Positions 1 through 64,000 of a stretch of DNA of 64,000 bases are shown in pieces. Under the pieces are notes generated by a model, which was not told the origin of the DNA, searched no databases, and worked only from the letters and a program-made list of their open reading frames with translations. Where the stretch lies: positions 1,054,001 to 1,118,000 of the forward strand of contig OZ037866.1 of NCBI GenBank assembly GCA_964035575.1, written 5' to 3'. Numbering within the stretch: the stretch's first letter is position 1; every line of letters starts with the position of its first letter. The DNA comes from Rhynchopus sp. YZ270_cl-10 (taxonomy: Eukaryota; Euglenozoa; Diplonemea; Diplonemida; Diplonemidae). The translations under genes and the position numbers were made by a program.

Positions 1-329
1 CATACTATTGTTTGCACTTTCAAGTTCTCGCTTTTTTTTTGAGAAAAATGATAATTTGGAGAGCACAACTTTGTGCCAAGCATAACGCTGGTCTAAACCT
101 ATAGTTGGATACAGAGCTCAGGTTGTAAGGTGCCACGGTTTTTCGTGATGGCGTAATGTCATAGCGTTGGCTGTGGGTCAAACATTTTACATCAAGACCT
201 GTGCTCTATCAACGATGGTAATGGCACAGCTAAGGGATCATTAGAGATGCCCTGGGCTCATCTTCCCAACCTTTTCTTTCCAGGGGCTCTGCCCTATTTT
301 TTATTTGCAAAAAAAAAAAAAAAAAAACA

Positions 330-1038
330 ATTTTTTATGGGGCAAAAAAAGTAACTCCACTCACTCGTAAAGGGAAGAGGGTAAAAAAAGTAAAAAAAAA
401 AATAGGGATTTTTTGACGCGTAAAAAAAAGTGTTGCGTGCAATTCACACGTGTTTTCGGAAATGCGTCAAAAAAAGTTTGAACACAGTCAAAAAAAGGTT
501 GATTATTATCACACCAGCCAAAATGCGTTGCAGTGAAAATCAAAAAAAAATTTTTTTTTATAATTTTTAACTAACGTGCGTTGTCGTTGCTGTGAGTCGG
601 TTTTATTAACGATGTTTGTGAAGGAAAATGTGAAAAGTGTGAAAAAGCAGCAGCAGCAGCTGTTTAGCTTCGAGTAAGTGGCCCACATCGGGACCCCTTG
701 TGCTCCCGCTTTTTCCGACAGTATTTGAGGTACGACACGATGTGTTCCTCTCTGGGAACTCTGCGACCACTTTCGTACACCTCGGCAGTGCTCAATCTCC
801 CCAATATGCCAGAGTGTGCACAGCCATGGAAATGTCCATTCTGACTGCGTACTATTTCACACTTCAAATATTAGAACTGGATGTGGGGCTGCCAGTTTAC
901 TGGTCATCCATCCTTTTCTGTCTTCGGCATTTTGTTTCTTCTGCCATTTTGTGTAGTGTAAGAAGACGCTGTGTGTACAATGTTTACCCTCTTCCCTTTA
1001 CTCGTGAGTGGAGATACTTTTTTTGCCCCATAAAAAAT
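330..1038. mobile_element. Inverted-repeat element, 56-bp arms
   Basis: The left arm (330-385) and right arm (983-1038) are inverted copies of each other, matching at 53 of 56 positions. The arms begin ATTTTTTATGGGGC. The interior of about 600 bp has no recognisable transposase. I see no clear target-site duplication because the flanks are A/T homopolymers. This fits a non-autonomous terminal-inverted-repeat DNA transposon, but an old inverted duplication is possible. Confidence 0.55.
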
Positions 1039-1046
1039 TACGTTCC

Positions 1047-1235
1047 GGTATCGAAAACAAAGTAGATTTTTTGACTGGCCAAGCTAGCATTTCCTCGTGT
1101 CACGTCTTATTTCCCTCGCTGCGCTCGGGGAAATAAGACTTCAAACCGCCCTCGCTGCGCTCGGGACGGTTTTATGTGACACTCGGAAATGCTACATACT
1201 TGGCCAGTCAAAAAAAAGCTACTTTTTTTGATACC
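1047..1235. mobile_element. Foldback element with two inner hairpins
   Basis: The outer arms start GGTATC at 1047 and end GATACC at 1235, and share TTTTTTGACTGGCCAAG and CATTTCC with small indels. Inside are two adjacent hairpins. The first (1104-1139) has a perfect 12-bp stem, GTCTTATTTCCC with its complement. The second (1143-1172) has a near-perfect stem, AAACCGCCC. Both hairpins carry the same loop, TCGCTGCGCTCG. It lies 8 bp after the previous element. It is probably a non-autonomous foldback or MITE-like insertion. Confidence 0.5.
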
Positions 1236-2532
1236 AGAAAATAGTTATTTTTAGTCAAAAAAAGAGGAGGACGACGGCTGGTGGACGAAACTCCATCTTT
1301 CGATTGAAAATATTATTTTAATCATTTTCAGGGGGGTTCGATAACCCCAAAGAAGTGTGTCGGTGCTCTGCGTCCCAGAAGCGTTTTGCACGGTCAACTT
1401 CACTTTTTTAATTGTTCACAATTTACTTTTCTTTTTTTCAGATGTAAACCACGAAGTAAAGGGGGGTGGGGGATAAAACAATTATCCCCCGTTTTTTCTC
1501 CCCCATTTTATTTTATTTTATCCCCCACTACAGTTATCCCCCACTTCCCACACCGCGTTTTTGGTGTGTATTTTCCTTGGGGATGGGGATATTCAGGTGG
1601 GAAAAAAGAGAGATATTTTTTTTTTAATCCCCCACTACAACTATCCCCCATTTTTTGAGAAGAACAAACTGGCGATATTTTTTATTTTATCCGCCATTCT
1701 ACAGTTATCCCCCACTACAATTAGCCCTCCCCCCCCTTTAAATGCATGGTTGAGGTCCACCCCGGTACACCCGGTTATGTACCAAGGTACACTGTTCACG
1801 AGCGGTCTGCTGTATTTCAAATCAACTTTTTTTCAGGTGTGTGTGTGAGAAAGCACATTCATCCTACAATTTTTCTTTTCTTTTTTTTTTCTTCTTTTGA
1901 CAGGGCGTTCGCTATCGCCATCGTTTTTTCCTGATCGTGGCGAAATGCCAAAAACCCCGAAATTTTCGTTTTTTTACTAGTGCTTAAAATAGGTCAAAAA
2001 AATTTTCCCGCCGGAGAGAAGTTAGTTCGTGGGTGAATCCCTGGTACTGAATGGTCAAAAAAAATTTGCGATTTGCGCGTGATCCCTTCCCCAGCACAAG
2101 TGATATTACAGCTGAACTTTCCTGATACTAAAACCAGCAAAACGATGAAGAATTTCATCAATCCCCCCTCACTGAGGGTCTCTTTGTGTTGTTTAATCAA
2201 GCAGATGTACAAGAGAGAGGCATCCGTCATATGAGACTTCATCCTTATTTTGATTATTTTCAACTCTCTGCCATTGAAGATAGAGTTGACACGAGCAGTG
2301 ACACCTTCTATAACAGGGGGTACGGTACACCTTCAGCAGACTGCAGGATTGAGGAGCGAGCGGGAGTGCTGGGGAAACTTCCTCTCACGGCAGGCGGGTT
2401 TACGGATGATTTTGAGTACAGTGGACACCCCTCTGCGACCCCCGGAGGGGTCTACAGGGTGGTGGGGAGAAATCTCTCTCTCTCTCTCTCTTTTTTTCCC
2501 CCTTTATTTATTTATTTATTTATTTATTTATA

Positions 2533-2644
2533 CAGGGTTTCGCCCCGGTGGGGCGAAGCCCTGGGGCGAAATAAAACGTCATTTTTTCAGGAAAAAAATT
2601 TTTTAACGAAAAAAAATATTTTTCGCCCCGGGGCGAACGCCCTG
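2533..2644. mobile_element. CAGGG-ended MITE-like element
   Basis: The ends are inverted: CAGGGTTTCGCCCCGG at the left and, read on the other strand, CAGGGCGTTCGCCCCGG at the right, separated by an AT-rich middle. Extra copies of GGGGCGAA lie in the left arm. There is no coding capacity and no obvious target duplication. Confidence 0.4.
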
Positions 2645-2657
2645 TCTTTTGACTTTG

Positions 2658-2719
2658 GGGTACATTTAGTGCACCCTATTATACCATCTATTCAGTAGAA
2701 TAGTTAGTATATGAAACAA
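2658..2719 (+). repeat. 62-bp dispersed module, copy 1
   Basis: This is identical over 62 bp to 35353-35414. It contains a small hairpin, CTATTC-AGTA-GAATAG. Both copies sit in T-rich spacer in the same orientation. Function unknown. Confidence 0.7.
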
Positions 2720-4244
2720 CTGTTTTTTTCTTTTGACTCATGAAGTTTAGTTTTTTTCTTCTTTTCTTTGATTTTTTCTTTCTCTGATACATAATTCTCG
2801 TTTCCCCCCCGCCCTCTTTCTTGCCACCCTACCACATCCCCAAACTGAAAAGCTCACCTTTTTTTTTTGAAAAAAATCTTTAGAAAGAGAACACGGCCTA
2901 AACTTTCCATCCAATTTTGTCAGTGCACTATTGTTCAACAATATCACACGACGAAATACAAGCGCCGTGTTCTGTTTTTTTTTGAAGCATTTTTTTTTCT
3001 TCGCTTTTTACATAAGAGGGAAAGGGCGTATTTGGAAGGGTCGAGGGGGAATGCAAACGAGCCAATTTTCATTACTTCAGAATTTGTGTGTGTTTCTTTA
3101 TTTCTTCGTTTTTTGTTTGGTAGGTACACTGTCACGAGAGGGCTTTGTATTTAAAGTCAACTTTTTTTTTTCTTTTTTGATCTCGTTTTCCCCGCAGAAT
3201 GAAGCTGCATTGAATGGATGAGGGAAAGAGTAAATCTGGTGCACAAAATGGCAACATTATCACCATAATTTAGCGCCTTGATGGAGAAGCTTGCACAGAC
3301 TTCCCCTTTTTTCTAACAAGGGTATGTGCACGAGAGGCTTACTGTCCATTGCTTCAAAAAAAGCAGATAACATGGCAACAGATTTGATACCTTGGTCTTA
3401 CCCCGTCTTATTTATACAACCAAGTTTTCAAAAAAAAAAAAAAAAAAGTGGAAAACATTCCCTCAGGAACCCTGAGTGCTTTCCTACGCGTATCGCGTAG
3501 GGTCTTAAGATTTGAGGCAGGGCGATAATCACAAATATTTCCATCCCAATTATTTTCTTCTTCTGGTGACCTTTACCGTTACATGAATGAAAGTCATCGG
3601 AAACCTTTGTTTTTTTTGTTTTTTTTTTTTGTTTTTTTTTATTTTACAACCGCTCCTTGTAACATGAAGAGAACAGACACAGACGTAACATAGTACCCCG
3701 CATATGATTGAATCACGCTCCGCTACAGGAATTTCCCACCCACCCCGCCCCCCAAAAAAAGAAGACTGATACAAACCCGCCTCAAAATGTTACTCAGAAA
3801 AAAGGATTTTTTTTTTGCTCAGAAATCAAGAGTTTCAAATGTGCGTGTTCCCCTTTTTCACGACGGTGAAGTAAATGACTTGACTTGTGGTTTTTTACTT
3901 TGTGGTTTCACTGTTGGCTGACAACGTTGTTGTAATCCAATGGAGAAACGACTAAGTAGAGCCATTAGTCAAAAGTCATCTGCTTCACCGTTGTGTAGTC
4001 AACTTCACTTTGCACCTAATCTTTCTATTCCCACTACATCCCCATCACAACTTTGAATTCCTTTTTTTTTTTTTTTTTGTCTTTGTTCAACTTGCAGAGG
4101 AGTTTAACAGTTTGGATTTTTCAACAAAAAAAACCCCCCCGGTTTGAGAAAAAAGGCGAATCCCGATCTTTCTCACGATTGCAAGCGGCAGTAAAACCCC
4201 TCTGTCTAGGTGGTGTTTCTGCAAGCTATAGCTTCACCTTACAC

Positions 4245-4330
4245 TGACGTTGATCAAAACCAAGAGCTTGTCCATTTCGGCAAAGTGACCCCACCACAGT
4301 GCGGACGGATTCCGGAAACGCTATGTTTTT
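4245..4330 (+). repeat. Dispersed GATTCCGG module, copy 1
   Basis: It contains TTGTCCATTTCGG, then GACCCCACCAC, then GGATTCCGGAAA. Related segments occur at 50984-51055 and, more diverged, inside the element at 46056-46576 (around 46345-46410). It is probably a fragment of an old mobile-element family. Confidence 0.45.
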
Positions 4331-6909
4331 GGAGCTGAAACCCCACTGTTTGTCAGGGGAAATTTTTGCTTCCGGATGTCGGAATTAGCAAACAGCCTGC
4401 TGACATGGATTGGGCACCGAAAAAAATTCGGGGGGGAAAAAAGTCACAATTTTGACGTTTTGACCATCTGTGGGTTCCCAAGACCAAAATGGTGGGGTCA
4501 CATTATCTGCAAAAAAACAGGATTTTTTGTGGCCAGAAACCCTGTTACGATGAGGAAAGAAATGTTTTCTCAAAACCGGATTTTCCATAGCTTTTCCCCC
4601 TCAAAATACCCAAACCGGCTTAAACTCCCCTGTTCTGTTCTTATTAATTGTCTTCAATCTTTCCCTTCAACTTTCTTCTTGATGTGCCCCTAGTTTTTAG
4701 TGCAAAGTTTTTTTTTTTGTCAATTTTACTTCCATATTTTGCGAAGCCGAAGGTCTCTCTCTAGCGAAGCCACTGTGCGCAACATTTCAAATTGCGCTTA
4801 AAATTGCACTTTTTTTTTACAGCCAAACTCTGTCATGAGAAGGATGGGATGCAAGCTTGCACCACAGTAGTGCCACGTCGTTTACTCATCCACGCGTTCT
4901 CCGCAACACCATTTCCCCCGCTGGAAATGTAAGATTTTTGTCTTACATTTAAAAGCCTACAAGCTTCACTGGTCGACAACCACCTAAAGTGCCCACCTTT
5001 TGGTGGGGTTACTGGGGTCTACTAGGAACTTCATGTTGGCCGATTCTGTCTCTTTTTCTCTGCTGATCTGATCGGAAGTCAAAGGCACAATACATTTTAT
5101 AATTTTAACGACTTCGCCAACAATGACCAATCTCGCTCTCTTTTTCTATTGGTTTTTTTATTGTCCATTTTGAGTTCGCGTAAAAGGGTCACAACTCTTT
5201 CCTGAACAGAAAAGTGGGCTCTCTGGGCGATTGTCGACACAAAAAAAAAGTCTTTGTTTTTCAAGGCTGGCTCGGCCCTGTGAGATTTGACATTGTCTAC
5301 AACACCAAAAGCTTTTCTTGTTCTCTGTTGTTGCTCTAAGGTAGATCAAGCGACCCTTCTCTTCCCTGCAAAAAATAGCAACTCTCATTAAAAATTGGCG
5401 ACTTTTTGTTGTCGTTTACCAAACAAAAAATTGTTCTCTGTCCTGCTTCTCTTAGGAAGGTAGATCAAGTGCTTTCCCTGTTTGCGTGTTGCTGTCACGG
5501 TAATGAGTCCGTGAGAATGATGACTGCCCAATGCCTGAGAGTTTCGACGACATTCTTTCTCCACCCAACAAATGAGCGATAAGATACTTTGACAATAGGA
5601 AATAGAAAACGACGGAAGGTGCGTGCCCGCCAGCTTGTGTTTTCTCACTCATTATTTTTTCTCACTCATACAACAACACACACTTCAGCGAAAAAACACA
5701 ACAAGCTTGCGGAGCGATAAACGAAAAAGTTGTTTTTCATTGTTTTCTTTTTATTCAGAACCGGAAGTTAGTTTCTATTTTGTTGTAAAAAAAACGAAAA
5801 CGTTTGGCTTTCAGAGTAAAGCTTTCCCCCCATCTTTGCTCGTCTTCTCGGACTTTCCAGAATACGTTTTTATCTACTTCGGCCACAGGGTTTCGCGAGT
5901 TTATGGGTTTGCGGAATAAATATGGTGATAAAATGGACTTTTATTTCATCGAAAAATTGGCTTTTTTGTGCTTCATGATCTGCATGCATGCTGAGCATTC
6001 TGTCATTCCTTGTTTTTGGCATAGTTTTATTTCCCCGACAGATACGATATCGTGTCTGGTTTTAAAAAGCGCACCGTGTGTGTGTGTGTGTGTGTTCAGG
6101 AGTTGCAATACAAAATGTGAACTCGCTCGTTATCATATTATTACTTTATTCACTCTTCGCTACGACAGCAACGTAACAAACACTCCCCCCGCGTGAACAA
6201 AAAAGTGACTAGTCACGACTAGTGTCGTACTTTTTTTTTCACCAGACAAATAGTTACCGATTGTATTTGTAGGAGAGAGCCTTTCAGCATCATGTGTTCC
6301 CTCTTTTCTCTCTTTTAATTTGATGTGCTTTTGTCAGATAACGATTGTGATCAAGGTGACTGAGCAGGAGAGGCTGAGGTTCATCTTATAAACTTTTCAT
6401 TATCCAGGGCTGGCTGGTGGGTCAGTCATGGAGGCATCAATCCAAACTAACTTTACTTCTATGATTTACCCCAGTTATTACCCTCACCCCGCTTCAAAAC
6501 TTGAGAGAGCATTCGTTCATGAGACTCTGGTTTTTTCTCGTTTTTCTTTTTACTTCACAAAAAGATCAAAAATGATAAAACAAACAAAAAACGTGGGCGT
6601 CCTTTTATTGCTGAGGGCGGATAATGAAACAGTATACACACCTTCTGTTTTTGGTCAGCATATTTACTTGAACTCGTTCCCACCTAGTTTTTCACCATCC
6701 ATCCACCAAAAGACGATCGCTCCCCCTTTTTTTAGAAATGACTGTGCATCCGTTTGTAATTCATGCTGTCACGATTCGTCATTTAGTATTCGCCGTGTCG
6801 CAACGACTTCCCCCCTTTTTTTGTTTTTTTTAGGGGGTGCAAAATACTGAAAGTACACTACTCACCTTTGCCCACCACCCATATTCCCATTTTTTTTTTG
6901 GCCTTTTTT

Positions 6910-7052
6910 GGTGTTACCGATCTGCTGTCGGGGACATGTCAACGACATGTCAAGGACATGTCAATACAGGGGGGGTGTGTCATTTTCCCCTGTAAACCTT
7001 GTGTCAAGGACATGTCAAGGACCTGTCAATATGGGCCCTTTCGGGAACACCA
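6910..7052 (+). mobile_element. GGTGTT-ended short element, copy 1
   Basis: The ends are inverted repeats (GGTGTTACCG and, on the other strand, GGTGTTCCCG). The inside carries tandem GACATGTCAA units and the inverted pair TACAGGGG/CCCCTGTA. If the right end is CACCA, a TTTTTT hexamer flanks both sides (6904-6909, 7053-7058), although a T-tract can produce this by chance. A second copy lies at 50474-50605. The two differ mainly by one 11-bp internal unit. It is non-coding and non-autonomous. Confidence 0.6.
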
Positions 7053-8075
7053 TTTTTTCTTAAACTTTTCCACTCCGTTGATTGTCTGCATTCCGCATTT
7101 TTTTTTTTTTTTTTGTTTTTTTTTGCACTATCAACTTCACTTTTTCCCCCTTCTTTGATGTGCACACGAGAGAGTCACATTCATCCTTTTGATTTTTTTT
7201 TTCTCCTTGTCTTTACTCATGGTTTAAAACACCGCCCAAACCCCCTTTTTTTACCACCTACCTTCTACCTACCCCACAACGCCAATTCCTTATTGTCATA
7301 TCTCACTGTTCCTCCGACGAAAAGGCAGTCCATCTTCAAAACCCAGCGTGTTCCAGCGCGACTACGACAGTAGTAAAGATAAGTCTGTGCACGAGAGAAG
7401 CACGGTTTCATCGTAGAAGGGTTTCTCTTTCTCAAGGATATGAAAATAAAGTGAATTTGACGTTTTCAGCGTGTGTGTCCTGTGAGGAACATACGTTATT
7501 GTGGGTCTGCATATTTCATGAAAAAAACCCCCCTCAATTATTTCCCATGCAAACGGAACACAATATGAGAGTCAGGGGGGGGGGGGGGGAAATACATCTT
7601 AACAAGGTGGCGCAAGCACGTTAGAGGCTTTGGTTCGTCTTATCAGAATTTTTCTTTTCTTTCAAAACAATTGGACATTTATTTTGAGGTTTATTTTTGC
7701 AAGACTCTCCCCCCCCCATCCCATGGCATCTCCCATCCCACTCTTTCTTCTCAGAAAAAAGAAGTTAATAAAAAAAAAATCATTCTTGTTCGGTTTTTGT
7801 TCCGTAAATTCTTCAGGAAAGAAGAGCGAATCTTCGATCCAGCACAAAAAAAAAAAAAAAAGCAAAAAAAAAAAGAACTTCAGCGAAGCCACACTGCGCA
7901 AAACAAAACGAAATACCATCCCCCTCCTTTTCCCACCCATTTCCCAGCTCTTTTTACTCCTACAGTCTTTGTCCCAGTTCAGTTTCCAATTGAGGTTGAG
8001 TCATCCCCGCAGCCCTTCATGGCTGCCTGCTACGCAGTGTGTCGTTGTCTTTACCTCACACATTCACACCTCAAC

Positions 8076-8077
8076 AG
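8076..8077 (+). promoter_or_regulatory. Candidate 3' splice (acceptor) AG
   Basis: A pyrimidine-rich stretch ending CACACCTCAACAG lies 64 bp upstream of the start codon at 8142. The same site is conserved in the paralogue. It could accept a spliced leader if this organism trans-splices, which is an inference. Confidence 0.3.
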
Positions 8078-8141
8078 ATGTGGGTAGGGCCTTCCCCACA
8101 AACAAAGTTGCTGCAGCAAGAGAACAACACCAGGACACACC

Positions 8142-11100
8142 ATGTACGTCGCAGTGGCCTTTTTGCTGTTTGTGTGTGAAGTGGTGTCGCAGCCGACAGA
8201 GGTGCCGTGTGATGGGGCCGTTGTGACTGTGGTCGAGTTCGCAGACAAGGATAACATTTACCTCCCCGTGCCGCCAAGTGAGGAGACACTGTTTGGGGGT
8301 GCAGTCCAGGTTGACTTTGATGTTGTTATTGATGAATACTCATACCGTGGTCGCTTCGTTGAGTTTGCAAATGGTAAAGACAGCGACAACTTTATGATTG
8401 GACAGTTGGGGCGTGACGGGACTATGTACGTCTCCTCCACTTGGTCAACACAGCGGCTACGTGTTGAGTACAGCACACCCTTGCCGCTGGGCGAGAAGAT
8501 TCACATTCGCGTCATTGTTGTGCCTATTGACGATGCGACAGCAAACTTCTACCTGTATGTCGATGGTGTGTTTGTGGCTGAAGCAGTGAGCGAGGCACTC
8601 AGATACATCACGCGCTCCATGCTATTGATTGGGACAAGCACCTTTGCAGATCTCCCTCTCTTCCCGCATGAGCCCCTAGTGGGGGAGGTCACGAATGGTG
8701 TAATGCTAATGTGTCCTGAGGCTACACCTGCACCACCAACTGCCATACCCACCACCACTCCCACTGCCGTACCAACTGCTCCTCCCACCGCAGCACCCAC
8801 TGCTATTCCAACCGCTGTACCCACCACAGTTCCCACAGCAGCACCAACTGCAGTACCTACCAGTGTGCCAACTGCTATGCCAACTTCTCTAATCACGGAG
8901 GTGCCGTGTGATGGGGCCGTTGTGACTGTGGTTGAGTTCGCAGACAAGGATAACATTAACCTCCCCGTGCCGCCAACTGAGGAGACACTGTTTGGGGGTG
9001 CAGTCCAGGTTGACTTTGATGTTGTTATTGATGAGTACTCAGACCATGGGCGTTTCGTTGAGTTTGCAAATGGTCGGGGCAGCGACAACTTTATGATTGG
9101 ACAGTTGGGAAGTGTAGGAAAAATGTACGTCTCCTCCACTTGGTCAACACAACGGATACGTGTTGAGTACAGCACACCCTTGCCGCTGGGAGAGAAGTTT
9201 CACGTTCGTGTCATTGTTGTGCCTATTGACGATGAGTATGCAACCTACTACATATATCTTGATGGTGTACTTGTGGCCCAAGGACCCAGCGAGGCACTGA
9301 GATACATAACGCGTTCCTTGCTATTGATTGGGACAAGCACCTTTGCAGATCCTAGCATTCCAAACCCGCATGAGCCCCTAGTGGGGGAGGTCACGAATGG
9401 TGTAATGCTAATGTGTCCTGAGGCTACACCTGCGCCACCAACTGCAGTACCAACTACTATTCCAACTGCTGCTCCCACTGCAGTAACGACTGCAGAGCCA
9501 ACTTCTCCTCCCACTGCAGAACCAACTGCCGTACCCACTGCTATGCCAACCGCTGTACCCACTACAGTTCCCACTGTAGCACCAACTGCCGTACCCACTG
9601 CTGTGCCAACTGCTATCCCAACTTCTATTCCAACTGCGGTACCCACTGCTATTCCAACCGCTGTACCCACCACAGTTCCCACTGTAGCACCAACTGCAGT
9701 GCCTACTACTGTGCCCACTGCTCTGCCAACTTCTCAACCCACAGCTGAACCCACCACCCCAACACCTGCTTCACCACCTGCTACACAGACGTCATCACCG
9801 ACATCTGCACTGCGTACAGATGTCCCTGCACTCCCGACAGACCTGCCACCCGCATCCTTGCTAACTGCGGGACCAACATCCTCACCGACACTACCCACCT
9901 TACCAGCATCACCACCAACACTGGCACCACCCGCCCCGCACGCAGAGGCGATACAGAACGCTGCGACTGTGGTGACGGTGGGTATGCTGCTGTCAGGTGC
10001 GTCGCCTGGGCCTGCAGTGCGGTTGGCGCTGATTGCTGACACCTGTGGGGAGGGGGTGTCTGACCTGCTGCATCCCACGGGGCTGGTGGTGGACGGGAGT
10101 CCTGCCTTGGGCATGTTTGTCGCAAACATGGCCATCACGGCCGGGGCTGCGGTGCTGAGCCTGGTGGTGCTCGCAGCAGTGGTGCCCATCGGGAGGCGCA
10201 TCACACCACGCTTCTTCGAAGGCCTTGACACGCAAGGCTTCCTCCGCCTCCCCTCTGCCCCCCTCGTCATCTTCCAGTTCTTCTACCAAGGCATTGCGCT
10301 TGCTGGCATGAGCCTTCTCCTCCAACCAGGCACCACCGTGCACAAACTCATCGGTGTGTCGTCCATTCTGTTCTGCATTTCTGTCCCAATTGTGCTGTTC
10401 CGTGTGGTTCACGCGAATGTGCCCGAGCACGCGGTTCTTGCTTGTGCAGCAAACAGGAAAAGCTCTGCTCTCGTTGCGCTCATTGGAACTGGAGAGTGGG
10501 TCAACACGAGAGAAGACACAATGTGGGTGCAACGGTACAGCTCTGTGGTGCGGTCCTACAAACAGGACAGAGCGTGGTTTGGGGTGGTGGAGTTTGCGGC
10601 GAGCTTTGCAATCAGCGCAGTGCACAGTGTTGGGCCGGATAGCCGGTTGCAGTGTGGGCACGTCAAAATGGCGACCGCTGCGATTTTTGTGGTTCTTCTG
10701 CTCTGCGAATGCTTCCTGTGGCCGCACGCACGCCACCGCACTGCAGCGTTTGACTGCACCCTGATCGGCCTGCAGACCTTTGCCATGGTCTTCATTGCCT
10801 TGGACCACTACAGGGGAGTCAGTGAGGATCTGACTGGGATTGCCTCTCTCCTTCTCCTTGCGGGGACGGTGGTGCTGGGTTTGCAGGTTGTGCTTGATGT
10901 GTTGGCCGAGGGGCACATCTTCTTTACGAAACGCCGTGCTCTGCTACAGGAGGATGTGTACACACAGTACGCGCCGAAGGGCGATGATCTCGTTCAGGAC
11001 ATTGTCTCGGACACACCAGATCGTCAGATGGACGCTCTCTTTGTCAACACAGAGCGTTCAGAGTACTCCCTCGGTGCGTCCACGCAGCATCTGGGTGTGA

Positions 11101-11225
11101 GTGGTGTGTACAAGTCAACAACGCTGTACAGTGACCGCACATCAGGACTGTTCAGCGATGTGTCAGAGGTGGGAAGAATACCACGTTCCCGCATGGCGCA
11201 GCAAGGTCAGAACATTTATCTGTGA
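8142..11225 (+). CDS. LamG-like lectin-stalk multipass membrane protein
   Basis: The product is 1,027 residues. Residues 1-17 form a signal peptide (hydrophobic AVAFLLFVC, then VVSQ). Two LamG/concanavalin-A-like beta-sandwich domains follow (about 20-192 and 253-425), each beginning TEVPCDGAVVTVVEFADKD and ending VMLMCPEATP. They are separated and followed by Pro-Thr stalks (193-250, 426-600) of PTxxPT units likely to be O-glycosylated. Residues 606-922 hold about six to eight hydrophobic segments, then a roughly 100-residue cytoplasmic-looking tail. I do not recognise the membrane domain. The architecture suggests a surface receptor or adhesin with a carbohydrate-binding ectodomain; the ligand is unknown. 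The first ATG is used because the signal peptide starts there and the paralogue agrees. LamG assignment is by pattern only. Confidence 0.85.
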   Translation: MYVAVAFLLFVCEVVSQPTEVPCDGAVVTVVEFADKDNIYLPVPPSEETLFGGAVQVDFDVVIDEYSYRGRFVEFANGKDSDNFMIGQLGRDGTMYVSSTWSTQRLRVEYSTPLPLGEKIHIRVIVVPIDDATANFYLYVDGVFVAEAVSEALRYITRSMLLIGTSTFADLPLFPHEPLVGEVTNGVMLMCPEATPAPPTAIPTTTPTAVPTAPPTAAPTAIPTAVPTTVPTAAPTAVPTSVPTAMPTSLITEVPCDGAVVTVVEFADKDNINLPVPPTEETLFGGAVQVDFDVVIDEYSDHGRFVEFANGRGSDNFMIGQLGSVGKMYVSSTWSTQRIRVEYSTPLPLGEKFHVRVIVVPIDDEYATYYIYLDGVLVAQGPSEALRYITRSLLLIGTSTFADPSIPNPHEPLVGEVTNGVMLMCPEATPAPPTAVPTTIPTAAPTAVTTAEPTSPPTAEPTAVPTAMPTAVPTTVPTVAPTAVPTAVPTAIPTSIPTAVPTAIPTAVPTTVPTVAPTAVPTTVPTALPTSQPTAEPTTPTPASPPATQTSSPTSALRTDVPALPTDLPPASLLTAGPTSSPTLPTLPASPPTLAPPAPHAEAIQNAATVVTVGMLLSGASPGPAVRLALIADTCGEGVSDLLHPTGLVVDGSPALGMFVANMAITAGAAVLSLVVLAAVVPIGRRITPRFFEGLDTQGFLRLPSAPLVIFQFFYQGIALAGMSLLLQPGTTVHKLIGVSSILFCISVPIVLFRVVHANVPEHAVLACAANRKSSALVALIGTGEWVNTREDTMWVQRYSSVVRSYKQDRAWFGVVEFAASFAISAVHSVGPDSRLQCGHVKMATAAIFVVLLLCECFLWPHARHRTAAFDCTLIGLQTFAMVFIALDHYRGVSEDLTGIASLLLLAGTVVLGLQVVLDVLAEGHIFFTKRRALLQEDVYTQYAPKGDDLVQDIVSDTPDRQMDALFVNTERSEYSLGASTQHLGVSGVYKSTTLYSDRTSGLFSDVSEVGRIPRSRMAQQGQNIYL

Positions 11226-14200
11226 AGAGCAGAACACCCAGGTAGAACGTTGTTGCTGATGCAGGATGGATATTTCAATGTTTTTTATCAGAAAGAAGAA
11301 CGAAAGAAATTTGAATTATTCTTGTGAGGAATAGGTCACCAACAATGACCCCTGTTTTGTCATAACCAGAAGAAAGAAAAATTGAGTCAGACCACAAAGG
11401 CAGGTAGGTATCAAACCAGCGTTGCTAGTATCTCATCTCTGCCACACTCTTAGGGATGAGGTGTGCCGTCGGTCATATATGCTTTGCCTCCTTTTTGGGT
11501 GACATATGAGGACAGAACTCGCCTCTTGGTGTGTTGGAGAACTGTCTTACGAAACTATACTTTTTACATAACATTTTTGCAACCTTTTTTTTTGTTCGTT
11601 TTCGTGATCCGCTGCCCGGAGCCTGTTTGTTTGTTGCTTGTTTGTTTCAGAAAGAACCAATGAGATGCCTTCTATTGTGTGGACACGTACCCACTTTCCT
11701 ATTCCCTCTTTAAACGTATGTTTGATTTCAGAGTCTTTAGAATGTGGTTCGGAAGAGGGGTTTAAACAGTATTTGGTGTGGTCAAAAAGCCGAAGTGTCG
11801 TGAAAAGAGCTTTCGTAAAAAAGACTTTCACGTCTTTGACTTTTGATCACGTCACAGTTTTCCATACATATCCTGAAAGATCTGTTAGCGAATACATGTT
11901 GGGTGTTGGGTGCTTGTTGTTGCGCAAGAAGAAGCCGGGAGGGACGAAACTAGAAAATAATCATTCCCATAGTTGTTTCCCCCTCTTTTTCTTCTTCATT
12001 TCCCTATTCCCCATCACCTCCTCTTGCACTTTGATTGCTTTGTATTTGTATTTTTCTTTTGTTTCTTCAGATTTTATCTTCATCATTGTTTTGGAGATAT
12101 CTTCTGTTCAGCATAGTTCTTTCTTTGGTTATTTTAGCTCTTTGTGTTCTCATGATAGTACTTAGTGTTCGGAAATATGTTGAGATTTTGTACTGATGTT
12201 AGATTTGCCACTTGCCATTTAGCACGCCCCAAGATTGTTTGGTTGGAGATTTTTCTTTACCAGACACACGAGAGGCTTAGGTTCATCTTATGAACGTTTC
12301 TTTCTTTGAATAAAGACCGTTTTGAACGTTAGCTACAACCACGATCTTAACAACCTTTCACTAGTCCAACAGAATTATTCAAAAAAAAACGACCACAATA
12401 ACCAACGAAGAGCAGAAAGAGAAGAGAGACCTTTCAGCAAAGTGCAGTAACGCACTGGCAAAAGGTTTTCTCTTATATGAACATCCCCCCCGCCCCCGCT
12501 CCTGAACCAAGCATATAACCCACCCTACCTGGTCCAGTAACAGGGCTGCCTTTCCTCCCCACACCTGCCTCTCTTGATTGTTGAAAATAATGAGAACTGT
12601 TATCTCTGTCAGATACGTTGTGCTCCATGAGCCTGTGAATCTATCCTGAGATGTTGTCTATTTTAATGCAAATCGTTGACAACTCCTACGAGGGTTTCAT
12701 GAAAGAAACAATTTTGTATTTTTTGTTTGTTTTGTTTGTTTTCAACTTCTTTTTTTGTTTCTGGGGTAAAGGATCTGACGGGAGGCCATCACATACGTTG
12801 TTGTGGTTTGGCAGACCGGTTCAATTACAACAGGACGTATTTGTTTGAATGGTTGGGTACAGCATTGATTGCTTTTATTTTATTTTTCTTCAGGTGTTGA
12901 AACGCGCTGCCCGGACAACGCAACAGTAGATGCACTACAGTGTGAAAGACTTGGCAGATATTTTTCTGATTTATTCCATTGTGCGTGTCCCCGTCTTTCC
13001 CTTCACACAGCTTCACTTACCACTCAAATATATCCCCACACCCCCACACCCTCACCCATCATACATCGATTTGATGCTTCTCAAGCCTTCTTTCAGTCGT
13101 TCGCAGTGTTGTCTTGAGGTGTTTCGCACACCTAACGTCTTTGTGTAAAGATGACCAAGCACGTGGTGCTCAGGATCATCTGACCAACTTTTCTTTTGAA
13201 TAGCCGTAGGTCAATACCACCTGCATTGTAACTGCACACGTTTGTGTCTCGAGCGGTTCCCAAAAACGTTGCGTCAAAAGATTTGTGAAGTGCGCGCACC
13301 ATCTTCAAGTTTTTTGGTGCTACCTTTCCAGAGGCCGAATTTGCAGAGTTGTGTGTAGGTCCGGGTTTTGTACTTTCTCTTGAAATGTCAGTCTTGTATT
13401 TGTTTCAATATCTGCGGGCGCCGGTGTACGAGTAGGCATTTTGCACTTTCAACTTCTCTTTGCTTTTTTGTCCAATCCACGCTTTTCCCTTTTTTCCCCA
13501 CGGAAAACTTGGTTGTTGTTATTCTTCTGCAGAAACACTGCGTCTGCTTTCTTGTCCTTATTGCTTTGAAAGATGTGTGTTGCCCACGAGGCACATTCGT
13601 CTTTCTCGTTTGCTCTCTTTAATGCCTCTTTACCCGAGGCATTTGCTCCTTCGTTTTGTTTGTGTGTTTTTGTTGTTTGCAGCCCTCATCTGTCTAAGGG
13701 TATATTCTACAATTGTGTAGAGATATGTGATACACATAAGATCCCCTCATAAAAAGTGTGTTTTATTGTCAGCAATGTACGCCGAAAAATACAAAAAATA
13801 TGGAAAACAACCACAACCAGACACAAATGTTACCAAGTTGCTCCGTGTCACTCATCACAAGAGACCTGGCCTCATTTTTGGCAACTATTTTTCGGTGCAC
13901 GAGAGTCACAGTGTTATTTCACATATTTTTTTCCTAAGGTGACTCAGCAGGTGGTGCTGAGGATCATCTTGCAATCTTCTTTTTCCTTTTATTTGCGATG
14001 TGAACCATTCTTGAAAGCTGTGGTGTGTGAGGGTGGAGACACATCACCTTTCTCTTCTTTCCCACAAAGCTAAATCATCCCTTTTTTCTTTCATTTTCTT
14101 TATTTTTATTTCTTGACAACCTTTGACTTTCTCTTCGGACGACGACCAGTTCTTATTAGTACCCACACAAAAGAAAGCACACCGCCTTACTTTTTTTGTA

Positions 14201-14242
14201 ATGATCCTTTGCTCTTGATTGTCCCAGTTGAGGAGACACCTG
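11226..14242. other. Spacer between the lectin-stalk paralogues
   Basis: No gene is supported. Most of it is a diverged copy of 17717-20035. It carries dispersed same-strand motifs ending in GGTTCATCTT or GGATCATCT followed by a pyrimidine tract (12270-12289, 13161-13200, 13938-13975). Confidence 0.6.
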
Positions 14243-14317
14243 TCATCCCCGCAGCCCTTCATGGCTGCCTGCTACGCTGTGTGTCGTTGTCTTTACCTCA
14301 CACATTCACACCTCAAC

Positions 14318-14319
14318 AG
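14318..14319 (+). promoter_or_regulatory. Candidate 3' splice (acceptor) AG
   Basis: This is the same sequence and spacing as at 8076, 65 bp before the start at 14384. It lies inside the duplicated leader, so the conservation may reflect only recent copying. Confidence 0.3.
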
Positions 14320-14383
14320 ATGTGGGTAGGGCCTTCCCCACAAACAAAGTTGCTGCAGCAAGAGAACAACACCAGGACACACC

Positions 14384-17300
14384 ATGTACGTCGCAGTGGC
14401 CTTTTTGCTGTTTGTGTGTGAAGTGGTGTCGCAGCCGACAGAGGTGCCGTGTGATGGGGCCGTTGTGACTGTGGTCGAGTTCGCAGACAAGGATAACATT
14501 TACCTCCCCGTGCCGCCAAGTGAGGAGACACTGTTTGGGGGTGCAGTCCAGGTTGACTTTGATGTTGTTATTGATGCGTACTCATACCGTGGTCGCTTCG
14601 TTGAGTTTGCAAATGGTAAAGACAGCGACAACTTTATGATTGGACAGTTGGGACGTGACGGGACAATGTACGTCTCCTCCACTTGGTCAACACAGCGGCT
14701 ACGTGTTGAGTACAGCACACCCTTGCCGCTGGGAGAGAAGATTCACATTCGTGTCATTGTTGTGCCTATTGACGATGCGACAGCAAACTTCTACCTGTAT
14801 GTCGATGGTGTGTTTGTGGCCGAAGCAGTGAGCGAGGCACTCAGATACATCACGCGCTCCATGCTGTTGATTGGGACAAGCACCTTTGCAGATCTCCCTC
14901 TCTTCCCGCATGAGCCCCTAGTGGGGGAGGTCACGAATGGTGTAATGCTAATGTGTCCTGAGGCTACACCTGCACCACCAACTGCCATACCCACCACCAC
15001 TCCCACTGCCGTACCAACTTCTCCTCCCACCGCAGTACCCACTGCTATTCCAACCGCTGTACCCACCACAGTTCCCACAGCAGCACCAACTGCAGTACCT
15101 ACCAGTGTGCCAACTGCTATGTCAACTTCTCTAATCACGGAGGTGCCGTGTGATGGGGCCGTTGTGACTGTGGTCGAGTTCGCAGACAAGGATAACATTT
15201 ACCTCCCCGTGCCGCCAAGTGAGGAGACACTGTTTGGGGGTGCAGTCCAGGTTGACTTTGATGTTGTTATTGATGAATACTCCTCGTATGGGCGTTTCGT
15301 TGAGTTTGCAAATCCAAACAACAGAGACAGCTTCACGATTGGACAGTTCGGAAATGACGGGACAATATTCGTCGCCTCGACTTGGTCATCAAAGTGGATG
15401 ATCATTGAGTACAGCACACCCTTGCCGCTGGGAGAGAAGTTTCACGTTCGTGTCATTAGTGTGCCTATTGACGATGAGTATGCAACCTACTACATATATC
15501 TCAATGGTGTACTTGTGGACCAAGGACCCAGCCAGGGACTCAGACATGTAACTCGCTCCTTGCTATTGATTGGGAGAAGCAGCCCTACATTCTGGCATGA
15601 TCCCTTAGTGGGGGAGGTCACTGATGGTGTAATGTTAATGTGTGTTGAAGCTACACCTGCGCCACCAACTGCAGTGCCCACTGACGCCCCGCCGACGCCT
15701 GCACCACTCACAGATGCACCACAGACGTCAATCCCACAAATCACGGCCGTGCCCACCACCACTCCCACTGCTGTGCCTACTGCTATCCCAACTTCTCCTC
15801 CAACTGCAGTACCCACTGCTATACCAACCGCTGTACCAACTACAGTACCAACTGCAGGACCAACTGCTATTCCCACCACCACTCCCACTGCCCTACCAAC
15901 TTCTCCTCCAACTGCCATCCCCAGTGCCAGTCCAACTTCTGTTCCCACTGCAATACCCACTACTGTGCCCACTCTAGCACCAACTGCGACACCCACCACC
16001 ACTCCCACTGCCCTACCAACTGCTATCCCAACTGCTGCTCCCACTGTAATACCTACTGCTGAGCCAACTTCTCCTCCCACTGCGGTACCCACTGCAAAAC
16101 CCACTGCTATTCCAACCGCTAGACCAACTTCCAGTCCAACTGCCGTACCCACTACAGTTCCCACTGCCGTGCCAACTTCTCAACCCACAGCCGAACCCAC
16201 CACCCCAGCACGCGCTCCACCTACACCTGCTCCACCACTGCCGACGCTTGCGCCACTGACATCCGCACCACAGACCATCCCACAAACACCACTACTTCTC
16301 ACAGATGCACCACCGACACCTGCACTGCGTACAGATGTCCCTGCACTCCCGACAGACCTGCCACCCGCATCCTTGCCAACTGCGGGACCAACATCCTCAC
16401 CGACACTACCCACCTTACCGGCATCACCACCAACACTGGCACCACCCGCCCCGCACGCAGAGGCGATACAGAACGCTGCGACTGTGGTGACGGTGGGTAT
16501 GCTGCTGTCAGGTGCGTCGCCTGGGCCTGCAGTGCGGTTGGCGCTGATTGCTGACACCTGTGGGGAGGGGGTGTCTGACCTGCTGCATCCCACGGGGCTG
16601 GTGGTGGACGGGAGTCCTGCCTTGGGCATGTTTGTCGCAAACATGGCCATCACGGCCGGGGCTGCGGTGCTGAGCCTGGTGGTGCTCGCAGCAGTGGTGC
16701 CCATCGGGAGGCGCATCACACCACGCTTCTTCGAAGGCCTTGACACGCAAGGCTTCCTCCGCCTCCCCTCTGCCCCCCTCGTCATCTTCCAGTTCTTCTA
16801 CCAAGGCATTGCGCTTGCTGGCATGAGCCTTCTCCTCCAACCAGGCACCACCGTGCACAAACTCATCGGTGTGTCGTCCATTCTGTTCTGCATTTCTGTC
16901 CCAATTGTGCTGTTCCGTGTGGTTCACGCGAATGTGCCCGAGCACGCGGTTCTTGCTTGTGCAGCAAACAGGAAAAGCTCTGCTCTCGTTGCGCTCATTG
17001 GAACTGGAGAGTGGGTCAACACGAGAGAAGACACAATGTGGGTGCAACGGTACAGCTCTGTGGTGCGGTCCTACAAACAGGACAGAGCGTGGTTTGGGGT
17101 GGTGGAGTTTGCGGCGAGCTTTGCAATCAGCGCAGTGCACAGTGTTGGGCCGGATAGCCGGTTGCAGTGTGGGCACGTCAAAATGGCGACCGCTGCGATT
17201 TTTGTGGTTCTTCTGCTCTGCGAATGCTTCCTGTGGCCGCACGCACGCCACCGCACTGCAGCGTTTGACTGCACCCTGATCGGCCTGCAGACCTTTGCCA

Positions 17301-17716
17301 TGGTCTTCATTGCCTTGGACCACTACAGGGGAGTCAGTGAGGATCTGACTGGGATTGCCTCTCTCCTTCTCCTTGCGGGGACGGCGGTGTTGGGTTTGCA
17401 GGTTGTGCTTGATGTGTTGGCCGAGGGGCACATCTTCTTTACGAAACGCCGTGCTCTGCTACAGGAGGATGTGTACGCACAGTACGCGCCGAAGGGCGAT
17501 GATCTCGTTCAGGACATTGTCTCGGACACACCAGATCGTCAGATGGACGCTCTCTTTGTCAACACAGAGCGTTCAGAGTACTCCCTCGGTGCGTCCACGC
17601 AGCATCTGGGCGTGAGTGGTGTGCACAAGTCTACAACGCTGTACAGTGACCGCTACGATGTGCCAGAGGAGAGGAGAATACCACGTTCTCGTGGTCAACA
17701 CATTTTCTCTATGTGA
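14384..17716 (+). CDS. LamG-like lectin-stalk multipass membrane protein, paralogue
   Basis: The product is 1,110 residues with the same plan as the protein at 8142: signal peptide 1-17, LamG-like domains about 20-192 and 253-420, a longer Pro/Thr/Ala stalk (about 425-680), then the multi-pass region and tail. The first LamG domain and the membrane region are almost identical to the paralogue. I count three substitutions over roughly 390 residues of the membrane region. The second LamG domain is clearly diverged (for example SSYGRFVEFANPNNRDSF against SDHGRFVEFANGRGSDNF), and the stalk has its own repeat composition with several TPAP-type segments. The last 20 or so residues also differ. It is probably a cell-surface receptor or adhesin variant; ligand unknown. 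Confidence 0.85.
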   Translation: MYVAVAFLLFVCEVVSQPTEVPCDGAVVTVVEFADKDNIYLPVPPSEETLFGGAVQVDFDVVIDAYSYRGRFVEFANGKDSDNFMIGQLGRDGTMYVSSTWSTQRLRVEYSTPLPLGEKIHIRVIVVPIDDATANFYLYVDGVFVAEAVSEALRYITRSMLLIGTSTFADLPLFPHEPLVGEVTNGVMLMCPEATPAPPTAIPTTTPTAVPTSPPTAVPTAIPTAVPTTVPTAAPTAVPTSVPTAMSTSLITEVPCDGAVVTVVEFADKDNIYLPVPPSEETLFGGAVQVDFDVVIDEYSSYGRFVEFANPNNRDSFTIGQFGNDGTIFVASTWSSKWMIIEYSTPLPLGEKFHVRVISVPIDDEYATYYIYLNGVLVDQGPSQGLRHVTRSLLLIGRSSPTFWHDPLVGEVTDGVMLMCVEATPAPPTAVPTDAPPTPAPLTDAPQTSIPQITAVPTTTPTAVPTAIPTSPPTAVPTAIPTAVPTTVPTAGPTAIPTTTPTALPTSPPTAIPSASPTSVPTAIPTTVPTLAPTATPTTTPTALPTAIPTAAPTVIPTAEPTSPPTAVPTAKPTAIPTARPTSSPTAVPTTVPTAVPTSQPTAEPTTPARAPPTPAPPLPTLAPLTSAPQTIPQTPLLLTDAPPTPALRTDVPALPTDLPPASLPTAGPTSSPTLPTLPASPPTLAPPAPHAEAIQNAATVVTVGMLLSGASPGPAVRLALIADTCGEGVSDLLHPTGLVVDGSPALGMFVANMAITAGAAVLSLVVLAAVVPIGRRITPRFFEGLDTQGFLRLPSAPLVIFQFFYQGIALAGMSLLLQPGTTVHKLIGVSSILFCISVPIVLFRVVHANVPEHAVLACAANRKSSALVALIGTGEWVNTREDTMWVQRYSSVVRSYKQDRAWFGVVEFAASFAISAVHSVGPDSRLQCGHVKMATAAIFVVLLLCECFLWPHARHRTAAFDCTLIGLQTFAMVFIALDHYRGVSEDLTGIASLLLLAGTAVLGLQVVLDVLAEGHIFFTKRRALLQEDVYAQYAPKGDDLVQDIVSDTPDRQMDALFVNTERSEYSLGASTQHLGVSGVHKSTTLYSDRYDVPEERRIPRSRGQHIFSM

Positions 17717-20338
17717 GTCGCATCAGAGGTTTTTTTAGGATGATTTTTTGAGCTTATTGGGGGGGTGTTTTTTCTTTTGGTCAGATATGCTGGAGAAGCT
17801 AGTTTGTGGGAGAAATGCAAAAATTACAATTTATTCAGCACTTATCGGAACTCTACTTTCGTCGGAATGGCTCGTCTTGCAATGTCCATTTCGTTGCAGA
17901 AGATACGACGGCGTGGCTCAGGAACTCGTATGTGCTCACAGGGTACTTGCCCGTTCATCCGGATAGCTGGCATCGTACGTGGGTCAGTCGGAGGTGCCTG
18001 CATCAACAGCTTCAGTTTTTTGTTGATGAAACAACTTGTTGTCAATTCTAAAAAGAGTGGAGGCAGCGCGGCAGGCAAACAAAACGGATTGAAAAAGGCA
18101 GAAGCTTGCTTGTTCTTTGAGTACTCATTTGACCGCAACAACCTTACTTCAGTGAAACACAATTTTTTCATCTTTTTGTTTCACGGCTTTGCGGGCACAA
18201 ACAAAAGACCCGATGTTTTTCATCAGAAGAAGAACGAATGAACTTTGAATTATTCTTGTGAGGAATAGTTCATTGACAGGTTTTATCCCCACCAATAATG
18301 ACCCCTGTTTTGTCATAACCGGAAGAAAGAAAAGAGTCAGACCACAAAGGCAGGTAGGTATCAAACCAGCGTTGCTAATATCTCATCTCTGTCACACTCT
18401 TAGGGATGAGGTGTGCCGTCGGTCATATATGCTTTGCCTCCTTTTTGGGTGACATTTGAGGACAGAACTCGCCTCTTGGTGTGTTGGTGGAGAACTGTCT
18501 TAAGAAACTATACATCACTTTTTTGCAACCTTTTTTTGTTTGTCTTATCTCTTTACGTACGTTGGTGAAACGTCGTCTTTCAGCAGATTTACTAAACTTT
18601 TGCGACTTATTATTCATTGTTGGAACGATGTGTATGCACGCGAGGCGAATTCATCTTTCAACTTTTCTGTATTTGTTTCTTTTTTGTTTCATCTGCTAGT
18701 CAGTTGGAGTATCAATCAAACCTGGCATCTGCTAAATGCTCCGTCCGTTGGTTTAGAGAAAGAGCACTTTGCCAGTGTCGGATTTATTGATTGATTTATT
18801 GATTACTCCCAATTGGGTTGGTCAGGACAGTATTTGGTGTGGTCAAAAAGCCGAAGTCGTGAAAAGAGCTTTCGTAAAAAATATTTTCACGTCTTTGACT
18901 TTTGATCACGTCACAGTATGCCAGACAGAGCCCGAAAGATCTGTTAGCGAATAAACATTTAGGGTGTTCCCCACCACACCCTCTTGCACTTTGATTGCTT
19001 TGTATTTGTTTTGCATTCATTTCTTCAGGTTTTATCTTCATCATTGTTGTGGAGATTTCTTCTGTCCAGCATAGTTCTTTCTTTGGTTATTGTAGCTCTT
19101 TGTGTTCTCATGATAGTGGTGGAAGAAACTTGGTGAAAATTATCTGTCATTCCAGTTTCAGTATCATATTTTGCTTGTTTTTGTGCTCCTCGTGTTTTCC
19201 GTTCCTGTTCACCACATTCTCTTGCACTTGATTGTTTTTCTTTGTCTTTTATACCAAAACTAAAGCGGAATACTTTTATCTCACAAAGGTACTCATCGTG
19301 CCAACCTTTCACTAGTCCAACAGAAGTATTCAACAGAATACTGGAACGACTACGAAGAGCAGAAAGAGAAGAGAGACCTTTCAGCAAAGTGCAGTAACGC
19401 ACTGGCAAAAGGTTTTCTCTTATATGAACACTTCCCCCGCTCCTGAACCAAGCATACAACCCACCCTACCTGGTCGAGTAACAGGGCTGCCCTTCCTCCC
19501 ACCTGCCTCTCCAACTGTCAGGCATTTTCTGTTTGCATCCATTGTGCTTGTTCATTTCCCGTCTTTCTGCTCAGGATCATCTGACCAACTTTTCTTTTGA
19601 ATAGCAGTAGGTCAATACCACCTGCATTGTAACTGCAAATGTTTGTGTCTCGAGCGGTTCCCAAAAACGTTGCGTCAAAAGATTTGTGAAGTGCGCGCAC
19701 CATCTTCAAGTTTTTTGGTGCTACCTTTCCAGAGGCCGAATTTGCAGAGTTGTGTGTAGGTCCGGGTTTTGTACTTTCTCTTGAAATGTCATCGATCTCG
19801 TTCTTGTATTTCTTTGCTTTCAACTTCTTTGTTTTTTTGTCCAATCCACGCTTTTCCCTTTTTTCCCCACGGAAAACTTGGTTGTTGTTATTCTTCTGCA
19901 GAAACACTGCGTCTGCTTTCTTGTCCTTATTGCTTTGAAAGATGTGTGTTGCCCACGAGGTACATTCGTCTTTCTCGTTTGCTCTCTCTTAACCGAGACA
20001 TTTGCTCCAGCCGTTTATTGTTTGTTTGTTCGAGGAATCAAGCGATGTCCAGTGTTTCATCCTTTGTGTCCTCAATCCCTCTTGTTGGTTGAAAGATTGT
20101 TGTTACGTACGTACAAATGCGTCGACTTTCTGCTTCGCCTGTTGAATTCTCTCATTGATCGAAGTGTGTTGTTTAATTGTCAATAAAGTGTTTGTGTGTC
20201 CTTAGAAAAGGACCAAAAAGATACACGTGAAAAATGCCGCCTTCGGTGTACGTGAGCAGAAAACAACATAACCCCTTCTTATGACCAAAGACGTAGATGG
20301 CACCCCCTCCCACAACCTCATTTTGTTCTTTTGCTATT
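17717..20338. other. Spacer downstream of the second lectin-stalk gene
   Basis: No supported gene. The part up to about 20035 is the second copy of the 11226-13680 spacer. Dispersed motifs occur at 18628-18662 and 19569-19605. The remainder leads into the astacin gene's 5' region. Confidence 0.6.
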
Positions 20339-20340
20339 AG
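20339..20340 (+). promoter_or_regulatory. Candidate 3' splice (acceptor) AG
   Basis: The tract CATTTTGTTCTTTTGCTATTAG ends 70 bp before the start at 20411 and is conserved in the paralogue at 29244-29245. Trans-splicing use is inferred. Confidence 0.35.
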
Positions 20341-20410
20341 AACGTGCACAACCACCCCACACAAAGGTGATCATATTTACTCACAACACATAGAACCTGC
20401 AAGGATAAGG

Positions 20411-23400
20411 ATGAGGGTGCTCGCTGTGCTGTCCGCGGCGCTGCTGGTGCAAGGCAACGTTCCCCTCTACGAGGGCGCTTCCTTCGACCTGTATGAAGGT
20501 GACATCCAGATGCCCAAGGCCGGACGTGCTGCAGATGTGCAGTCGAACACAGGCGTCAACAAGGCGTCGCTGCTGTGGCCTCTGGGGAAGGTGCCGTACT
20601 TCATTGCGAGCGGCGTCACAAACTCAAAGAACCCGCACCCGAGCTTCTCGCTGTCGCAGAACGAGCCGATGGTGATCGGTGCGGTTGCGAACTGGGAGGA
20701 GAAGACCTGCATCCGCTTCTCCAGGTGTGTGCAGGGGTCTTGCCCGGCGAACCACGTCTTCTTCATCTCCGACAAGGACGCCTGCAACTCTCCTCTCGGA
20801 ATGACCGGTGCAAACCAGATCAACCTTTCTGACCAGTGCGGGCTGGGTGCGTCGATCCACGAGGTAGGACACACACTGGGTCTTGCTCACGAGCAGGCGC
20901 GGAACGACCGTGACGAGTACGTCTACTACGACGCTACGCAGGTGGAGGACGGGAAGGGTCCGCAGTTTGACAAGACCGGACCGGATGCTCGTGCCATCGG
21001 GCCCTACAACTACGGAAGCATCATGCACTATGGCGCAAATGGGTTCACCATCGGTATCAAGCCAACCCTGATCGCGCCCGTCCCCATCGGCCAGCGCGAA
21101 GGTCTCTCGCCGGGCGACATCGAAGGTATCCACTTCATCTACAACGACTGCTCAAACGACTTCGTGAAGCCGCGTTGCATGGTGTCGCGCACGACCGACA
21201 CAACCCACCTTGTGGCATACAACAAGGAGTGGACGGTTGAGTTCAACGGGATCTACACAGTGGGGACGAGGCTGACGATTACGTACGACGGCACCACTGC
21301 AGACTCGACACTGCTCACCACAAGTGTGCCTGCGGGGACAGATCTGTCCGACATTGCGACTGTGCTGGCAAAGTTCACTGCACCACAGTCTGAAGCGGGC
21401 AAGTCCTTCAAAATCTCTGCGACCTTCAGCAGCGGCGGGCAGGAGGCCACCTGCTCCGTCGACGTCAAGGTTGCCGACAGCGACGCTGTGTGCTTCGGTA
21501 TTCCCGCCTCTGAACCGACTGTCTGCTCGAGCCGTGGTACGTGCCAGAACAACCCGCTCGCGCCCTGCAAGTGCCAGACCGGGTACGGAGGACTGCAGTG
21601 CCTTGGGTTTGAGACATGCCCAACAAACTTCCTGAACTCCTTCGACGACACCATTGGCACGTGGTCCCCCATTGGTGACGAGTCTGGCCGCGAAACCACC
21701 TTCACCGCAGTGGGCGACGGAGCCCTGCGTGCAAAGAGGCTTCCCGAGGCAGGCCAGTCATCACTCCCCATGCAGAAGGCTGCGAAGCCGGAGCGCGTGT
21801 CGTGGTACATGGCGAGCATGGACGACGGCACTTCAATCGGCTTCAGCATGGAAGGTGGCAACGACGGGAAAACGAAGTGCATTGCCATGCAGGTGCAAAA
21901 CAAGGTCATGTTCGTCGATGGCAAGGACGCACCTGTTGTCTGGGAGCACAACAAGTACTTCCACATCGACGTTCACATCGACTGGAGCACGTCCACCTCC
22001 GACCTTTACGTGGACGGACACCTTGAGATGAAGGGCACCCCATTCTCCAATGACTGTGGAGCGGGTATTGTGTACTTCTGGTTCTTCGGAAACGGGTGGA
22101 TCGATGAGTTCCACATGTGGTGCACCGGATACGTGAAGATGACTGGCAGCATGCTTGATGGTCTGACCCAGGACGACCTGCGTGCGGGAGGCAAGGAACT
22201 GACACTGACGCTTGTGGGCGACTATGACGAGTGGGTCGACACCGACGAGAACAAGCAGGCCATCCTCGACTCCATGCATTCGGCAGCCCCTGCGGCACTT
22301 GGGTGGAACGCACGCAAGTCGGAGATGATCCCTCTCACACGCCTGAACATCAACGGACAGAAGCTTGTGATCGGGCCTCTGAAGGCGGACGCAACGTACG
22401 CGAACAGCGCTTCCGAGATGGTCGACTTCCACCTCACAGGCAGCATGTTCAAGTCAGGTGAGGCCCCACAGTGGTCTTCCCACGACGTTGAGTTCCAGAT
22501 CCCCGGGACATGCGATGGAACGCTCTACAAGTCGTTCGACACAGACTCGGACAAGTCCCAAATTATGACTATCGACACTGTGAACAAGAAGGTGGGCGCT
22601 GGGTGCGGGAGTCTGACGAAGGGCTACGACCAGGTGTACCCCGCAAAGAACGTGAAGGCCGATTCTTTGAAATTCCTTGGGTTCGTTCAGGACGCACAGC
22701 AGACACAGTTCACTGTGAAGCTTGTGTCGCCTGCGGGTTCTTCCATTCCTGTTTTTTTGGGAGCTGGTGGGTACAGTGCGTACGAGCTGTCTGGTGTCTT
22801 CACGAGGCTGGAGCCCATGAATGAAGTTCAGTGGTATCAGTTTGAGGTGAAGCTGGACTGGACTGCCAAGACCTACGAGATCTTTATTGACGACAAGAAA
22901 GTGGCCACGGATTCGATGCCGGCGGACTTCTTGAACATCGAGAAGATAGTGCTGAACACCTTTGCACAGGCGTCCCTCATCGACGAGATGACGCTGTCCT
23001 GTGCATACAGAGCGCCAAGCTACAACGCGCTGCCGACGTGCCCGCTGGTGGGCAAGGATATCATCAAGATGCGCATCTTCCCTGGCTCCGATGCGATTGC
23101 CGTCACAGACGAGGTCGCCATTGTGCCAGAGACGTCGACCGACTGTTCCACCGCTGCTGGCGACTGTGCGGACCTGGGCGCATGCTCCAAGTCCACTGGC
23201 TCCATGAACACCGGAAAGGAAGTCGGCGACTCCGCCCCCATCGTCTGGACTGCGGGATCGCTCTCGAAGCTGAAGGCTGGGTCGAAGTACAAGATCTGCT
23301 ACAAGCCGACCTCCACAGGCTCCTTTGTTCTTCTCGATGACGTCTTCACAACATGCGAGGCTACAGCAGCACCCAAGACAGAGGCACCCAAGACTGCTGT

Positions 23401-24166
23401 GCCCAAAACCGACGCCCCGAAGACCGACGCTCCCAAGACTGCTGTGCCCAAGACCGACGCACCTAAGACAGACGCCCCCAAGACCGATGCCCCTAAGACT
23501 AACCCACCTGAGACAGACGCACCTCCAGGCAAGTCTGCTGCACCCAAGACCGAAGCACCGAAGACCGATGCACCGAAGACCAACCCACCCAAGACGGACG
23601 CACCGAAGACAAGCATCCCCGACACACTGACCCCTGGCCACACCCACCCGCCTGCCACCCCTGCACCACCGACAGCAGAGCCGACAGCAGAGCCGACCGC
23701 TCTCCCTACTGCCCCCACTGCAACCCCCACTGCTGTCCCCACTGCCGTGCCGACCGCTGAGCCGACCGCGCTGCCTGAGGGACACACCTTCGCACCAAAG
23801 ACGATTGCACCGACCGTGGCACCCAAGACGGATGTGCCTAAGACGGACGAACCTGAGACCAGCCTGCCTGAGGGGTCGACCTACGCTCCGAAGGGGTCTG
23901 CACCGGTGACTGATGCCGACTCTGGCTCGGATGAGGGTGGCTCCATGCTTTGGGTGATTGGGCTGGTGATTGGTCTGATTGCGTTGGTGGCAGTGATTGC
24001 GGGTGGCGCCTTCTACATGCTGAAGAAGCCGCCGAGCTTCAACTCCAAACAGAACCTCCCGATGGAGTCTGGCGGCATCGATGAAGCACAGCTCAGCCCT
24101 TACAACGAGATGACAGAGAACCCCGAGCCTGTCTCACCTCTCGCTGGTGAGGAGGCCCTGCTCTAG
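20411..24166 (+). CDS. Membrane-anchored astacin-type metalloprotease
   Basis: The product is 1,251 residues. A signal peptide (1-15) is followed by a short propeptide with LYEGD (27-31), matching the astacin aspartate-switch motif FxGD. The mature M12A domain starts near LWPLGKVPYFI. The zinc site is HEVGHTLGLAHE (H150, E151, H154, H160) and the Met-turn is SIMHY (203-207), so all catalytic elements are present. An Ig-like segment (about 255-360), a Cys-rich EGF-like module (361-398), two LamG/jelly-roll-like segments with an Ig-like GGKELTLTLVGD unit between them, a stalk with 14 PKT units plus PTAxPT repeats, one transmembrane helix (about 1179-1204) and a 47-residue tail follow. It is probably a surface protease facing outwards. 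An in-frame ATG lies upstream at 20297, but the matching ATG in the paralogue is out of frame because of a C-run length change. The start with the signal peptide is therefore preferred. Confidence 0.9.
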   Translation: MRVLAVLSAALLVQGNVPLYEGASFDLYEGDIQMPKAGRAADVQSNTGVNKASLLWPLGKVPYFIASGVTNSKNPHPSFSLSQNEPMVIGAVANWEEKTCIRFSRCVQGSCPANHVFFISDKDACNSPLGMTGANQINLSDQCGLGASIHEVGHTLGLAHEQARNDRDEYVYYDATQVEDGKGPQFDKTGPDARAIGPYNYGSIMHYGANGFTIGIKPTLIAPVPIGQREGLSPGDIEGIHFIYNDCSNDFVKPRCMVSRTTDTTHLVAYNKEWTVEFNGIYTVGTRLTITYDGTTADSTLLTTSVPAGTDLSDIATVLAKFTAPQSEAGKSFKISATFSSGGQEATCSVDVKVADSDAVCFGIPASEPTVCSSRGTCQNNPLAPCKCQTGYGGLQCLGFETCPTNFLNSFDDTIGTWSPIGDESGRETTFTAVGDGALRAKRLPEAGQSSLPMQKAAKPERVSWYMASMDDGTSIGFSMEGGNDGKTKCIAMQVQNKVMFVDGKDAPVVWEHNKYFHIDVHIDWSTSTSDLYVDGHLEMKGTPFSNDCGAGIVYFWFFGNGWIDEFHMWCTGYVKMTGSMLDGLTQDDLRAGGKELTLTLVGDYDEWVDTDENKQAILDSMHSAAPAALGWNARKSEMIPLTRLNINGQKLVIGPLKADATYANSASEMVDFHLTGSMFKSGEAPQWSSHDVEFQIPGTCDGTLYKSFDTDSDKSQIMTIDTVNKKVGAGCGSLTKGYDQVYPAKNVKADSLKFLGFVQDAQQTQFTVKLVSPAGSSIPVFLGAGGYSAYELSGVFTRLEPMNEVQWYQFEVKLDWTAKTYEIFIDDKKVATDSMPADFLNIEKIVLNTFAQASLIDEMTLSCAYRAPSYNALPTCPLVGKDIIKMRIFPGSDAIAVTDEVAIVPETSTDCSTAAGDCADLGACSKSTGSMNTGKEVGDSAPIVWTAGSLSKLKAGSKYKICYKPTSTGSFVLLDDVFTTCEATAAPKTEAPKTAVPKTDAPKTDAPKTAVPKTDAPKTDAPKTDAPKTNPPETDAPPGKSAAPKTEAPKTDAPKTNPPKTDAPKTSIPDTLTPGHTHPPATPAPPTAEPTAEPTALPTAPTATPTAVPTAVPTAEPTALPEGHTFAPKTIAPTVAPKTDVPKTDEPETSLPEGSTYAPKGSAPVTDADSGSDEGGSMLWVIGLVIGLIALVAVIAGGAFYMLKKPPSFNSKQNLPMESGGIDEAQLSPYNEMTENPEPVSPLAGEEALL

Positions 24167-24429
24167 GGGTGTTTTTGTTTTCTTTTTATGGGCCTTTTTG
24201 TTTATTTCAGAGCTTCAAACCAATGCACAAAAAATCGCTTTTCTTCAAAAACGAAGAGCAAGAAAATCCGTTATTTTTGAACGAATAAGGAGAAATACTG
24301 AAGATTTTCTTTTTTCTCTCTTTATTTTCCCCCCTTCTTTTTAACGAAAAGAAAACCGACGTAGGAGCTTTTCTTGGAACTGTTTTATTCTCCGCACCCC
24401 AACAACATCACATTCAGAACAACATCGTT

Positions 24430-24800
24430 TTTTTTTTCGTTTTTTTATTCCCTTTGTTTTCTTCTCCCTCACACCTTTTAGTTGTGAATTAATTTTTTTT
24501 CGTTTGTGCCCAGTCGCATACGCGAGTTTTCCTGGAAGAGCAGGAAAAAGTATGGGGAATGTTGATGGCTCCGTGACACCACAGAGCCGACACACTCGTT
24601 GAATGCCTCACAAAACCTCAATTTATTCTGCTTTGCTTTTATTTACAGTTGGACAAGAAACTTGGCGACCAAATAATATTGGCGGATTTTGGGGGTTTTC
24701 TTGCAATTGGCGACTTTTTTGGTCGCCAATATTACTTGTCCAACTGTATTGTCTTCGCGCTTTATCGTTGTTGTTGTGTTGGGAACTAAATTTTTTTTGA
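24430..24800 (+). repeat. Spacer segment, copy 1
   Basis: It resembles 27517-27778 over its whole length, in the same orientation, with scattered substitutions and small indels. The extra length here is mostly the 101-bp element at 24646-24746. Confidence 0.65.
24646..24746. mobile_element. TA-flanked 101-bp MITE
   Basis: The ends are inverted: CAGTTGGACAAG at the left and CTTGTCCAACTG at the right, followed inside by GGCGACC/GGTCGCC. TA dinucleotides flank it on both sides (24644-24645 and 24747-24748). The related spacer copy near 27725 has a single TA and no insert. This is the expected footprint of a Tc1/mariner-type non-autonomous element. It has no coding capacity. Confidence 0.75.
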
Positions 24801-24924
24801 ATCCTGTGCCAGCTGCCACACTAGTGCTCATTGTGATACATCAGCAGTTAAAAAAAGCGTTTTTTTAAAAGTATAGTGGAGTGCATCCTCGGGTGCGTAC
24901 ACTAATACAACAATTTTTCAAAAA

Positions 24925-24955
<31 letters not shown>

Positions 24956-25290
24956 GGGGAAAACAAGAATGGAACACCCGCAGTCACAGTATTGCAAGGT
25001 GTGTTCTTCAGATATTTTTCCACAACCTTCCTTCAACTCATTTTCAACCCTCAGTGCCTGAGTCCTGCTGAGGGCGAGGTTGCACTGTCCCCCCCTTTTT
25101 TATGTCACCTCATGAAGGAGGAAATAGAAACAAAGCATTTTGAAAACACTTTTGGGGTTCTGGGGACGAACCGCGCTGCAGAGCCACTCCTCACCAAACA
25201 GGTCGAGGTGTGTGCGTTTCACAACCCCTCCCATGGGTTTTATCGTGTGATGAGTGTTAAGTTTCTATTTCTTCCTTCCGCTGCCCTCCA

Positions 25291-25520
25291 CAGTGCTACC
25301 AGCGCTACTGTAGCAATGTTGCTACAAAAACATTGTGCTCGCGACAACTCTAAAATAACTGCAAAACGTAGTTTTTTTTTCTCAAAGCTGCTCGTGCACC
25401 CATCAAAAACGTGTCCTAAAATGGATGTGTTTGATGCTTTTTGCTTCACTAAAACTACTTTTTGGGGGGGGGGTTTTTTTGTCGCTTGTAGTCGCGCTAC
25501 TTGTAGCGCTAGTAGCACTG
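25291..25520. mobile_element. CAGTGCTAC-ended 230-bp element
   Basis: The terminal inverted repeats are CAGTGCTACCAGCGCTAC and, from the right end, CAGTGCTACTAGCGCTAC. The paralogous spacer near 33680-33690 runs straight through the insertion point (CCTCCA then CCCTCGAAAATAAA). I cannot find a target duplication. The CAGTG ends recall hAT-type MITEs, but without an 8-bp duplication that is only a suggestion. Confidence 0.6.
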
Positions 25521-25726
25521 CCCCCCGAAAATAAAAAAGCCCTGCAATGGTTGTGCAAACTCTTTTTTATTCTATGTGTTGTCATCATTTATTTCATTTA
25601 TATGCTTGGTGACAACTACCCAGCTTGTCCACGTCTGCTCCCCTTCCCCTCCCCACACGGCGGGGTCCGCACACCCCGAGGGTCCGTAAAACGGCATGTT
25701 AGGACACTCCCTCTTTACGGAGTATC

Positions 25727-25750
25727 ATTACGTACCCTAGGGTACGTAAT
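25727..25750. repeat. 24-bp perfect palindrome
   Basis: ATTACGTACCCT is followed directly by its reverse complement. Shorter TACGGAG/CCGTAA repeats lie on both sides. It may be the centre of a small inverted-repeat element. Confidence 0.6.
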
Positions 25751-26058
25751 TACGGAGCCTCCCAGGGAAAGGGACTCTCGAAAATTTTTTTTTTGCCCCC
25801 GTTTAGGGCTAATTTCGACGATTTGAGGCCATTAAAAGCAAAATTTGGCACTTTTGAGCATCTGTGGGGGTCTAAAACGCAGTTTAGAGTACCACAATTT
25901 TTAGTGGGTTTTACCGAAAACAAGTCAATTTTTGGGCCGAAAAAAAATTTTTTTGACATCACAAAATTGCCCTTGGTGGGCCTATGTGTCCTCAATGCTG
26001 GGCGAAAAATGCAAATATAGCTATTTTTAACTTTCACACACAATTTTAACGGGTTTTA

Positions 26059-26093
26059 CCTGTGTACCTGTGTATCTGTGTACCTGTGTACAG
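26059..26093 (+). repeat. CCTGTGTA tandem repeat
   Basis: About four tandem copies of an 8-bp unit, CCTGTGTA/TCTGTGTA. Short microsatellite. Confidence 0.7.
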
Positions 26094-26636
26094 GATATTT
26101 GTTGTGAAAGACATCTTCCACCATGCATTGAGGAGGGTAAGACAGTGGTCGCAGTTTGTACTTGATAGCATTACAACATTTAACTTCTCCACGGGGGTCT
26201 TGGGCCGTTCACTCGGTTATACCTTGACCAGCGGAAGAGGCCCTTTTTGGTCTCTAGAATATCCGGTATTCCCGAACGGAGGCACACTTTGTGTGTTACT
26301 ACGACCTGGCAACTTCCAGCAGTAGGTTAAGTAATCTTTCTTGTAAATTGTTGGATCATTATCTCCTCAGTGAATGAATGCCCCACGTGACTGGACACTT
26401 TTGTGTTTGTCATGTGGAGCTGTGGTTGCTTTTTCACGACTTTTTTCCTTGTACACCAGTGTACCGTGTACCGGGGTACCTGGGCCGAAAATACACCAGT
26501 ACCCAGGTGCCTGGGTGCCCAGACACACCACTGTACCCAGAATCCAGTCTCCCACCCAGAAAACCTACTCATACACCAGAAAAGTGAAAATAGCTACTCG
26601 ATCAGAAAAGTGGGCTACTCGACCAGAAAAGTAGCT

Positions 26637-26677
26637 GTTTTGGGGGGGATTATACAGCATACATCTGGGATTTTCTT
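26637..26677 (+). repeat. 41-bp dispersed module, copy 1
   Basis: A segment containing GGGGGATTATACAGCATACA then TCTGGGATTTTCTT is repeated at 34982-35023 in the same orientation. Both copies are followed by pyrimidine-rich DNA. Confidence 0.65.
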
Positions 26678-26799
26678 TTCTTCATTTCAAAAAAAAAAAC
26701 AAGTAATTGCTATCGGAAAAAAAAACGGGGTGTGATGTGGAACTCCATCCTGTAGAAATAATCTACAACACGCCCAGCATTCTGCTCTTCTGCAGGTAT

Positions 26800-27110
26800 G
26801 CTAACGCTCTTCGTACGCTGCCAGACCCACTGGGACGCCTGCATCTGAAACGTTCAAGAAGGGGGGCTGTCCTCTTCGTCCAGCACCATCTGCTCGATAG
26901 TGTTGTTGGACGTCGTCTCGGCAGGCTCGGCGTGTTCCAGCTCGTTTTTGTCCACAGGCTTCCCACATTGTCGTCGTCGTTGGAGCAGTGCGGAAGGAAC
27001 ACAGAATGCACAGACTACAACACATCGATCACACCAGGCGCATCAGCACCACCCAGCAAATCGCCAGGATGCTACGGTGGTTTCGAAAATCGCGCGGAGT
27101 TTTCCACAGC
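26800..27110. pseudogene. GC-richer island, possible decayed coding sequence
   Basis: This stretch is clearly richer in G and C than the surrounding spacer and keeps open frames on both strands without low-complexity composition. One minus-strand frame ends in an acidic tail (LDEEDSPPS then stop, near 26865). I recognise no family. It may be a gene fragment or part of an old element; a functional gene is unlikely because no frame is long. Confidence 0.2.
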
Positions 27111-27257
27111 ACACCCCGCTTTTTTCTTAGCAATTACTTGTCCTTGTTGTTATTGTTGTTTTCAACCACCTTCCTTCAACCCTTGCAGGGATCAGTTGTT
27201 ATTTTTTTCGCGAAAACATGAAATTACACATTTCAAGAGAACAAATTAAAAAGGGTC

Positions 27258-27490
27258 CTTATTTGCATTTTTGGGATTCACCCGTGCAGTGGTGGGGTCA
27301 ATCTCGAAAATTGGACAATTTTTTGACCACTTAAATTTTGAGAAATATGAGCCCGGTTGCTTATACGTGGGGCCCATTTTCGGCTAAAATTTTCCTCAAA
27401 ATCTGGTTTTGTAAAATTGACCCTTTACTCCCCCCCCACATCGATTTCAATACTATACCTTACTTCACCTACGGTTACCCTTACAGGGGG
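27258..27490 (-). mobile_element. Inverted relative of the 46056-46576 element core
   Basis: Read on the minus strand, this stretch matches about 46196-46415. Shared parts include GACCCCACCAC near one end, AAATTTAAGTGGTCAAAAAA in the middle, and GAAGTGAGGTATAGTATTGA near the other. Neither 31-bp terminal repeat of that element is recognisable here, so it appears to be a fragment. Confidence 0.5.
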
Positions 27491-27516
27491 GGGTGAAGGA
27501 AGGTAAGTTGAAAAAT

Positions 27517-27778
27517 TGTTTTTTTCGTTTTTTATTCCCTTTGTTTTCTTCTCCCTCACACCTTGTTGTGAATTCAATTTTTTTCGTTGTGCCTAGTCGC
27601 TCACGCGAGTTTTCCTGGAAGCGCAGGAAAAAAAGACTGGGGAGTGTTGGTGGCTCCGTGACGCCATAGAGCCGGCACACTCGTTGAGTGCCTCACAAAA
27701 CCTCAATTCATTATTTGCTTTTATGTATTGTTTTCACGCTTTATCATTAATGTTGGGTTGGGAAACAAAAAAATTTGA
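27517..27778 (+). repeat. Spacer segment, copy 2
   Basis: This is the counterpart of 24430-24800. It lacks the 101-bp TA-flanked element and so serves as a paralogous empty site around 27725. Confidence 0.65.
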
Positions 27779-28990
27779 ACACTCATCGAAGCCAACATCG
27801 TGAGCAAGCCTCATCCCTTCGGGTCGTCTCTCTATCGCTACTCTTCACCCAAGATTTGCCTCAAACGTTTTAGTTAAAGAGAAATATGCAAATTCATCTT
27901 TCAACTTCTCTGAGGAAATGATCTGTGTGCCTTACAGTGTCCCTGTAAGCAACTCCAAAGGTAACTCTCTCTGGGGGTTTGATAACCTGCGGAGTGCCAA
28001 ATGCCTGCGTCCCAGAGGCGTTATGCACTATCAGCGTCACATTCTGCCCTTAGTTTACAGGATGATGCGAAAAGGATCTAAAAACGGGTTTTGCGACACA
28101 TCCTCGCATTGAAAGATGGTGTAGAAGAGAGACGCTAGTATTCTGTGATCTGTGGTAGACTGAAGAGCATCCCTACGAAGAGCATGCCTTTCGAAGACTT
28201 CACCACAATCAAAAGCTTGCCTTTTTATTTTGTTTTGTTTTTTGTTTTTTTTTTATATGAGTCTGGTGTGGTCGAAGGTCGTTTGCTTACTGGGGGGGGC
28301 CGAATAGTAGACCCCGGGTCCACTATTAGGCGAACCGACGGGTATAAATCGGGGGTCTCAGAAAAAAAAATTTTTTTTTCCAAGTTGAATAGTAGACCCC
28401 CCCTAAATAGTAGACCCCCCAAAAAAAATTTTGCTGTATTTTTACTAAACCCCTCCTGTCGATGAGGCTGATAGGGTGTGTCAAAATATACTGATTTTTG
28501 CTTCTTTGGAAAGATTTGTCACAAAATCTATCCAAAGAAATAAAAATCAATTTGAAATTTGTAGTTGATCCCCTCTAAAATTTTTCCGTGACTTCCGCAA
28601 AAAGCCAAAAAAAAAAACGAAAACCTGGGGGGGGTCCACTATTCAACGGAAAAAAAAATTTTCCCCAGAATTTCTCAGGGGGGGTCCACTATTCAAAGGA
28701 AAAAATTTTTTAAAAAACCCAGAATTCCCAGGGGGGGTCTACTATTCAAGGGGGGTCTACTATTCAGGGGGGGTCCACTATTCGGCCCCCCCCAGTAAAG
28801 ACTTTGCAAAAAATAAAAACTAGGCACGCCCGATCACACCAGTCTGCTGAGTTTTCGCAAAACAATTTTTTTTTAAAGCTAGATGTCTGGCCAGTCAGGT
28901 CAGTTTGTCGTATTTTTCTTTTCTTTTTCAAACCCACAGTTTTTTTTTTTTTTTAATTTAGTTGTGACCACGCTTAGGCTCATCTCACAA
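27777..28990 (+). repeat. Duplicated spacer block, copy 1
   Basis: It is nearly identical to 37203-37900 apart from an 11-bp indel and a roughly 500-bp insertion at 28290-28795. The 64-codon frame inside (27918-28112) is conserved only because the DNA is. The three differences I see between copies in that frame are all amino-acid changing, so I do not call a gene. Confidence 0.75.
28290..28795. mobile_element. 506-bp TIR element with subterminal repeats
   Basis: The inverted ends begin CTGGGGGGGGCCGAATAGT and continue GACCCC, with one A/G mismatch. TA flanks both sides. Inside, the unit GGGGGGTCCACTATTC recurs, inverted on the left half (about 28385-28420) and direct on the right half (about 28626-28790). 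The duplicated block at 37203-37900 lacks it. There is no coding capacity. It is a non-autonomous DNA transposon of a family I cannot name; the TA flank would suit Tc1/mariner-like elements. Confidence 0.7.
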
Positions 28991-29243
28991 CCTTTTTGTT
29001 TCAAAACGTAATGACGAACATCTGATGAAGCGCACTGAAAGTGCTTTTGTCTCTATACAACTCATTGGTAAACCTCGCTCACAGCTATTGTTTACATTCA
29101 ATTCCTATTCACATTCTTTTGCCACCCCATCGTGGCAACTTCGTCTCTCTTCGTCTCTTCATGAACCCCACCCACACCCCTTTCCCTACTGCAAAGACGT
29201 AGATGGCACCCCTCCCACAACCTCATTTTGTTCCTTTGCTATT

Positions 29244-29245
29244 AG
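29244..29245 (+). promoter_or_regulatory. Candidate 3' splice (acceptor) AG
   Basis: A pyrimidine tract ending GCTATTAG, 70 bp before the start at 29316, matches the paralogue's site at 20339-20340. Confidence 0.35.
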
Positions 29246-29315
29246 AACGCACACAACCACCCCACACAAAGGTGATCATATTTACTCACAACACATAGAA
29301 CCTGCAAGGATAAGG

Positions 29316-32300
29316 ATGAGGGTGCTCGCTGTGCTGTCCGCGGCGCTGCTGGTGCAAGGCAACGTTCCCCTCTACGAGGGCGCTTCCTTCGACCTGTATG
29401 AAGGTGACATCCAGATGCCCAAGGCCGGACGTGCTGCAGATGTGCAGTCGAACGCAGGCATCAACAAGGCGTCGCTGCTGTGGCCTCTGGGGAAGGTGCC
29501 GTACTTCATTGCGAGCGGCGTCACAAACTCAAAGAACCCGCACCCGAGCTTCTCGCTGTCGCAGAACGAGCCGATGGTGATCGGTGCGGTTGCGAACTGG
29601 GAGGAGAAGACCTGCATCCGCTTCTCCAGGTGTGTGCAGGGGTCTTGCCCGGCGAACCACGTCTTCTTCATCTCCGACAAGGATGCCTGCAACTCTCCTC
29701 TCGGAATGACCGGTGCAAACCAGATCAACCTTTCTGACCAGTGCGGGCTGGGTGCGTCGATCCACGAGGTAGGACACACACTGGGTCTTGCTCACGAGCA
29801 GGCGCGGAACGACCGTGATGAGTTCATCTACTACGACGCTACGCAGGTGAAGGACGGATACGGCCCGCAGTTTGACAAGAGCGGACCGGATGCTCGTGCC
29901 ATCGGGCCCTACAACTACGGAAGCATCATGCACTACGACGCAACGGGCTTCACCATCGGTCTCAAGCCAACCCTGATCGCGCCCGTCCCCATCGGCCAGC
30001 GCGAAGGTCTCTCGCCGGGCGACATCGAAGGTATCCAATTCATCTACAACGACTGCTCAAACGACTTCGTGAAGCCGCGTTGCATGGTGTCGCGCACGAC
30101 AGACACAACCCACCTTGTGGCATACAACAAGGAGTGGACGGTTGAGTTCAACGGGATCTACACAGTGGGGACGAGGCTGACGATTACGTACGACGGCACC
30201 ACTGCAGACTCGACACTGCTCACCACAAGTGTGCCTGCGGGGACAGATCTGTCCGACACTGCGACTGTGCTGGCAAAGTTCACTGCACCGCAGTCTGAAG
30301 CGGGCAAGTCCTTCAAAATCTCTGCGACCTTCAGCAGCGGCGGGCAGGAGGCCACCTGCTCCGTCGACGTCAAGGTTGCCGACAGCGACGCTGTGTGCTT
30401 CGGTGTTCCCGCCTCTGAACCGACTGTCTGCTCGAGCCGTGGTACGTGCCAGAACAACCCGCTCGAGCCCTGCAAGTGCCAGACTGGGTACGGAGGACTG
30501 CAGTGCCTTGGGTTTGAGACATGCCCGTCAAACTTCCTGAACTCCTTCGACGACACCATCGGCACGTGGTCCCCCGTTGGTGACGAGTCTGGCCGCGAAA
30601 CCACCTTCACCGCAGTGGGCGACGGAGCCCTGCGTGCAAAGAGGCTTCCCGAGGCAGGCCAGGCAGGACTCGGCATGCAGAAGGCTGCGAAGCCGGAGCG
30701 CGTGTCGTGGTACATGGCGAGCATGGATGACGGCACTTCAGTCGGCTTCAGCATGGAAGGTGGGAACGACGGGAAAACGAAGTGCATTGCCATGCAGGTG
30801 CAAAACAAGGTCATGTTCGTCGACAGCAAGGACGCACCTGTTGTCTGGGAGCACAACAAGTACTTCCACATCGACGTTCACATCGACTGGAGCACGTCCA
30901 CCTCCGACCTTTACGTGGACGGACACCTTGAGTTGAAGGGCACCCCATTCTCCAATGACTGTGGACCGGGTTTGGTGCACTTCTGGTTCTTCGGAAACGG
31001 GTGGATCGATGAGTTCCACATGTGGTGCACCGGATACGTGAAGATGACTGGCAGCATGCTTGATGGTCTGACCCAGGACGACCTGCGTGCGGGAGGCAAG
31101 GAACTGACACTGACGCTTGTGGGCGACTATGACGAGTGGGTCGACACCGACGAGAACAAGCAGGCCATCCTCGACTCCATGCATTCGGCAGCCCCTGCGG
31201 CACTTGGGTGGAACGCACGCAAGTCGGAGATGATCCCTCTCACACGCCTGAACATCAACGGACAGAAGCTTGTGATCGGGCCTCTGAAGGCGGACGCAAC
31301 GTACGCGAACAGCGCTTCCGAGATGGTCGACTTCCACCTCACAGGCAGCATGTTCAAGTCAGGTGAGGCCCCACAGTGGTCTTCCCACGACGTTGAGTTC
31401 CAGATCCCCGGGACATGCGATGGAACGCTCTACAAGTCGTTCGACACAGACTCGGACAAGTCCCAAATTATGACTATCGACACTGTGAACAAGAAGGTGG
31501 GCGCTGGGGCCGGGAGTCTGACGAAGGGCTACGACCAGGTGTACCCCGCAAAGAACGTGAAGGCCGATTCTTTGAAATTCTTTGGGTTGGTCCAGGACCC
31601 ACAGCAGACACAGTTTGGTGTGAAGCTTGTGTCGCCTGCGGGTTCTTCCATTCCTGTTTATTTGGGAGCTGGTGGGTACAGTGCGTACGAGCTGTCTGGT
31701 GTCTTCACGAGGCTGGAGCCCATGAACAGTGTTCAGTGGTATCAGTTTGAGGTGAAGCTGGACTGGACTGCCAAGACCTACGAGATATTTATTGACGACA
31801 AGAAAGTGGCCACGGATTCGATGCCGGCGGACTTCTTGAACATCGAGAAGATAGTGCTGAACACCTTTGCACAGGCGTCCCTCATCGACGAGATGACGCT
31901 GTCCTGCGCATACAGAGCGCCAAGCTACAACGCGCTGCCGACGTGCCCGCTGGTGGGCAAGGATATCATCAAGATGCGCATCTTCCCTGGCTCCGATGCG
32001 ATTGCCGTCACAGACGAGATCGCCATTGTGCCAGAGACGTCGACCGACTGTTCCACCGCTGCTGGCGACTGTGCGGACCTGGGCGCATGCTCCAAGTCCA
32101 CTGGCTCCATGAACACCGGAAAGGAAGTCGGCGACTCCGCCCCCATCGTCTGGACTGCGGGATCGCTCTCGAAGCTGAAGGCTGGGTCGAAGTACAAGAT
32201 CTGCTACAAGCCGACCTCCACAGGCTCCTTTGTTCTTCTCGATGACGTCTTCACAACATGCGAGTCTACAGCAGCACCCAAGACAGAGGCACCCAAGACT

Positions 32301-33197
32301 GCTGTGCCCAAAACCGACGCCCCGAAGACCGACGCTCCCAAGACTGCTGTGCCCAAGACCGACGCACCTAAGACAGATGCCCCCAAGACTGCTGTGCCCA
32401 AAACAGACGCACCCAAGACAGACGCCCCTAAGACCGATGCCCCTAAGACTAACGCACCGGACACCGACGCACCTCCAGGCAAGTCTGCTGCACCCAAGAC
32501 CGAAGCACCCAAGACCGATGCACCGAAGACCGACGCTCCCAAGACGGACGCACCAAAAACTGATGCACCGAAGACCAACCCACCCAAGACGGACGCACCG
32601 AAGACCAGCATTCCCGACACACTGACCCCTGGCCACACCCACCCGCCTGCCACCCCTGCACCACCGACAGCAGTCCCCACTGCTGTCCCTACTGCCCTCC
32701 CCACTGCAGTCCCCACTGCTGTGCCCACCGCCCTGCCGACCGCAGTCCCCACTGCTGTTCCCACTGCCGTGCCGACTGCTGAGCCGACTGCGCTGCCTGA
32801 GGGACACACCTTCGCACCAAAGACGATTGCACCGACCGTGGCACCCAAGACGGACGCGCCTAAGACAAACGAACCTGAGACCACCCTGCCTGAGGGGTCA
32901 ACCTACGCTCCGAAGGGGTCTGCACCGGTGACTGATGCCGACTCTGGCTCGGATGAGGGAGGCTCCATGCTTTGGGTGATTGGGCTGGTGATTGGTCTGA
33001 TTGCGTTGGTGGCAGTGATTGCGGGTGGCGCCTTCTACATGCTGAAGAAGCCGCCGAGCTTCAACTCCAAACAGAACCTCCCGATGGAGTCTGGCGGCAT
33101 CGATGAATCACAGCTCAGCCCTTACAACGAGATGACAGAGAACCCCGAGCCTGTCTCACCTCTCGCCGAGGAGGAGCACGAACACGCCCTGCTCTAA
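29316..33197 (+). CDS. Membrane-anchored astacin-type metalloprotease, paralogue
   Basis: The product is 1,293 residues and has the same order of parts as the protein at 20411: signal peptide, LYEGD aspartate switch, M12A domain with HEVGHTLGLAHE and SIMHY, Ig-like, EGF-like and LamG-like modules, stalk, single transmembrane helix (about 1218-1243) and short acidic tail ending ALL. All catalytic residues are present. Differences from the paralogue are scattered and few in the ectodomain, but the stalk is longer: 20 PKT units against 14, and more PTAxPT units. The frame is open back to an ATG at 29025. The sequence before 29316 lacks a signal-peptide character and its matching upstream ATG region shifts frame between the copies, so I start at MRVLAVLSAALL. 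It is probably an outward-facing surface protease. Confidence 0.9.
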   Translation: MRVLAVLSAALLVQGNVPLYEGASFDLYEGDIQMPKAGRAADVQSNAGINKASLLWPLGKVPYFIASGVTNSKNPHPSFSLSQNEPMVIGAVANWEEKTCIRFSRCVQGSCPANHVFFISDKDACNSPLGMTGANQINLSDQCGLGASIHEVGHTLGLAHEQARNDRDEFIYYDATQVKDGYGPQFDKSGPDARAIGPYNYGSIMHYDATGFTIGLKPTLIAPVPIGQREGLSPGDIEGIQFIYNDCSNDFVKPRCMVSRTTDTTHLVAYNKEWTVEFNGIYTVGTRLTITYDGTTADSTLLTTSVPAGTDLSDTATVLAKFTAPQSEAGKSFKISATFSSGGQEATCSVDVKVADSDAVCFGVPASEPTVCSSRGTCQNNPLEPCKCQTGYGGLQCLGFETCPSNFLNSFDDTIGTWSPVGDESGRETTFTAVGDGALRAKRLPEAGQAGLGMQKAAKPERVSWYMASMDDGTSVGFSMEGGNDGKTKCIAMQVQNKVMFVDSKDAPVVWEHNKYFHIDVHIDWSTSTSDLYVDGHLELKGTPFSNDCGPGLVHFWFFGNGWIDEFHMWCTGYVKMTGSMLDGLTQDDLRAGGKELTLTLVGDYDEWVDTDENKQAILDSMHSAAPAALGWNARKSEMIPLTRLNINGQKLVIGPLKADATYANSASEMVDFHLTGSMFKSGEAPQWSSHDVEFQIPGTCDGTLYKSFDTDSDKSQIMTIDTVNKKVGAGAGSLTKGYDQVYPAKNVKADSLKFFGLVQDPQQTQFGVKLVSPAGSSIPVYLGAGGYSAYELSGVFTRLEPMNSVQWYQFEVKLDWTAKTYEIFIDDKKVATDSMPADFLNIEKIVLNTFAQASLIDEMTLSCAYRAPSYNALPTCPLVGKDIIKMRIFPGSDAIAVTDEIAIVPETSTDCSTAAGDCADLGACSKSTGSMNTGKEVGDSAPIVWTAGSLSKLKAGSKYKICYKPTSTGSFVLLDDVFTTCESTAAPKTEAPKTAVPKTDAPKTDAPKTAVPKTDAPKTDAPKTAVPKTDAPKTDAPKTDAPKTNAPDTDAPPGKSAAPKTEAPKTDAPKTDAPKTDAPKTDAPKTNPPKTDAPKTSIPDTLTPGHTHPPATPAPPTAVPTAVPTALPTAVPTAVPTALPTAVPTAVPTAVPTAEPTALPEGHTFAPKTIAPTVAPKTDAPKTNEPETTLPEGSTYAPKGSAPVTDADSGSDEGGSMLWVIGLVIGLIALVAVIAGGAFYMLKKPPSFNSKQNLPMESGGIDESQLSPYNEMTENPEPVSPLAEEEHEHALL

Positions 33198-33899
33198 GGG
33201 GTGTCTTTGTTTTCTTTTTATTGGTCTCTTTTATTTTCAGAGGTACAAAAAAAAAAGCGCTTTTCTAGAAAAACGAAGAGCAAGAAAATACCCCCTTTTT
33301 TTTTGTTGAACAAATAAAGCGAAATACTGAACGAATTTTTTTTTCTTTTTTCCCCTTCTTTTTTTTGAATTCTGTGTCAGCTGCCACAAAAGAGAGATCA
33401 TTGTGATTTACTTTTTAAAAAAGCGTTTTTTTTTTTTTGTTGGTAGAGCCATCCTAGGGTATCTACACAAATACAACAATTTTTCAAAAAAAAAAAAAAG
33501 GTAAAAAGAAGGGGAAAAAACAAGAATGGAACACCCGCAGTCACAGAATTGCAAAGTGTGTTATTCAGAACTATTTTCCCACAAACTTCCTTCAACTCAT
33601 TTTCAACCCTCAGTGCCTGAGTCCTGCAGAGGGCAGGTTGCACTGTTCCCCCCTTTTTTACTTCCTTCCTTTGTCCTCCACCCTCGAAAATAAAAGCCCT
33701 CCAATGGTTGTGCAAACCCTTTTGTATTTTTTTTTGTCATCATTTATTTTCTTTTAATGCTTGGTGACAACTACCCAGCTTTTCCACGTTGCTCCCCTTC
33801 CCCTCTCCCCTCCGAAAGAACGTTATTTCTTTTTTTTTTATTCTAAAAAACTCCCCCCCATCCCTTCAAAAAAAAAGGGGGGGATACAACAGTAATTGG

Positions 33900-34794
33900 T
33901 TAGGCAATGTTAGCAATGTTAGGCAATGTTAGCAATGTTAGCAATGTTAGCAATGTTAGCAATGTTAGCAATGTTAGCAATGTTAGCAATGTTAGCAATG
34001 TTAGCAATGTTAGCAATGTTAGGCAATGTTAGCAATGTTAGCAATGTTAGCGATGTTAGGCAATGTTAGCAATGTTAGCAATGTTAGCAATGTTAGCAAT
34101 GTTAGCAATGTTAGCAATGTTAGCAATGTTAGCAATGTTAGCAATGTTAGCAATGTTAGCAATGTTAGCAATGTTAGCAATGTTAGCAATGTTAGCAATG
34201 TTAGCAATGTTAGCAATGTTAGCAATGTTAGCAATGTTAGCAATGTTAGCAATGTTAGCAATGTTAGCAATGTTAGCAATGTTAGCGATGTTAGCGATGT
34301 TAGGCAATGTTAGCAATGTTAGCAATGTTAGCAATGTTAGCAATGTTAGCAATGTTAGCAATGTTAGCAATGTTAGCAATGTTAGCAATGTTAGCAATGT
34401 TAGCAATGTTAGCAATGTTAGCAATGTTAGCAATGTTAGCAATGTTAGCAATGTTAGCAATGTTAGCAATGTTAGCAATGTTAGCAATGTTAGCAATGTT
34501 AGCAATGTTAGCAATGTTAGCAATGTTAGCAATGTTAGCAATGTTAGCAATGTTAGCAATGTTAGCAATGTTAGCAATGTTAGCAATGTTAGCAATGTTA
34601 GCAATGTTAGCAATGTTAGCAATGTTAGCAATGTTAGCAATGTTAGCAATGTTAGCAATGTTAGCAATGTTAGCAATGTTAGCAATGTTAGCAATGTTAG
34701 CAATGTTAGCGATGTTAGCGATGTTAGCGATGTTAGGCAATGTTAGCAATGTTAGCAATGTTAGCAATGTTAGCAATGTTAGCAATGTTAGCGA
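33900..34794 (+). repeat. 9-bp satellite (TTAGCAATG)n
   Basis: About 98 tandem copies of a 9-bp unit. Blocks begin with a 10-bp variant carrying GGCAATG (33903, 33922, 34022, 34059, 34303, 34736). Three of them end in one, two and three copies of the GCGATG variant. One frame reads MLA repeats and another NVS repeats, but this is simply the repeat and not a gene. Confidence 0.95.
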
Positions 34795-34981
34795 CACCTC
34801 CCCTTTTTTTCGCCAGTTGTATGCATGTTTAGGAAGGCTACTTCCTCTTTAGCCGCTCCATGGTGCAGGGCAGTCGTGTCTAGCATGTAGCCATGTTTGT
34901 CTGTTGCGCACAAAGAACGAAGAGAGACTCCGGATCTCATTGCTTCTGTGTTTCACAGAAAGCGCCTCCCCATTGCCACTT

Positions 34982-35023
34982 GTTTTGGGGGGGATTATAC
35001 AGCATACATCTGGGATTTTCTTT
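34982..35023 (+). repeat. 41-bp dispersed module, copy 2
   Basis: Counterpart of 26637-26677, same orientation. Confidence 0.65.
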
Positions 35024-35352
35024 ATTTCTTTTTCTCTCTCTCTTTTTTTTTTTTGTTCGGCGCCTCAAAAAAAAACCCCCTCTATGTTCTTTGAAAAACT
35101 GTTCTTGAAGTGGCAAGCACCCAGCTTCCCCCACTGTCTGACACATTTTTTCTTCGCTCTAGTCCTCCTTTGGAATCATGCACTGATCGGGGAGTGGTCT
35201 GGAACTGTTTCCCGTCTTTCATTTTATCCATTTTTGCTTAGGCCTAAAACAATTTTTTTTTTTGCCACTTTTTATTGGTTCCTTTTTTTTTTTTCAAGGT
35301 GACCAAACACGGGAGTGGGCTCATATTTACCCAACTTTTTCGTTTTTTTTTT

Positions 35353-35414
35353 GGGTACATTTAGTGCACCCTATTATACCATCTATTCAGTAGAATAGTT
35401 AGTATATGAAACAA
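35353..35414 (+). repeat. 62-bp dispersed module, copy 2
   Basis: Identical to 2658-2719. It follows directly after a member of the dispersed same-strand motif family at 35298-35340. Confidence 0.7.
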
Positions 35415-35662
35415 GTTTTTTTTTTCTCAATCAGATGTATAGCACAAATGGCTGTAGGATTGCATGATTGGGGACCACCCAGTGTGTACCGGTCATACCA
35501 AAGGTACACTGTTTGTATTTGAAGTCAAACTGTTTTCTTTCTCCAACCGATTTCTATTGAACGAAAACGACAACCCCCATTTCGATATTGTTTTCTGTGT
35601 TTCCACCCCACCTCTAAAATTTACAAAGGAAAAAGAAGGATTATATGTTGTGCAACTAAATG

Positions 35663-35714
35663 CATACTGTGGGTGTTATAACGTTATCGATAACGTTATA
35701 ACACCCACAGTATG
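35663..35714. repeat. 52-bp perfect palindrome
   Basis: Two 26-bp arms meet at ATCGAT with no spacer and no mismatch. The arm begins CATACTGTGGGTGTTATAAC. It could extrude as a cruciform or be a protein-binding site. I see no larger element around it. Confidence 0.9.
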
Positions 35715-37202
35715 TAAATGTAAACATTTTTTTTTTTTTGTTTTCGGCTCGCCACACTCTGCAACCGATTCAAAAATCATGTGATATGATTTTCTAATGT
35801 TATGCAAAAAAAACGTTACCATGACAAATTCATTATATCTCTGAAGCTTTCTGGATTTCTCAAAATTATTGTAGCGGTTTAGATTCTCGAATTTCATCTG
35901 AAATTATTCCAGAGACGAGATCAAAACACGCACGATTTTTTTTTTTCCATCGTAAGAGCACAAAGCAAAAATTACAAAATCCTTTCATAAAACTTATTCA
36001 TAAAATACCCCTTTTTTTTCAACTGCGTCCAACAAGCATTTTTGCATGCAACACTTCACTTTTTTTCATCAAATTCTTTTTCCTTTTTTGGGGGTCTCTT
36101 TTTTTGAGACCTCTTCCAGTCAAAAATTCTGCAAAAAAAAAAAAAGACACAACCAGGCCAGTGTGCACTTCTCTTTCCTGCGCCATTCTATGTGACGCTG
36201 AAGTCGCAAAAAACATGCTTCCCAGATTCAAAAAAAAGAAAGAATTCTTTAAATTAAAAGAAGGGAGGCGGGCTGGCTTGGTGGAGTTTTTTTTTTAAAG
36301 AGGTTGCCTTACCGCCTTGTACGAGGAAGGGTAAGGTGGAAGGTACATCTCACAAAAAAAAAAGACTTCTTTTTTTTTTTTTTTTGCAGGAAAAAGATAA
36401 GTTGATAGATGAACAACAGGGGGAAAAGGATTCCCATTTGCTCGACGGCGAAAAAAAATGTCGTTTTTTTTTATTTCCTTTTCGTAGTAGACAACCGTTT
36501 TTTTTTCTTTGTTTTTTCGGCTACAAATTTGTAGCAAACAAATCATATATCAACTCCCAAACCCATTTGTGTTGTTGGCGACAAAGTAAAAATAGTTGTT
36601 TTTTCTTCTGCGTGTGTTATTTTTATTTTTATTTTTTTTTTGTGAAAAGCCAACTATTTTCTGTGAATGGGGTTTTGACAGGTAGAATAGGAAGTGCTAC
36701 GTATCTCGTTTGCAATGCCTTAAACCCGAAGCTCCATGAAGGGGGAAAAAAAAAAATGGACATTTGTATGTGTTCGGGTGTCTGCGCCCGATGAACGTTG
36801 AGGCGTTTGCACTCCTTTTGTTTAGGCTAAGTAATAAGAAGAAATATCAACTATTTTTTTTAAAAAATGAAACACCCCCCTTTCTTTGTATTCGTTGTTT
36901 GTTGTTTGTTAATCGCATCCATCCGTGAGTAAGACTCATGACAACCGACGAAACGTCTGTCGTGTCCAGATGTATTGTATACTCGTACAAAAAGAAATGT
37001 GGAGATTGCACAAGCTGTGTCAACACAAACCGAGGCAACTACACCACAACAATTTATCAAAAAAATCAAAAAAAGACATTGTGTAGTTCCCGGCTACTCT
37101 CCACGCTCTTTTTGTACATTTTTTTTCTCTCGAACGGATGAATTTAAAAGCACAGAGGCGAAGGTGCGTCTTGCAAAAAAAAAAAAAAACATTTTTTTTT
37201 CG

Positions 37203-37900
37203 GAACACTCATCGAAGCCAACATCGTGAGCAAGCCTCATCCCTTCGGGTCGTCTCTCTATCGCTACTCTTCACCCAAGATTTGCCTCAAACGTTTTAGT
37301 TAAAGAGAAATATGCAAATTCATCTTTCAACTTCTCTGAGGAAATGATCTGTGTGCCTTACAGTGTCCCTGTAAGCAACTCCAAAGGTAACTCTCTCTGG
37401 GGGTTTGATAACCTGCGGAGTGTCAAATGCCTGCGTCCCAGAGGCGTTATGCACTATCAGCGTCACATTCTGCCCTCAGTTTACAGGATGATGCTAAAAG
37501 GATCTAAAAACGGGTTTTGCGACACATCCTCGCATTGAAAGAGAGACGCTAGTATTCTGTGATCTGTGGTAGACTGAAGAGCATCCCTACGAAGAGCATG
37601 CCTTTCGAAGACTTCACCACAATCAAAAGCTTGCCTTTTTATTTTTTCTTTTTTCCTATGAGTCTGGTGTGGTCAAAGGTCCCATGCATCGCAAAAGACT
37701 TTGTAAAAACTAGGCACGGTTTTTATTATTTTTCAAGTCAAATTTACCTCTGATCACACCAGTCTGCTGAGTTTTCGCAAAACAATTTTTTTTTTAAAAG
37801 CGAGATGTCTGGCCAGTCAGGTCAGTTTGTCGTATTTTTCTTTTTCAAACCCACAGTTTTTTTGATTGTGACCAAAGCGCTTGAGGCTTAGGTTCATCTC
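37203..37900 (+). repeat. Duplicated spacer block, copy 2
   Basis: Counterpart of 27777-28990 without the 506-bp insertion. The empty position is near 37690. Confidence 0.75.
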
Positions 37901-38644
37901 ATAAATTGGTCCATCTATGTCAACTATTTTCATTTTTTGAACGAGACGGTGATTAAGTTCATCTTCTTTCAAAAAAATGAAAAAAATATCCCCACATTTT
38001 TATTTTTTCTGAAAATATGAGACCCTCTTTCCTTTTCTTTTAAAATTGGAAATTTTCTTTCGTGCAGGTTCTCTTTTTCTTTTTCTTTTCTTTTTCTGAT
38101 ATTTTGAAAACGTTGTTGTATCAACCTTTGAAGTCACCCAAGGATGCGCTCCAACTTTTTTGTTTTGTTTTCTTTTTTTTCTTTTTTTCTTTTGCTGAGA
38201 TGTTATGTTGTCTTACAAGAAGTTACATTACTGTCTCTTTTGAGTTTTCCTTTGATTCTCCGTTTTTCTCTTTTCTCCCTACATACCCCCCTTTTGGTTT
38301 GCACTTCCTCTTCCACAAAAAACCCCAGCCATTTTTCTAATTGCCTCTTCTGTTCAAGAGAGCTGGGGGGGGCAGTCGGGAGCTTCGTGTGGGGAGTGGT
38401 ACCCACCCACTCCTTCTCTCTCTTCCCGATTACCCCCCTCTCTTGTTCATGAAGAAGCCGGTAGAAGAAAAAAAAAATCTCCCTCTTTTTCCTCTTTTTT
38501 CCTCTCAAACAAAAGAACCCTACAACAAAGCGCCCCTCTGTTTTCCTAATTTAATTATTCCGAAAACAGAGACAAAAAAAATTGAAGAAAAAAAAAAATC
38601 AAAAAAAAGGTCTTTTTTTTTTCCCCTCTCCCAAACCTCCCCTA

Positions 38645-38646
<2 letters not shown>

Positions 38647-38675
<29 letters not shown>

Positions 38676-39300
38676 GTACTCAGGTAGCTACGTAGCCTTC
38701 AGGGAGGCAATCGTGTGCTAATACAGAAAGTATCAGTCAAGGCTGTCCTTACAGACGCATGCCAAAGCGGCCGCCACATGGGTGTGGACTTTAGATTGAA
38801 GTTTCATCATTGTACTAGCCCAGGGAGGGTTCCCGGCTACCGGCGAGGTCTCTTCCAATCCGTTCCCTAGTTTCCTAGGGGGGCCTCCTTGGCTTCACTG
38901 GCTAGGGCTCTGCAGGTCCCTCCACACATGTTGTGTGCCTGCCTTCAGCACCCAGGGTAGCATACCCAGCACCTTTTACCCTCAGGTCAGACCTTCATAG
39001 AGTTTCAGGAGGAGTGCCACAAAAGGGCCCCCGGATGCAATTTAACGTCCAGCCCAGGACGACATCTTTTCTTTTAAAAAAAAAATTGCTGAACAGCTCA
39101 ACAGCGAATCTAACGGTCCACAGAGGTCAGAGGTCTGCACAACCTTCTCCTGAGTCCCCCACACGGCCTCCCTCGGGCCCACACGGGTCCCCTCGTAGTC
39201 CAACAGGGCTCCCGCGAGCAAAAAACCCAGCGGGAGTGGTGAGACATCTTATTATGGACGGTGAAGAGACTATCGGGATAGTACACTCAATTTGGCTCAA
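38647..39300 (-). mobile_element. Possible retroposed GC-rich segment with T tract
   Basis: A run of about 29 T (38647-38675) is followed by some 600 bp of GC-richer DNA unlike the spacer. On the minus strand this reads as a sequence ending in poly-A, as a SINE or processed pseudogene would. No family is recognised and no target duplication found. Confidence 0.25.
38783..38990 (+). repeat. GC-rich repeat, copy 1
   Basis: It contains GGGAGGGTTCCCGGCTACCG, then TTTCCTAGGGGG, then GGCTTCACTGGCTAGGGCTC, and resembles 39441-39598 with indels. Function unknown. Confidence 0.6.
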
Positions 39301-39440
39301 TCTATGAACGGAGAGATTTTTTTTTTGGCCTCAAAGAGGTTCAGGCTATTATATACGATTTTTTTCCTTACCAAAAGTGCAAAAAAAGTGAGGTTGCTAT
39401 TCCTGAGGGGGCTGCAGGCACGGAGGGGCTTTTTTGGAAG

Positions 39441-39598
39441 GAGTGGACTTAAGTTTGAAGTATCATCGTTGTCCAGGGAGGGTTCCCGGCTACCGGCTAG
39501 TTTCCTAGGGGGCCTCATGGCTTCACTGGCTAGGGCTCCAGCAGGTCCCACACATGCACTGTGCCTGACTTTCCCAGCACCTTTCACCCCTTCAGGAG
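39441..39598 (+). repeat. GC-rich repeat, copy 2
   Basis: A shorter copy of 38783-38990 in the same orientation. It is followed by two copies of a GCGGAGCAAAAAA ... ATGGCGCCGCAGGC module (about 39616-39655 and 39725-39760). Confidence 0.6.
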
Positions 39599-40048
39599 GA
39601 GCACTCTATTTTTTTTGCGGAGCAAAAAAAAATAATATAAAATGGCGCCGCAGGCGGAAAAAAATTGGGGTACGGTGTAAAAATCTAGCCTTTTACACCA
39701 CAGAGTCACTCAACGAACCCTTTTTTGCGGAGCAAAAAAGGAAAAATGGCGCCGCAGGCAAAAATTTTTTGGGTACAGCCTGTATGGTACGGGATTCATG
39801 GTGCGGTCAGCAGCCCAGTTCCCCAAAAAATGCAAAAAATTTTTTCTCCAAATCTGCAAATTTTTTTTTTTTTTTTCAAAACTGAGGTTTGGCCTCAGTT
39901 CTACTACGGTGTATAAATCTCTGAAGAGGTTTCCTCTTCACGAGGTAGTCCGTGGGCGCGACAGAATATTTTTTGCACAACTTTACGCACAAAGTGAGTC
40001 TCACAAACTCTCACAAAAAACTCTCACAGCCTGTTTGCCGTGTCTCAC

Positions 40049-40050
40049 AG
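40049..40050 (+). promoter_or_regulatory. Candidate 3' splice (acceptor) AG
   Basis: CTGTTTGCCGTGTCTCACAG ends 10 bp before the start codon at 40061. The tract is less pyrimidine-rich than at the other genes, so this is the weakest such site. Confidence 0.2.
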
Positions 40051-40060
40051 ACGATCATAG

Positions 40061-43000
40061 ATGGCCCCAACTCCAATACATTTAAAAAAACTCACCAAAA
40101 ACCTACCACCAGGCACACCCAATGACAACAATGCACCGAGCAGGACCGTGCCCCCTGTTCTCCAATGTACCCCTCTCCCGGGGGCTCTTCTCCCTCCCCT
40201 ATGCACATACTCTTTTCTCCTCCTCCTCTCTCTCTCTCTCGCCCCTTCTTGCACCTCCAGCATAGTCACCCCTGAACGCACCGCATTGTGGCCAGGTGGG
40301 CAGATTCCTTATTACATCGAGACGACATTGGCTGTGTCGGGGTTTCCTTTGCAGGCTTCGGACGTACGTATTGCAGCAGCGATAGACGAATGGCAACGTA
40401 CAACGTGTTTGGAGTTTATTGAATGCGATAAAGCAAGCTGTCCAAACTTCCGAATTCAATTTTTCGCAGATTCATCCTGCACGATATCAGGCATCGGGAG
40501 AAGAATTCAAAACCAAATCAATCTCTCCCCACAATGCACCACAGGGGACATCCTCACCCTTCTCGGCACCGCAATCGGACTTCTCCCTGAACACAACAGA
40601 ATCGACCGTGATGTGTACATTAGTGTTGACAGTTCGGATGTTTCTTTAGAAAAAACCAACGGAAATCTCCTGACACCCTATGACTATCAAAGCATCATGC
40701 ACGCAGGACCATTTTCTCATGTTTCCGATGGTGCTGCCTTTCGTGCTGCGATCACTGCACCGGTTGCGGTTGGTTTGAAACAAGGTGTGTCCATTCGAGA
40801 TGCGGAGGGTGTTAACCACGTCTACCGTTCATGCAGGGGGCCGGAATACACTCCTTTAACGATGAGTTGTTCAAAACCATCGAAAAATACCTTAGAAGTT
40901 GGACAGCCATGGACCGTAACGTTCTGGGGATTTGCTGCAGAATCTGCGGATGTACTGCTCTCTACTGACCAAACGCTGACTACACTTCCTTCAAATTATA
41001 CTATTCTTGTAGACCGGGTTGATGGGGTGGGGTATGCTACATTGACCATTACCCCCGCTGGGGGTGACGTTGGGCGTCAATTTTCCATAACCATGAAGGC
41101 ACGCACGACGCTCCCTACTACCGAAGAAGCCGTATTATCCATCGACTTTGATGCTGTAGATGCAAAGCTTTGCTTTGGTATGAGCCCTTCTACTTCATGC
41201 AATAATGAGCCCTGCTCTGATACCAATATTTGTAGTTGTGGTGCTACGCTAAGCGGAACAACATGCGAATCACCAAAAGACTGCACCTCATCTCTACGCT
41301 ATGGGTTTGAAGACGGCGCGGGCATGGGGAGACCCTATATCATCAACGCTGTTGCGTTCTTTACTCAAGCAAAAAGCGCGTTTGGTGGCACCTCCATGCG
41401 TCTAGGGCAAGGTTCCGTCTTAGGCTCGCTCTCCTTCAAAACAGTCAGCTCTACCGACACAGCGGAGCAATACGGAAAGATATCCTTTTATTTAAACCTA
41501 GATGACACTGTAGACGCCCGCTTTGCGTTTGATGTGCTGGATGGGTCAAATAGCTGTTTCGCATTGGAGCGTCGTGGTACCGGATGGTTCTTCGGCGGAA
41601 ACAATATGGTCGTCACTGAAGTACGCGGCCGCTTCATTTTGATTGACATTCTGATCAATTGGGTGTCCCGCTCCGCAATGCTGCATATGAACGGTGTGCT
41701 CCTCACCCCGACAGCGACGCTAACTGCAGGGGTCTGCCTCTCTGGTGCCACCAATATCGATATCAGCGGAACCTACGCGCACATTGACGAGCTTTCTTTG
41801 TTCTGCGGGGCCTATGTGCAGGCCTCAGGTTCCGCTTTTCCCTCTATCTCCCAAGAACGCTTTGCTGCAGGAGGTGCGGTAATCAGTCTTACCTTAGAAG
41901 GAAAACAGTGGGAGGCTGCTACACCCGATGCATTGGTCGGAATGGTGAAGGAGGATGTAAAGTCCGATGCGGTTCCAACGATGTGGAGTGCTGCAATGCG
42001 TGATGCAGTGTTGCCTGTTGGGAGCGCTGTGGTGTCGGGGCAGACGCTGTCGGTTACGTTTGGCGCTGCGGGTGTGGGGAGAAACAGCTTCACAGAGTGG
42101 TTCTATTTAGGCGAGGTGATGCTGAAGGAGGACCTAGGGGATATGCCGTTGGAGGTGGCAGGTGATTGTGGGTCTCCTAGTGTTGAATCGTTTGAAGCGG
42201 TGCCGACAAATTTTGTGGCGTCGTACACGATCGACACTGCGGTGAAGAAGGTGGGCACAGCCTCCGCGAAGCTCGCGAACGGTAGGAAGCAGACGTTCCC
42301 TTGGTACCCGAGGCACCCTTCGGCGATATCGTATTATGTGCGCGATGCAACGAATGTGGGGCAGACTGTGTTGGAGCTGGCGTCAGCCTCTGAAACAGTC
42401 AAAATCTTTTTTGGTTTTGCCAATCAGATCTATGTCATGTCCGGGTCACAGCACGCTCCGCCGTACACCGTTACCGATGCAAACGCGTGGTACCACATTG
42501 AGGCAAGGTTTGACTGGTCAGATGCGGTGTGGGAGATGGTGGTGTACATCGATGGGGTGGCGCAGATCACTGCACCCTTGCCCGCTGTGGCTGACTTCAA
42601 TTGGATTACTGGAATCACCATGGAAACGCAGGGCGACGAAACGTACCTCGACGAGCTCAAAATATCCTGCCCAGAGGTAAAACCACGCCTCACACAGACA
42701 CCCTGCCGAGCAATGAACATATTTTCTACAACCTTCACCTTCTCCGGCGGATCCTATATCCTATCTACAGAGGACTACGCGGTGTTGCTCCCCTCTACTA
42801 CTACTTCATGCACCGGAGTGACCTGCGCAAATGGAATCGTTTGTTCACAAAATTCTGGTACATTACTGTACGGAAAGAAGAATTTCAGGCAAAACGAGGT
42901 GCAATGGGCAGCAGGGAGGCTGGCACAGCTGGATCAGAGTGCGGTGGGGTTTAAAATGTGTTACTATGTTGTTTCCGCCGCGGAGATGGTGCTTCTTGAT

Positions 43001-43681
43001 GAAGATGTGACCATGTGCGCTGCAACTCAGGCGCCTGCTACCCTATCACCTCCTACCCCAGCTCCCCCCACCGCGATTCCGACAGCAACCCCCACAGCAG
43101 CGCCCACCGCAACACCCACCACAGCTCCGACAGCGCAGCCAACTGCAACACCCACTACAGCCCCTACCCTCTCCCCTACCATATCTACTGACACACCCAG
43201 CCCGAGCAATGAGACCATGCCGCCAGGTGTGGTCACCACGACGCCAGAAGACGCAACAACACCAACCCCAGAAGGGGAAGGGCCAGGGGAGGACACAGAT
43301 GGCCCAGAGGGGAATGTGAGTGTCGCCCCATCGACGGCGCCGGAGCTGGGGGCGACGGATAGTGGAAGTGATGATGGGTGGTTTGAAATATGGATGGTGG
43401 CGGTGGCGGCTGGGGTTGTGGTATTGCTGTTAGCGGCCGTAGGGGGGGTGTGTATGTTGAAGATGCGTGGTGGTGGTGGCGGCGGTGGTGGTGTTGGCAG
43501 TTCTGCAGCTTCTGGTAGTTCTGGCATGCCCAAAAGCTTCCAAACCTCCCTCCTCGACCCCTCCTTTCACGAGATGCTCGAGGAAGTGCAGTTCAGCTCC
43601 CCATCCCCACAAGCACAGGGCCCTGACGGGGTGTACATGGACGGAGAAGAATTTGGGGGGCACGTTCCCGTTCTTGTTTGA
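40061..43681 (+). CDS. Astacin-related membrane pseudoprotease
   Basis: The product is 1,206 residues. It aligns with the neighbouring astacin proteins through LWPGGQIPYYIE, the IDRD after the zinc site, the Met-turn core SIMH, Ig-, EGF- and LamG-like modules, a PT-rich stalk (about 990-1085), a transmembrane helix (about 1109-1132) and a Gly-rich tail. Where the others have HExxHxxGxxHE it reads TLLGTAIGLLPE (166-177): the three histidines and the catalytic glutamate are Thr, Thr, Pro and Leu. The Met-turn tyrosine is Ala215 and the FxGD switch is missing. It cannot be an ordinary zinc protease. The frame stays open throughout, with lower-GC codon use than its neighbours, so it looks like a maintained non-catalytic protein, perhaps a binding or decoy form. 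The N-terminus is long, with the hydrophobic segment at about 50-62, so either the start or the signal type is uncertain. Confidence 0.8.
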   Translation: MAPTPIHLKKLTKNLPPGTPNDNNAPSRTVPPVLQCTPLPGALLPPLCTYSFLLLLSLSLAPSCTSSIVTPERTALWPGGQIPYYIETTLAVSGFPLQASDVRIAAAIDEWQRTTCLEFIECDKASCPNFRIQFFADSSCTISGIGRRIQNQINLSPQCTTGDILTLLGTAIGLLPEHNRIDRDVYISVDSSDVSLEKTNGNLLTPYDYQSIMHAGPFSHVSDGAAFRAAITAPVAVGLKQGVSIRDAEGVNHVYRSCRGPEYTPLTMSCSKPSKNTLEVGQPWTVTFWGFAAESADVLLSTDQTLTTLPSNYTILVDRVDGVGYATLTITPAGGDVGRQFSITMKARTTLPTTEEAVLSIDFDAVDAKLCFGMSPSTSCNNEPCSDTNICSCGATLSGTTCESPKDCTSSLRYGFEDGAGMGRPYIINAVAFFTQAKSAFGGTSMRLGQGSVLGSLSFKTVSSTDTAEQYGKISFYLNLDDTVDARFAFDVLDGSNSCFALERRGTGWFFGGNNMVVTEVRGRFILIDILINWVSRSAMLHMNGVLLTPTATLTAGVCLSGATNIDISGTYAHIDELSLFCGAYVQASGSAFPSISQERFAAGGAVISLTLEGKQWEAATPDALVGMVKEDVKSDAVPTMWSAAMRDAVLPVGSAVVSGQTLSVTFGAAGVGRNSFTEWFYLGEVMLKEDLGDMPLEVAGDCGSPSVESFEAVPTNFVASYTIDTAVKKVGTASAKLANGRKQTFPWYPRHPSAISYYVRDATNVGQTVLELASASETVKIFFGFANQIYVMSGSQHAPPYTVTDANAWYHIEARFDWSDAVWEMVVYIDGVAQITAPLPAVADFNWITGITMETQGDETYLDELKISCPEVKPRLTQTPCRAMNIFSTTFTFSGGSYILSTEDYAVLLPSTTTSCTGVTCANGIVCSQNSGTLLYGKKNFRQNEVQWAAGRLAQLDQSAVGFKMCYYVVSAAEMVLLDEDVTMCAATQAPATLSPPTPAPPTAIPTATPTAAPTATPTTAPTAQPTATPTTAPTLSPTISTDTPSPSNETMPPGVVTTTPEDATTPTPEGEGPGEDTDGPEGNVSVAPSTAPELGATDSGSDDGWFEIWMVAVAAGVVVLLLAAVGGVCMLKMRGGGGGGGGVGSSAASGSSGMPKSFQTSLLDPSFHEMLEEVQFSSPSPQAQGPDGVYMDGEEFGGHVPVLV

Positions 43682-45403
43682 ATTTATTTTTAAAATATGC
43701 GTCGTTTTAAATGTTGGAAAATGACATTTTTGGGGGAAATGATGTGAATTGACTCACATCGTAGGGGGTGAGGGAGGGAGGGAGGGGAGTAAATAGAATC
43801 TTTCTTTGGGAAGGGTAAAAATATGGATTTGTTGCATGGGGATGAGTCATCTTGCATAAAATCCTTCACTGCAATCATAGAGAATAGACACCCTTAAAAT
43901 TTTTTTTGCAGTTGCAGTGAGGACTATGTCTTTTTTTGTCTGCTTCCTGGGCATCACGCCATTTTTCTTTTTAATATTGCGCCATTAAGTTCTCAGTTTT
44001 TTCCTTCTTGAAACGTGACTACTGTGTTACTATAGCAAAGCTCTTTTACTTTATTTTCAGGTACGGTTTACGATTCCATCTTAACAACGTTTCTTTTGTT
44101 ATGTTACACTGTGCCACATGAAAAGGCGTTGTGTTCCTTTTGCTTTTGCTTTGCAGGAGACTAAGCAACGACTCATCTTACCCAGTTTTTTTCTCTTCTT
44201 TTTGATAAATTGTTGGAGGAGTGTAGTTGCCTCGGTTGTGTTGCCACAGTTGTGCAATATCCACTGTTTCTCTTCATGTCATAATGAGGGGGAAAAATTC
44301 ATTATTTTTTCATACCCCAGGGTTTTTCCATTGAGACCTCCAGCATCGTAAACCCCTTCTCGCACCAGGTACTGGTGGTATCCATGACCGCCTTGCATCA
44401 GTTTTCGTCCAAAAAAAAAAAAAACTTCATTTTTCTTGCCAACAAAATATGTAGGCCACTTTGTGTGTATGTCACCTCCTTGGGCGAGTCGGGGTTCTTC
44501 GATAAGTTCTTTTGTGTGTTGTGCGTTAGATAAACTAATAGGGGTAATTCTTGCGCAGAATATGGCCCCAATGTGTGTGTATTTGAGAACAGATTTAGAG
44601 TGGGTAACGCCTGAACGGAGTATAGCCCACTTGAATGTGTGCACGAGGCAGTATGCACTCAAGCTTTTCTAGGTACACTGTCACAGAGAGGGCTTTGTAT
44701 TTCAAGTCAACTTTTCTTCCTTTTGGAGCCCCAAAAATCGTGGTTTTTTTTTTTTACCATTTTTTTTAGTTTTTACATAGACTTCTGGCAGCTCAAGAGT
44801 AGGCCTACAGTCCCTCAATGACATGTTTTGTGCCGTTGTGAGCTTCAGAAGCAGTATGTCAAGCTCCTCCGTTAGTGTTACGCCGTTTGTACGGTGCGGC
44901 GATTTGCACTTTCAACTTCTCTTTAGTTCTTTCTTTACTTTTTGTTATTTTTAAAGATGGGCAGTAACGTCCTTTGTGTGCTTTCTCTTCTTTGAACAGA
45001 AAGTAAATGAAATTGACTTTTTTGTTGTATACTCTACCTCCATATCTGTGTTCTGTCTGCTTTGTGATGGGTTTTTTTTGCGCAGAATGAGACGCAACTA
45101 CATCCGTTTCACGTTTTTTTTTTTTTTTTGTTACTTTTTCAAAAAATAAATGGTGACTGAGCATGCGGGCTTGGTCAGCATTACAAAAAAATCTCTTCAT
45201 TTGTATAACGAATGTATTCTCAAAAGATCGCTCTCAAACTATAGCTGTACAAGGGTCTCCGAAAATTGGGGCAGTTTTTTTTGACACTTTTTTTGAGAAG
45301 ATATGTCAAATGAACAAAACCTCTTCGGATCTCATAAACGTTGGCGGGTTGCAGAGAGCTGAAAAGGGAAGCGGGTGGGAAGGAGGGAGGGGGGTAATGT
45401 AGA

Positions 45404-45604
45404 ACTCACGGCGGACTATCGTCGAGGGGGAGGGGGACTTTTGGACTACTAGTAGTGCTCTCAGCCCAAATGATCAGTGTTTTGCGACTAGTGTTACACC
45501 AATAGTGACAGTAGTAGTTTGACGCTCAACGTTGCCGGCCTAGTTGTGTTACTGGATAGTGCAGTTTCGCTAGTAGTTCCCAGAATTAGTCCGCCGTGCG
45601 GAGT
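45404..45604. mobile_element. Possible MITE with CACGGCGGACTA ends
   Basis: CACGGCGGACTA at 45407-45418 is perfectly inverted at 45587-45598. ACTC/GAGT outside extends the match with a 2-bp indel. The inside is rich in CTAGTAG-like words. There is no clear target duplication. Confidence 0.4.
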
Positions 45605-46055
45605 CCAATGAAAAAAGGAATTTAGAATCATGTGCATGAGAAAGAAATGTGTCATCGTAGTCGAGTCGTAGTGTAGCAGGTCGTTGTAAGGATGTGTGCA
45701 TGAGGCACATATTAAGGTTTTGTTGTTGTTGTTGTTGTGCAACACAACTCGACTGTTGCTTGATTTGATGCTGTTGTGGAGGCGGCTTTGTTCGGTAATT
45801 TATTTTGTGGGTTGGCTGGGTCAGTTGCGGTAGTTTTTGGTGTCGATTATGTGTATAATCGAAAACCTTGGACACCGAAGACCAGAAGAACAGAAGACCA
45901 GAAGCATGATGGCACACCCGACGTTGTTCTCTCTCTTTCGTAGGATGTAGGAAACCCGAACACATTTGTGTGTTTGTCTTTCCCCAACTCTCCAAGCACG
46001 AACTGAATTTTAACGAGTTTCAAATTAAAAAAACGTATTCCTTCATTATTTCCTA

Positions 46056-46576
46056 AACCCCCCTCGCAGCTATTGTTTACATATTTTTATGTAAATAGTA
46101 TTCGTACATGTAAATAATACATGTAAATAATTTAAATGTAAATAGTACATGTAAATAATTATCACTCATGTATTGTTTACATTTTCCACACCTCCCCTGT
46201 ATAGTAACCGAAGGTGAAGTGAGGTATAGTATTGAAATTGATGTGGGTGAAGGGTCAATTTTACAAACCCTGATTTTGTGAAAAATTTTGGCCGAAAATG
46301 GGCCCCGCCTAGTGACCGGGCTCATATTTTCCAAAATTTAAGTGGTCAAAAAATTGTCCAATTTTCAACATCGACCCCACCACTTTCTGGTCAGATTCCG
46401 GAAATGCAAAAAAATTGTGTTTTGGGTCACAAATCCGCACCCCGTCACCAAAAACCGGCAAAAAAGGGGGGGGAAATAAATATTTCGAATGTAAATAGTA
46501 ATTGGATGTAAATAATAGCTGTGAATAATTATATGTAAACAATACCTGTATGTAAACAATAGCTGGGAGGGGGGTT
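46056..46576. mobile_element. 521-bp TIR element with ATGTAAATA arrays
   Basis: The terminal inverted repeats start AACCCCCCTC and continue CAGCTATTGTTTACATA, with one mismatch over about 31 bp including the flanking CTA/TAG. TA lies on both sides. Subterminal arrays of ATGTAAATA occur at each end (about 46089-46165 and 46490-46560). The core (46196-46415) is related to 27258-27490. No coding capacity. Confidence 0.65.
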
Positions 46577-47060
46577 TAGTTTGATATGTGTTTGAAAAGC
46601 GAGTGTGTACCCTGGGTGGGCTTCCCTAACACGACGTAAAACACGTCAATGTCATACACATCCACGTCTACGGAAATCGCATACAATGCAAGAGGTCCAG
46701 ATACAGTGTGCAGCAAGTCCATAACATGGGTGCTTTTTCGCAAGCTCAGAAGTGAGAGAGAGAGGTGCAAGGGGCACTGTTCTGTTTGCATATCTACTGG
46801 AACCGGCCGATGAGGCAATCCACCCTCAGCCCCCGTGGACAGCAATGTGCCCCCTTAAGGGAGTGCTCTGGCTTCAACCAAGCGGCCCTCTCGCGTGAGC
46901 TGATCAGCAGGTGTCGGCTGTGTTATTCGCTTTCATCGGTTTTGCAAGCTTCGCAACTTTCAGATGCTCAAGTGTTGACGCAGTATCAGAGAACCCCGAA
47001 CTCAGCGCTTCGCTTTCATTTCTACAGCACAGTACATAATATGATCTCCAGAGTCCGTCC

Positions 47061-47255
47061 ACAACACAACACAACACAACACAACACAACACAACACAAC
47101 ACAACACAACACAACACAACACAACACAACACAACACAACACAACACAACACAACACAACACAACACAACACAACACAACACAACACAACACAACACAAC
47201 ACAACACAACACAACACAACACAACACAACACAACACAACACAACACAACACAAC
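47061..47255 (+). repeat. (ACAAC)39 microsatellite
   Basis: A perfect pentanucleotide array of 195 bp that ends 64 bp before the start codon at 47320. Because 195 is divisible by three, an open frame runs through it as a QHNTT repeat. I regard it as leader or spacer rather than protein. Confidence 0.95.
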
Positions 47256-47297
47256 ATACACCCCTTTTACCCCCCTCTCTTCCACCTGCCTCACCCT

Positions 47298-47299
47298 AG
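47298..47299 (+). promoter_or_regulatory. Candidate 3' splice (acceptor) AG
   Basis: The tract from about 47264 (CCCCTTTTACCCCCCTCTCT then CCTGCCTCACCCTAG) is strongly pyrimidine-rich and ends 20 bp before the ATG at 47320. It is among the best such sites in the window. Confidence 0.4.
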
Positions 47300-47319
47300 G
47301 TTTTCCCCAAATTTTTCAA

Positions 47320-48171
47320 ATGAACGTCACAGAAATATGCACCAAGCTAGCGACCTCCTGGCCGATGTGGAGGGGCAAGCGGGTGTTGGTGATTGGGATG
47401 GGGGGTGGGTGTGACTGCTTTGCGGCGCATGCGGTGAGCACACTGCTTTCTCGGGAGATGGACGGATGCACGATGCTGTACGGCAACTGCATCGGGCCGC
47501 GCGACACCTCAGCTGCAGTGGACGTCACGCAGCGCAACGAACTCTTCCGCTTCACCACCCCTACACGCGCGCTACTCCCCTCCGAGTCAGGCTACGGCAC
47601 GCTGCTTCTCGAATCCTCCCTCCCACGCTGCACCACCGGCAGTCCCTACCTTCTAATGTTTCAAAACCGTGGCTTAGTCCCCGAAGTCACAGCACACAAC
47701 ACTGCCGCCCTGAAACGCACCCTAGACACCCTCTCTATTGACTGTGTCGTCGGTGTCGACTGTGGGGGCGACTCTTTGACGGGAGGGGTGGACTGGAAGG
47801 TGTCGCCAGATTTGGGGAGGGATGTGCAGGTGTTGCATAGTTTGCATGGTTGTGGACGGCCATTTGTTCATGTGGTGCTAGGTCCTGGGTGTGACGCAGA
47901 ATCTCCCACAAACGTTATGCTCGGTGCCGTGAATGCGCTCGACACCGCTGGGCACTTCCGTGGAAGCTTTCACCTCGGCACAGCGCTCCCCCTCATGCGT
48001 CCCTTCACTACAACCTTGGCACCAAATCGTACACCAAACCTAATGTATGATGCATGGAAACAACGGCTACACATAAATGAGGCAGGTAATGTGAGCATCA
48101 CCAGACACAAAAACACGGAGGAAGTGCCTGCGATCTGGCTGGAGCATGGCTTGGTGTTTGCGTATGATTGA
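47320..48171 (+). CDS. Probable DUF1152 family protein
   Basis: The product is 283 residues, cytosolic by appearance, with no signal peptide or membrane helix. The N-terminal VLVIGMGGGCDCFAAHAVS resembles the glycine-rich nucleotide-binding-like motif of DUF1152 proteins. The central VVGVDCGGDSLTGG, with SPDLGRDVQVL close behind, matches the family's characteristic D-x-GGD and S-P-x-x-x-D pattern. VLGPGCDAES follows. The family is known from archaea, bacteria and some protists, and its biochemical role is unknown to me. The open frame extends upstream to 46765 through the ACAAC array. I start at 47320 because the conserved part begins just after it and a pyrimidine-AG site precedes it. Family assignment is by memory of motifs. 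Confidence 0.7.
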   Translation: MNVTEICTKLATSWPMWRGKRVLVIGMGGGCDCFAAHAVSTLLSREMDGCTMLYGNCIGPRDTSAAVDVTQRNELFRFTTPTRALLPSESGYGTLLLESSLPRCTTGSPYLLMFQNRGLVPEVTAHNTAALKRTLDTLSIDCVVGVDCGGDSLTGGVDWKVSPDLGRDVQVLHSLHGCGRPFVHVVLGPGCDAESPTNVMLGAVNALDTAGHFRGSFHLGTALPLMRPFTTTLAPNRTPNLMYDAWKQRLHINEAGNVSITRHKNTEEVPAIWLEHGLVFAYD

Positions 48172-48956
48172 AGTGGGTTGTGGGGGAGGGGAAGAAAGAG
48201 AAAAAATAGGGCGGGAAAAATACTCAAAATCTTTGTCAAAACGATTCGTTTTTTTCTTACACGAAGTGTGAATTTAGAAACCACAAGAAAGCCAAATGTT
48301 GATATATGATACGACTATTTTCCCTTTTCCAAAATCGCGCCAATTCAGATTTCTACACCTCCGAGAGACGTGGAATCCTGTTCCCTTCTCACCCCTTTTT
48401 TCCCCCTTTGCGATAACGATAGTAGTTAATATGCATGTGCCCGAGAGGCACATTCATCTTAAGAAAATATTCTTTTATTCAGAGAAACAAAATTTCGCAA
48501 TAACAGGGCATTGAAGTGACACGATTGTTCATAAGGGTTTATTTTGTTTTGTTTTTATCTTTTATGCTAACCTACCTTTTACCCCAAATGCAATGTGTCT
48601 TCTTTGTTTCTACTCTCTTATTGCAAAACGCTCTTTTCCACTCCCCCTCATCCCACAGTTTTATTGCTTCTCAAAAAAAGAACGAAAATCCTACTTTCTA
48701 ATCACCTCCTCACCTTCCCACATCCTCATTTTTTTTGCGTATTTGACGTGGGTAGCGTACCAACTAAACAAAAGACGACGAGGTGTTCATTATTTTAGTC
48801 TAGGGGAAGGGGCCGAAACTATTTTATTTTCACCTTTCTTTTTTTTCCAGCGTTTTTGGTGACATTTTTCCGATTCTAGAATTTCATTTTTATTTTATCA
48901 AAATCCCCATATCCTCGCACCAAGGACACACTAAAAACACATCCCTCCCACCCCCC
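48172..48956. other. Short spacer
   Basis: T-rich spacer with a dispersed motif member at 48436-48460 (CCGAGAGGCACATTCATCTT). No gene seen. Confidence 0.6.
48849..48850 (+). promoter_or_regulatory. Candidate 3' splice (acceptor) AG
   Basis: CACCTTTCTTTTTTTTCCAG ends 106 bp before the start codon at 48957, a classical polypyrimidine-AG arrangement. Confidence 0.4.
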
Positions 48957-50228
48957 ATGGAAACAATCGTAATTCCTGTTCATCTAAATGGCTTGCATGC
49001 CGACATCCACATCTCCCCGGACTCCACTGTAGCTGATTTGGAGAGGAGCGTTTCGGGGGCTTTTGGGGTGCCTCTTTTTTCCTCCTCCTCCTCATCCTCC
49101 TCCTCTTCCTCCCCCCCTTCCTCCCCTCTGGACACAAGCCTCACATTGCTTCATAATGGTGAGGCGCTTACCAAGACGGATCTCTGTAGTACTTCGCTTA
49201 CCTCTGACAGTACATTAGAAGTTATTTTGGGCACACAATGCAGGGCCTGGCACCTTCTCAAGACACGGTATAATATAGGCCAACCCCTCTGGGGAGATGT
49301 GTTGGCAGCGTTGCAGAGCACGCCGTACGATAAGAATGTGGTGCTTTTGCTGCTACAATCTGCGCCGATGGAGAGACCAGAATTTCTTCCTTATGGGGTC
49401 CTCAGAAGTTTGGTGAGATCGGGGCATTATGAAGCGGTTGCCGTCGCAGAAGGTCTGTTTAGCACTCCACTCCCCGTTGCGAAGGAGTTGTTGTGGGAGG
49501 TAGGGAGGGACACACCATGTGGACATGATGTGGCAGATGTAAAAATGGTGTTGATTTTATCAAGGCTTGGTACGCCTTGGGGATGCGACGCGTTGGGGAT
49601 GACTGCGCTACATCTTTCTGTGCTTGATGGAAGGGTAGGGGTGTTGCAGGGGTTGTACACTGCATATGGGCCTGCAATTCTTGATGCAACAGATCGGCTA
49701 GGACACACCGCACTCCACCTCGCGTCGGGACGCCCCGGGGCACAGCAGAGCGCTTCACTGAATTGGTTGATCTCCTGGGGGGCGAGCCTCTCTGTGAAGG
49801 ATTTGAGAGGGAGGACAGCGCTGCTCTGTGCATGCGAGGTGGGTGCGTCCTATGCAGTCGAGGCGTTGTTAAAGGCGGGCGCAGATGTAGCTGATGTTGA
49901 TAATGTTGGGGTCAATACAGTGCTCGCTGCAGTGAACGGCGGGCATTACAAATTGTTGAAAAGTTTGGTGACGCACGGTGCGAATATAAACCACGAAGAC
50001 CGTGCAGGGTGTGGTGCGTATGTGTACGTTGCGCAGTCGCCGTGTGCGGTAGCAGAACAGTATCGTACAAAGGAAGAGTTACGTCGTCTCGATCTGCAAG
50101 AAGATGCATCCCAAATTCATCTCGAAGTCGGGTGCATTGAACAGTTTGACGTAGAAGATGAAGAGGATGAGGGTGAGTACTACACTGAGGATTGGGGTGG
50201 ATACTGTGCGCAGTGTGTGTTGCAGTGA
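48957..50228 (+). CDS. Ubiquitin-like / ankyrin-repeat protein
   Basis: The product is 423 residues. Residues 1-95 resemble a ubiquitin-like fold (ETIVIPVHLNGLHADIHIS, then STVADLERSV, LTLLHNGEAL and STLEVIL), interrupted by a serine run at about 42-54 encoded by TCC/TCA repeats. A middle part (100-215) is unassigned. Ankyrin repeats occupy about 215-360: LGMTALHLSVLDGRVGVLQG, LGHTALHLAS, RGRTALLCACEVGASYAVEA and VGVNTVLAAVNGGHYKLLKS with GANINHED. The C-terminus is strongly acidic (DVEDEEDEGEYYTED). It is probably an intracellular scaffold or adaptor, possibly in ubiquitin-related signalling; the partner is unknown. The start follows a pyrimidine-AG site, and ATG is the first in frame. Confidence 0.8.
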   Translation: METIVIPVHLNGLHADIHISPDSTVADLERSVSGAFGVPLFSSSSSSSSSSSPPSSPLDTSLTLLHNGEALTKTDLCSTSLTSDSTLEVILGTQCRAWHLLKTRYNIGQPLWGDVLAALQSTPYDKNVVLLLLQSAPMERPEFLPYGVLRSLVRSGHYEAVAVAEGLFSTPLPVAKELLWEVGRDTPCGHDVADVKMVLILSRLGTPWGCDALGMTALHLSVLDGRVGVLQGLYTAYGPAILDATDRLGHTALHLASGRPGAQQSASLNWLISWGASLSVKDLRGRTALLCACEVGASYAVEALLKAGADVADVDNVGVNTVLAAVNGGHYKLLKSLVTHGANINHEDRAGCGAYVYVAQSPCAVAEQYRTKEELRRLDLQEDASQIHLEVGCIEQFDVEDEEDEGEYYTEDWGGYCAQCVLQ

Positions 50229-50473
50229 AAAAAAAAAAAAAAAAAATAGGTTTTTGTACGGTTTGTCCTCTCAGTCTGGCTTAAAAAAGATGGTGAATAT
50301 GTTTGAAGTGAGCAAATCGTATGTAGTGTGTCCACAATAGTTGTATTTTTTGATGTCGTGAAACATTGAGACGGTGAAGAACGGTGTGCGATGCTCAGCT
50401 TGCAAGCTGCTTCATTCCTTTCTCTTCTCAAATGTGTCGTAGAACACCAGAGTTTCATTTTTCTCGTTTTTGT

Positions 50474-50605
50474 GGTGTTACCGATCTGCTGTCGGGGACA
50501 TGTCAACGACATGTCAAGGACATGTCAATACAGGGGGGGTGTGTCATTTTCCCCTGTAAACCGTGTGTCAAGGACCTGTCAATATGGGCCCTTTCGGGAA
50601 CACCA
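50474..50605 (+). mobile_element. GGTGTT-ended short element, copy 2
   Basis: This matches 6910-7052 apart from one missing 11-bp internal unit and a few bases. It is flanked by TTTTGT on both sides (50468-50473 and 50606-50611) if the right end is CACCA, which suggests a 6-bp target duplication. Confidence 0.65.
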
Positions 50606-50983
50606 TTTTGTCTTTTTTTTCCCTTTTTCGCAAGTGTGCGCTTGATGCACATTTGTGAAAAAATTGTTCAATTTAGTTCTTTGTTGATTTTATTAGGCCT
50701 TCGCGTGGTTGTGTCTTGTTATCTTTGTGTCGTGTTTTGTAGTATTCCTCTTAGTCTTCGCTTTCAGTGCTCTTCGCACATTTCTCATCTTTCCCCTCTA
50801 ACGTTGATATTAGCATACAGTTTCGCAACACCTTTGTGAAAGGCTCGTTTTTCCATTCGTTGTTACAAAGTCACAATAAAACCATTCCATTTTCGAAAAA
50901 AAATGCGTTTTTGGGGTTTTCAAAGAAGATCTGGTTAAATTAGGACTTTGGCTTCTCCTTGGCCCTCTTTGCTTTACATGAGT

Positions 50984-51055
50984 TTTGACCAATACCAAAT
51001 AACTTTGTCCATTTCGGAAAATTGACCCCACATCGTAGACGGATTCCGGAAATGT
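50984..51055 (+). repeat. Dispersed GATTCCGG module, copy 2
   Basis: Contains TTGTCCATTTCGG, TTGACCCCACA and GACGGATTCCGGAAATG; related to 4245-4330. Confidence 0.45.
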
Positions 51056-51529
51056 AAATGCAGGTGTTTTCGGACGTGCACGTCCACTGCCGCCTTGTTG
51101 TGACAATAAATGATATTTTCTTTCACGGGAAAATGGATTTTCCGTGAAACATAGGGGGAGGGGTCCCGGTCACCAAAAAAGTGGTTTATTGCTACTTTGT
51201 AACAGAAGTAAATGGAAAAACGAGCCTTCCCTTTCGTGCTTTTCTGGTAACAGTCTATACCAATGAACGAGTTTGCGAGGTACAGGGCAGATGGTATCCG
51301 TCATCCTTACAGTAGATGTTGGACAGCGGGTCGACTGCTGTGCTGGTTGCATATCGAAGTGCAGTACACTGTATTTCAAGGCAACTTGATAGACCATCAC
51401 CCACTGCAGTATTGCTTACCTGATGTCAAAGCTCCGTATGCGTGCTAACACAGCATCGACACAACAAACCAACACCACCACACTGCAGATACATTGCATT
51501 GCATACACATCCCTGTTTCTTCCCACAAC

Positions 51530-51531
51530 AG
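51530..51531 (+). promoter_or_regulatory. Candidate 3' splice (acceptor) AG
   Basis: CCCTGTTTCTTCCCACAACAG ends 41 bp before the start at 51573. It lies outside the duplicated unit, so the downstream paralogue cannot share it. Confidence 0.35.
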
Positions 51532-51572
51532 AAATACGGCACAAAAGTCTCGCCCTTCGAACACCAGTTGCG

Positions 51573-54500
51573 ATGATGGCAGTGTCGCGCACGCTGCTTG
51601 CGCTGTGTGCGGTGTGTGCTGCTGCTGCGTACGACTACGAGATCATGGACGGGGACATCCAGCGCATTGTGAACCGCGACGGTACAGGGCAGGGGAACAG
51701 TGCGATCAACAGACCCTCGCAGCTGTGGCCGAACGGGCACATGGCGTACTACATTGAGACGGGGGGAACGAACCCGCAGTCACCTGCGACAACTGCACTG
51801 CGCGCAGACGAGCCGATGGTGGTGCGTGCGATTGCGCACTGGGAGGAGAAGACGTGCATGACGTTCACGAAGTGCCAGAAGGCACAGTGCCCGCAGCAGC
51901 AGTACATCATGTTCATCTCTGACGCGAGTGCGTGCAACTCGCCGTTGGGGGCACCGGACGCAAGTCGCGGGAACATGAACCAGATCAACCTGGCGAGTGG
52001 GTGTGGGCTGGGTGCGTCGATCCACGAGATTGGACACACACTTGGGCTTGGGCACGAGCAGGCGCGGAACGACCGTGATGAGTTCATCTACTACGACGCT
52101 ACGCAGGTGGAGGCAGGGAAGGGTCCGCAGTTTGACAAGTCTGGGGTGAACGCACGTGCGATTGGACCGTACGACTACGGAAGCATCATGCACTACAGCG
52201 CAAGTGGGTTCACGATTGGGACGCTGCCGACGCTGGTGTCGCCTGTGCCGATTGGGCAGCGCGAAGGTCTGTCGCAGCACGACATCACAGACATCCACTT
52301 CACGTACAACGACTGCTCGGCAACGTTTGCGAAGCCACGTTGCATGGTGTCGCGTACGACAGACACAACCCACCTTGTGGCGACAGGGAAGCAGTGGACG
52401 GTTGAGTTCAACGGGATCTACACGGCGGGGTCGAAGCTCGCAGCGTCGTTCGCAGGGACGACGGCCGGGGCGCTTGTGACAATGGTGAACCCCGACGGGA
52501 GTGCGCTTGCGGATGGGACGGAGCTGAGCGACACTGCGACGGTGCTGGCGAAGTTCACGGCACCTGCGGCAGAGGCGGGGAAGGCGTACACACTGAAGGT
52601 GACATTTGCGAGCGGGGGCAAGTCTGCAGAGTGCTCCATCGACCTGAAGGTGGCGGACAGCGACGCAGTGTGCCTGGGGAAGTCGTCGAAGGACGCGTCT
52701 GTGTGCGGTGGACGTGGGACGTGCACGAACAACCCAAAGCAGCCGTGTGTGTGCAACGGGGCATACGGAGGTATTGAGTGCTTCGGGTTTGCCACGTGCC
52801 CGACAAACATTGTCGACAACATGGACACGACGTTTGGGCTGTGGACGGCTGGGGGCGACAACTCTGGTCTGGACACGTCTGTGAAGGCGCGTGGGGCGGG
52901 ATCGCTGCGCATCGACGGTGTGACGGAGGAGGGACAGGGACTGCGGACACCACTGGCTGCATCGCAGCCGAACCGTGTGTCGTTCTTCATGCGTGGGGCA
53001 GGTGCTGGGGCGAAGAATCCTGCATTCATCCTGTACAGTCAGCCAGACAAGTCGAAGCAGTGCATTGACATTTACGCAACGTCTGGGAAGTGGGCGTTCA
53101 ACCAGCAACAGGCGACCTCGTCGTCGGACTCGAACCTGAACGACTTCTTCCACTTTGACATCCACGTGGACTGGGCTGCACAGACAGCGGACTTCTACAT
53201 CAACGGTCTTCTGGAGGGGAAGGCTGTGCCGATGGGGACGTGCAGCGGGGGCATCACACAGATGGCGCTGATTGGAAACGGGTACCTCGACGAGTTCCGG
53301 ATGTGGTGCACTGGGTACGTGATGCCGAGCGGGCTTGTGGCTGATGCGTCGCAGGAGGTGCTGCGTGCGGGGGGGAAGACGCTGACACTGACGCTTGTGG
53401 GCGACTACGACGAGTGGGTCGACGACGCGGCGAACAAGCAGCGTGTTGTGGACGCGCTCGTTGGGACGGGTGCTGGGTGGAACGCACGCAAGGCGACACT
53501 GCTGGATGCAGGGCTTGTGACTGTGAACGGGCAGGTGCTGACTGTGGGTCCGCTGCGTGCGGACGCGACGTACGACCTCGGAGCGACGGAGAACGTGATG
53601 ATGGAGCTGACGGGGGCGATGTTCAAGTCTGGGACTGCGCCGGCGATGAAGTCCTCGGACCTGCAGTTCCGTATCCCTGGGTCGTGTGCGGGAACTGTGC
53701 GTCGTGGGTACGAGAGTGCTGCGGACGTGGAGGGGACGACGGTTGTGACAGTGTCGACGCTGAAGAAGCAGTCTGGTGTGTCGTCTGGGCTGCTGAAGGC
53801 GGGGTCCTTTGTGAGCTACGCATCGCCGCTGCTGCCTGCGTCGTTCACGGTGTACGCGAACCTTGTGGACACGAATGCGCAGGTGAACGTGAAGCTTGTT
53901 GGTGCAGGGGCGAGTGGGGCGGAGGTGCTCTTCATAATTGGGCTGCACGGGAAGGTGACACGCGGAACGGACACAGAGCTCCTCAACTCGTTTGCGACAA
54001 ACACGTGGGTGAAGTTTGAGGTTGTGTTCAACTGGGCGGCGAAGACGTACGACATCAAGGTCAACGACGCGTCAGCAGAGACGGGTGTCGCAATGCCTGC
54101 GTCTGGGTTTGCGGCCCTCGGGAAGGTGTCGATTGCGTCACTTGCTGCCGGCACACACATTGACGACCTGGAGATTGCGTGCCCTGCTGCAGGTGTGTCC
54201 TTCACGACAGGCCCTGTGTGCCCTGTGGCAGGTGTGGACGAGACGGTGATGTCACTGTTTATGGGGTCGGACGCACTGTCGACGAGCGACGAGGTGGCGG
54301 TTGTGCCGAAGGCTTCGGCAGACTGCAGCCAGGCTGCGACGGAGTGTGTTGCGCTCGGTGCGTGCTCGAAGAGCGACGGCACGCTGAGTGCTGTGACGTC
54401 TGACACAACGAGTGCGGCTGTGCAGTGGGCGATGGGGAAGCTTGCGAAGATGGCCAAGGACACTGAGTACAAGGTCTGCATCAAGCCTGTTTCGACGGGT

Positions 54501-55847
54501 GTGTGGGCCATGGCTGCCGGCACCTTCAAGACGTGTGCTGGTAATGCACCTGCCACCGACGCACCGAAGACCGACGCACCTAAGACAGATGCCCCCAAGA
54601 CGGATGCGCCCAAAACAGACGCACCGAAGACAGACGCTCCCAAGACCGATGCCCCTAAGACCAACGCACCTGAGACGGACGCACCACCTGGCACCACGAA
54701 GGCACCTAAGACGGACGCGCCTGAGACCGATGCCCCGAAGGCAGATGCACCCAAGACGGATGCCCCCAAGACGAACGCACCTGAGACGGACGCTCCACCT
54801 GGCACCACTAAGGCACCGAAGACCGAAGCACCAAAGACGGATGCCCCTAAGACCAACGCTCCTGAGACGGACGCACCGCCCGGCACCACGAAGGCACCGA
54901 AGACCGACGCACCAGACACCGACGCACCACCCGGTACACCGAAGACCACTGCACCCAAGACGGACGCTCCCGATACCAACACACCTCCGGTCACACCGCC
55001 GACGACAGATGCACCGAAGATCGTTGCTCCGAGGACGGCTGTGCCTGCAACGGTGTCGCCAATCGCGAGCATTAATTGGTGCGACAACAACGAGGACTGC
55101 AGGACTTATGGCGACAGCAGTGCGCGCTGCATCAACAGCAAATGCTCATGCAACACTGCCCTGGGCTACGTGAACCCGGTGCACAAGAAGACGAACGAGA
55201 TCCTATACCTCTGCATGCAGCCGACCCACAAGCGCAAGCTGAAGCTGCGCCTTGAGTGGGCCACTCCCTGCGACCGCTCTACCAACGGTGTTGTATCAGC
55301 CGTCTCCTCTGCAGTGGCTGCTGCCACGAAGGGCAAGACAGAAACGCTTGTGGTATCCTGCGGGTCAACCATCTTCACTGTCGGTGTGGCCGACGCAGAC
55401 GCCACCACCGTTGTCAGCGAGGACCTGGCCACCACCATTGCGCAGTCTCTTGTTGGCACTGCGGCGGAGAGTGCAGGGTTTGCGACGGCTGCTACAGTGA
55501 GCAACTCCGTTATGGATGGGATTGAGTGCAAGATGACTGGGGCGACGGAGGTGCTGAAGGTGGGCAGTGTGTGCGTCGCACAGGAATGTGCCGTGGGGTA
55601 CACACTAGTCTCTGGGTCGTGTGTGGTGACGACGTTTCCGCCAGTGACACAGACCCCAGAATACCTGCGTGTTGTAGCTGCGGAGGAGGACAGCATGAAG
55701 GGATGGGAGAAGGCTGTGGTCGTGATGGTGAGCATCTCCACAGCAGCTATCCTCGTCCTCGTCGTCTTCTTTATCGTTCGTGCGCTCACAGGAGACGCTG
55801 CAAAGAAAGCCGACGTCAAGAAGAACCCCATCGACGGAATTGTCTGA
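51573..55847 (+). CDS. Membrane-anchored astacin-type metalloprotease, second subfamily
   Basis: The product is 1,424 residues. A signal peptide (1-19) is followed by MDGDI (25-29), equivalent to the FxGD aspartate switch. The M12A domain begins at LWPNGHMAYYIE, with zinc site HEIGHTLGLGHE (H151, E152, H155, H161) and Met-turn SIMHY (204-208). An Ig-like segment (about 258-365), an EGF-like module (366-405), LamG-like segments (about 408-580 and 705-870) around an Ig-like GGKTLTLTLVGD unit, an APKTD/APETDAPPGT stalk (990-1157), a Cys-rich EGF-like module (WCDNNEDC, 1167-1212), an unassigned region (1216-1330), a transmembrane helix (about 1379-1402) and a 22-residue Lys-rich tail follow. All catalytic elements are intact. 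It has an extra Cys-rich membrane-proximal region compared with the 20411 type. The frame is open upstream to 51423, but the signal peptide and the paralogue fix the start here. Confidence 0.9.
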   Translation: MMAVSRTLLALCAVCAAAAYDYEIMDGDIQRIVNRDGTGQGNSAINRPSQLWPNGHMAYYIETGGTNPQSPATTALRADEPMVVRAIAHWEEKTCMTFTKCQKAQCPQQQYIMFISDASACNSPLGAPDASRGNMNQINLASGCGLGASIHEIGHTLGLGHEQARNDRDEFIYYDATQVEAGKGPQFDKSGVNARAIGPYDYGSIMHYSASGFTIGTLPTLVSPVPIGQREGLSQHDITDIHFTYNDCSATFAKPRCMVSRTTDTTHLVATGKQWTVEFNGIYTAGSKLAASFAGTTAGALVTMVNPDGSALADGTELSDTATVLAKFTAPAAEAGKAYTLKVTFASGGKSAECSIDLKVADSDAVCLGKSSKDASVCGGRGTCTNNPKQPCVCNGAYGGIECFGFATCPTNIVDNMDTTFGLWTAGGDNSGLDTSVKARGAGSLRIDGVTEEGQGLRTPLAASQPNRVSFFMRGAGAGAKNPAFILYSQPDKSKQCIDIYATSGKWAFNQQQATSSSDSNLNDFFHFDIHVDWAAQTADFYINGLLEGKAVPMGTCSGGITQMALIGNGYLDEFRMWCTGYVMPSGLVADASQEVLRAGGKTLTLTLVGDYDEWVDDAANKQRVVDALVGTGAGWNARKATLLDAGLVTVNGQVLTVGPLRADATYDLGATENVMMELTGAMFKSGTAPAMKSSDLQFRIPGSCAGTVRRGYESAADVEGTTVVTVSTLKKQSGVSSGLLKAGSFVSYASPLLPASFTVYANLVDTNAQVNVKLVGAGASGAEVLFIIGLHGKVTRGTDTELLNSFATNTWVKFEVVFNWAAKTYDIKVNDASAETGVAMPASGFAALGKVSIASLAAGTHIDDLEIACPAAGVSFTTGPVCPVAGVDETVMSLFMGSDALSTSDEVAVVPKASADCSQAATECVALGACSKSDGTLSAVTSDTTSAAVQWAMGKLAKMAKDTEYKVCIKPVSTGVWAMAAGTFKTCAGNAPATDAPKTDAPKTDAPKTDAPKTDAPKTDAPKTDAPKTNAPETDAPPGTTKAPKTDAPETDAPKADAPKTDAPKTNAPETDAPPGTTKAPKTEAPKTDAPKTNAPETDAPPGTTKAPKTDAPDTDAPPGTPKTTAPKTDAPDTNTPPVTPPTTDAPKIVAPRTAVPATVSPIASINWCDNNEDCRTYGDSSARCINSKCSCNTALGYVNPVHKKTNEILYLCMQPTHKRKLKLRLEWATPCDRSTNGVVSAVSSAVAAATKGKTETLVVSCGSTIFTVGVADADATTVVSEDLATTIAQSLVGTAAESAGFATAATVSNSVMDGIECKMTGATEVLKVGSVCVAQECAVGYTLVSGSCVVTTFPPVTQTPEYLRVVAAEEDSMKGWEKAVVVMVSISTAAILVLVVFFIVRALTGDAAKKADVKKNPIDGIV

Positions 55848-58624
55848 TCATTTGGACATTTTTTGTTTTTGGTGAGGCTGAATGAGAGGGGCGCAAAAAA
55901 ATGCGCAGAAGTGCGCAAGAATTTGCGAATCAGCCCTCGAAATTTTTTGGTGTAGGGTGAAAGAAGTGCGCAAGAATGAAGTGCGAATCACCCCCCTTCA
56001 GCCATACCAGTTTTCATTATTTTTTTTCCCCCCCCGGTATTTTTTTTTTGTTCAAAAAAAAAACACCCGGATGTGAGTGTTCAAATTTACTGCGTATTTT
56101 CCCTCCCATTCTCAATTTCCCCAAAATTTTGTAAAAGCCAAAAAATCGGGTCACAGCTACCCGTTTCAAAACGAATCTCCATGCTTGATATATTTGCACC
56201 AACCCCCTTTTTTTTGTTTGCATCAACAACTAAAACGGTAATATGGCTTTTCTGGCCACCGTGAGGTTTGTTGACATTGCACGAATGGAACAACAACGCA
56301 AAGAAGTGTGCTGGTTTGCGGAATATGATATTCCTATTCCACACAGATTGGCCCCGTTGTAAAAAGTGAAAGTAGATTATCTGATACACACATCTGGCAG
56401 CTACAGTGTGGTCCACAGTTTTATTTCGGTGGCTAAGCAGCAGAGAGACTTACGTTCATCTTATAAAACTTTTATTCTGACTTTTTTCTTCTCCCTCCAA
56501 TAAAAGGAGCTCCCCCCTTCCATCCTCCAAGTAGGTGTGTGAAATACGAGGTCTGTGTAGTGATTTCAGAACACACATTGCATATCTCGAAAAAAAAAAT
56601 CTCTCTTTTTTTTTTTTTTTTCTTTTTGCGTCGAACGCCGTTGCTTGTTCTCCCCCACTCATTTTCTTAGACACTAAACACAAGAGGCTTGCCTCTCATG
56701 AACTATTGTTTTTTTCTCTTCCGTATTCAATTCTTTGCATCCGTTTGGGGCGTGCTCTCTCGCTTTATCTGATGTTTTGCTTCATATTTGTTTATTCTAA
56801 GAAAGGACCACTTTTTTTTTACCCCTTTCCTCAAGGTGTGGGGACAACAGCGACGTACAGCGACATTCAAAAAAAAAAGCACATGGAGGAGTTATTTTTT
56901 CTCATGGAGAACAACCTGATGTTATCTCTTCCCTATGTCTTCTTGAAGAACTGAAGTAGAGTGGAGCTCATCCTGTAGTCTACGAATAAGTCTTCAAAAA
57001 AAAAATTTTTAAAAAGTTTGCACCCCATTTCTCATGTTCAATTGTGTCGTTTTCTTTCTTCCTTAGAGACAGCGTGACTAACAAAAAAACTACCAGGTAG
57101 TCAGCGTCACACCTTTCTTCGGTAGGTTACAGAGGATAAAGAATTCCCTCCCAGAATATTGTCCCAAGTATTATTTCTGCGCCCCATTCCCTGAATTTGT
57201 AGGTTTTTTCCCCTCTTTTTTTTTTGATTGTTTTGTACCCATTTTCCTTTTTTTTGTTCTTTTTGTTCGAGAAAACAACACTCATTTGAGATTTTTTGCA
57301 GGAGAATTGAAGGTTTGAATTACAAAAACTGGAGTAAAAATTACTGCAGCGCTTTCCAGTTGTATCTCTTTTTTTTCGCGTTTTTCTTTTCCCCTCGATA
57401 ATTCGTTGATCTCGTCTGATCGTGGAATGTCCGAAAATCGCACAAAAAAAAAGTACAACACAACAAAAAAAATATAACCTTATTTCACCTGATGTCTTGA
57501 TGAAGTGGCCTTTCTTTTTTTTAGATGGTGTATGTGCAACAGAAGCACACCCTGTCTTCAATTTTTCATTTTATTGTTTTATGTTAATGCCCGTGAGACG
57601 GTTTGCATTTTTTTTTTTCTACTTCTCTTTTATGTAAAAAATGTACACCCTACGCACATTTCCATGTTTTCCATTCCCCCAATAGCGAATTTAACACTTT
57701 TTTTTTGTTTTCTATTTTTGTTTTCTTTTTGCGGGATTGGGTCCCACATGATGCTTGATCTATAATATATTATACAACTCTGGTGTACACAATAATGCAC
57801 ATTCTTTTTAAAGCGGTGCTTTGTAAGGTTAATTTCGCCCACTTCATTATAGGCCATTTTTAGGCCCGTTTTCGCTGATTCATCTGTCTTTTTCTTTTTT
57901 GAACTTTCTATTTTAGACTCTTTTTGATCACTGCGTTGCCATTAGGGTGAGCAGATAAATGGTATTTGCCTATTCGTTGCGTGTCTTTAACATTTTAACA
58001 TCAGTGTTTTAGGTAACCCCTAAAGGAGATACCCAAGTCAGTGTGTGCAGTATTGTCTGCCAGGTGTTGAGTTTAAATCCTTTGTTCCTTACTACTCGCA
58101 CTAAGTAAGGTCACAGTGGTCATCCCTGGCGTGGCAAAACATACTGTATACACACTGCTGGGCAGTTCCGCTGTCAGGAACTACCAAAAAACCCCTGCTT
58201 TAAACACACATCATCTACAAATACCTCGTGCACCTCGTTTATTGTGGTGTTTGTGGGGAATGCAAACACACAACTCTTTTACCTTTTTCAATTTTGTTCT
58301 TTTGCAGTAGTATTCTGTCCTGCTCACAGTCCACACCTGGATATTTCTAAAAGCATGTGAGCGCAATCTCTTTTCAATTCTTTTTACAATCACAAAATAA
58401 TGTTGTTTCAAAATAATGTTATTTGCAAACTGCTTCTCCGCTCTCTCCGGCACACTGCACGGCGGTGGTCTTGTGAGGTAAATGAGTCCCTGAAGAGGCG
58501 TTTGTCCTTTCAACTCTTCTTCATTGGTGTTCACCTAATCAGGACCCTGCACAGTGTCGTGTTTTTCCTCTATTCATGCCACAGATCTGCTTTACCAACA
58601 CATATAAATAAAACAAACAAAAAT
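55848..58624. other. Spacer inside the 7-kb tandem unit
   Basis: No gene seen. The first 1,091 bp recur identically after the second copy, up to the window end. A dispersed motif (GAGAGACTTACGTTCATCTT) is at about 56444. The remainder supplies the 5' leader of the second gene. Confidence 0.6.
58583..58584 (+). promoter_or_regulatory. Candidate 3' splice (acceptor) AG
   Basis: GTTTTTCCTCTATTCATGCC is followed by ACAG, ending 50 bp before the start at 58635. It is unrelated in sequence to the site of the other copy. Confidence 0.35.
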
Positions 58625-58634
58625 ACCAGTTGCG

Positions 58635-61600
58635 ATGATGGCAGTGTCGCGCACGCTGCTTGCGCTGTGTGCGGTGTGTGCTGCTGCTGCGTACGACTAC
58701 GAGATCACGGACGGGGACATCCAGCGTATTGTGAACCGCGACGGTACAGGGCAGGGGAACAGTGCGATCAACAGACCCTCGCAGCTGTGGCCGAACGGGC
58801 ACATGGCGTACTACATTGAGACGGGGGCGACGAACTCGCAGTCACCTGCGAAGATTGCACTGCGCGAAGACGAGCCGATGGTGGTGCGTGCGATTGCGCA
58901 CTGGGAGGAGAAGACGTGCATGACGTTCACGAAGTGCCAGAAGGCACAGTGCCCGCAGCAGCAGTACATCATGTTCATCTCTGACGCGAGTGCGTGCAAC
59001 TCGCCGTTGGGCGCACCAGACGCAAGTCGCGGGAACATGAACCAGATCAACCTGGCGAGTGGGTGTGGGCTGGGTGCGTCGATCCACGAGATTGGACACA
59101 CACTTGGGCTTGGGCACGAGCAGGCGCGGAACGACCGTGATGAGTTCATCTACTACGACGCGACACAGGTGGAGGCAGGGAAGGGTCCGCAGTTTGACAA
59201 GTCTGGGGTGAACGCACGTGCGATTGGACCGTACGACTACGGAAGCATCATGCACTACAGCGCAAGTGGGTTCACGATTGGGACGCTGCCGACGCTGGTG
59301 TCGCCTGTGCCGATTGGGCAGCGCGAAGGTCTGTCGCAGCACGACATCACAGACATCCACTTCACGTACAACGACTGCTCGGCAACGTTTGCGAAGCCAC
59401 GTTGCATGGTGTCGCGTACGACAGACACAACCCACCTTGTGGCGACAGGGAAGCAGTGGACGGTTGAGTTCAACGGGATCTACACGGCGGGGTCGAAGCT
59501 CGCAGCGTCGTTCGCAGGGACGACGGCCGGGGCGCTTGTGACAATGGTGAACCCCGACGGGAGTGCGCTTGCGGATGGGACGGAGCTGAGCGACACTGCG
59601 ACGGTGCTGGCGAAGTTCACGGCACCTGCGGCAGAGGCGGGGAAGGCGTACACACTGAAGGTGACATTTGCGAGCGGGGGCAAGTCTGCAGAGTGCTCCA
59701 TCGACCTGAAGGTGGCGGACAGCGACGCAGTGTGCCTGGGGAAGTCGTCGAAGGACGCGTCTGTGTGCGGTGGACGTGGGACGTGCACGAACAACCCAAA
59801 GCAGCCGTGTGTGTGCAACGGGGCATACGGAGGTATTGAGTGCTTCGGGTTTGCCACGTGCCCGACAAACATTGTCGACAACATGGACACGACGTTTGGG
59901 CTGTGGACGGCTGGGGGCGACAACTCTGGTCTGGACACGTCTGTGAAGGCGCGTGGGGCGGGATCGCTGCGCATCGACGGTGTGACGGAGGAGGGACAGG
60001 GACTGCGGACACCACTGGCTGCATCGCAGCCGAACCGTGTGTCGTTCTTCATGCGTGGGGCAGGTGCTGGGGCGAAGAATCCTGCATTCATCCTGTACAG
60101 TCAGCCAGACAAGTCGAAGCAGTGCATTGACATTTACGCAACGTCTGGGAAGTGGGCGTTCAACCAGCAACAGGCGACCTCGTCGTCGGACTCGAACCTG
60201 AACGACTTCTTCCACTTTGACATCCACGTGGACTGGGCTGCACAGACAGCGGACTTCTACATCAACGGTCTTCTGGAGGGGAAGGCTGTGCCGATGGGGA
60301 CGTGCAGCGGGGGCATCACACAGATGGCGCTGATTGGAAACGGGTACCTCGACGAGTTCCGGATGTGGTGCACTGGGTACGTGATGCCGAGCGGGCTTGT
60401 GGCTGATGCGTCGCAGGAGGTGCTGCGTGCGGGGGGGAAGACGCTGACACTGACGCTTGTGGGCGACTACGACGAGTGGGTCGACGACGCGGCGAACAAG
60501 CAGCGTGTTGTGGACGCGCTCGTTGGGACGGGTGCTGGGTGGAACGCACGCAAGGCGACACTGCTGGATGCAGGGCTTGTGACTGTGAACGGGCAGGTGC
60601 TGACTGTGGGTCCGCTGCGTGCGGACGCGACGTACGACCTCGGAGCGACGGAGAACGTGATGATGGAGCTGACGGGGGCGATGTTCAAGTCTGGGACTGC
60701 GCCGGCGATGAAGTCCTCGGACCTGCAGTTCCGTATCCCTGGGTCGTGTGCGGGAACTGTGCGTCGTGGGTACGAGAGTGCTGCGGACGTGGAGGGGACG
60801 ACGGTTGTGACAGTGTCGACGCTGAAGAAGCAGTCTGGTGTGTCGTCTGGGCTGCTGAAGGCGGGGTCCTTTGTGAGCTACGCATCGCCGCTGCTGCCTG
60901 CGTCGTTCACGGTGTACGCGAACCTTGTGGACACGAATGCGCAGGTGAACGTGAAGCTTGTTGGTGCAGGGGCGAGTGGGGCGGAGGTGCTCTTCATAAT
61001 TGGGCTGCACGGGAAGGTGACACGCGGAACGGACACAGAGCTCCTCAACTCGTTTGCGACAAACACGTGGGTGAAGTTTGAGGTTGTGTTCAACTGGGCG
61101 GCGAAGACGTACGACATCAAGGTCAACGACGCGTCAGCAGAGACGGGTGTCGCAATGCCTGCGTCTGGGTTTGCGGCCCTCGGGAAGGTGTCGATTGCGT
61201 CACTTGCTGCCGGCACACACATTGACGACCTGGAGATTGCGTGCCCTGCTGCAGGTGTGTCCTTCACGACAGGCCCTGTGTGCCCTGTGGCAGGTGTGGA
61301 CGAGACGGTGATGTCACTGTTTATGGGGTCGGACGCACTGTCGACGAGCGACGAGGTGGCGGTTGTGCCGAAGGCTTCGGCAGACTGCAGCCAGGCTGCG
61401 ACGGAGTGTGTTGCGCTCGGTGCGTGCTCGAAGAGCGACGGCACGCTGAGTGCTGTGACGTCTGACACAACGAGTGCGGCTGTGCAGTGGGCGATGGGGA
61501 AGCTTGCGAAGATGGCCAAGGACACTGAGTACAAGGTCTGCATCAAGCCTGTTTCGACGGGTGTGTGGGCCATGGCTGCCGGCACCTTCAAGACGTGTGC

Positions 61601-62909
61601 TGGTAATGCACCTGCCACCGACGCACCGAAGACCGACGCACCTAAGACAGATGCCCCCAAGACGGATGCGCCCAAAACAGACGCACCGAAGACAGACGCT
61701 CCCAAGACCGATGCCCCTAAGACCAACGCACCTGAGACGGACGCACCACCTGGCACCACGAAGGCACCTAAGACGGACGCGCCTGAGACCGATGCCCCGA
61801 AGGCAGATGCACCCAAGACGGATGCCCCCAAGACGAACGCACCTGAGACGGACGCTCCACCTGGCACCACTAAGGCACCGAAGACCGAAGCACCAAAGAC
61901 GGATGCCCCTAAGACCAACGCTCCTGAGACGGACGCACCGCCCGGCACCACGAAGGCACCGAAGACCGACGCACCAGACACCGACGCACCACCCGGTACA
62001 CCGAAGACCACTGCACCCAAGACGGACGCTCCCGATACCAACACACCTCCGGTCACACCGCCGACGACAGATGCACCGAAGATCGTTGCTCCGAGGACGG
62101 CTGTGCCTGCAACGGTGTCGCCAATCGCGAGCATTAATTGGTGCGACAACAACGAGGACTGCAGGACTTATGGCGACAGCAGTGCGCGCTGCATCAACAG
62201 CAAATGCTCATGCAACACTGCCCTGGGCTACGTGAACCCGGTGCACAAGAAGACGAACGAGATCCTATACCTCTGCATGCAGCCGACCCACAAGCGCAAG
62301 CTGAAGCTGCGCCTTGAGTGGGCCACTCCCTGCGACCGCTCTACCAACGGTGTTGTATCAGCCGTCTCCTCTGCAGTGGCTGCTGCCACGAAGGGCAAGA
62401 CAGAAACGCTTGTGGTATCCTGCGGGTCAACCATCTTCACTGTCGGTGTGGCCGACGCAGACGCCACCACCGTTGTCAGCGAGGACCTGGCCACCACCAT
62501 TGCGCAGTCTCTTGTTGGCACTGCGGCGGAGAGTGCAGGGTTTGCGACGGCTGCTACAGTGAGCAACTCCGTTATGGATGGGATTGAGTGCAAGATGACT
62601 GGGGCGACGGAGGTGCTGAAGGTGGGCAGTGTGTGCGTCGCACAGGAATGTGCCGTGGGGTACACACTAGTCTCTGGGTCGTGTGTGGTGACGACGTTTC
62701 CGCCAGTGACACAGACCCCAGAATACCTGCGTGTTGTAGCTGCGGAGGAGGACAGCATGAAGGGATGGGAGAAGGCTGTGGTCGTGATGGTGAGCATCTC
62801 CACAGCAGCTATCCTCGTCCTCGTCGTCTTCTTTATCGTTCGTGCGCTCACAGGAGACGCTGCAAAGAAAGCCGACGTCAAGAAGAACCCCATCGACGGA
62901 ATTGTCTGA
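58635..62909 (+). CDS. Membrane-anchored astacin-type metalloprotease, second subfamily copy
   Basis: The product is 1,424 residues with the same modules as the protein at 51573, and identical from about residue 80 onward. I see six amino-acid differences, all between residues 25 and 78: M25T, then G65A, P68S, T73K, T74I and A78E. These lie at the propeptide and the start of the mature protease. The zinc site HEIGHTLGLGHE and SIMHY are intact. The leader is entirely different from that of the first copy because the tandem junction lies 10 bp before the ATG. It is probably a surface protease with the same role; any difference would lie in expression or activation. Confidence 0.9.
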   Translation: MMAVSRTLLALCAVCAAAAYDYEITDGDIQRIVNRDGTGQGNSAINRPSQLWPNGHMAYYIETGATNSQSPAKIALREDEPMVVRAIAHWEEKTCMTFTKCQKAQCPQQQYIMFISDASACNSPLGAPDASRGNMNQINLASGCGLGASIHEIGHTLGLGHEQARNDRDEFIYYDATQVEAGKGPQFDKSGVNARAIGPYDYGSIMHYSASGFTIGTLPTLVSPVPIGQREGLSQHDITDIHFTYNDCSATFAKPRCMVSRTTDTTHLVATGKQWTVEFNGIYTAGSKLAASFAGTTAGALVTMVNPDGSALADGTELSDTATVLAKFTAPAAEAGKAYTLKVTFASGGKSAECSIDLKVADSDAVCLGKSSKDASVCGGRGTCTNNPKQPCVCNGAYGGIECFGFATCPTNIVDNMDTTFGLWTAGGDNSGLDTSVKARGAGSLRIDGVTEEGQGLRTPLAASQPNRVSFFMRGAGAGAKNPAFILYSQPDKSKQCIDIYATSGKWAFNQQQATSSSDSNLNDFFHFDIHVDWAAQTADFYINGLLEGKAVPMGTCSGGITQMALIGNGYLDEFRMWCTGYVMPSGLVADASQEVLRAGGKTLTLTLVGDYDEWVDDAANKQRVVDALVGTGAGWNARKATLLDAGLVTVNGQVLTVGPLRADATYDLGATENVMMELTGAMFKSGTAPAMKSSDLQFRIPGSCAGTVRRGYESAADVEGTTVVTVSTLKKQSGVSSGLLKAGSFVSYASPLLPASFTVYANLVDTNAQVNVKLVGAGASGAEVLFIIGLHGKVTRGTDTELLNSFATNTWVKFEVVFNWAAKTYDIKVNDASAETGVAMPASGFAALGKVSIASLAAGTHIDDLEIACPAAGVSFTTGPVCPVAGVDETVMSLFMGSDALSTSDEVAVVPKASADCSQAATECVALGACSKSDGTLSAVTSDTTSAAVQWAMGKLAKMAKDTEYKVCIKPVSTGVWAMAAGTFKTCAGNAPATDAPKTDAPKTDAPKTDAPKTDAPKTDAPKTDAPKTNAPETDAPPGTTKAPKTDAPETDAPKADAPKTDAPKTNAPETDAPPGTTKAPKTEAPKTDAPKTNAPETDAPPGTTKAPKTDAPDTDAPPGTPKTTAPKTDAPDTNTPPVTPPTTDAPKIVAPRTAVPATVSPIASINWCDNNEDCRTYGDSSARCINSKCSCNTALGYVNPVHKKTNEILYLCMQPTHKRKLKLRLEWATPCDRSTNGVVSAVSSAVAAATKGKTETLVVSCGSTIFTVGVADADATTVVSEDLATTIAQSLVGTAAESAGFATAATVSNSVMDGIECKMTGATEVLKVGSVCVAQECAVGYTLVSGSCVVTTFPPVTQTPEYLRVVAAEEDSMKGWEKAVVVMVSISTAAILVLVVFFIVRALTGDAAKKADVKKNPIDGIV

Positions 62910-64000
62910 TCATTTGGACATTTTTTGTTTTTGGTGAGGCTGAATGAGAGGGGCGCAAAAAAATGCGCAGAAGTGCGCAAGAATTTGCGAATCAGCCCTC
63001 GAAATTTTTTGGTGTAGGGTGAAAGAAGTGCGCAAGAATGAAGTGCGAATCACCCCCCTTCAGCCATACCAGTTTTCATTATTTTTTTTCCCCCCCCGGT
63101 ATTTTTTTTTTGTTCAAAAAAAAAACACCCGGATGTGAGTGTTCAAATTTACTGCGTATTTTCCCTCCCATTCTCAATTTCCCCAAAATTTTGTAAAAGC
63201 CAAAAAATCGGGTCACAGCTACCCGTTTCAAAACGAATCTCCATGCTTGATATATTTGCACCAACCCCCTTTTTTTTGTTTGCATCAACAACTAAAACGG
63301 TAATATGGCTTTTCTGGCCACCGTGAGGTTTGTTGACATTGCACGAATGGAACAACAACGCAAAGAAGTGTGCTGGTTTGCGGAATATGATATTCCTATT
63401 CCACACAGATTGGCCCCGTTGTAAAAAGTGAAAGTAGATTATCTGATACACACATCTGGCAGCTACAGTGTGGTCCACAGTTTTATTTCGGTGGCTAAGC
63501 AGCAGAGAGACTTACGTTCATCTTATAAAACTTTTATTCTGACTTTTTTCTTCTCCCTCCAATAAAAGGAGCTCCCCCCTTCCATCCTCCAAGTAGGTGT
63601 GTGAAATACGAGGTCTGTGTAGTGATTTCAGAACACACATTGCATATCTCGAAAAAAAAAATCTCTCTTTTTTTTTTTTTTTTCTTTTTGCGTCGAACGC
63701 CGTTGCTTGTTCTCCCCCACTCATTTTCTTAGACACTAAACACAAGAGGCTTGCCTCTCATGAACTATTGTTTTTTTCTCTTCCGTATTCAATTCTTTGC
63801 ATCCGTTTGGGGCGTGCTCTCTCGCTTTATCTGATGTTTTGCTTCATATTTGTTTATTCTAAGAAAGGACCACTTTTTTTTTACCCCTTTCCTCAAGGTG
63901 TGGGGACAACAGCGACGTACAGCGACATTCAAAAAAAAAAGCACATGGAGGAGTTATTTTTTCTCATGGAGAACAACCTGATGTTATCTCTTCCCTATGT
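62910..64000. other. 3' spacer of the last gene
   Basis: Identical to 55848-56938. No gene seen; runs off the window. Confidence 0.7.

Follow-up and report, generated by a model that had tools for sequence, protein, structure and literature searches.

Results

An intact open frame among stalked, membrane-anchored astacins

On the forward strand of the window (the whole stretch of 64,000 nucleotides analysed here) we found at 40061..43681 an open reading frame that runs from ATG to stop and encodes a protein of 1206 residues related to the astacin metallopeptidases, referred to hereafter as pseudo-astacin. The long open frame described in the earlier note is borne out and a chance frame is excluded, since shuffling the ORF DNA 200 times never gave an open frame of more than 254 codons. 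All on the + strand, an N-terminal leader with an uncertain 5' end (40061..40270) is followed by an astacin-like domain (residues 77-256 by the Pfam span, 40289..40828), by a cysteine-rich ectodomain (40838..43018) that also occurs in the active paralogues, to which it is about 25% identical, and keeps 17 of the 20 cysteines invariant in the neighbours, by a Pro/Thr-rich stalk (residues 987-1099, 43019..43357) and by a probable membrane-spanning segment formed by hydrophobic residues 1110-1133 (43388..43459). The stalk and the membrane anchor, which had also been claimed before, are recognisable by eye, and just ahead of the hydrophobic segment stands the string TDSGSDDG, to be compared with TDADSGSDEGG at the same place in two of the four astacin neighbours (those starting at 20297 and 29025). 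A sequence search of residues 262-1000 for relatives of solved structure gave zero matches at E up to 1. An Rfam run on the window also yielded no match.

The four neighbours, starting at 20297, 29025, 51423 and 58635, can be aligned with pseudo-astacin over their full length (about 25% identity) and are like it in having the ectodomain, a P/T-rich or PKTDAP-type stalk and the anchor. They differ from it in keeping HExxHxxGxxHE, SIMHY and a propeptide GDI motif, and in their high GC content at third codon positions (GC3). They form two recent duplicate pairs: 20297-24166 and 29025-33197 are 97-99% identical at each codon position in their aligned part, and 51423-55847 and 58635-62909 more than 99%. 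Pseudo-astacin shows about 25-37% identity to other members of the family.

Several other features of the window were recorded. Between two genes, at 33926-34790, a long repeat is translated as (MLA)n in parts of each of the three + frames. Two related long proteins (8142-11225 and 14384-17716) have a unit repeated at the N terminus, PT stalks and a membrane part whose resemblance to TRP channels is weak and below the cut-off. The ORF at 46765-48171 begins with a long (QHNTT)n simple repeat, followed by a match to DUF1152, and its true start probably lies downstream.

Replacement of the catalytic residues

The domain scores 68.8 bits with the Pfam Astacin family (PF01400), for which the cut-off is 22.5, and covers profile positions 2-187 of 189. 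Its active-site block aligns without gaps to those of the four neighbours (CTTGDILTLLGTAIGLLPEHNRIDRD versus CGLGASIHEVGHTLGLAHEQARNDRD), so that residues 166-177 (40556..40591), reading TLLGTAIGLLPE, fall opposite HE[VI]GHTLGL[AG]HE, and the Met-turn SIMHA (residues 211-215, 40691..40705) opposite SIMHY. The three zinc-binding histidines are replaced by T, T and P, the general-base glutamate by L and the Met-turn tyrosine by A; the motif glycine, the family-specific glutamate after the third histidine, RxDRD and the methionine and histidine of the Met-turn are retained. Neither of the two signatures of active M12A enzymes, HExxHxxGxxHE and SxMHY with its switch tyrosine, is therefore present. 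To our knowledge T, L, T, P and A do not commonly serve as zinc ligands. The claim that every zinc ligand and the Met-turn tyrosine had been replaced holds for all five catalytic positions and needs amending for the glutamate after the third histidine, which is kept. No HExxH, which the note had named as a possible refutation, occurs in frame anywhere in the protein, and a complete copy hidden in another frame is excluded, because HExxH turns up just twice in the five remaining frames, in one that is interrupted by 46 stops and in one with 61 (28 to 61 stops in each of the five).

The losses are concentrated in the catalytic residues. Among 32 near-invariant alignment columns (at least 97% constant in 66 domains taken as active out of 70 rows, the three degenerate copies described below and C70 being excluded and C99:321066 included), pseudo-astacin keeps 0 of 5 catalytic columns and 22 of 27 others (Fisher p 0.0013). 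The corresponding figures for the degenerate copies C75:662086 and C79:1029908 are 2/5 and 26/27, and 3/5 and 27/27. Judged from these residues, the active site is without usable catalytic or metal-binding side chains, which makes the protein a pseudopeptidase by sequence, and pseudo-astacin is very probably a non-cutting relative of the astacin proteases.

Predicted fold and retention of cysteines

Structure prediction from an alignment of the five window domains and 46 of 54 outside proteins (P0008, P0011 and P0051 to P0056 being left out) gave an astacin fold for the domain of pseudo-astacin, this being a check that the note had proposed, although 46 of the 50 other rows have a canonical site and the prediction leans on this nearly all-canonical alignment. 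The fold is thus predicted to be kept without the zinc site. For the ectodomain, a structure computed from five sequences reached a pLDDT of 38.6. Pseudo-astacin has retained 22 of the 26 cysteines that do not vary among the four active neighbours, versus 144 of 420 other invariant columns; five of the six that lie in the astacin-like domain are among the cysteines retained.

The leader and the propeptide motif

A record in ENA (P0001), on another contig of 1,011,827 bases, encodes an identical protein from residue 58 on (1149/1149 residues), the first 37 residues of its leader reading almost as another frame of the window DNA. This record may come from the same or a very closely related strain, since the ENA protein P0004, whose contig is of similar length (1,032,843 bases), matches the genome over 237/237 residues, about 65 of which are read through an apparent intron. 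In the window the first codon of the leader is the sole in-frame ATG before the astacin-like domain, and the leader, whose hydrophobic stretch spans residues 50-61, does not have the form of a classical signal peptide. A long pyrimidine tract runs up to an AG at 40260, so that an intron is possible, with the first exon lying further upstream; the search for such an exon with a signal peptide gave several hydropathy candidates, the strongest at 36867 and none convincing. The N-terminal leader is less secure than had been assumed, its frame differing between the records. Elsewhere in the genome, around 701900-702200 of contig C31 (L014, C31:701000-705000), an apparent GT-AG intron with a pyrimidine tract can be seen by eye inside an astacin domain, so mechanically called ORFs of this family can miss exons.

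In the crystal structures of animal astacin zymogens discussed in parts of PMC9848320 and PMC9629494 an aspartate of the propeptide blocks the zinc, and the former describes a propeptide motif FXGDI common to animal astacins. We searched the 63 different HExxH frames that have no fewer than 128 residues upstream and found xxGD[IVM] in 53 of them, at a distance of 111-127 residues ahead of HExxH, these rows not being independent and the count leaving out frames cut shorter, some of which have no visible motif. The motif occurs in none of the three degenerate astacins (pseudo-astacin, C75 and C79). It is absent from the leader of pseudo-astacin, and GD[IMV] is absent from the three + frames of window 33197-40330, both searches being of the kind that an intron-split motif would escape. 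Because ten of the 63 HExxH frames also have no xxGD[IVM], eight of them bearing the motifs of a single subfamily and the other two being C5 and C70, its absence is not specific to degenerate copies.

The subfamily in question has an intact HExxH and a GIMHY Met-turn, is well supported in the tree and is found at C32, C49, C66, C71, C78, C85:292627, C76, C16:771871 and C19:1305482; assigned by active-site motif, it accounts for the eight frames. Two of its members (C49:667812 and C49:674061) show REGDV, and another latency device in the subfamily is possible.

Other degenerate copies in the genome

A family profile search of the genome (152 Mb in 126 contigs) returned at least 119 astacin-family matches, a lower bound because 120 candidates were scored. 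The size of the genome and the apparent GT-AG intron in C31 suggest a eukaryotic host. For the motif survey 102 of the 119 were taken and 17 left out; six could not be extracted from their loci and 96 were read. HExxHxxGxxHE is present in 89 of these, of which one has a stop inside its match. Three more are parts of divided matches that do not contain the motif in full, and four carry substitutions in it: pseudo-astacin, C75:662086, C79:1029908 and C99:321066. The last, with HEIGHSMGFAHV, keeps the zinc ligands and is therefore, going by its sequence, probably active. Pseudo-astacin alone among the 96 has lost all five catalytic positions.

C75:662086 (L012 and L089) has the zinc site GVLGAALGLTHE and the Met-turn SITHY within an open frame of 1766 codons with stalk and anchor. 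It resembles pseudo-astacin in its degenerate zinc site, in having no propeptide motif and in its intact anchored frame, and differs in that the third histidine and the tyrosine are kept, the Met-turn methionine is lost and GC3 is high. C79:1029908, with HVLGDTLGLLHE, leaves its frame after 523 codons and similarity resumes in another frame; this second frame (L069, L090 and L091; C79:1028900-1033000) ends by eye in a WD40-repeat-like stretch. Two trees were built, the first from 70 different domains, with fragments, stop-bearing frames and identical copies left out, and the second from 38 rows thinned at 90% identity and without C70. On the second, with the active-site columns removed, a single clade of the three degenerate astacins was marginally rejected (AU p 0.039). 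At least two separate losses are therefore likely, the long branches calling for caution, and the loss in C75:662086 was probably separate from that in pseudo-astacin. Further degenerate copies may exist in the genome, and partly degenerate astacins also exist outside it: in the protein P0005 (201 residues, from an ENA contig of 692 bases) the first zinc histidine and the Met-turn tyrosine are replaced (YEIGHSLGLAHE, SIMHD).

Selective constraints and codon usage

The five catalytic codons are at least 11 base changes away from codons for His, Glu and Tyr. When neutral drift of the gene was simulated, a mean of 5.5 stops had accumulated at 0.05 changes per site and 42.7 at 1.0; none of 60 runs was free of stops at 0.05, 0.1, 0.3 or 1.0 changes per site, compared with 13% of runs at 0.02. 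Fourfold-degenerate sites are close to saturation (31.5% identity with the neighbour at 20297 and 26.4% with that at 51423, about 25% being expected), whereas at second codon positions the identity with the four neighbours is 50-53%, where 26% would be expected. Together with the retention of cysteines this conservation demonstrates that, across the divergence as a whole, a disulfide-bonded fold has been under net purifying selection, the periods before and after loss of the zinc site being pooled. The ancestor may still have been active for part of that divergence, so these counts leave selection after the loss unproven.

The astacin region of pseudo-astacin has a GC3 of 0.463, the lowest among the astacin frames listed, compared with 0.77-0.79 in the active neighbours, 0.747 in C75 and 0.695 in C79; intergenic GC is about 0.40. 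Over the whole ORF the value is 0.53 versus 0.71-0.73 in the neighbours, and three non-astacin ORFs of the window also have 0.53-0.54. The codon bias typical of its family is thus missing from pseudo-astacin, suggesting that the gene is little expressed or has been relaxed. The branch leading to it is very long, with 3.27 changes per column in the first tree and 2.84 in the second. No orthologue was recovered in the protein collection, where the sole near-full match was the same protein in the ENA record; as the searches scored either about 8000 candidates sharing most words or domain-length proteins alone, this absence is weak evidence.

Discussion

We consider it somewhat probable that pseudo-astacin is a maintained pseudopeptidase of some kind, a protein that may have been kept for another purpose than proteolysis. 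It would be an old and fast-evolving paralogue of the adjacent stalked, membrane-anchored astacins, which would have lost its zinc site and have no propeptide motif to block the zinc, but would still possess the astacin fold (as predicted) with its disulfide bracing, the ectodomain, the stalk and the anchor. Since these parts are retained and the metal site and latency motif are gone, the most likely role would be that of a non-cleaving binder at the cell surface, offering the astacin cleft and the ectodomain to a partner that would be left uncleaved, for instance in adhesion or in the capture of a ligand or prey polymer. Both the display at the surface and the binding are what we infer from this layout. 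The selected non-catalytic function proposed in the note is upheld in its second part by the catalytic columns and the predicted fold; as to its first part, cysteines and second codon positions have been preferentially conserved, and selection before the loss is not separated from selection after it, so that continued selection on the gene since then is again something that we infer. The particular roles suggested in the note, namely substrate capture, inhibition of the active paralogues or a receptor function, are conjectural.

A serious rival, though one that we regard as unlikely, is a relaxed and little-expressed paralogue at a late stage toward becoming a pseudogene, in which the protein would be dead and the frame merely unbroken, with no separate selected function. 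The low GC3 and the very long branch would be expected of such a gene, as would the uncertain leader with its frame-changing difference between records and the failure to recover an orthologue; the frame change in C79 indicates that decay, or else an assembly error, does occur in the family. Given the low codon bias and the leader difference, the function of pseudo-astacin may be weak or relaxed. Against such a reading, the gene has accumulated at least 11 changes in its catalytic codons and yet zero stops in 1206 codons, its cysteines have been kept preferentially, and its second codon positions are conserved while fourfold sites have nearly saturated.

It is quite improbable, in our judgement, that pseudo-astacin acts as a dominant-negative or decoy regulator, pairing with the neighbouring active astacins or taking up their substrates or inhibitors. 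Other pseudoenzymes are reported in parts of PMC11266112 to regulate their active relatives, and pseudo-astacin lies in the same contig stretch as the active paralogues, has their overall layout and shares a juxtamembrane motif with two of them; but its identity to other family members is just about 25-37%, and its codon bias points to an expression that may be below that of the neighbours. That an error of assembly or gene model masks an intact active site is extremely improbable: despite the differing 5' leaders and at least one family member with an apparent intron, the active-site block is gap-free, HExxH is nowhere in frame, the other frames are full of stops and the ENA record agrees at all 1149 residues, although its source may be the same strain or a close one.

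In other metallopeptidase families pseudopeptidases are well known. ADAM11, ADAM22 and ADAM23 likewise carry a metzincin domain on a membrane-anchored ectodomain, and in Table 2 of the review PMC11266112 the ADAM pseudopeptidases also have replaced zinc ligands and keep the Met-turn methionine; they belong to a different metzincin family and, unlike pseudo-astacin, several have a reported partner or role. Compared with the astacins themselves (MEROPS M12A, PF01400), pseudo-astacin is alike in its family match, predicted fold, most structural cysteines, RxDRD, family glutamate and Met-turn methionine, and differs in its three zinc histidines, general base and switch tyrosine and in having no propeptide aspartate motif.

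MEROPS very probably holds non-peptidase homologues of M12A. A survey of titles and opening parts of abstracts, with most subscription journals outside its coverage, yielded no report of an astacin pseudopeptidase and, at the same level, no paper on point about astacins in diplonemids or protists. The tables and passages of PMC11266112 available to us name no astacin, and the main text of the diplonemid paper PMC10161547 uses neither "peptidase" nor "protease". Zinc-ligand replacement with the Met-turn methionine kept is already familiar from the ADAMs.

A genome that combines many HExxH astacins with at least two intact degenerate ones, and in which all three degenerate copies are without the propeptide switch, would offer a way of finding out whether a latency device becomes dispensable once catalysis has gone. 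If the host is not a holozoan, so large a set of astacins also bears on the proposal made in PMC9848320, which places the origin of astacins at the base of Holozoa. We tentatively entertain a broader and rather doubtful generalisation, namely that in this organism expanded, surface-anchored astacins have repeatedly been converted into non-cutting binders (adhesins or decoys), each without the zinc-blocking propeptide motif after loss of the zinc site and possibly outside the usual astacin lineages.

Two tandem arrays of astacins were observed in the same genome. That at C85:558842-611632 has one subtype every exactly 8195 bases (starts at 558842, 567037, 575232, 583427, 591622, 599817 and 608012) with two further subtypes in between, and that at C42:232976-248941 consists of seven equally scoring matches spaced by 2567 or 2576 bases.
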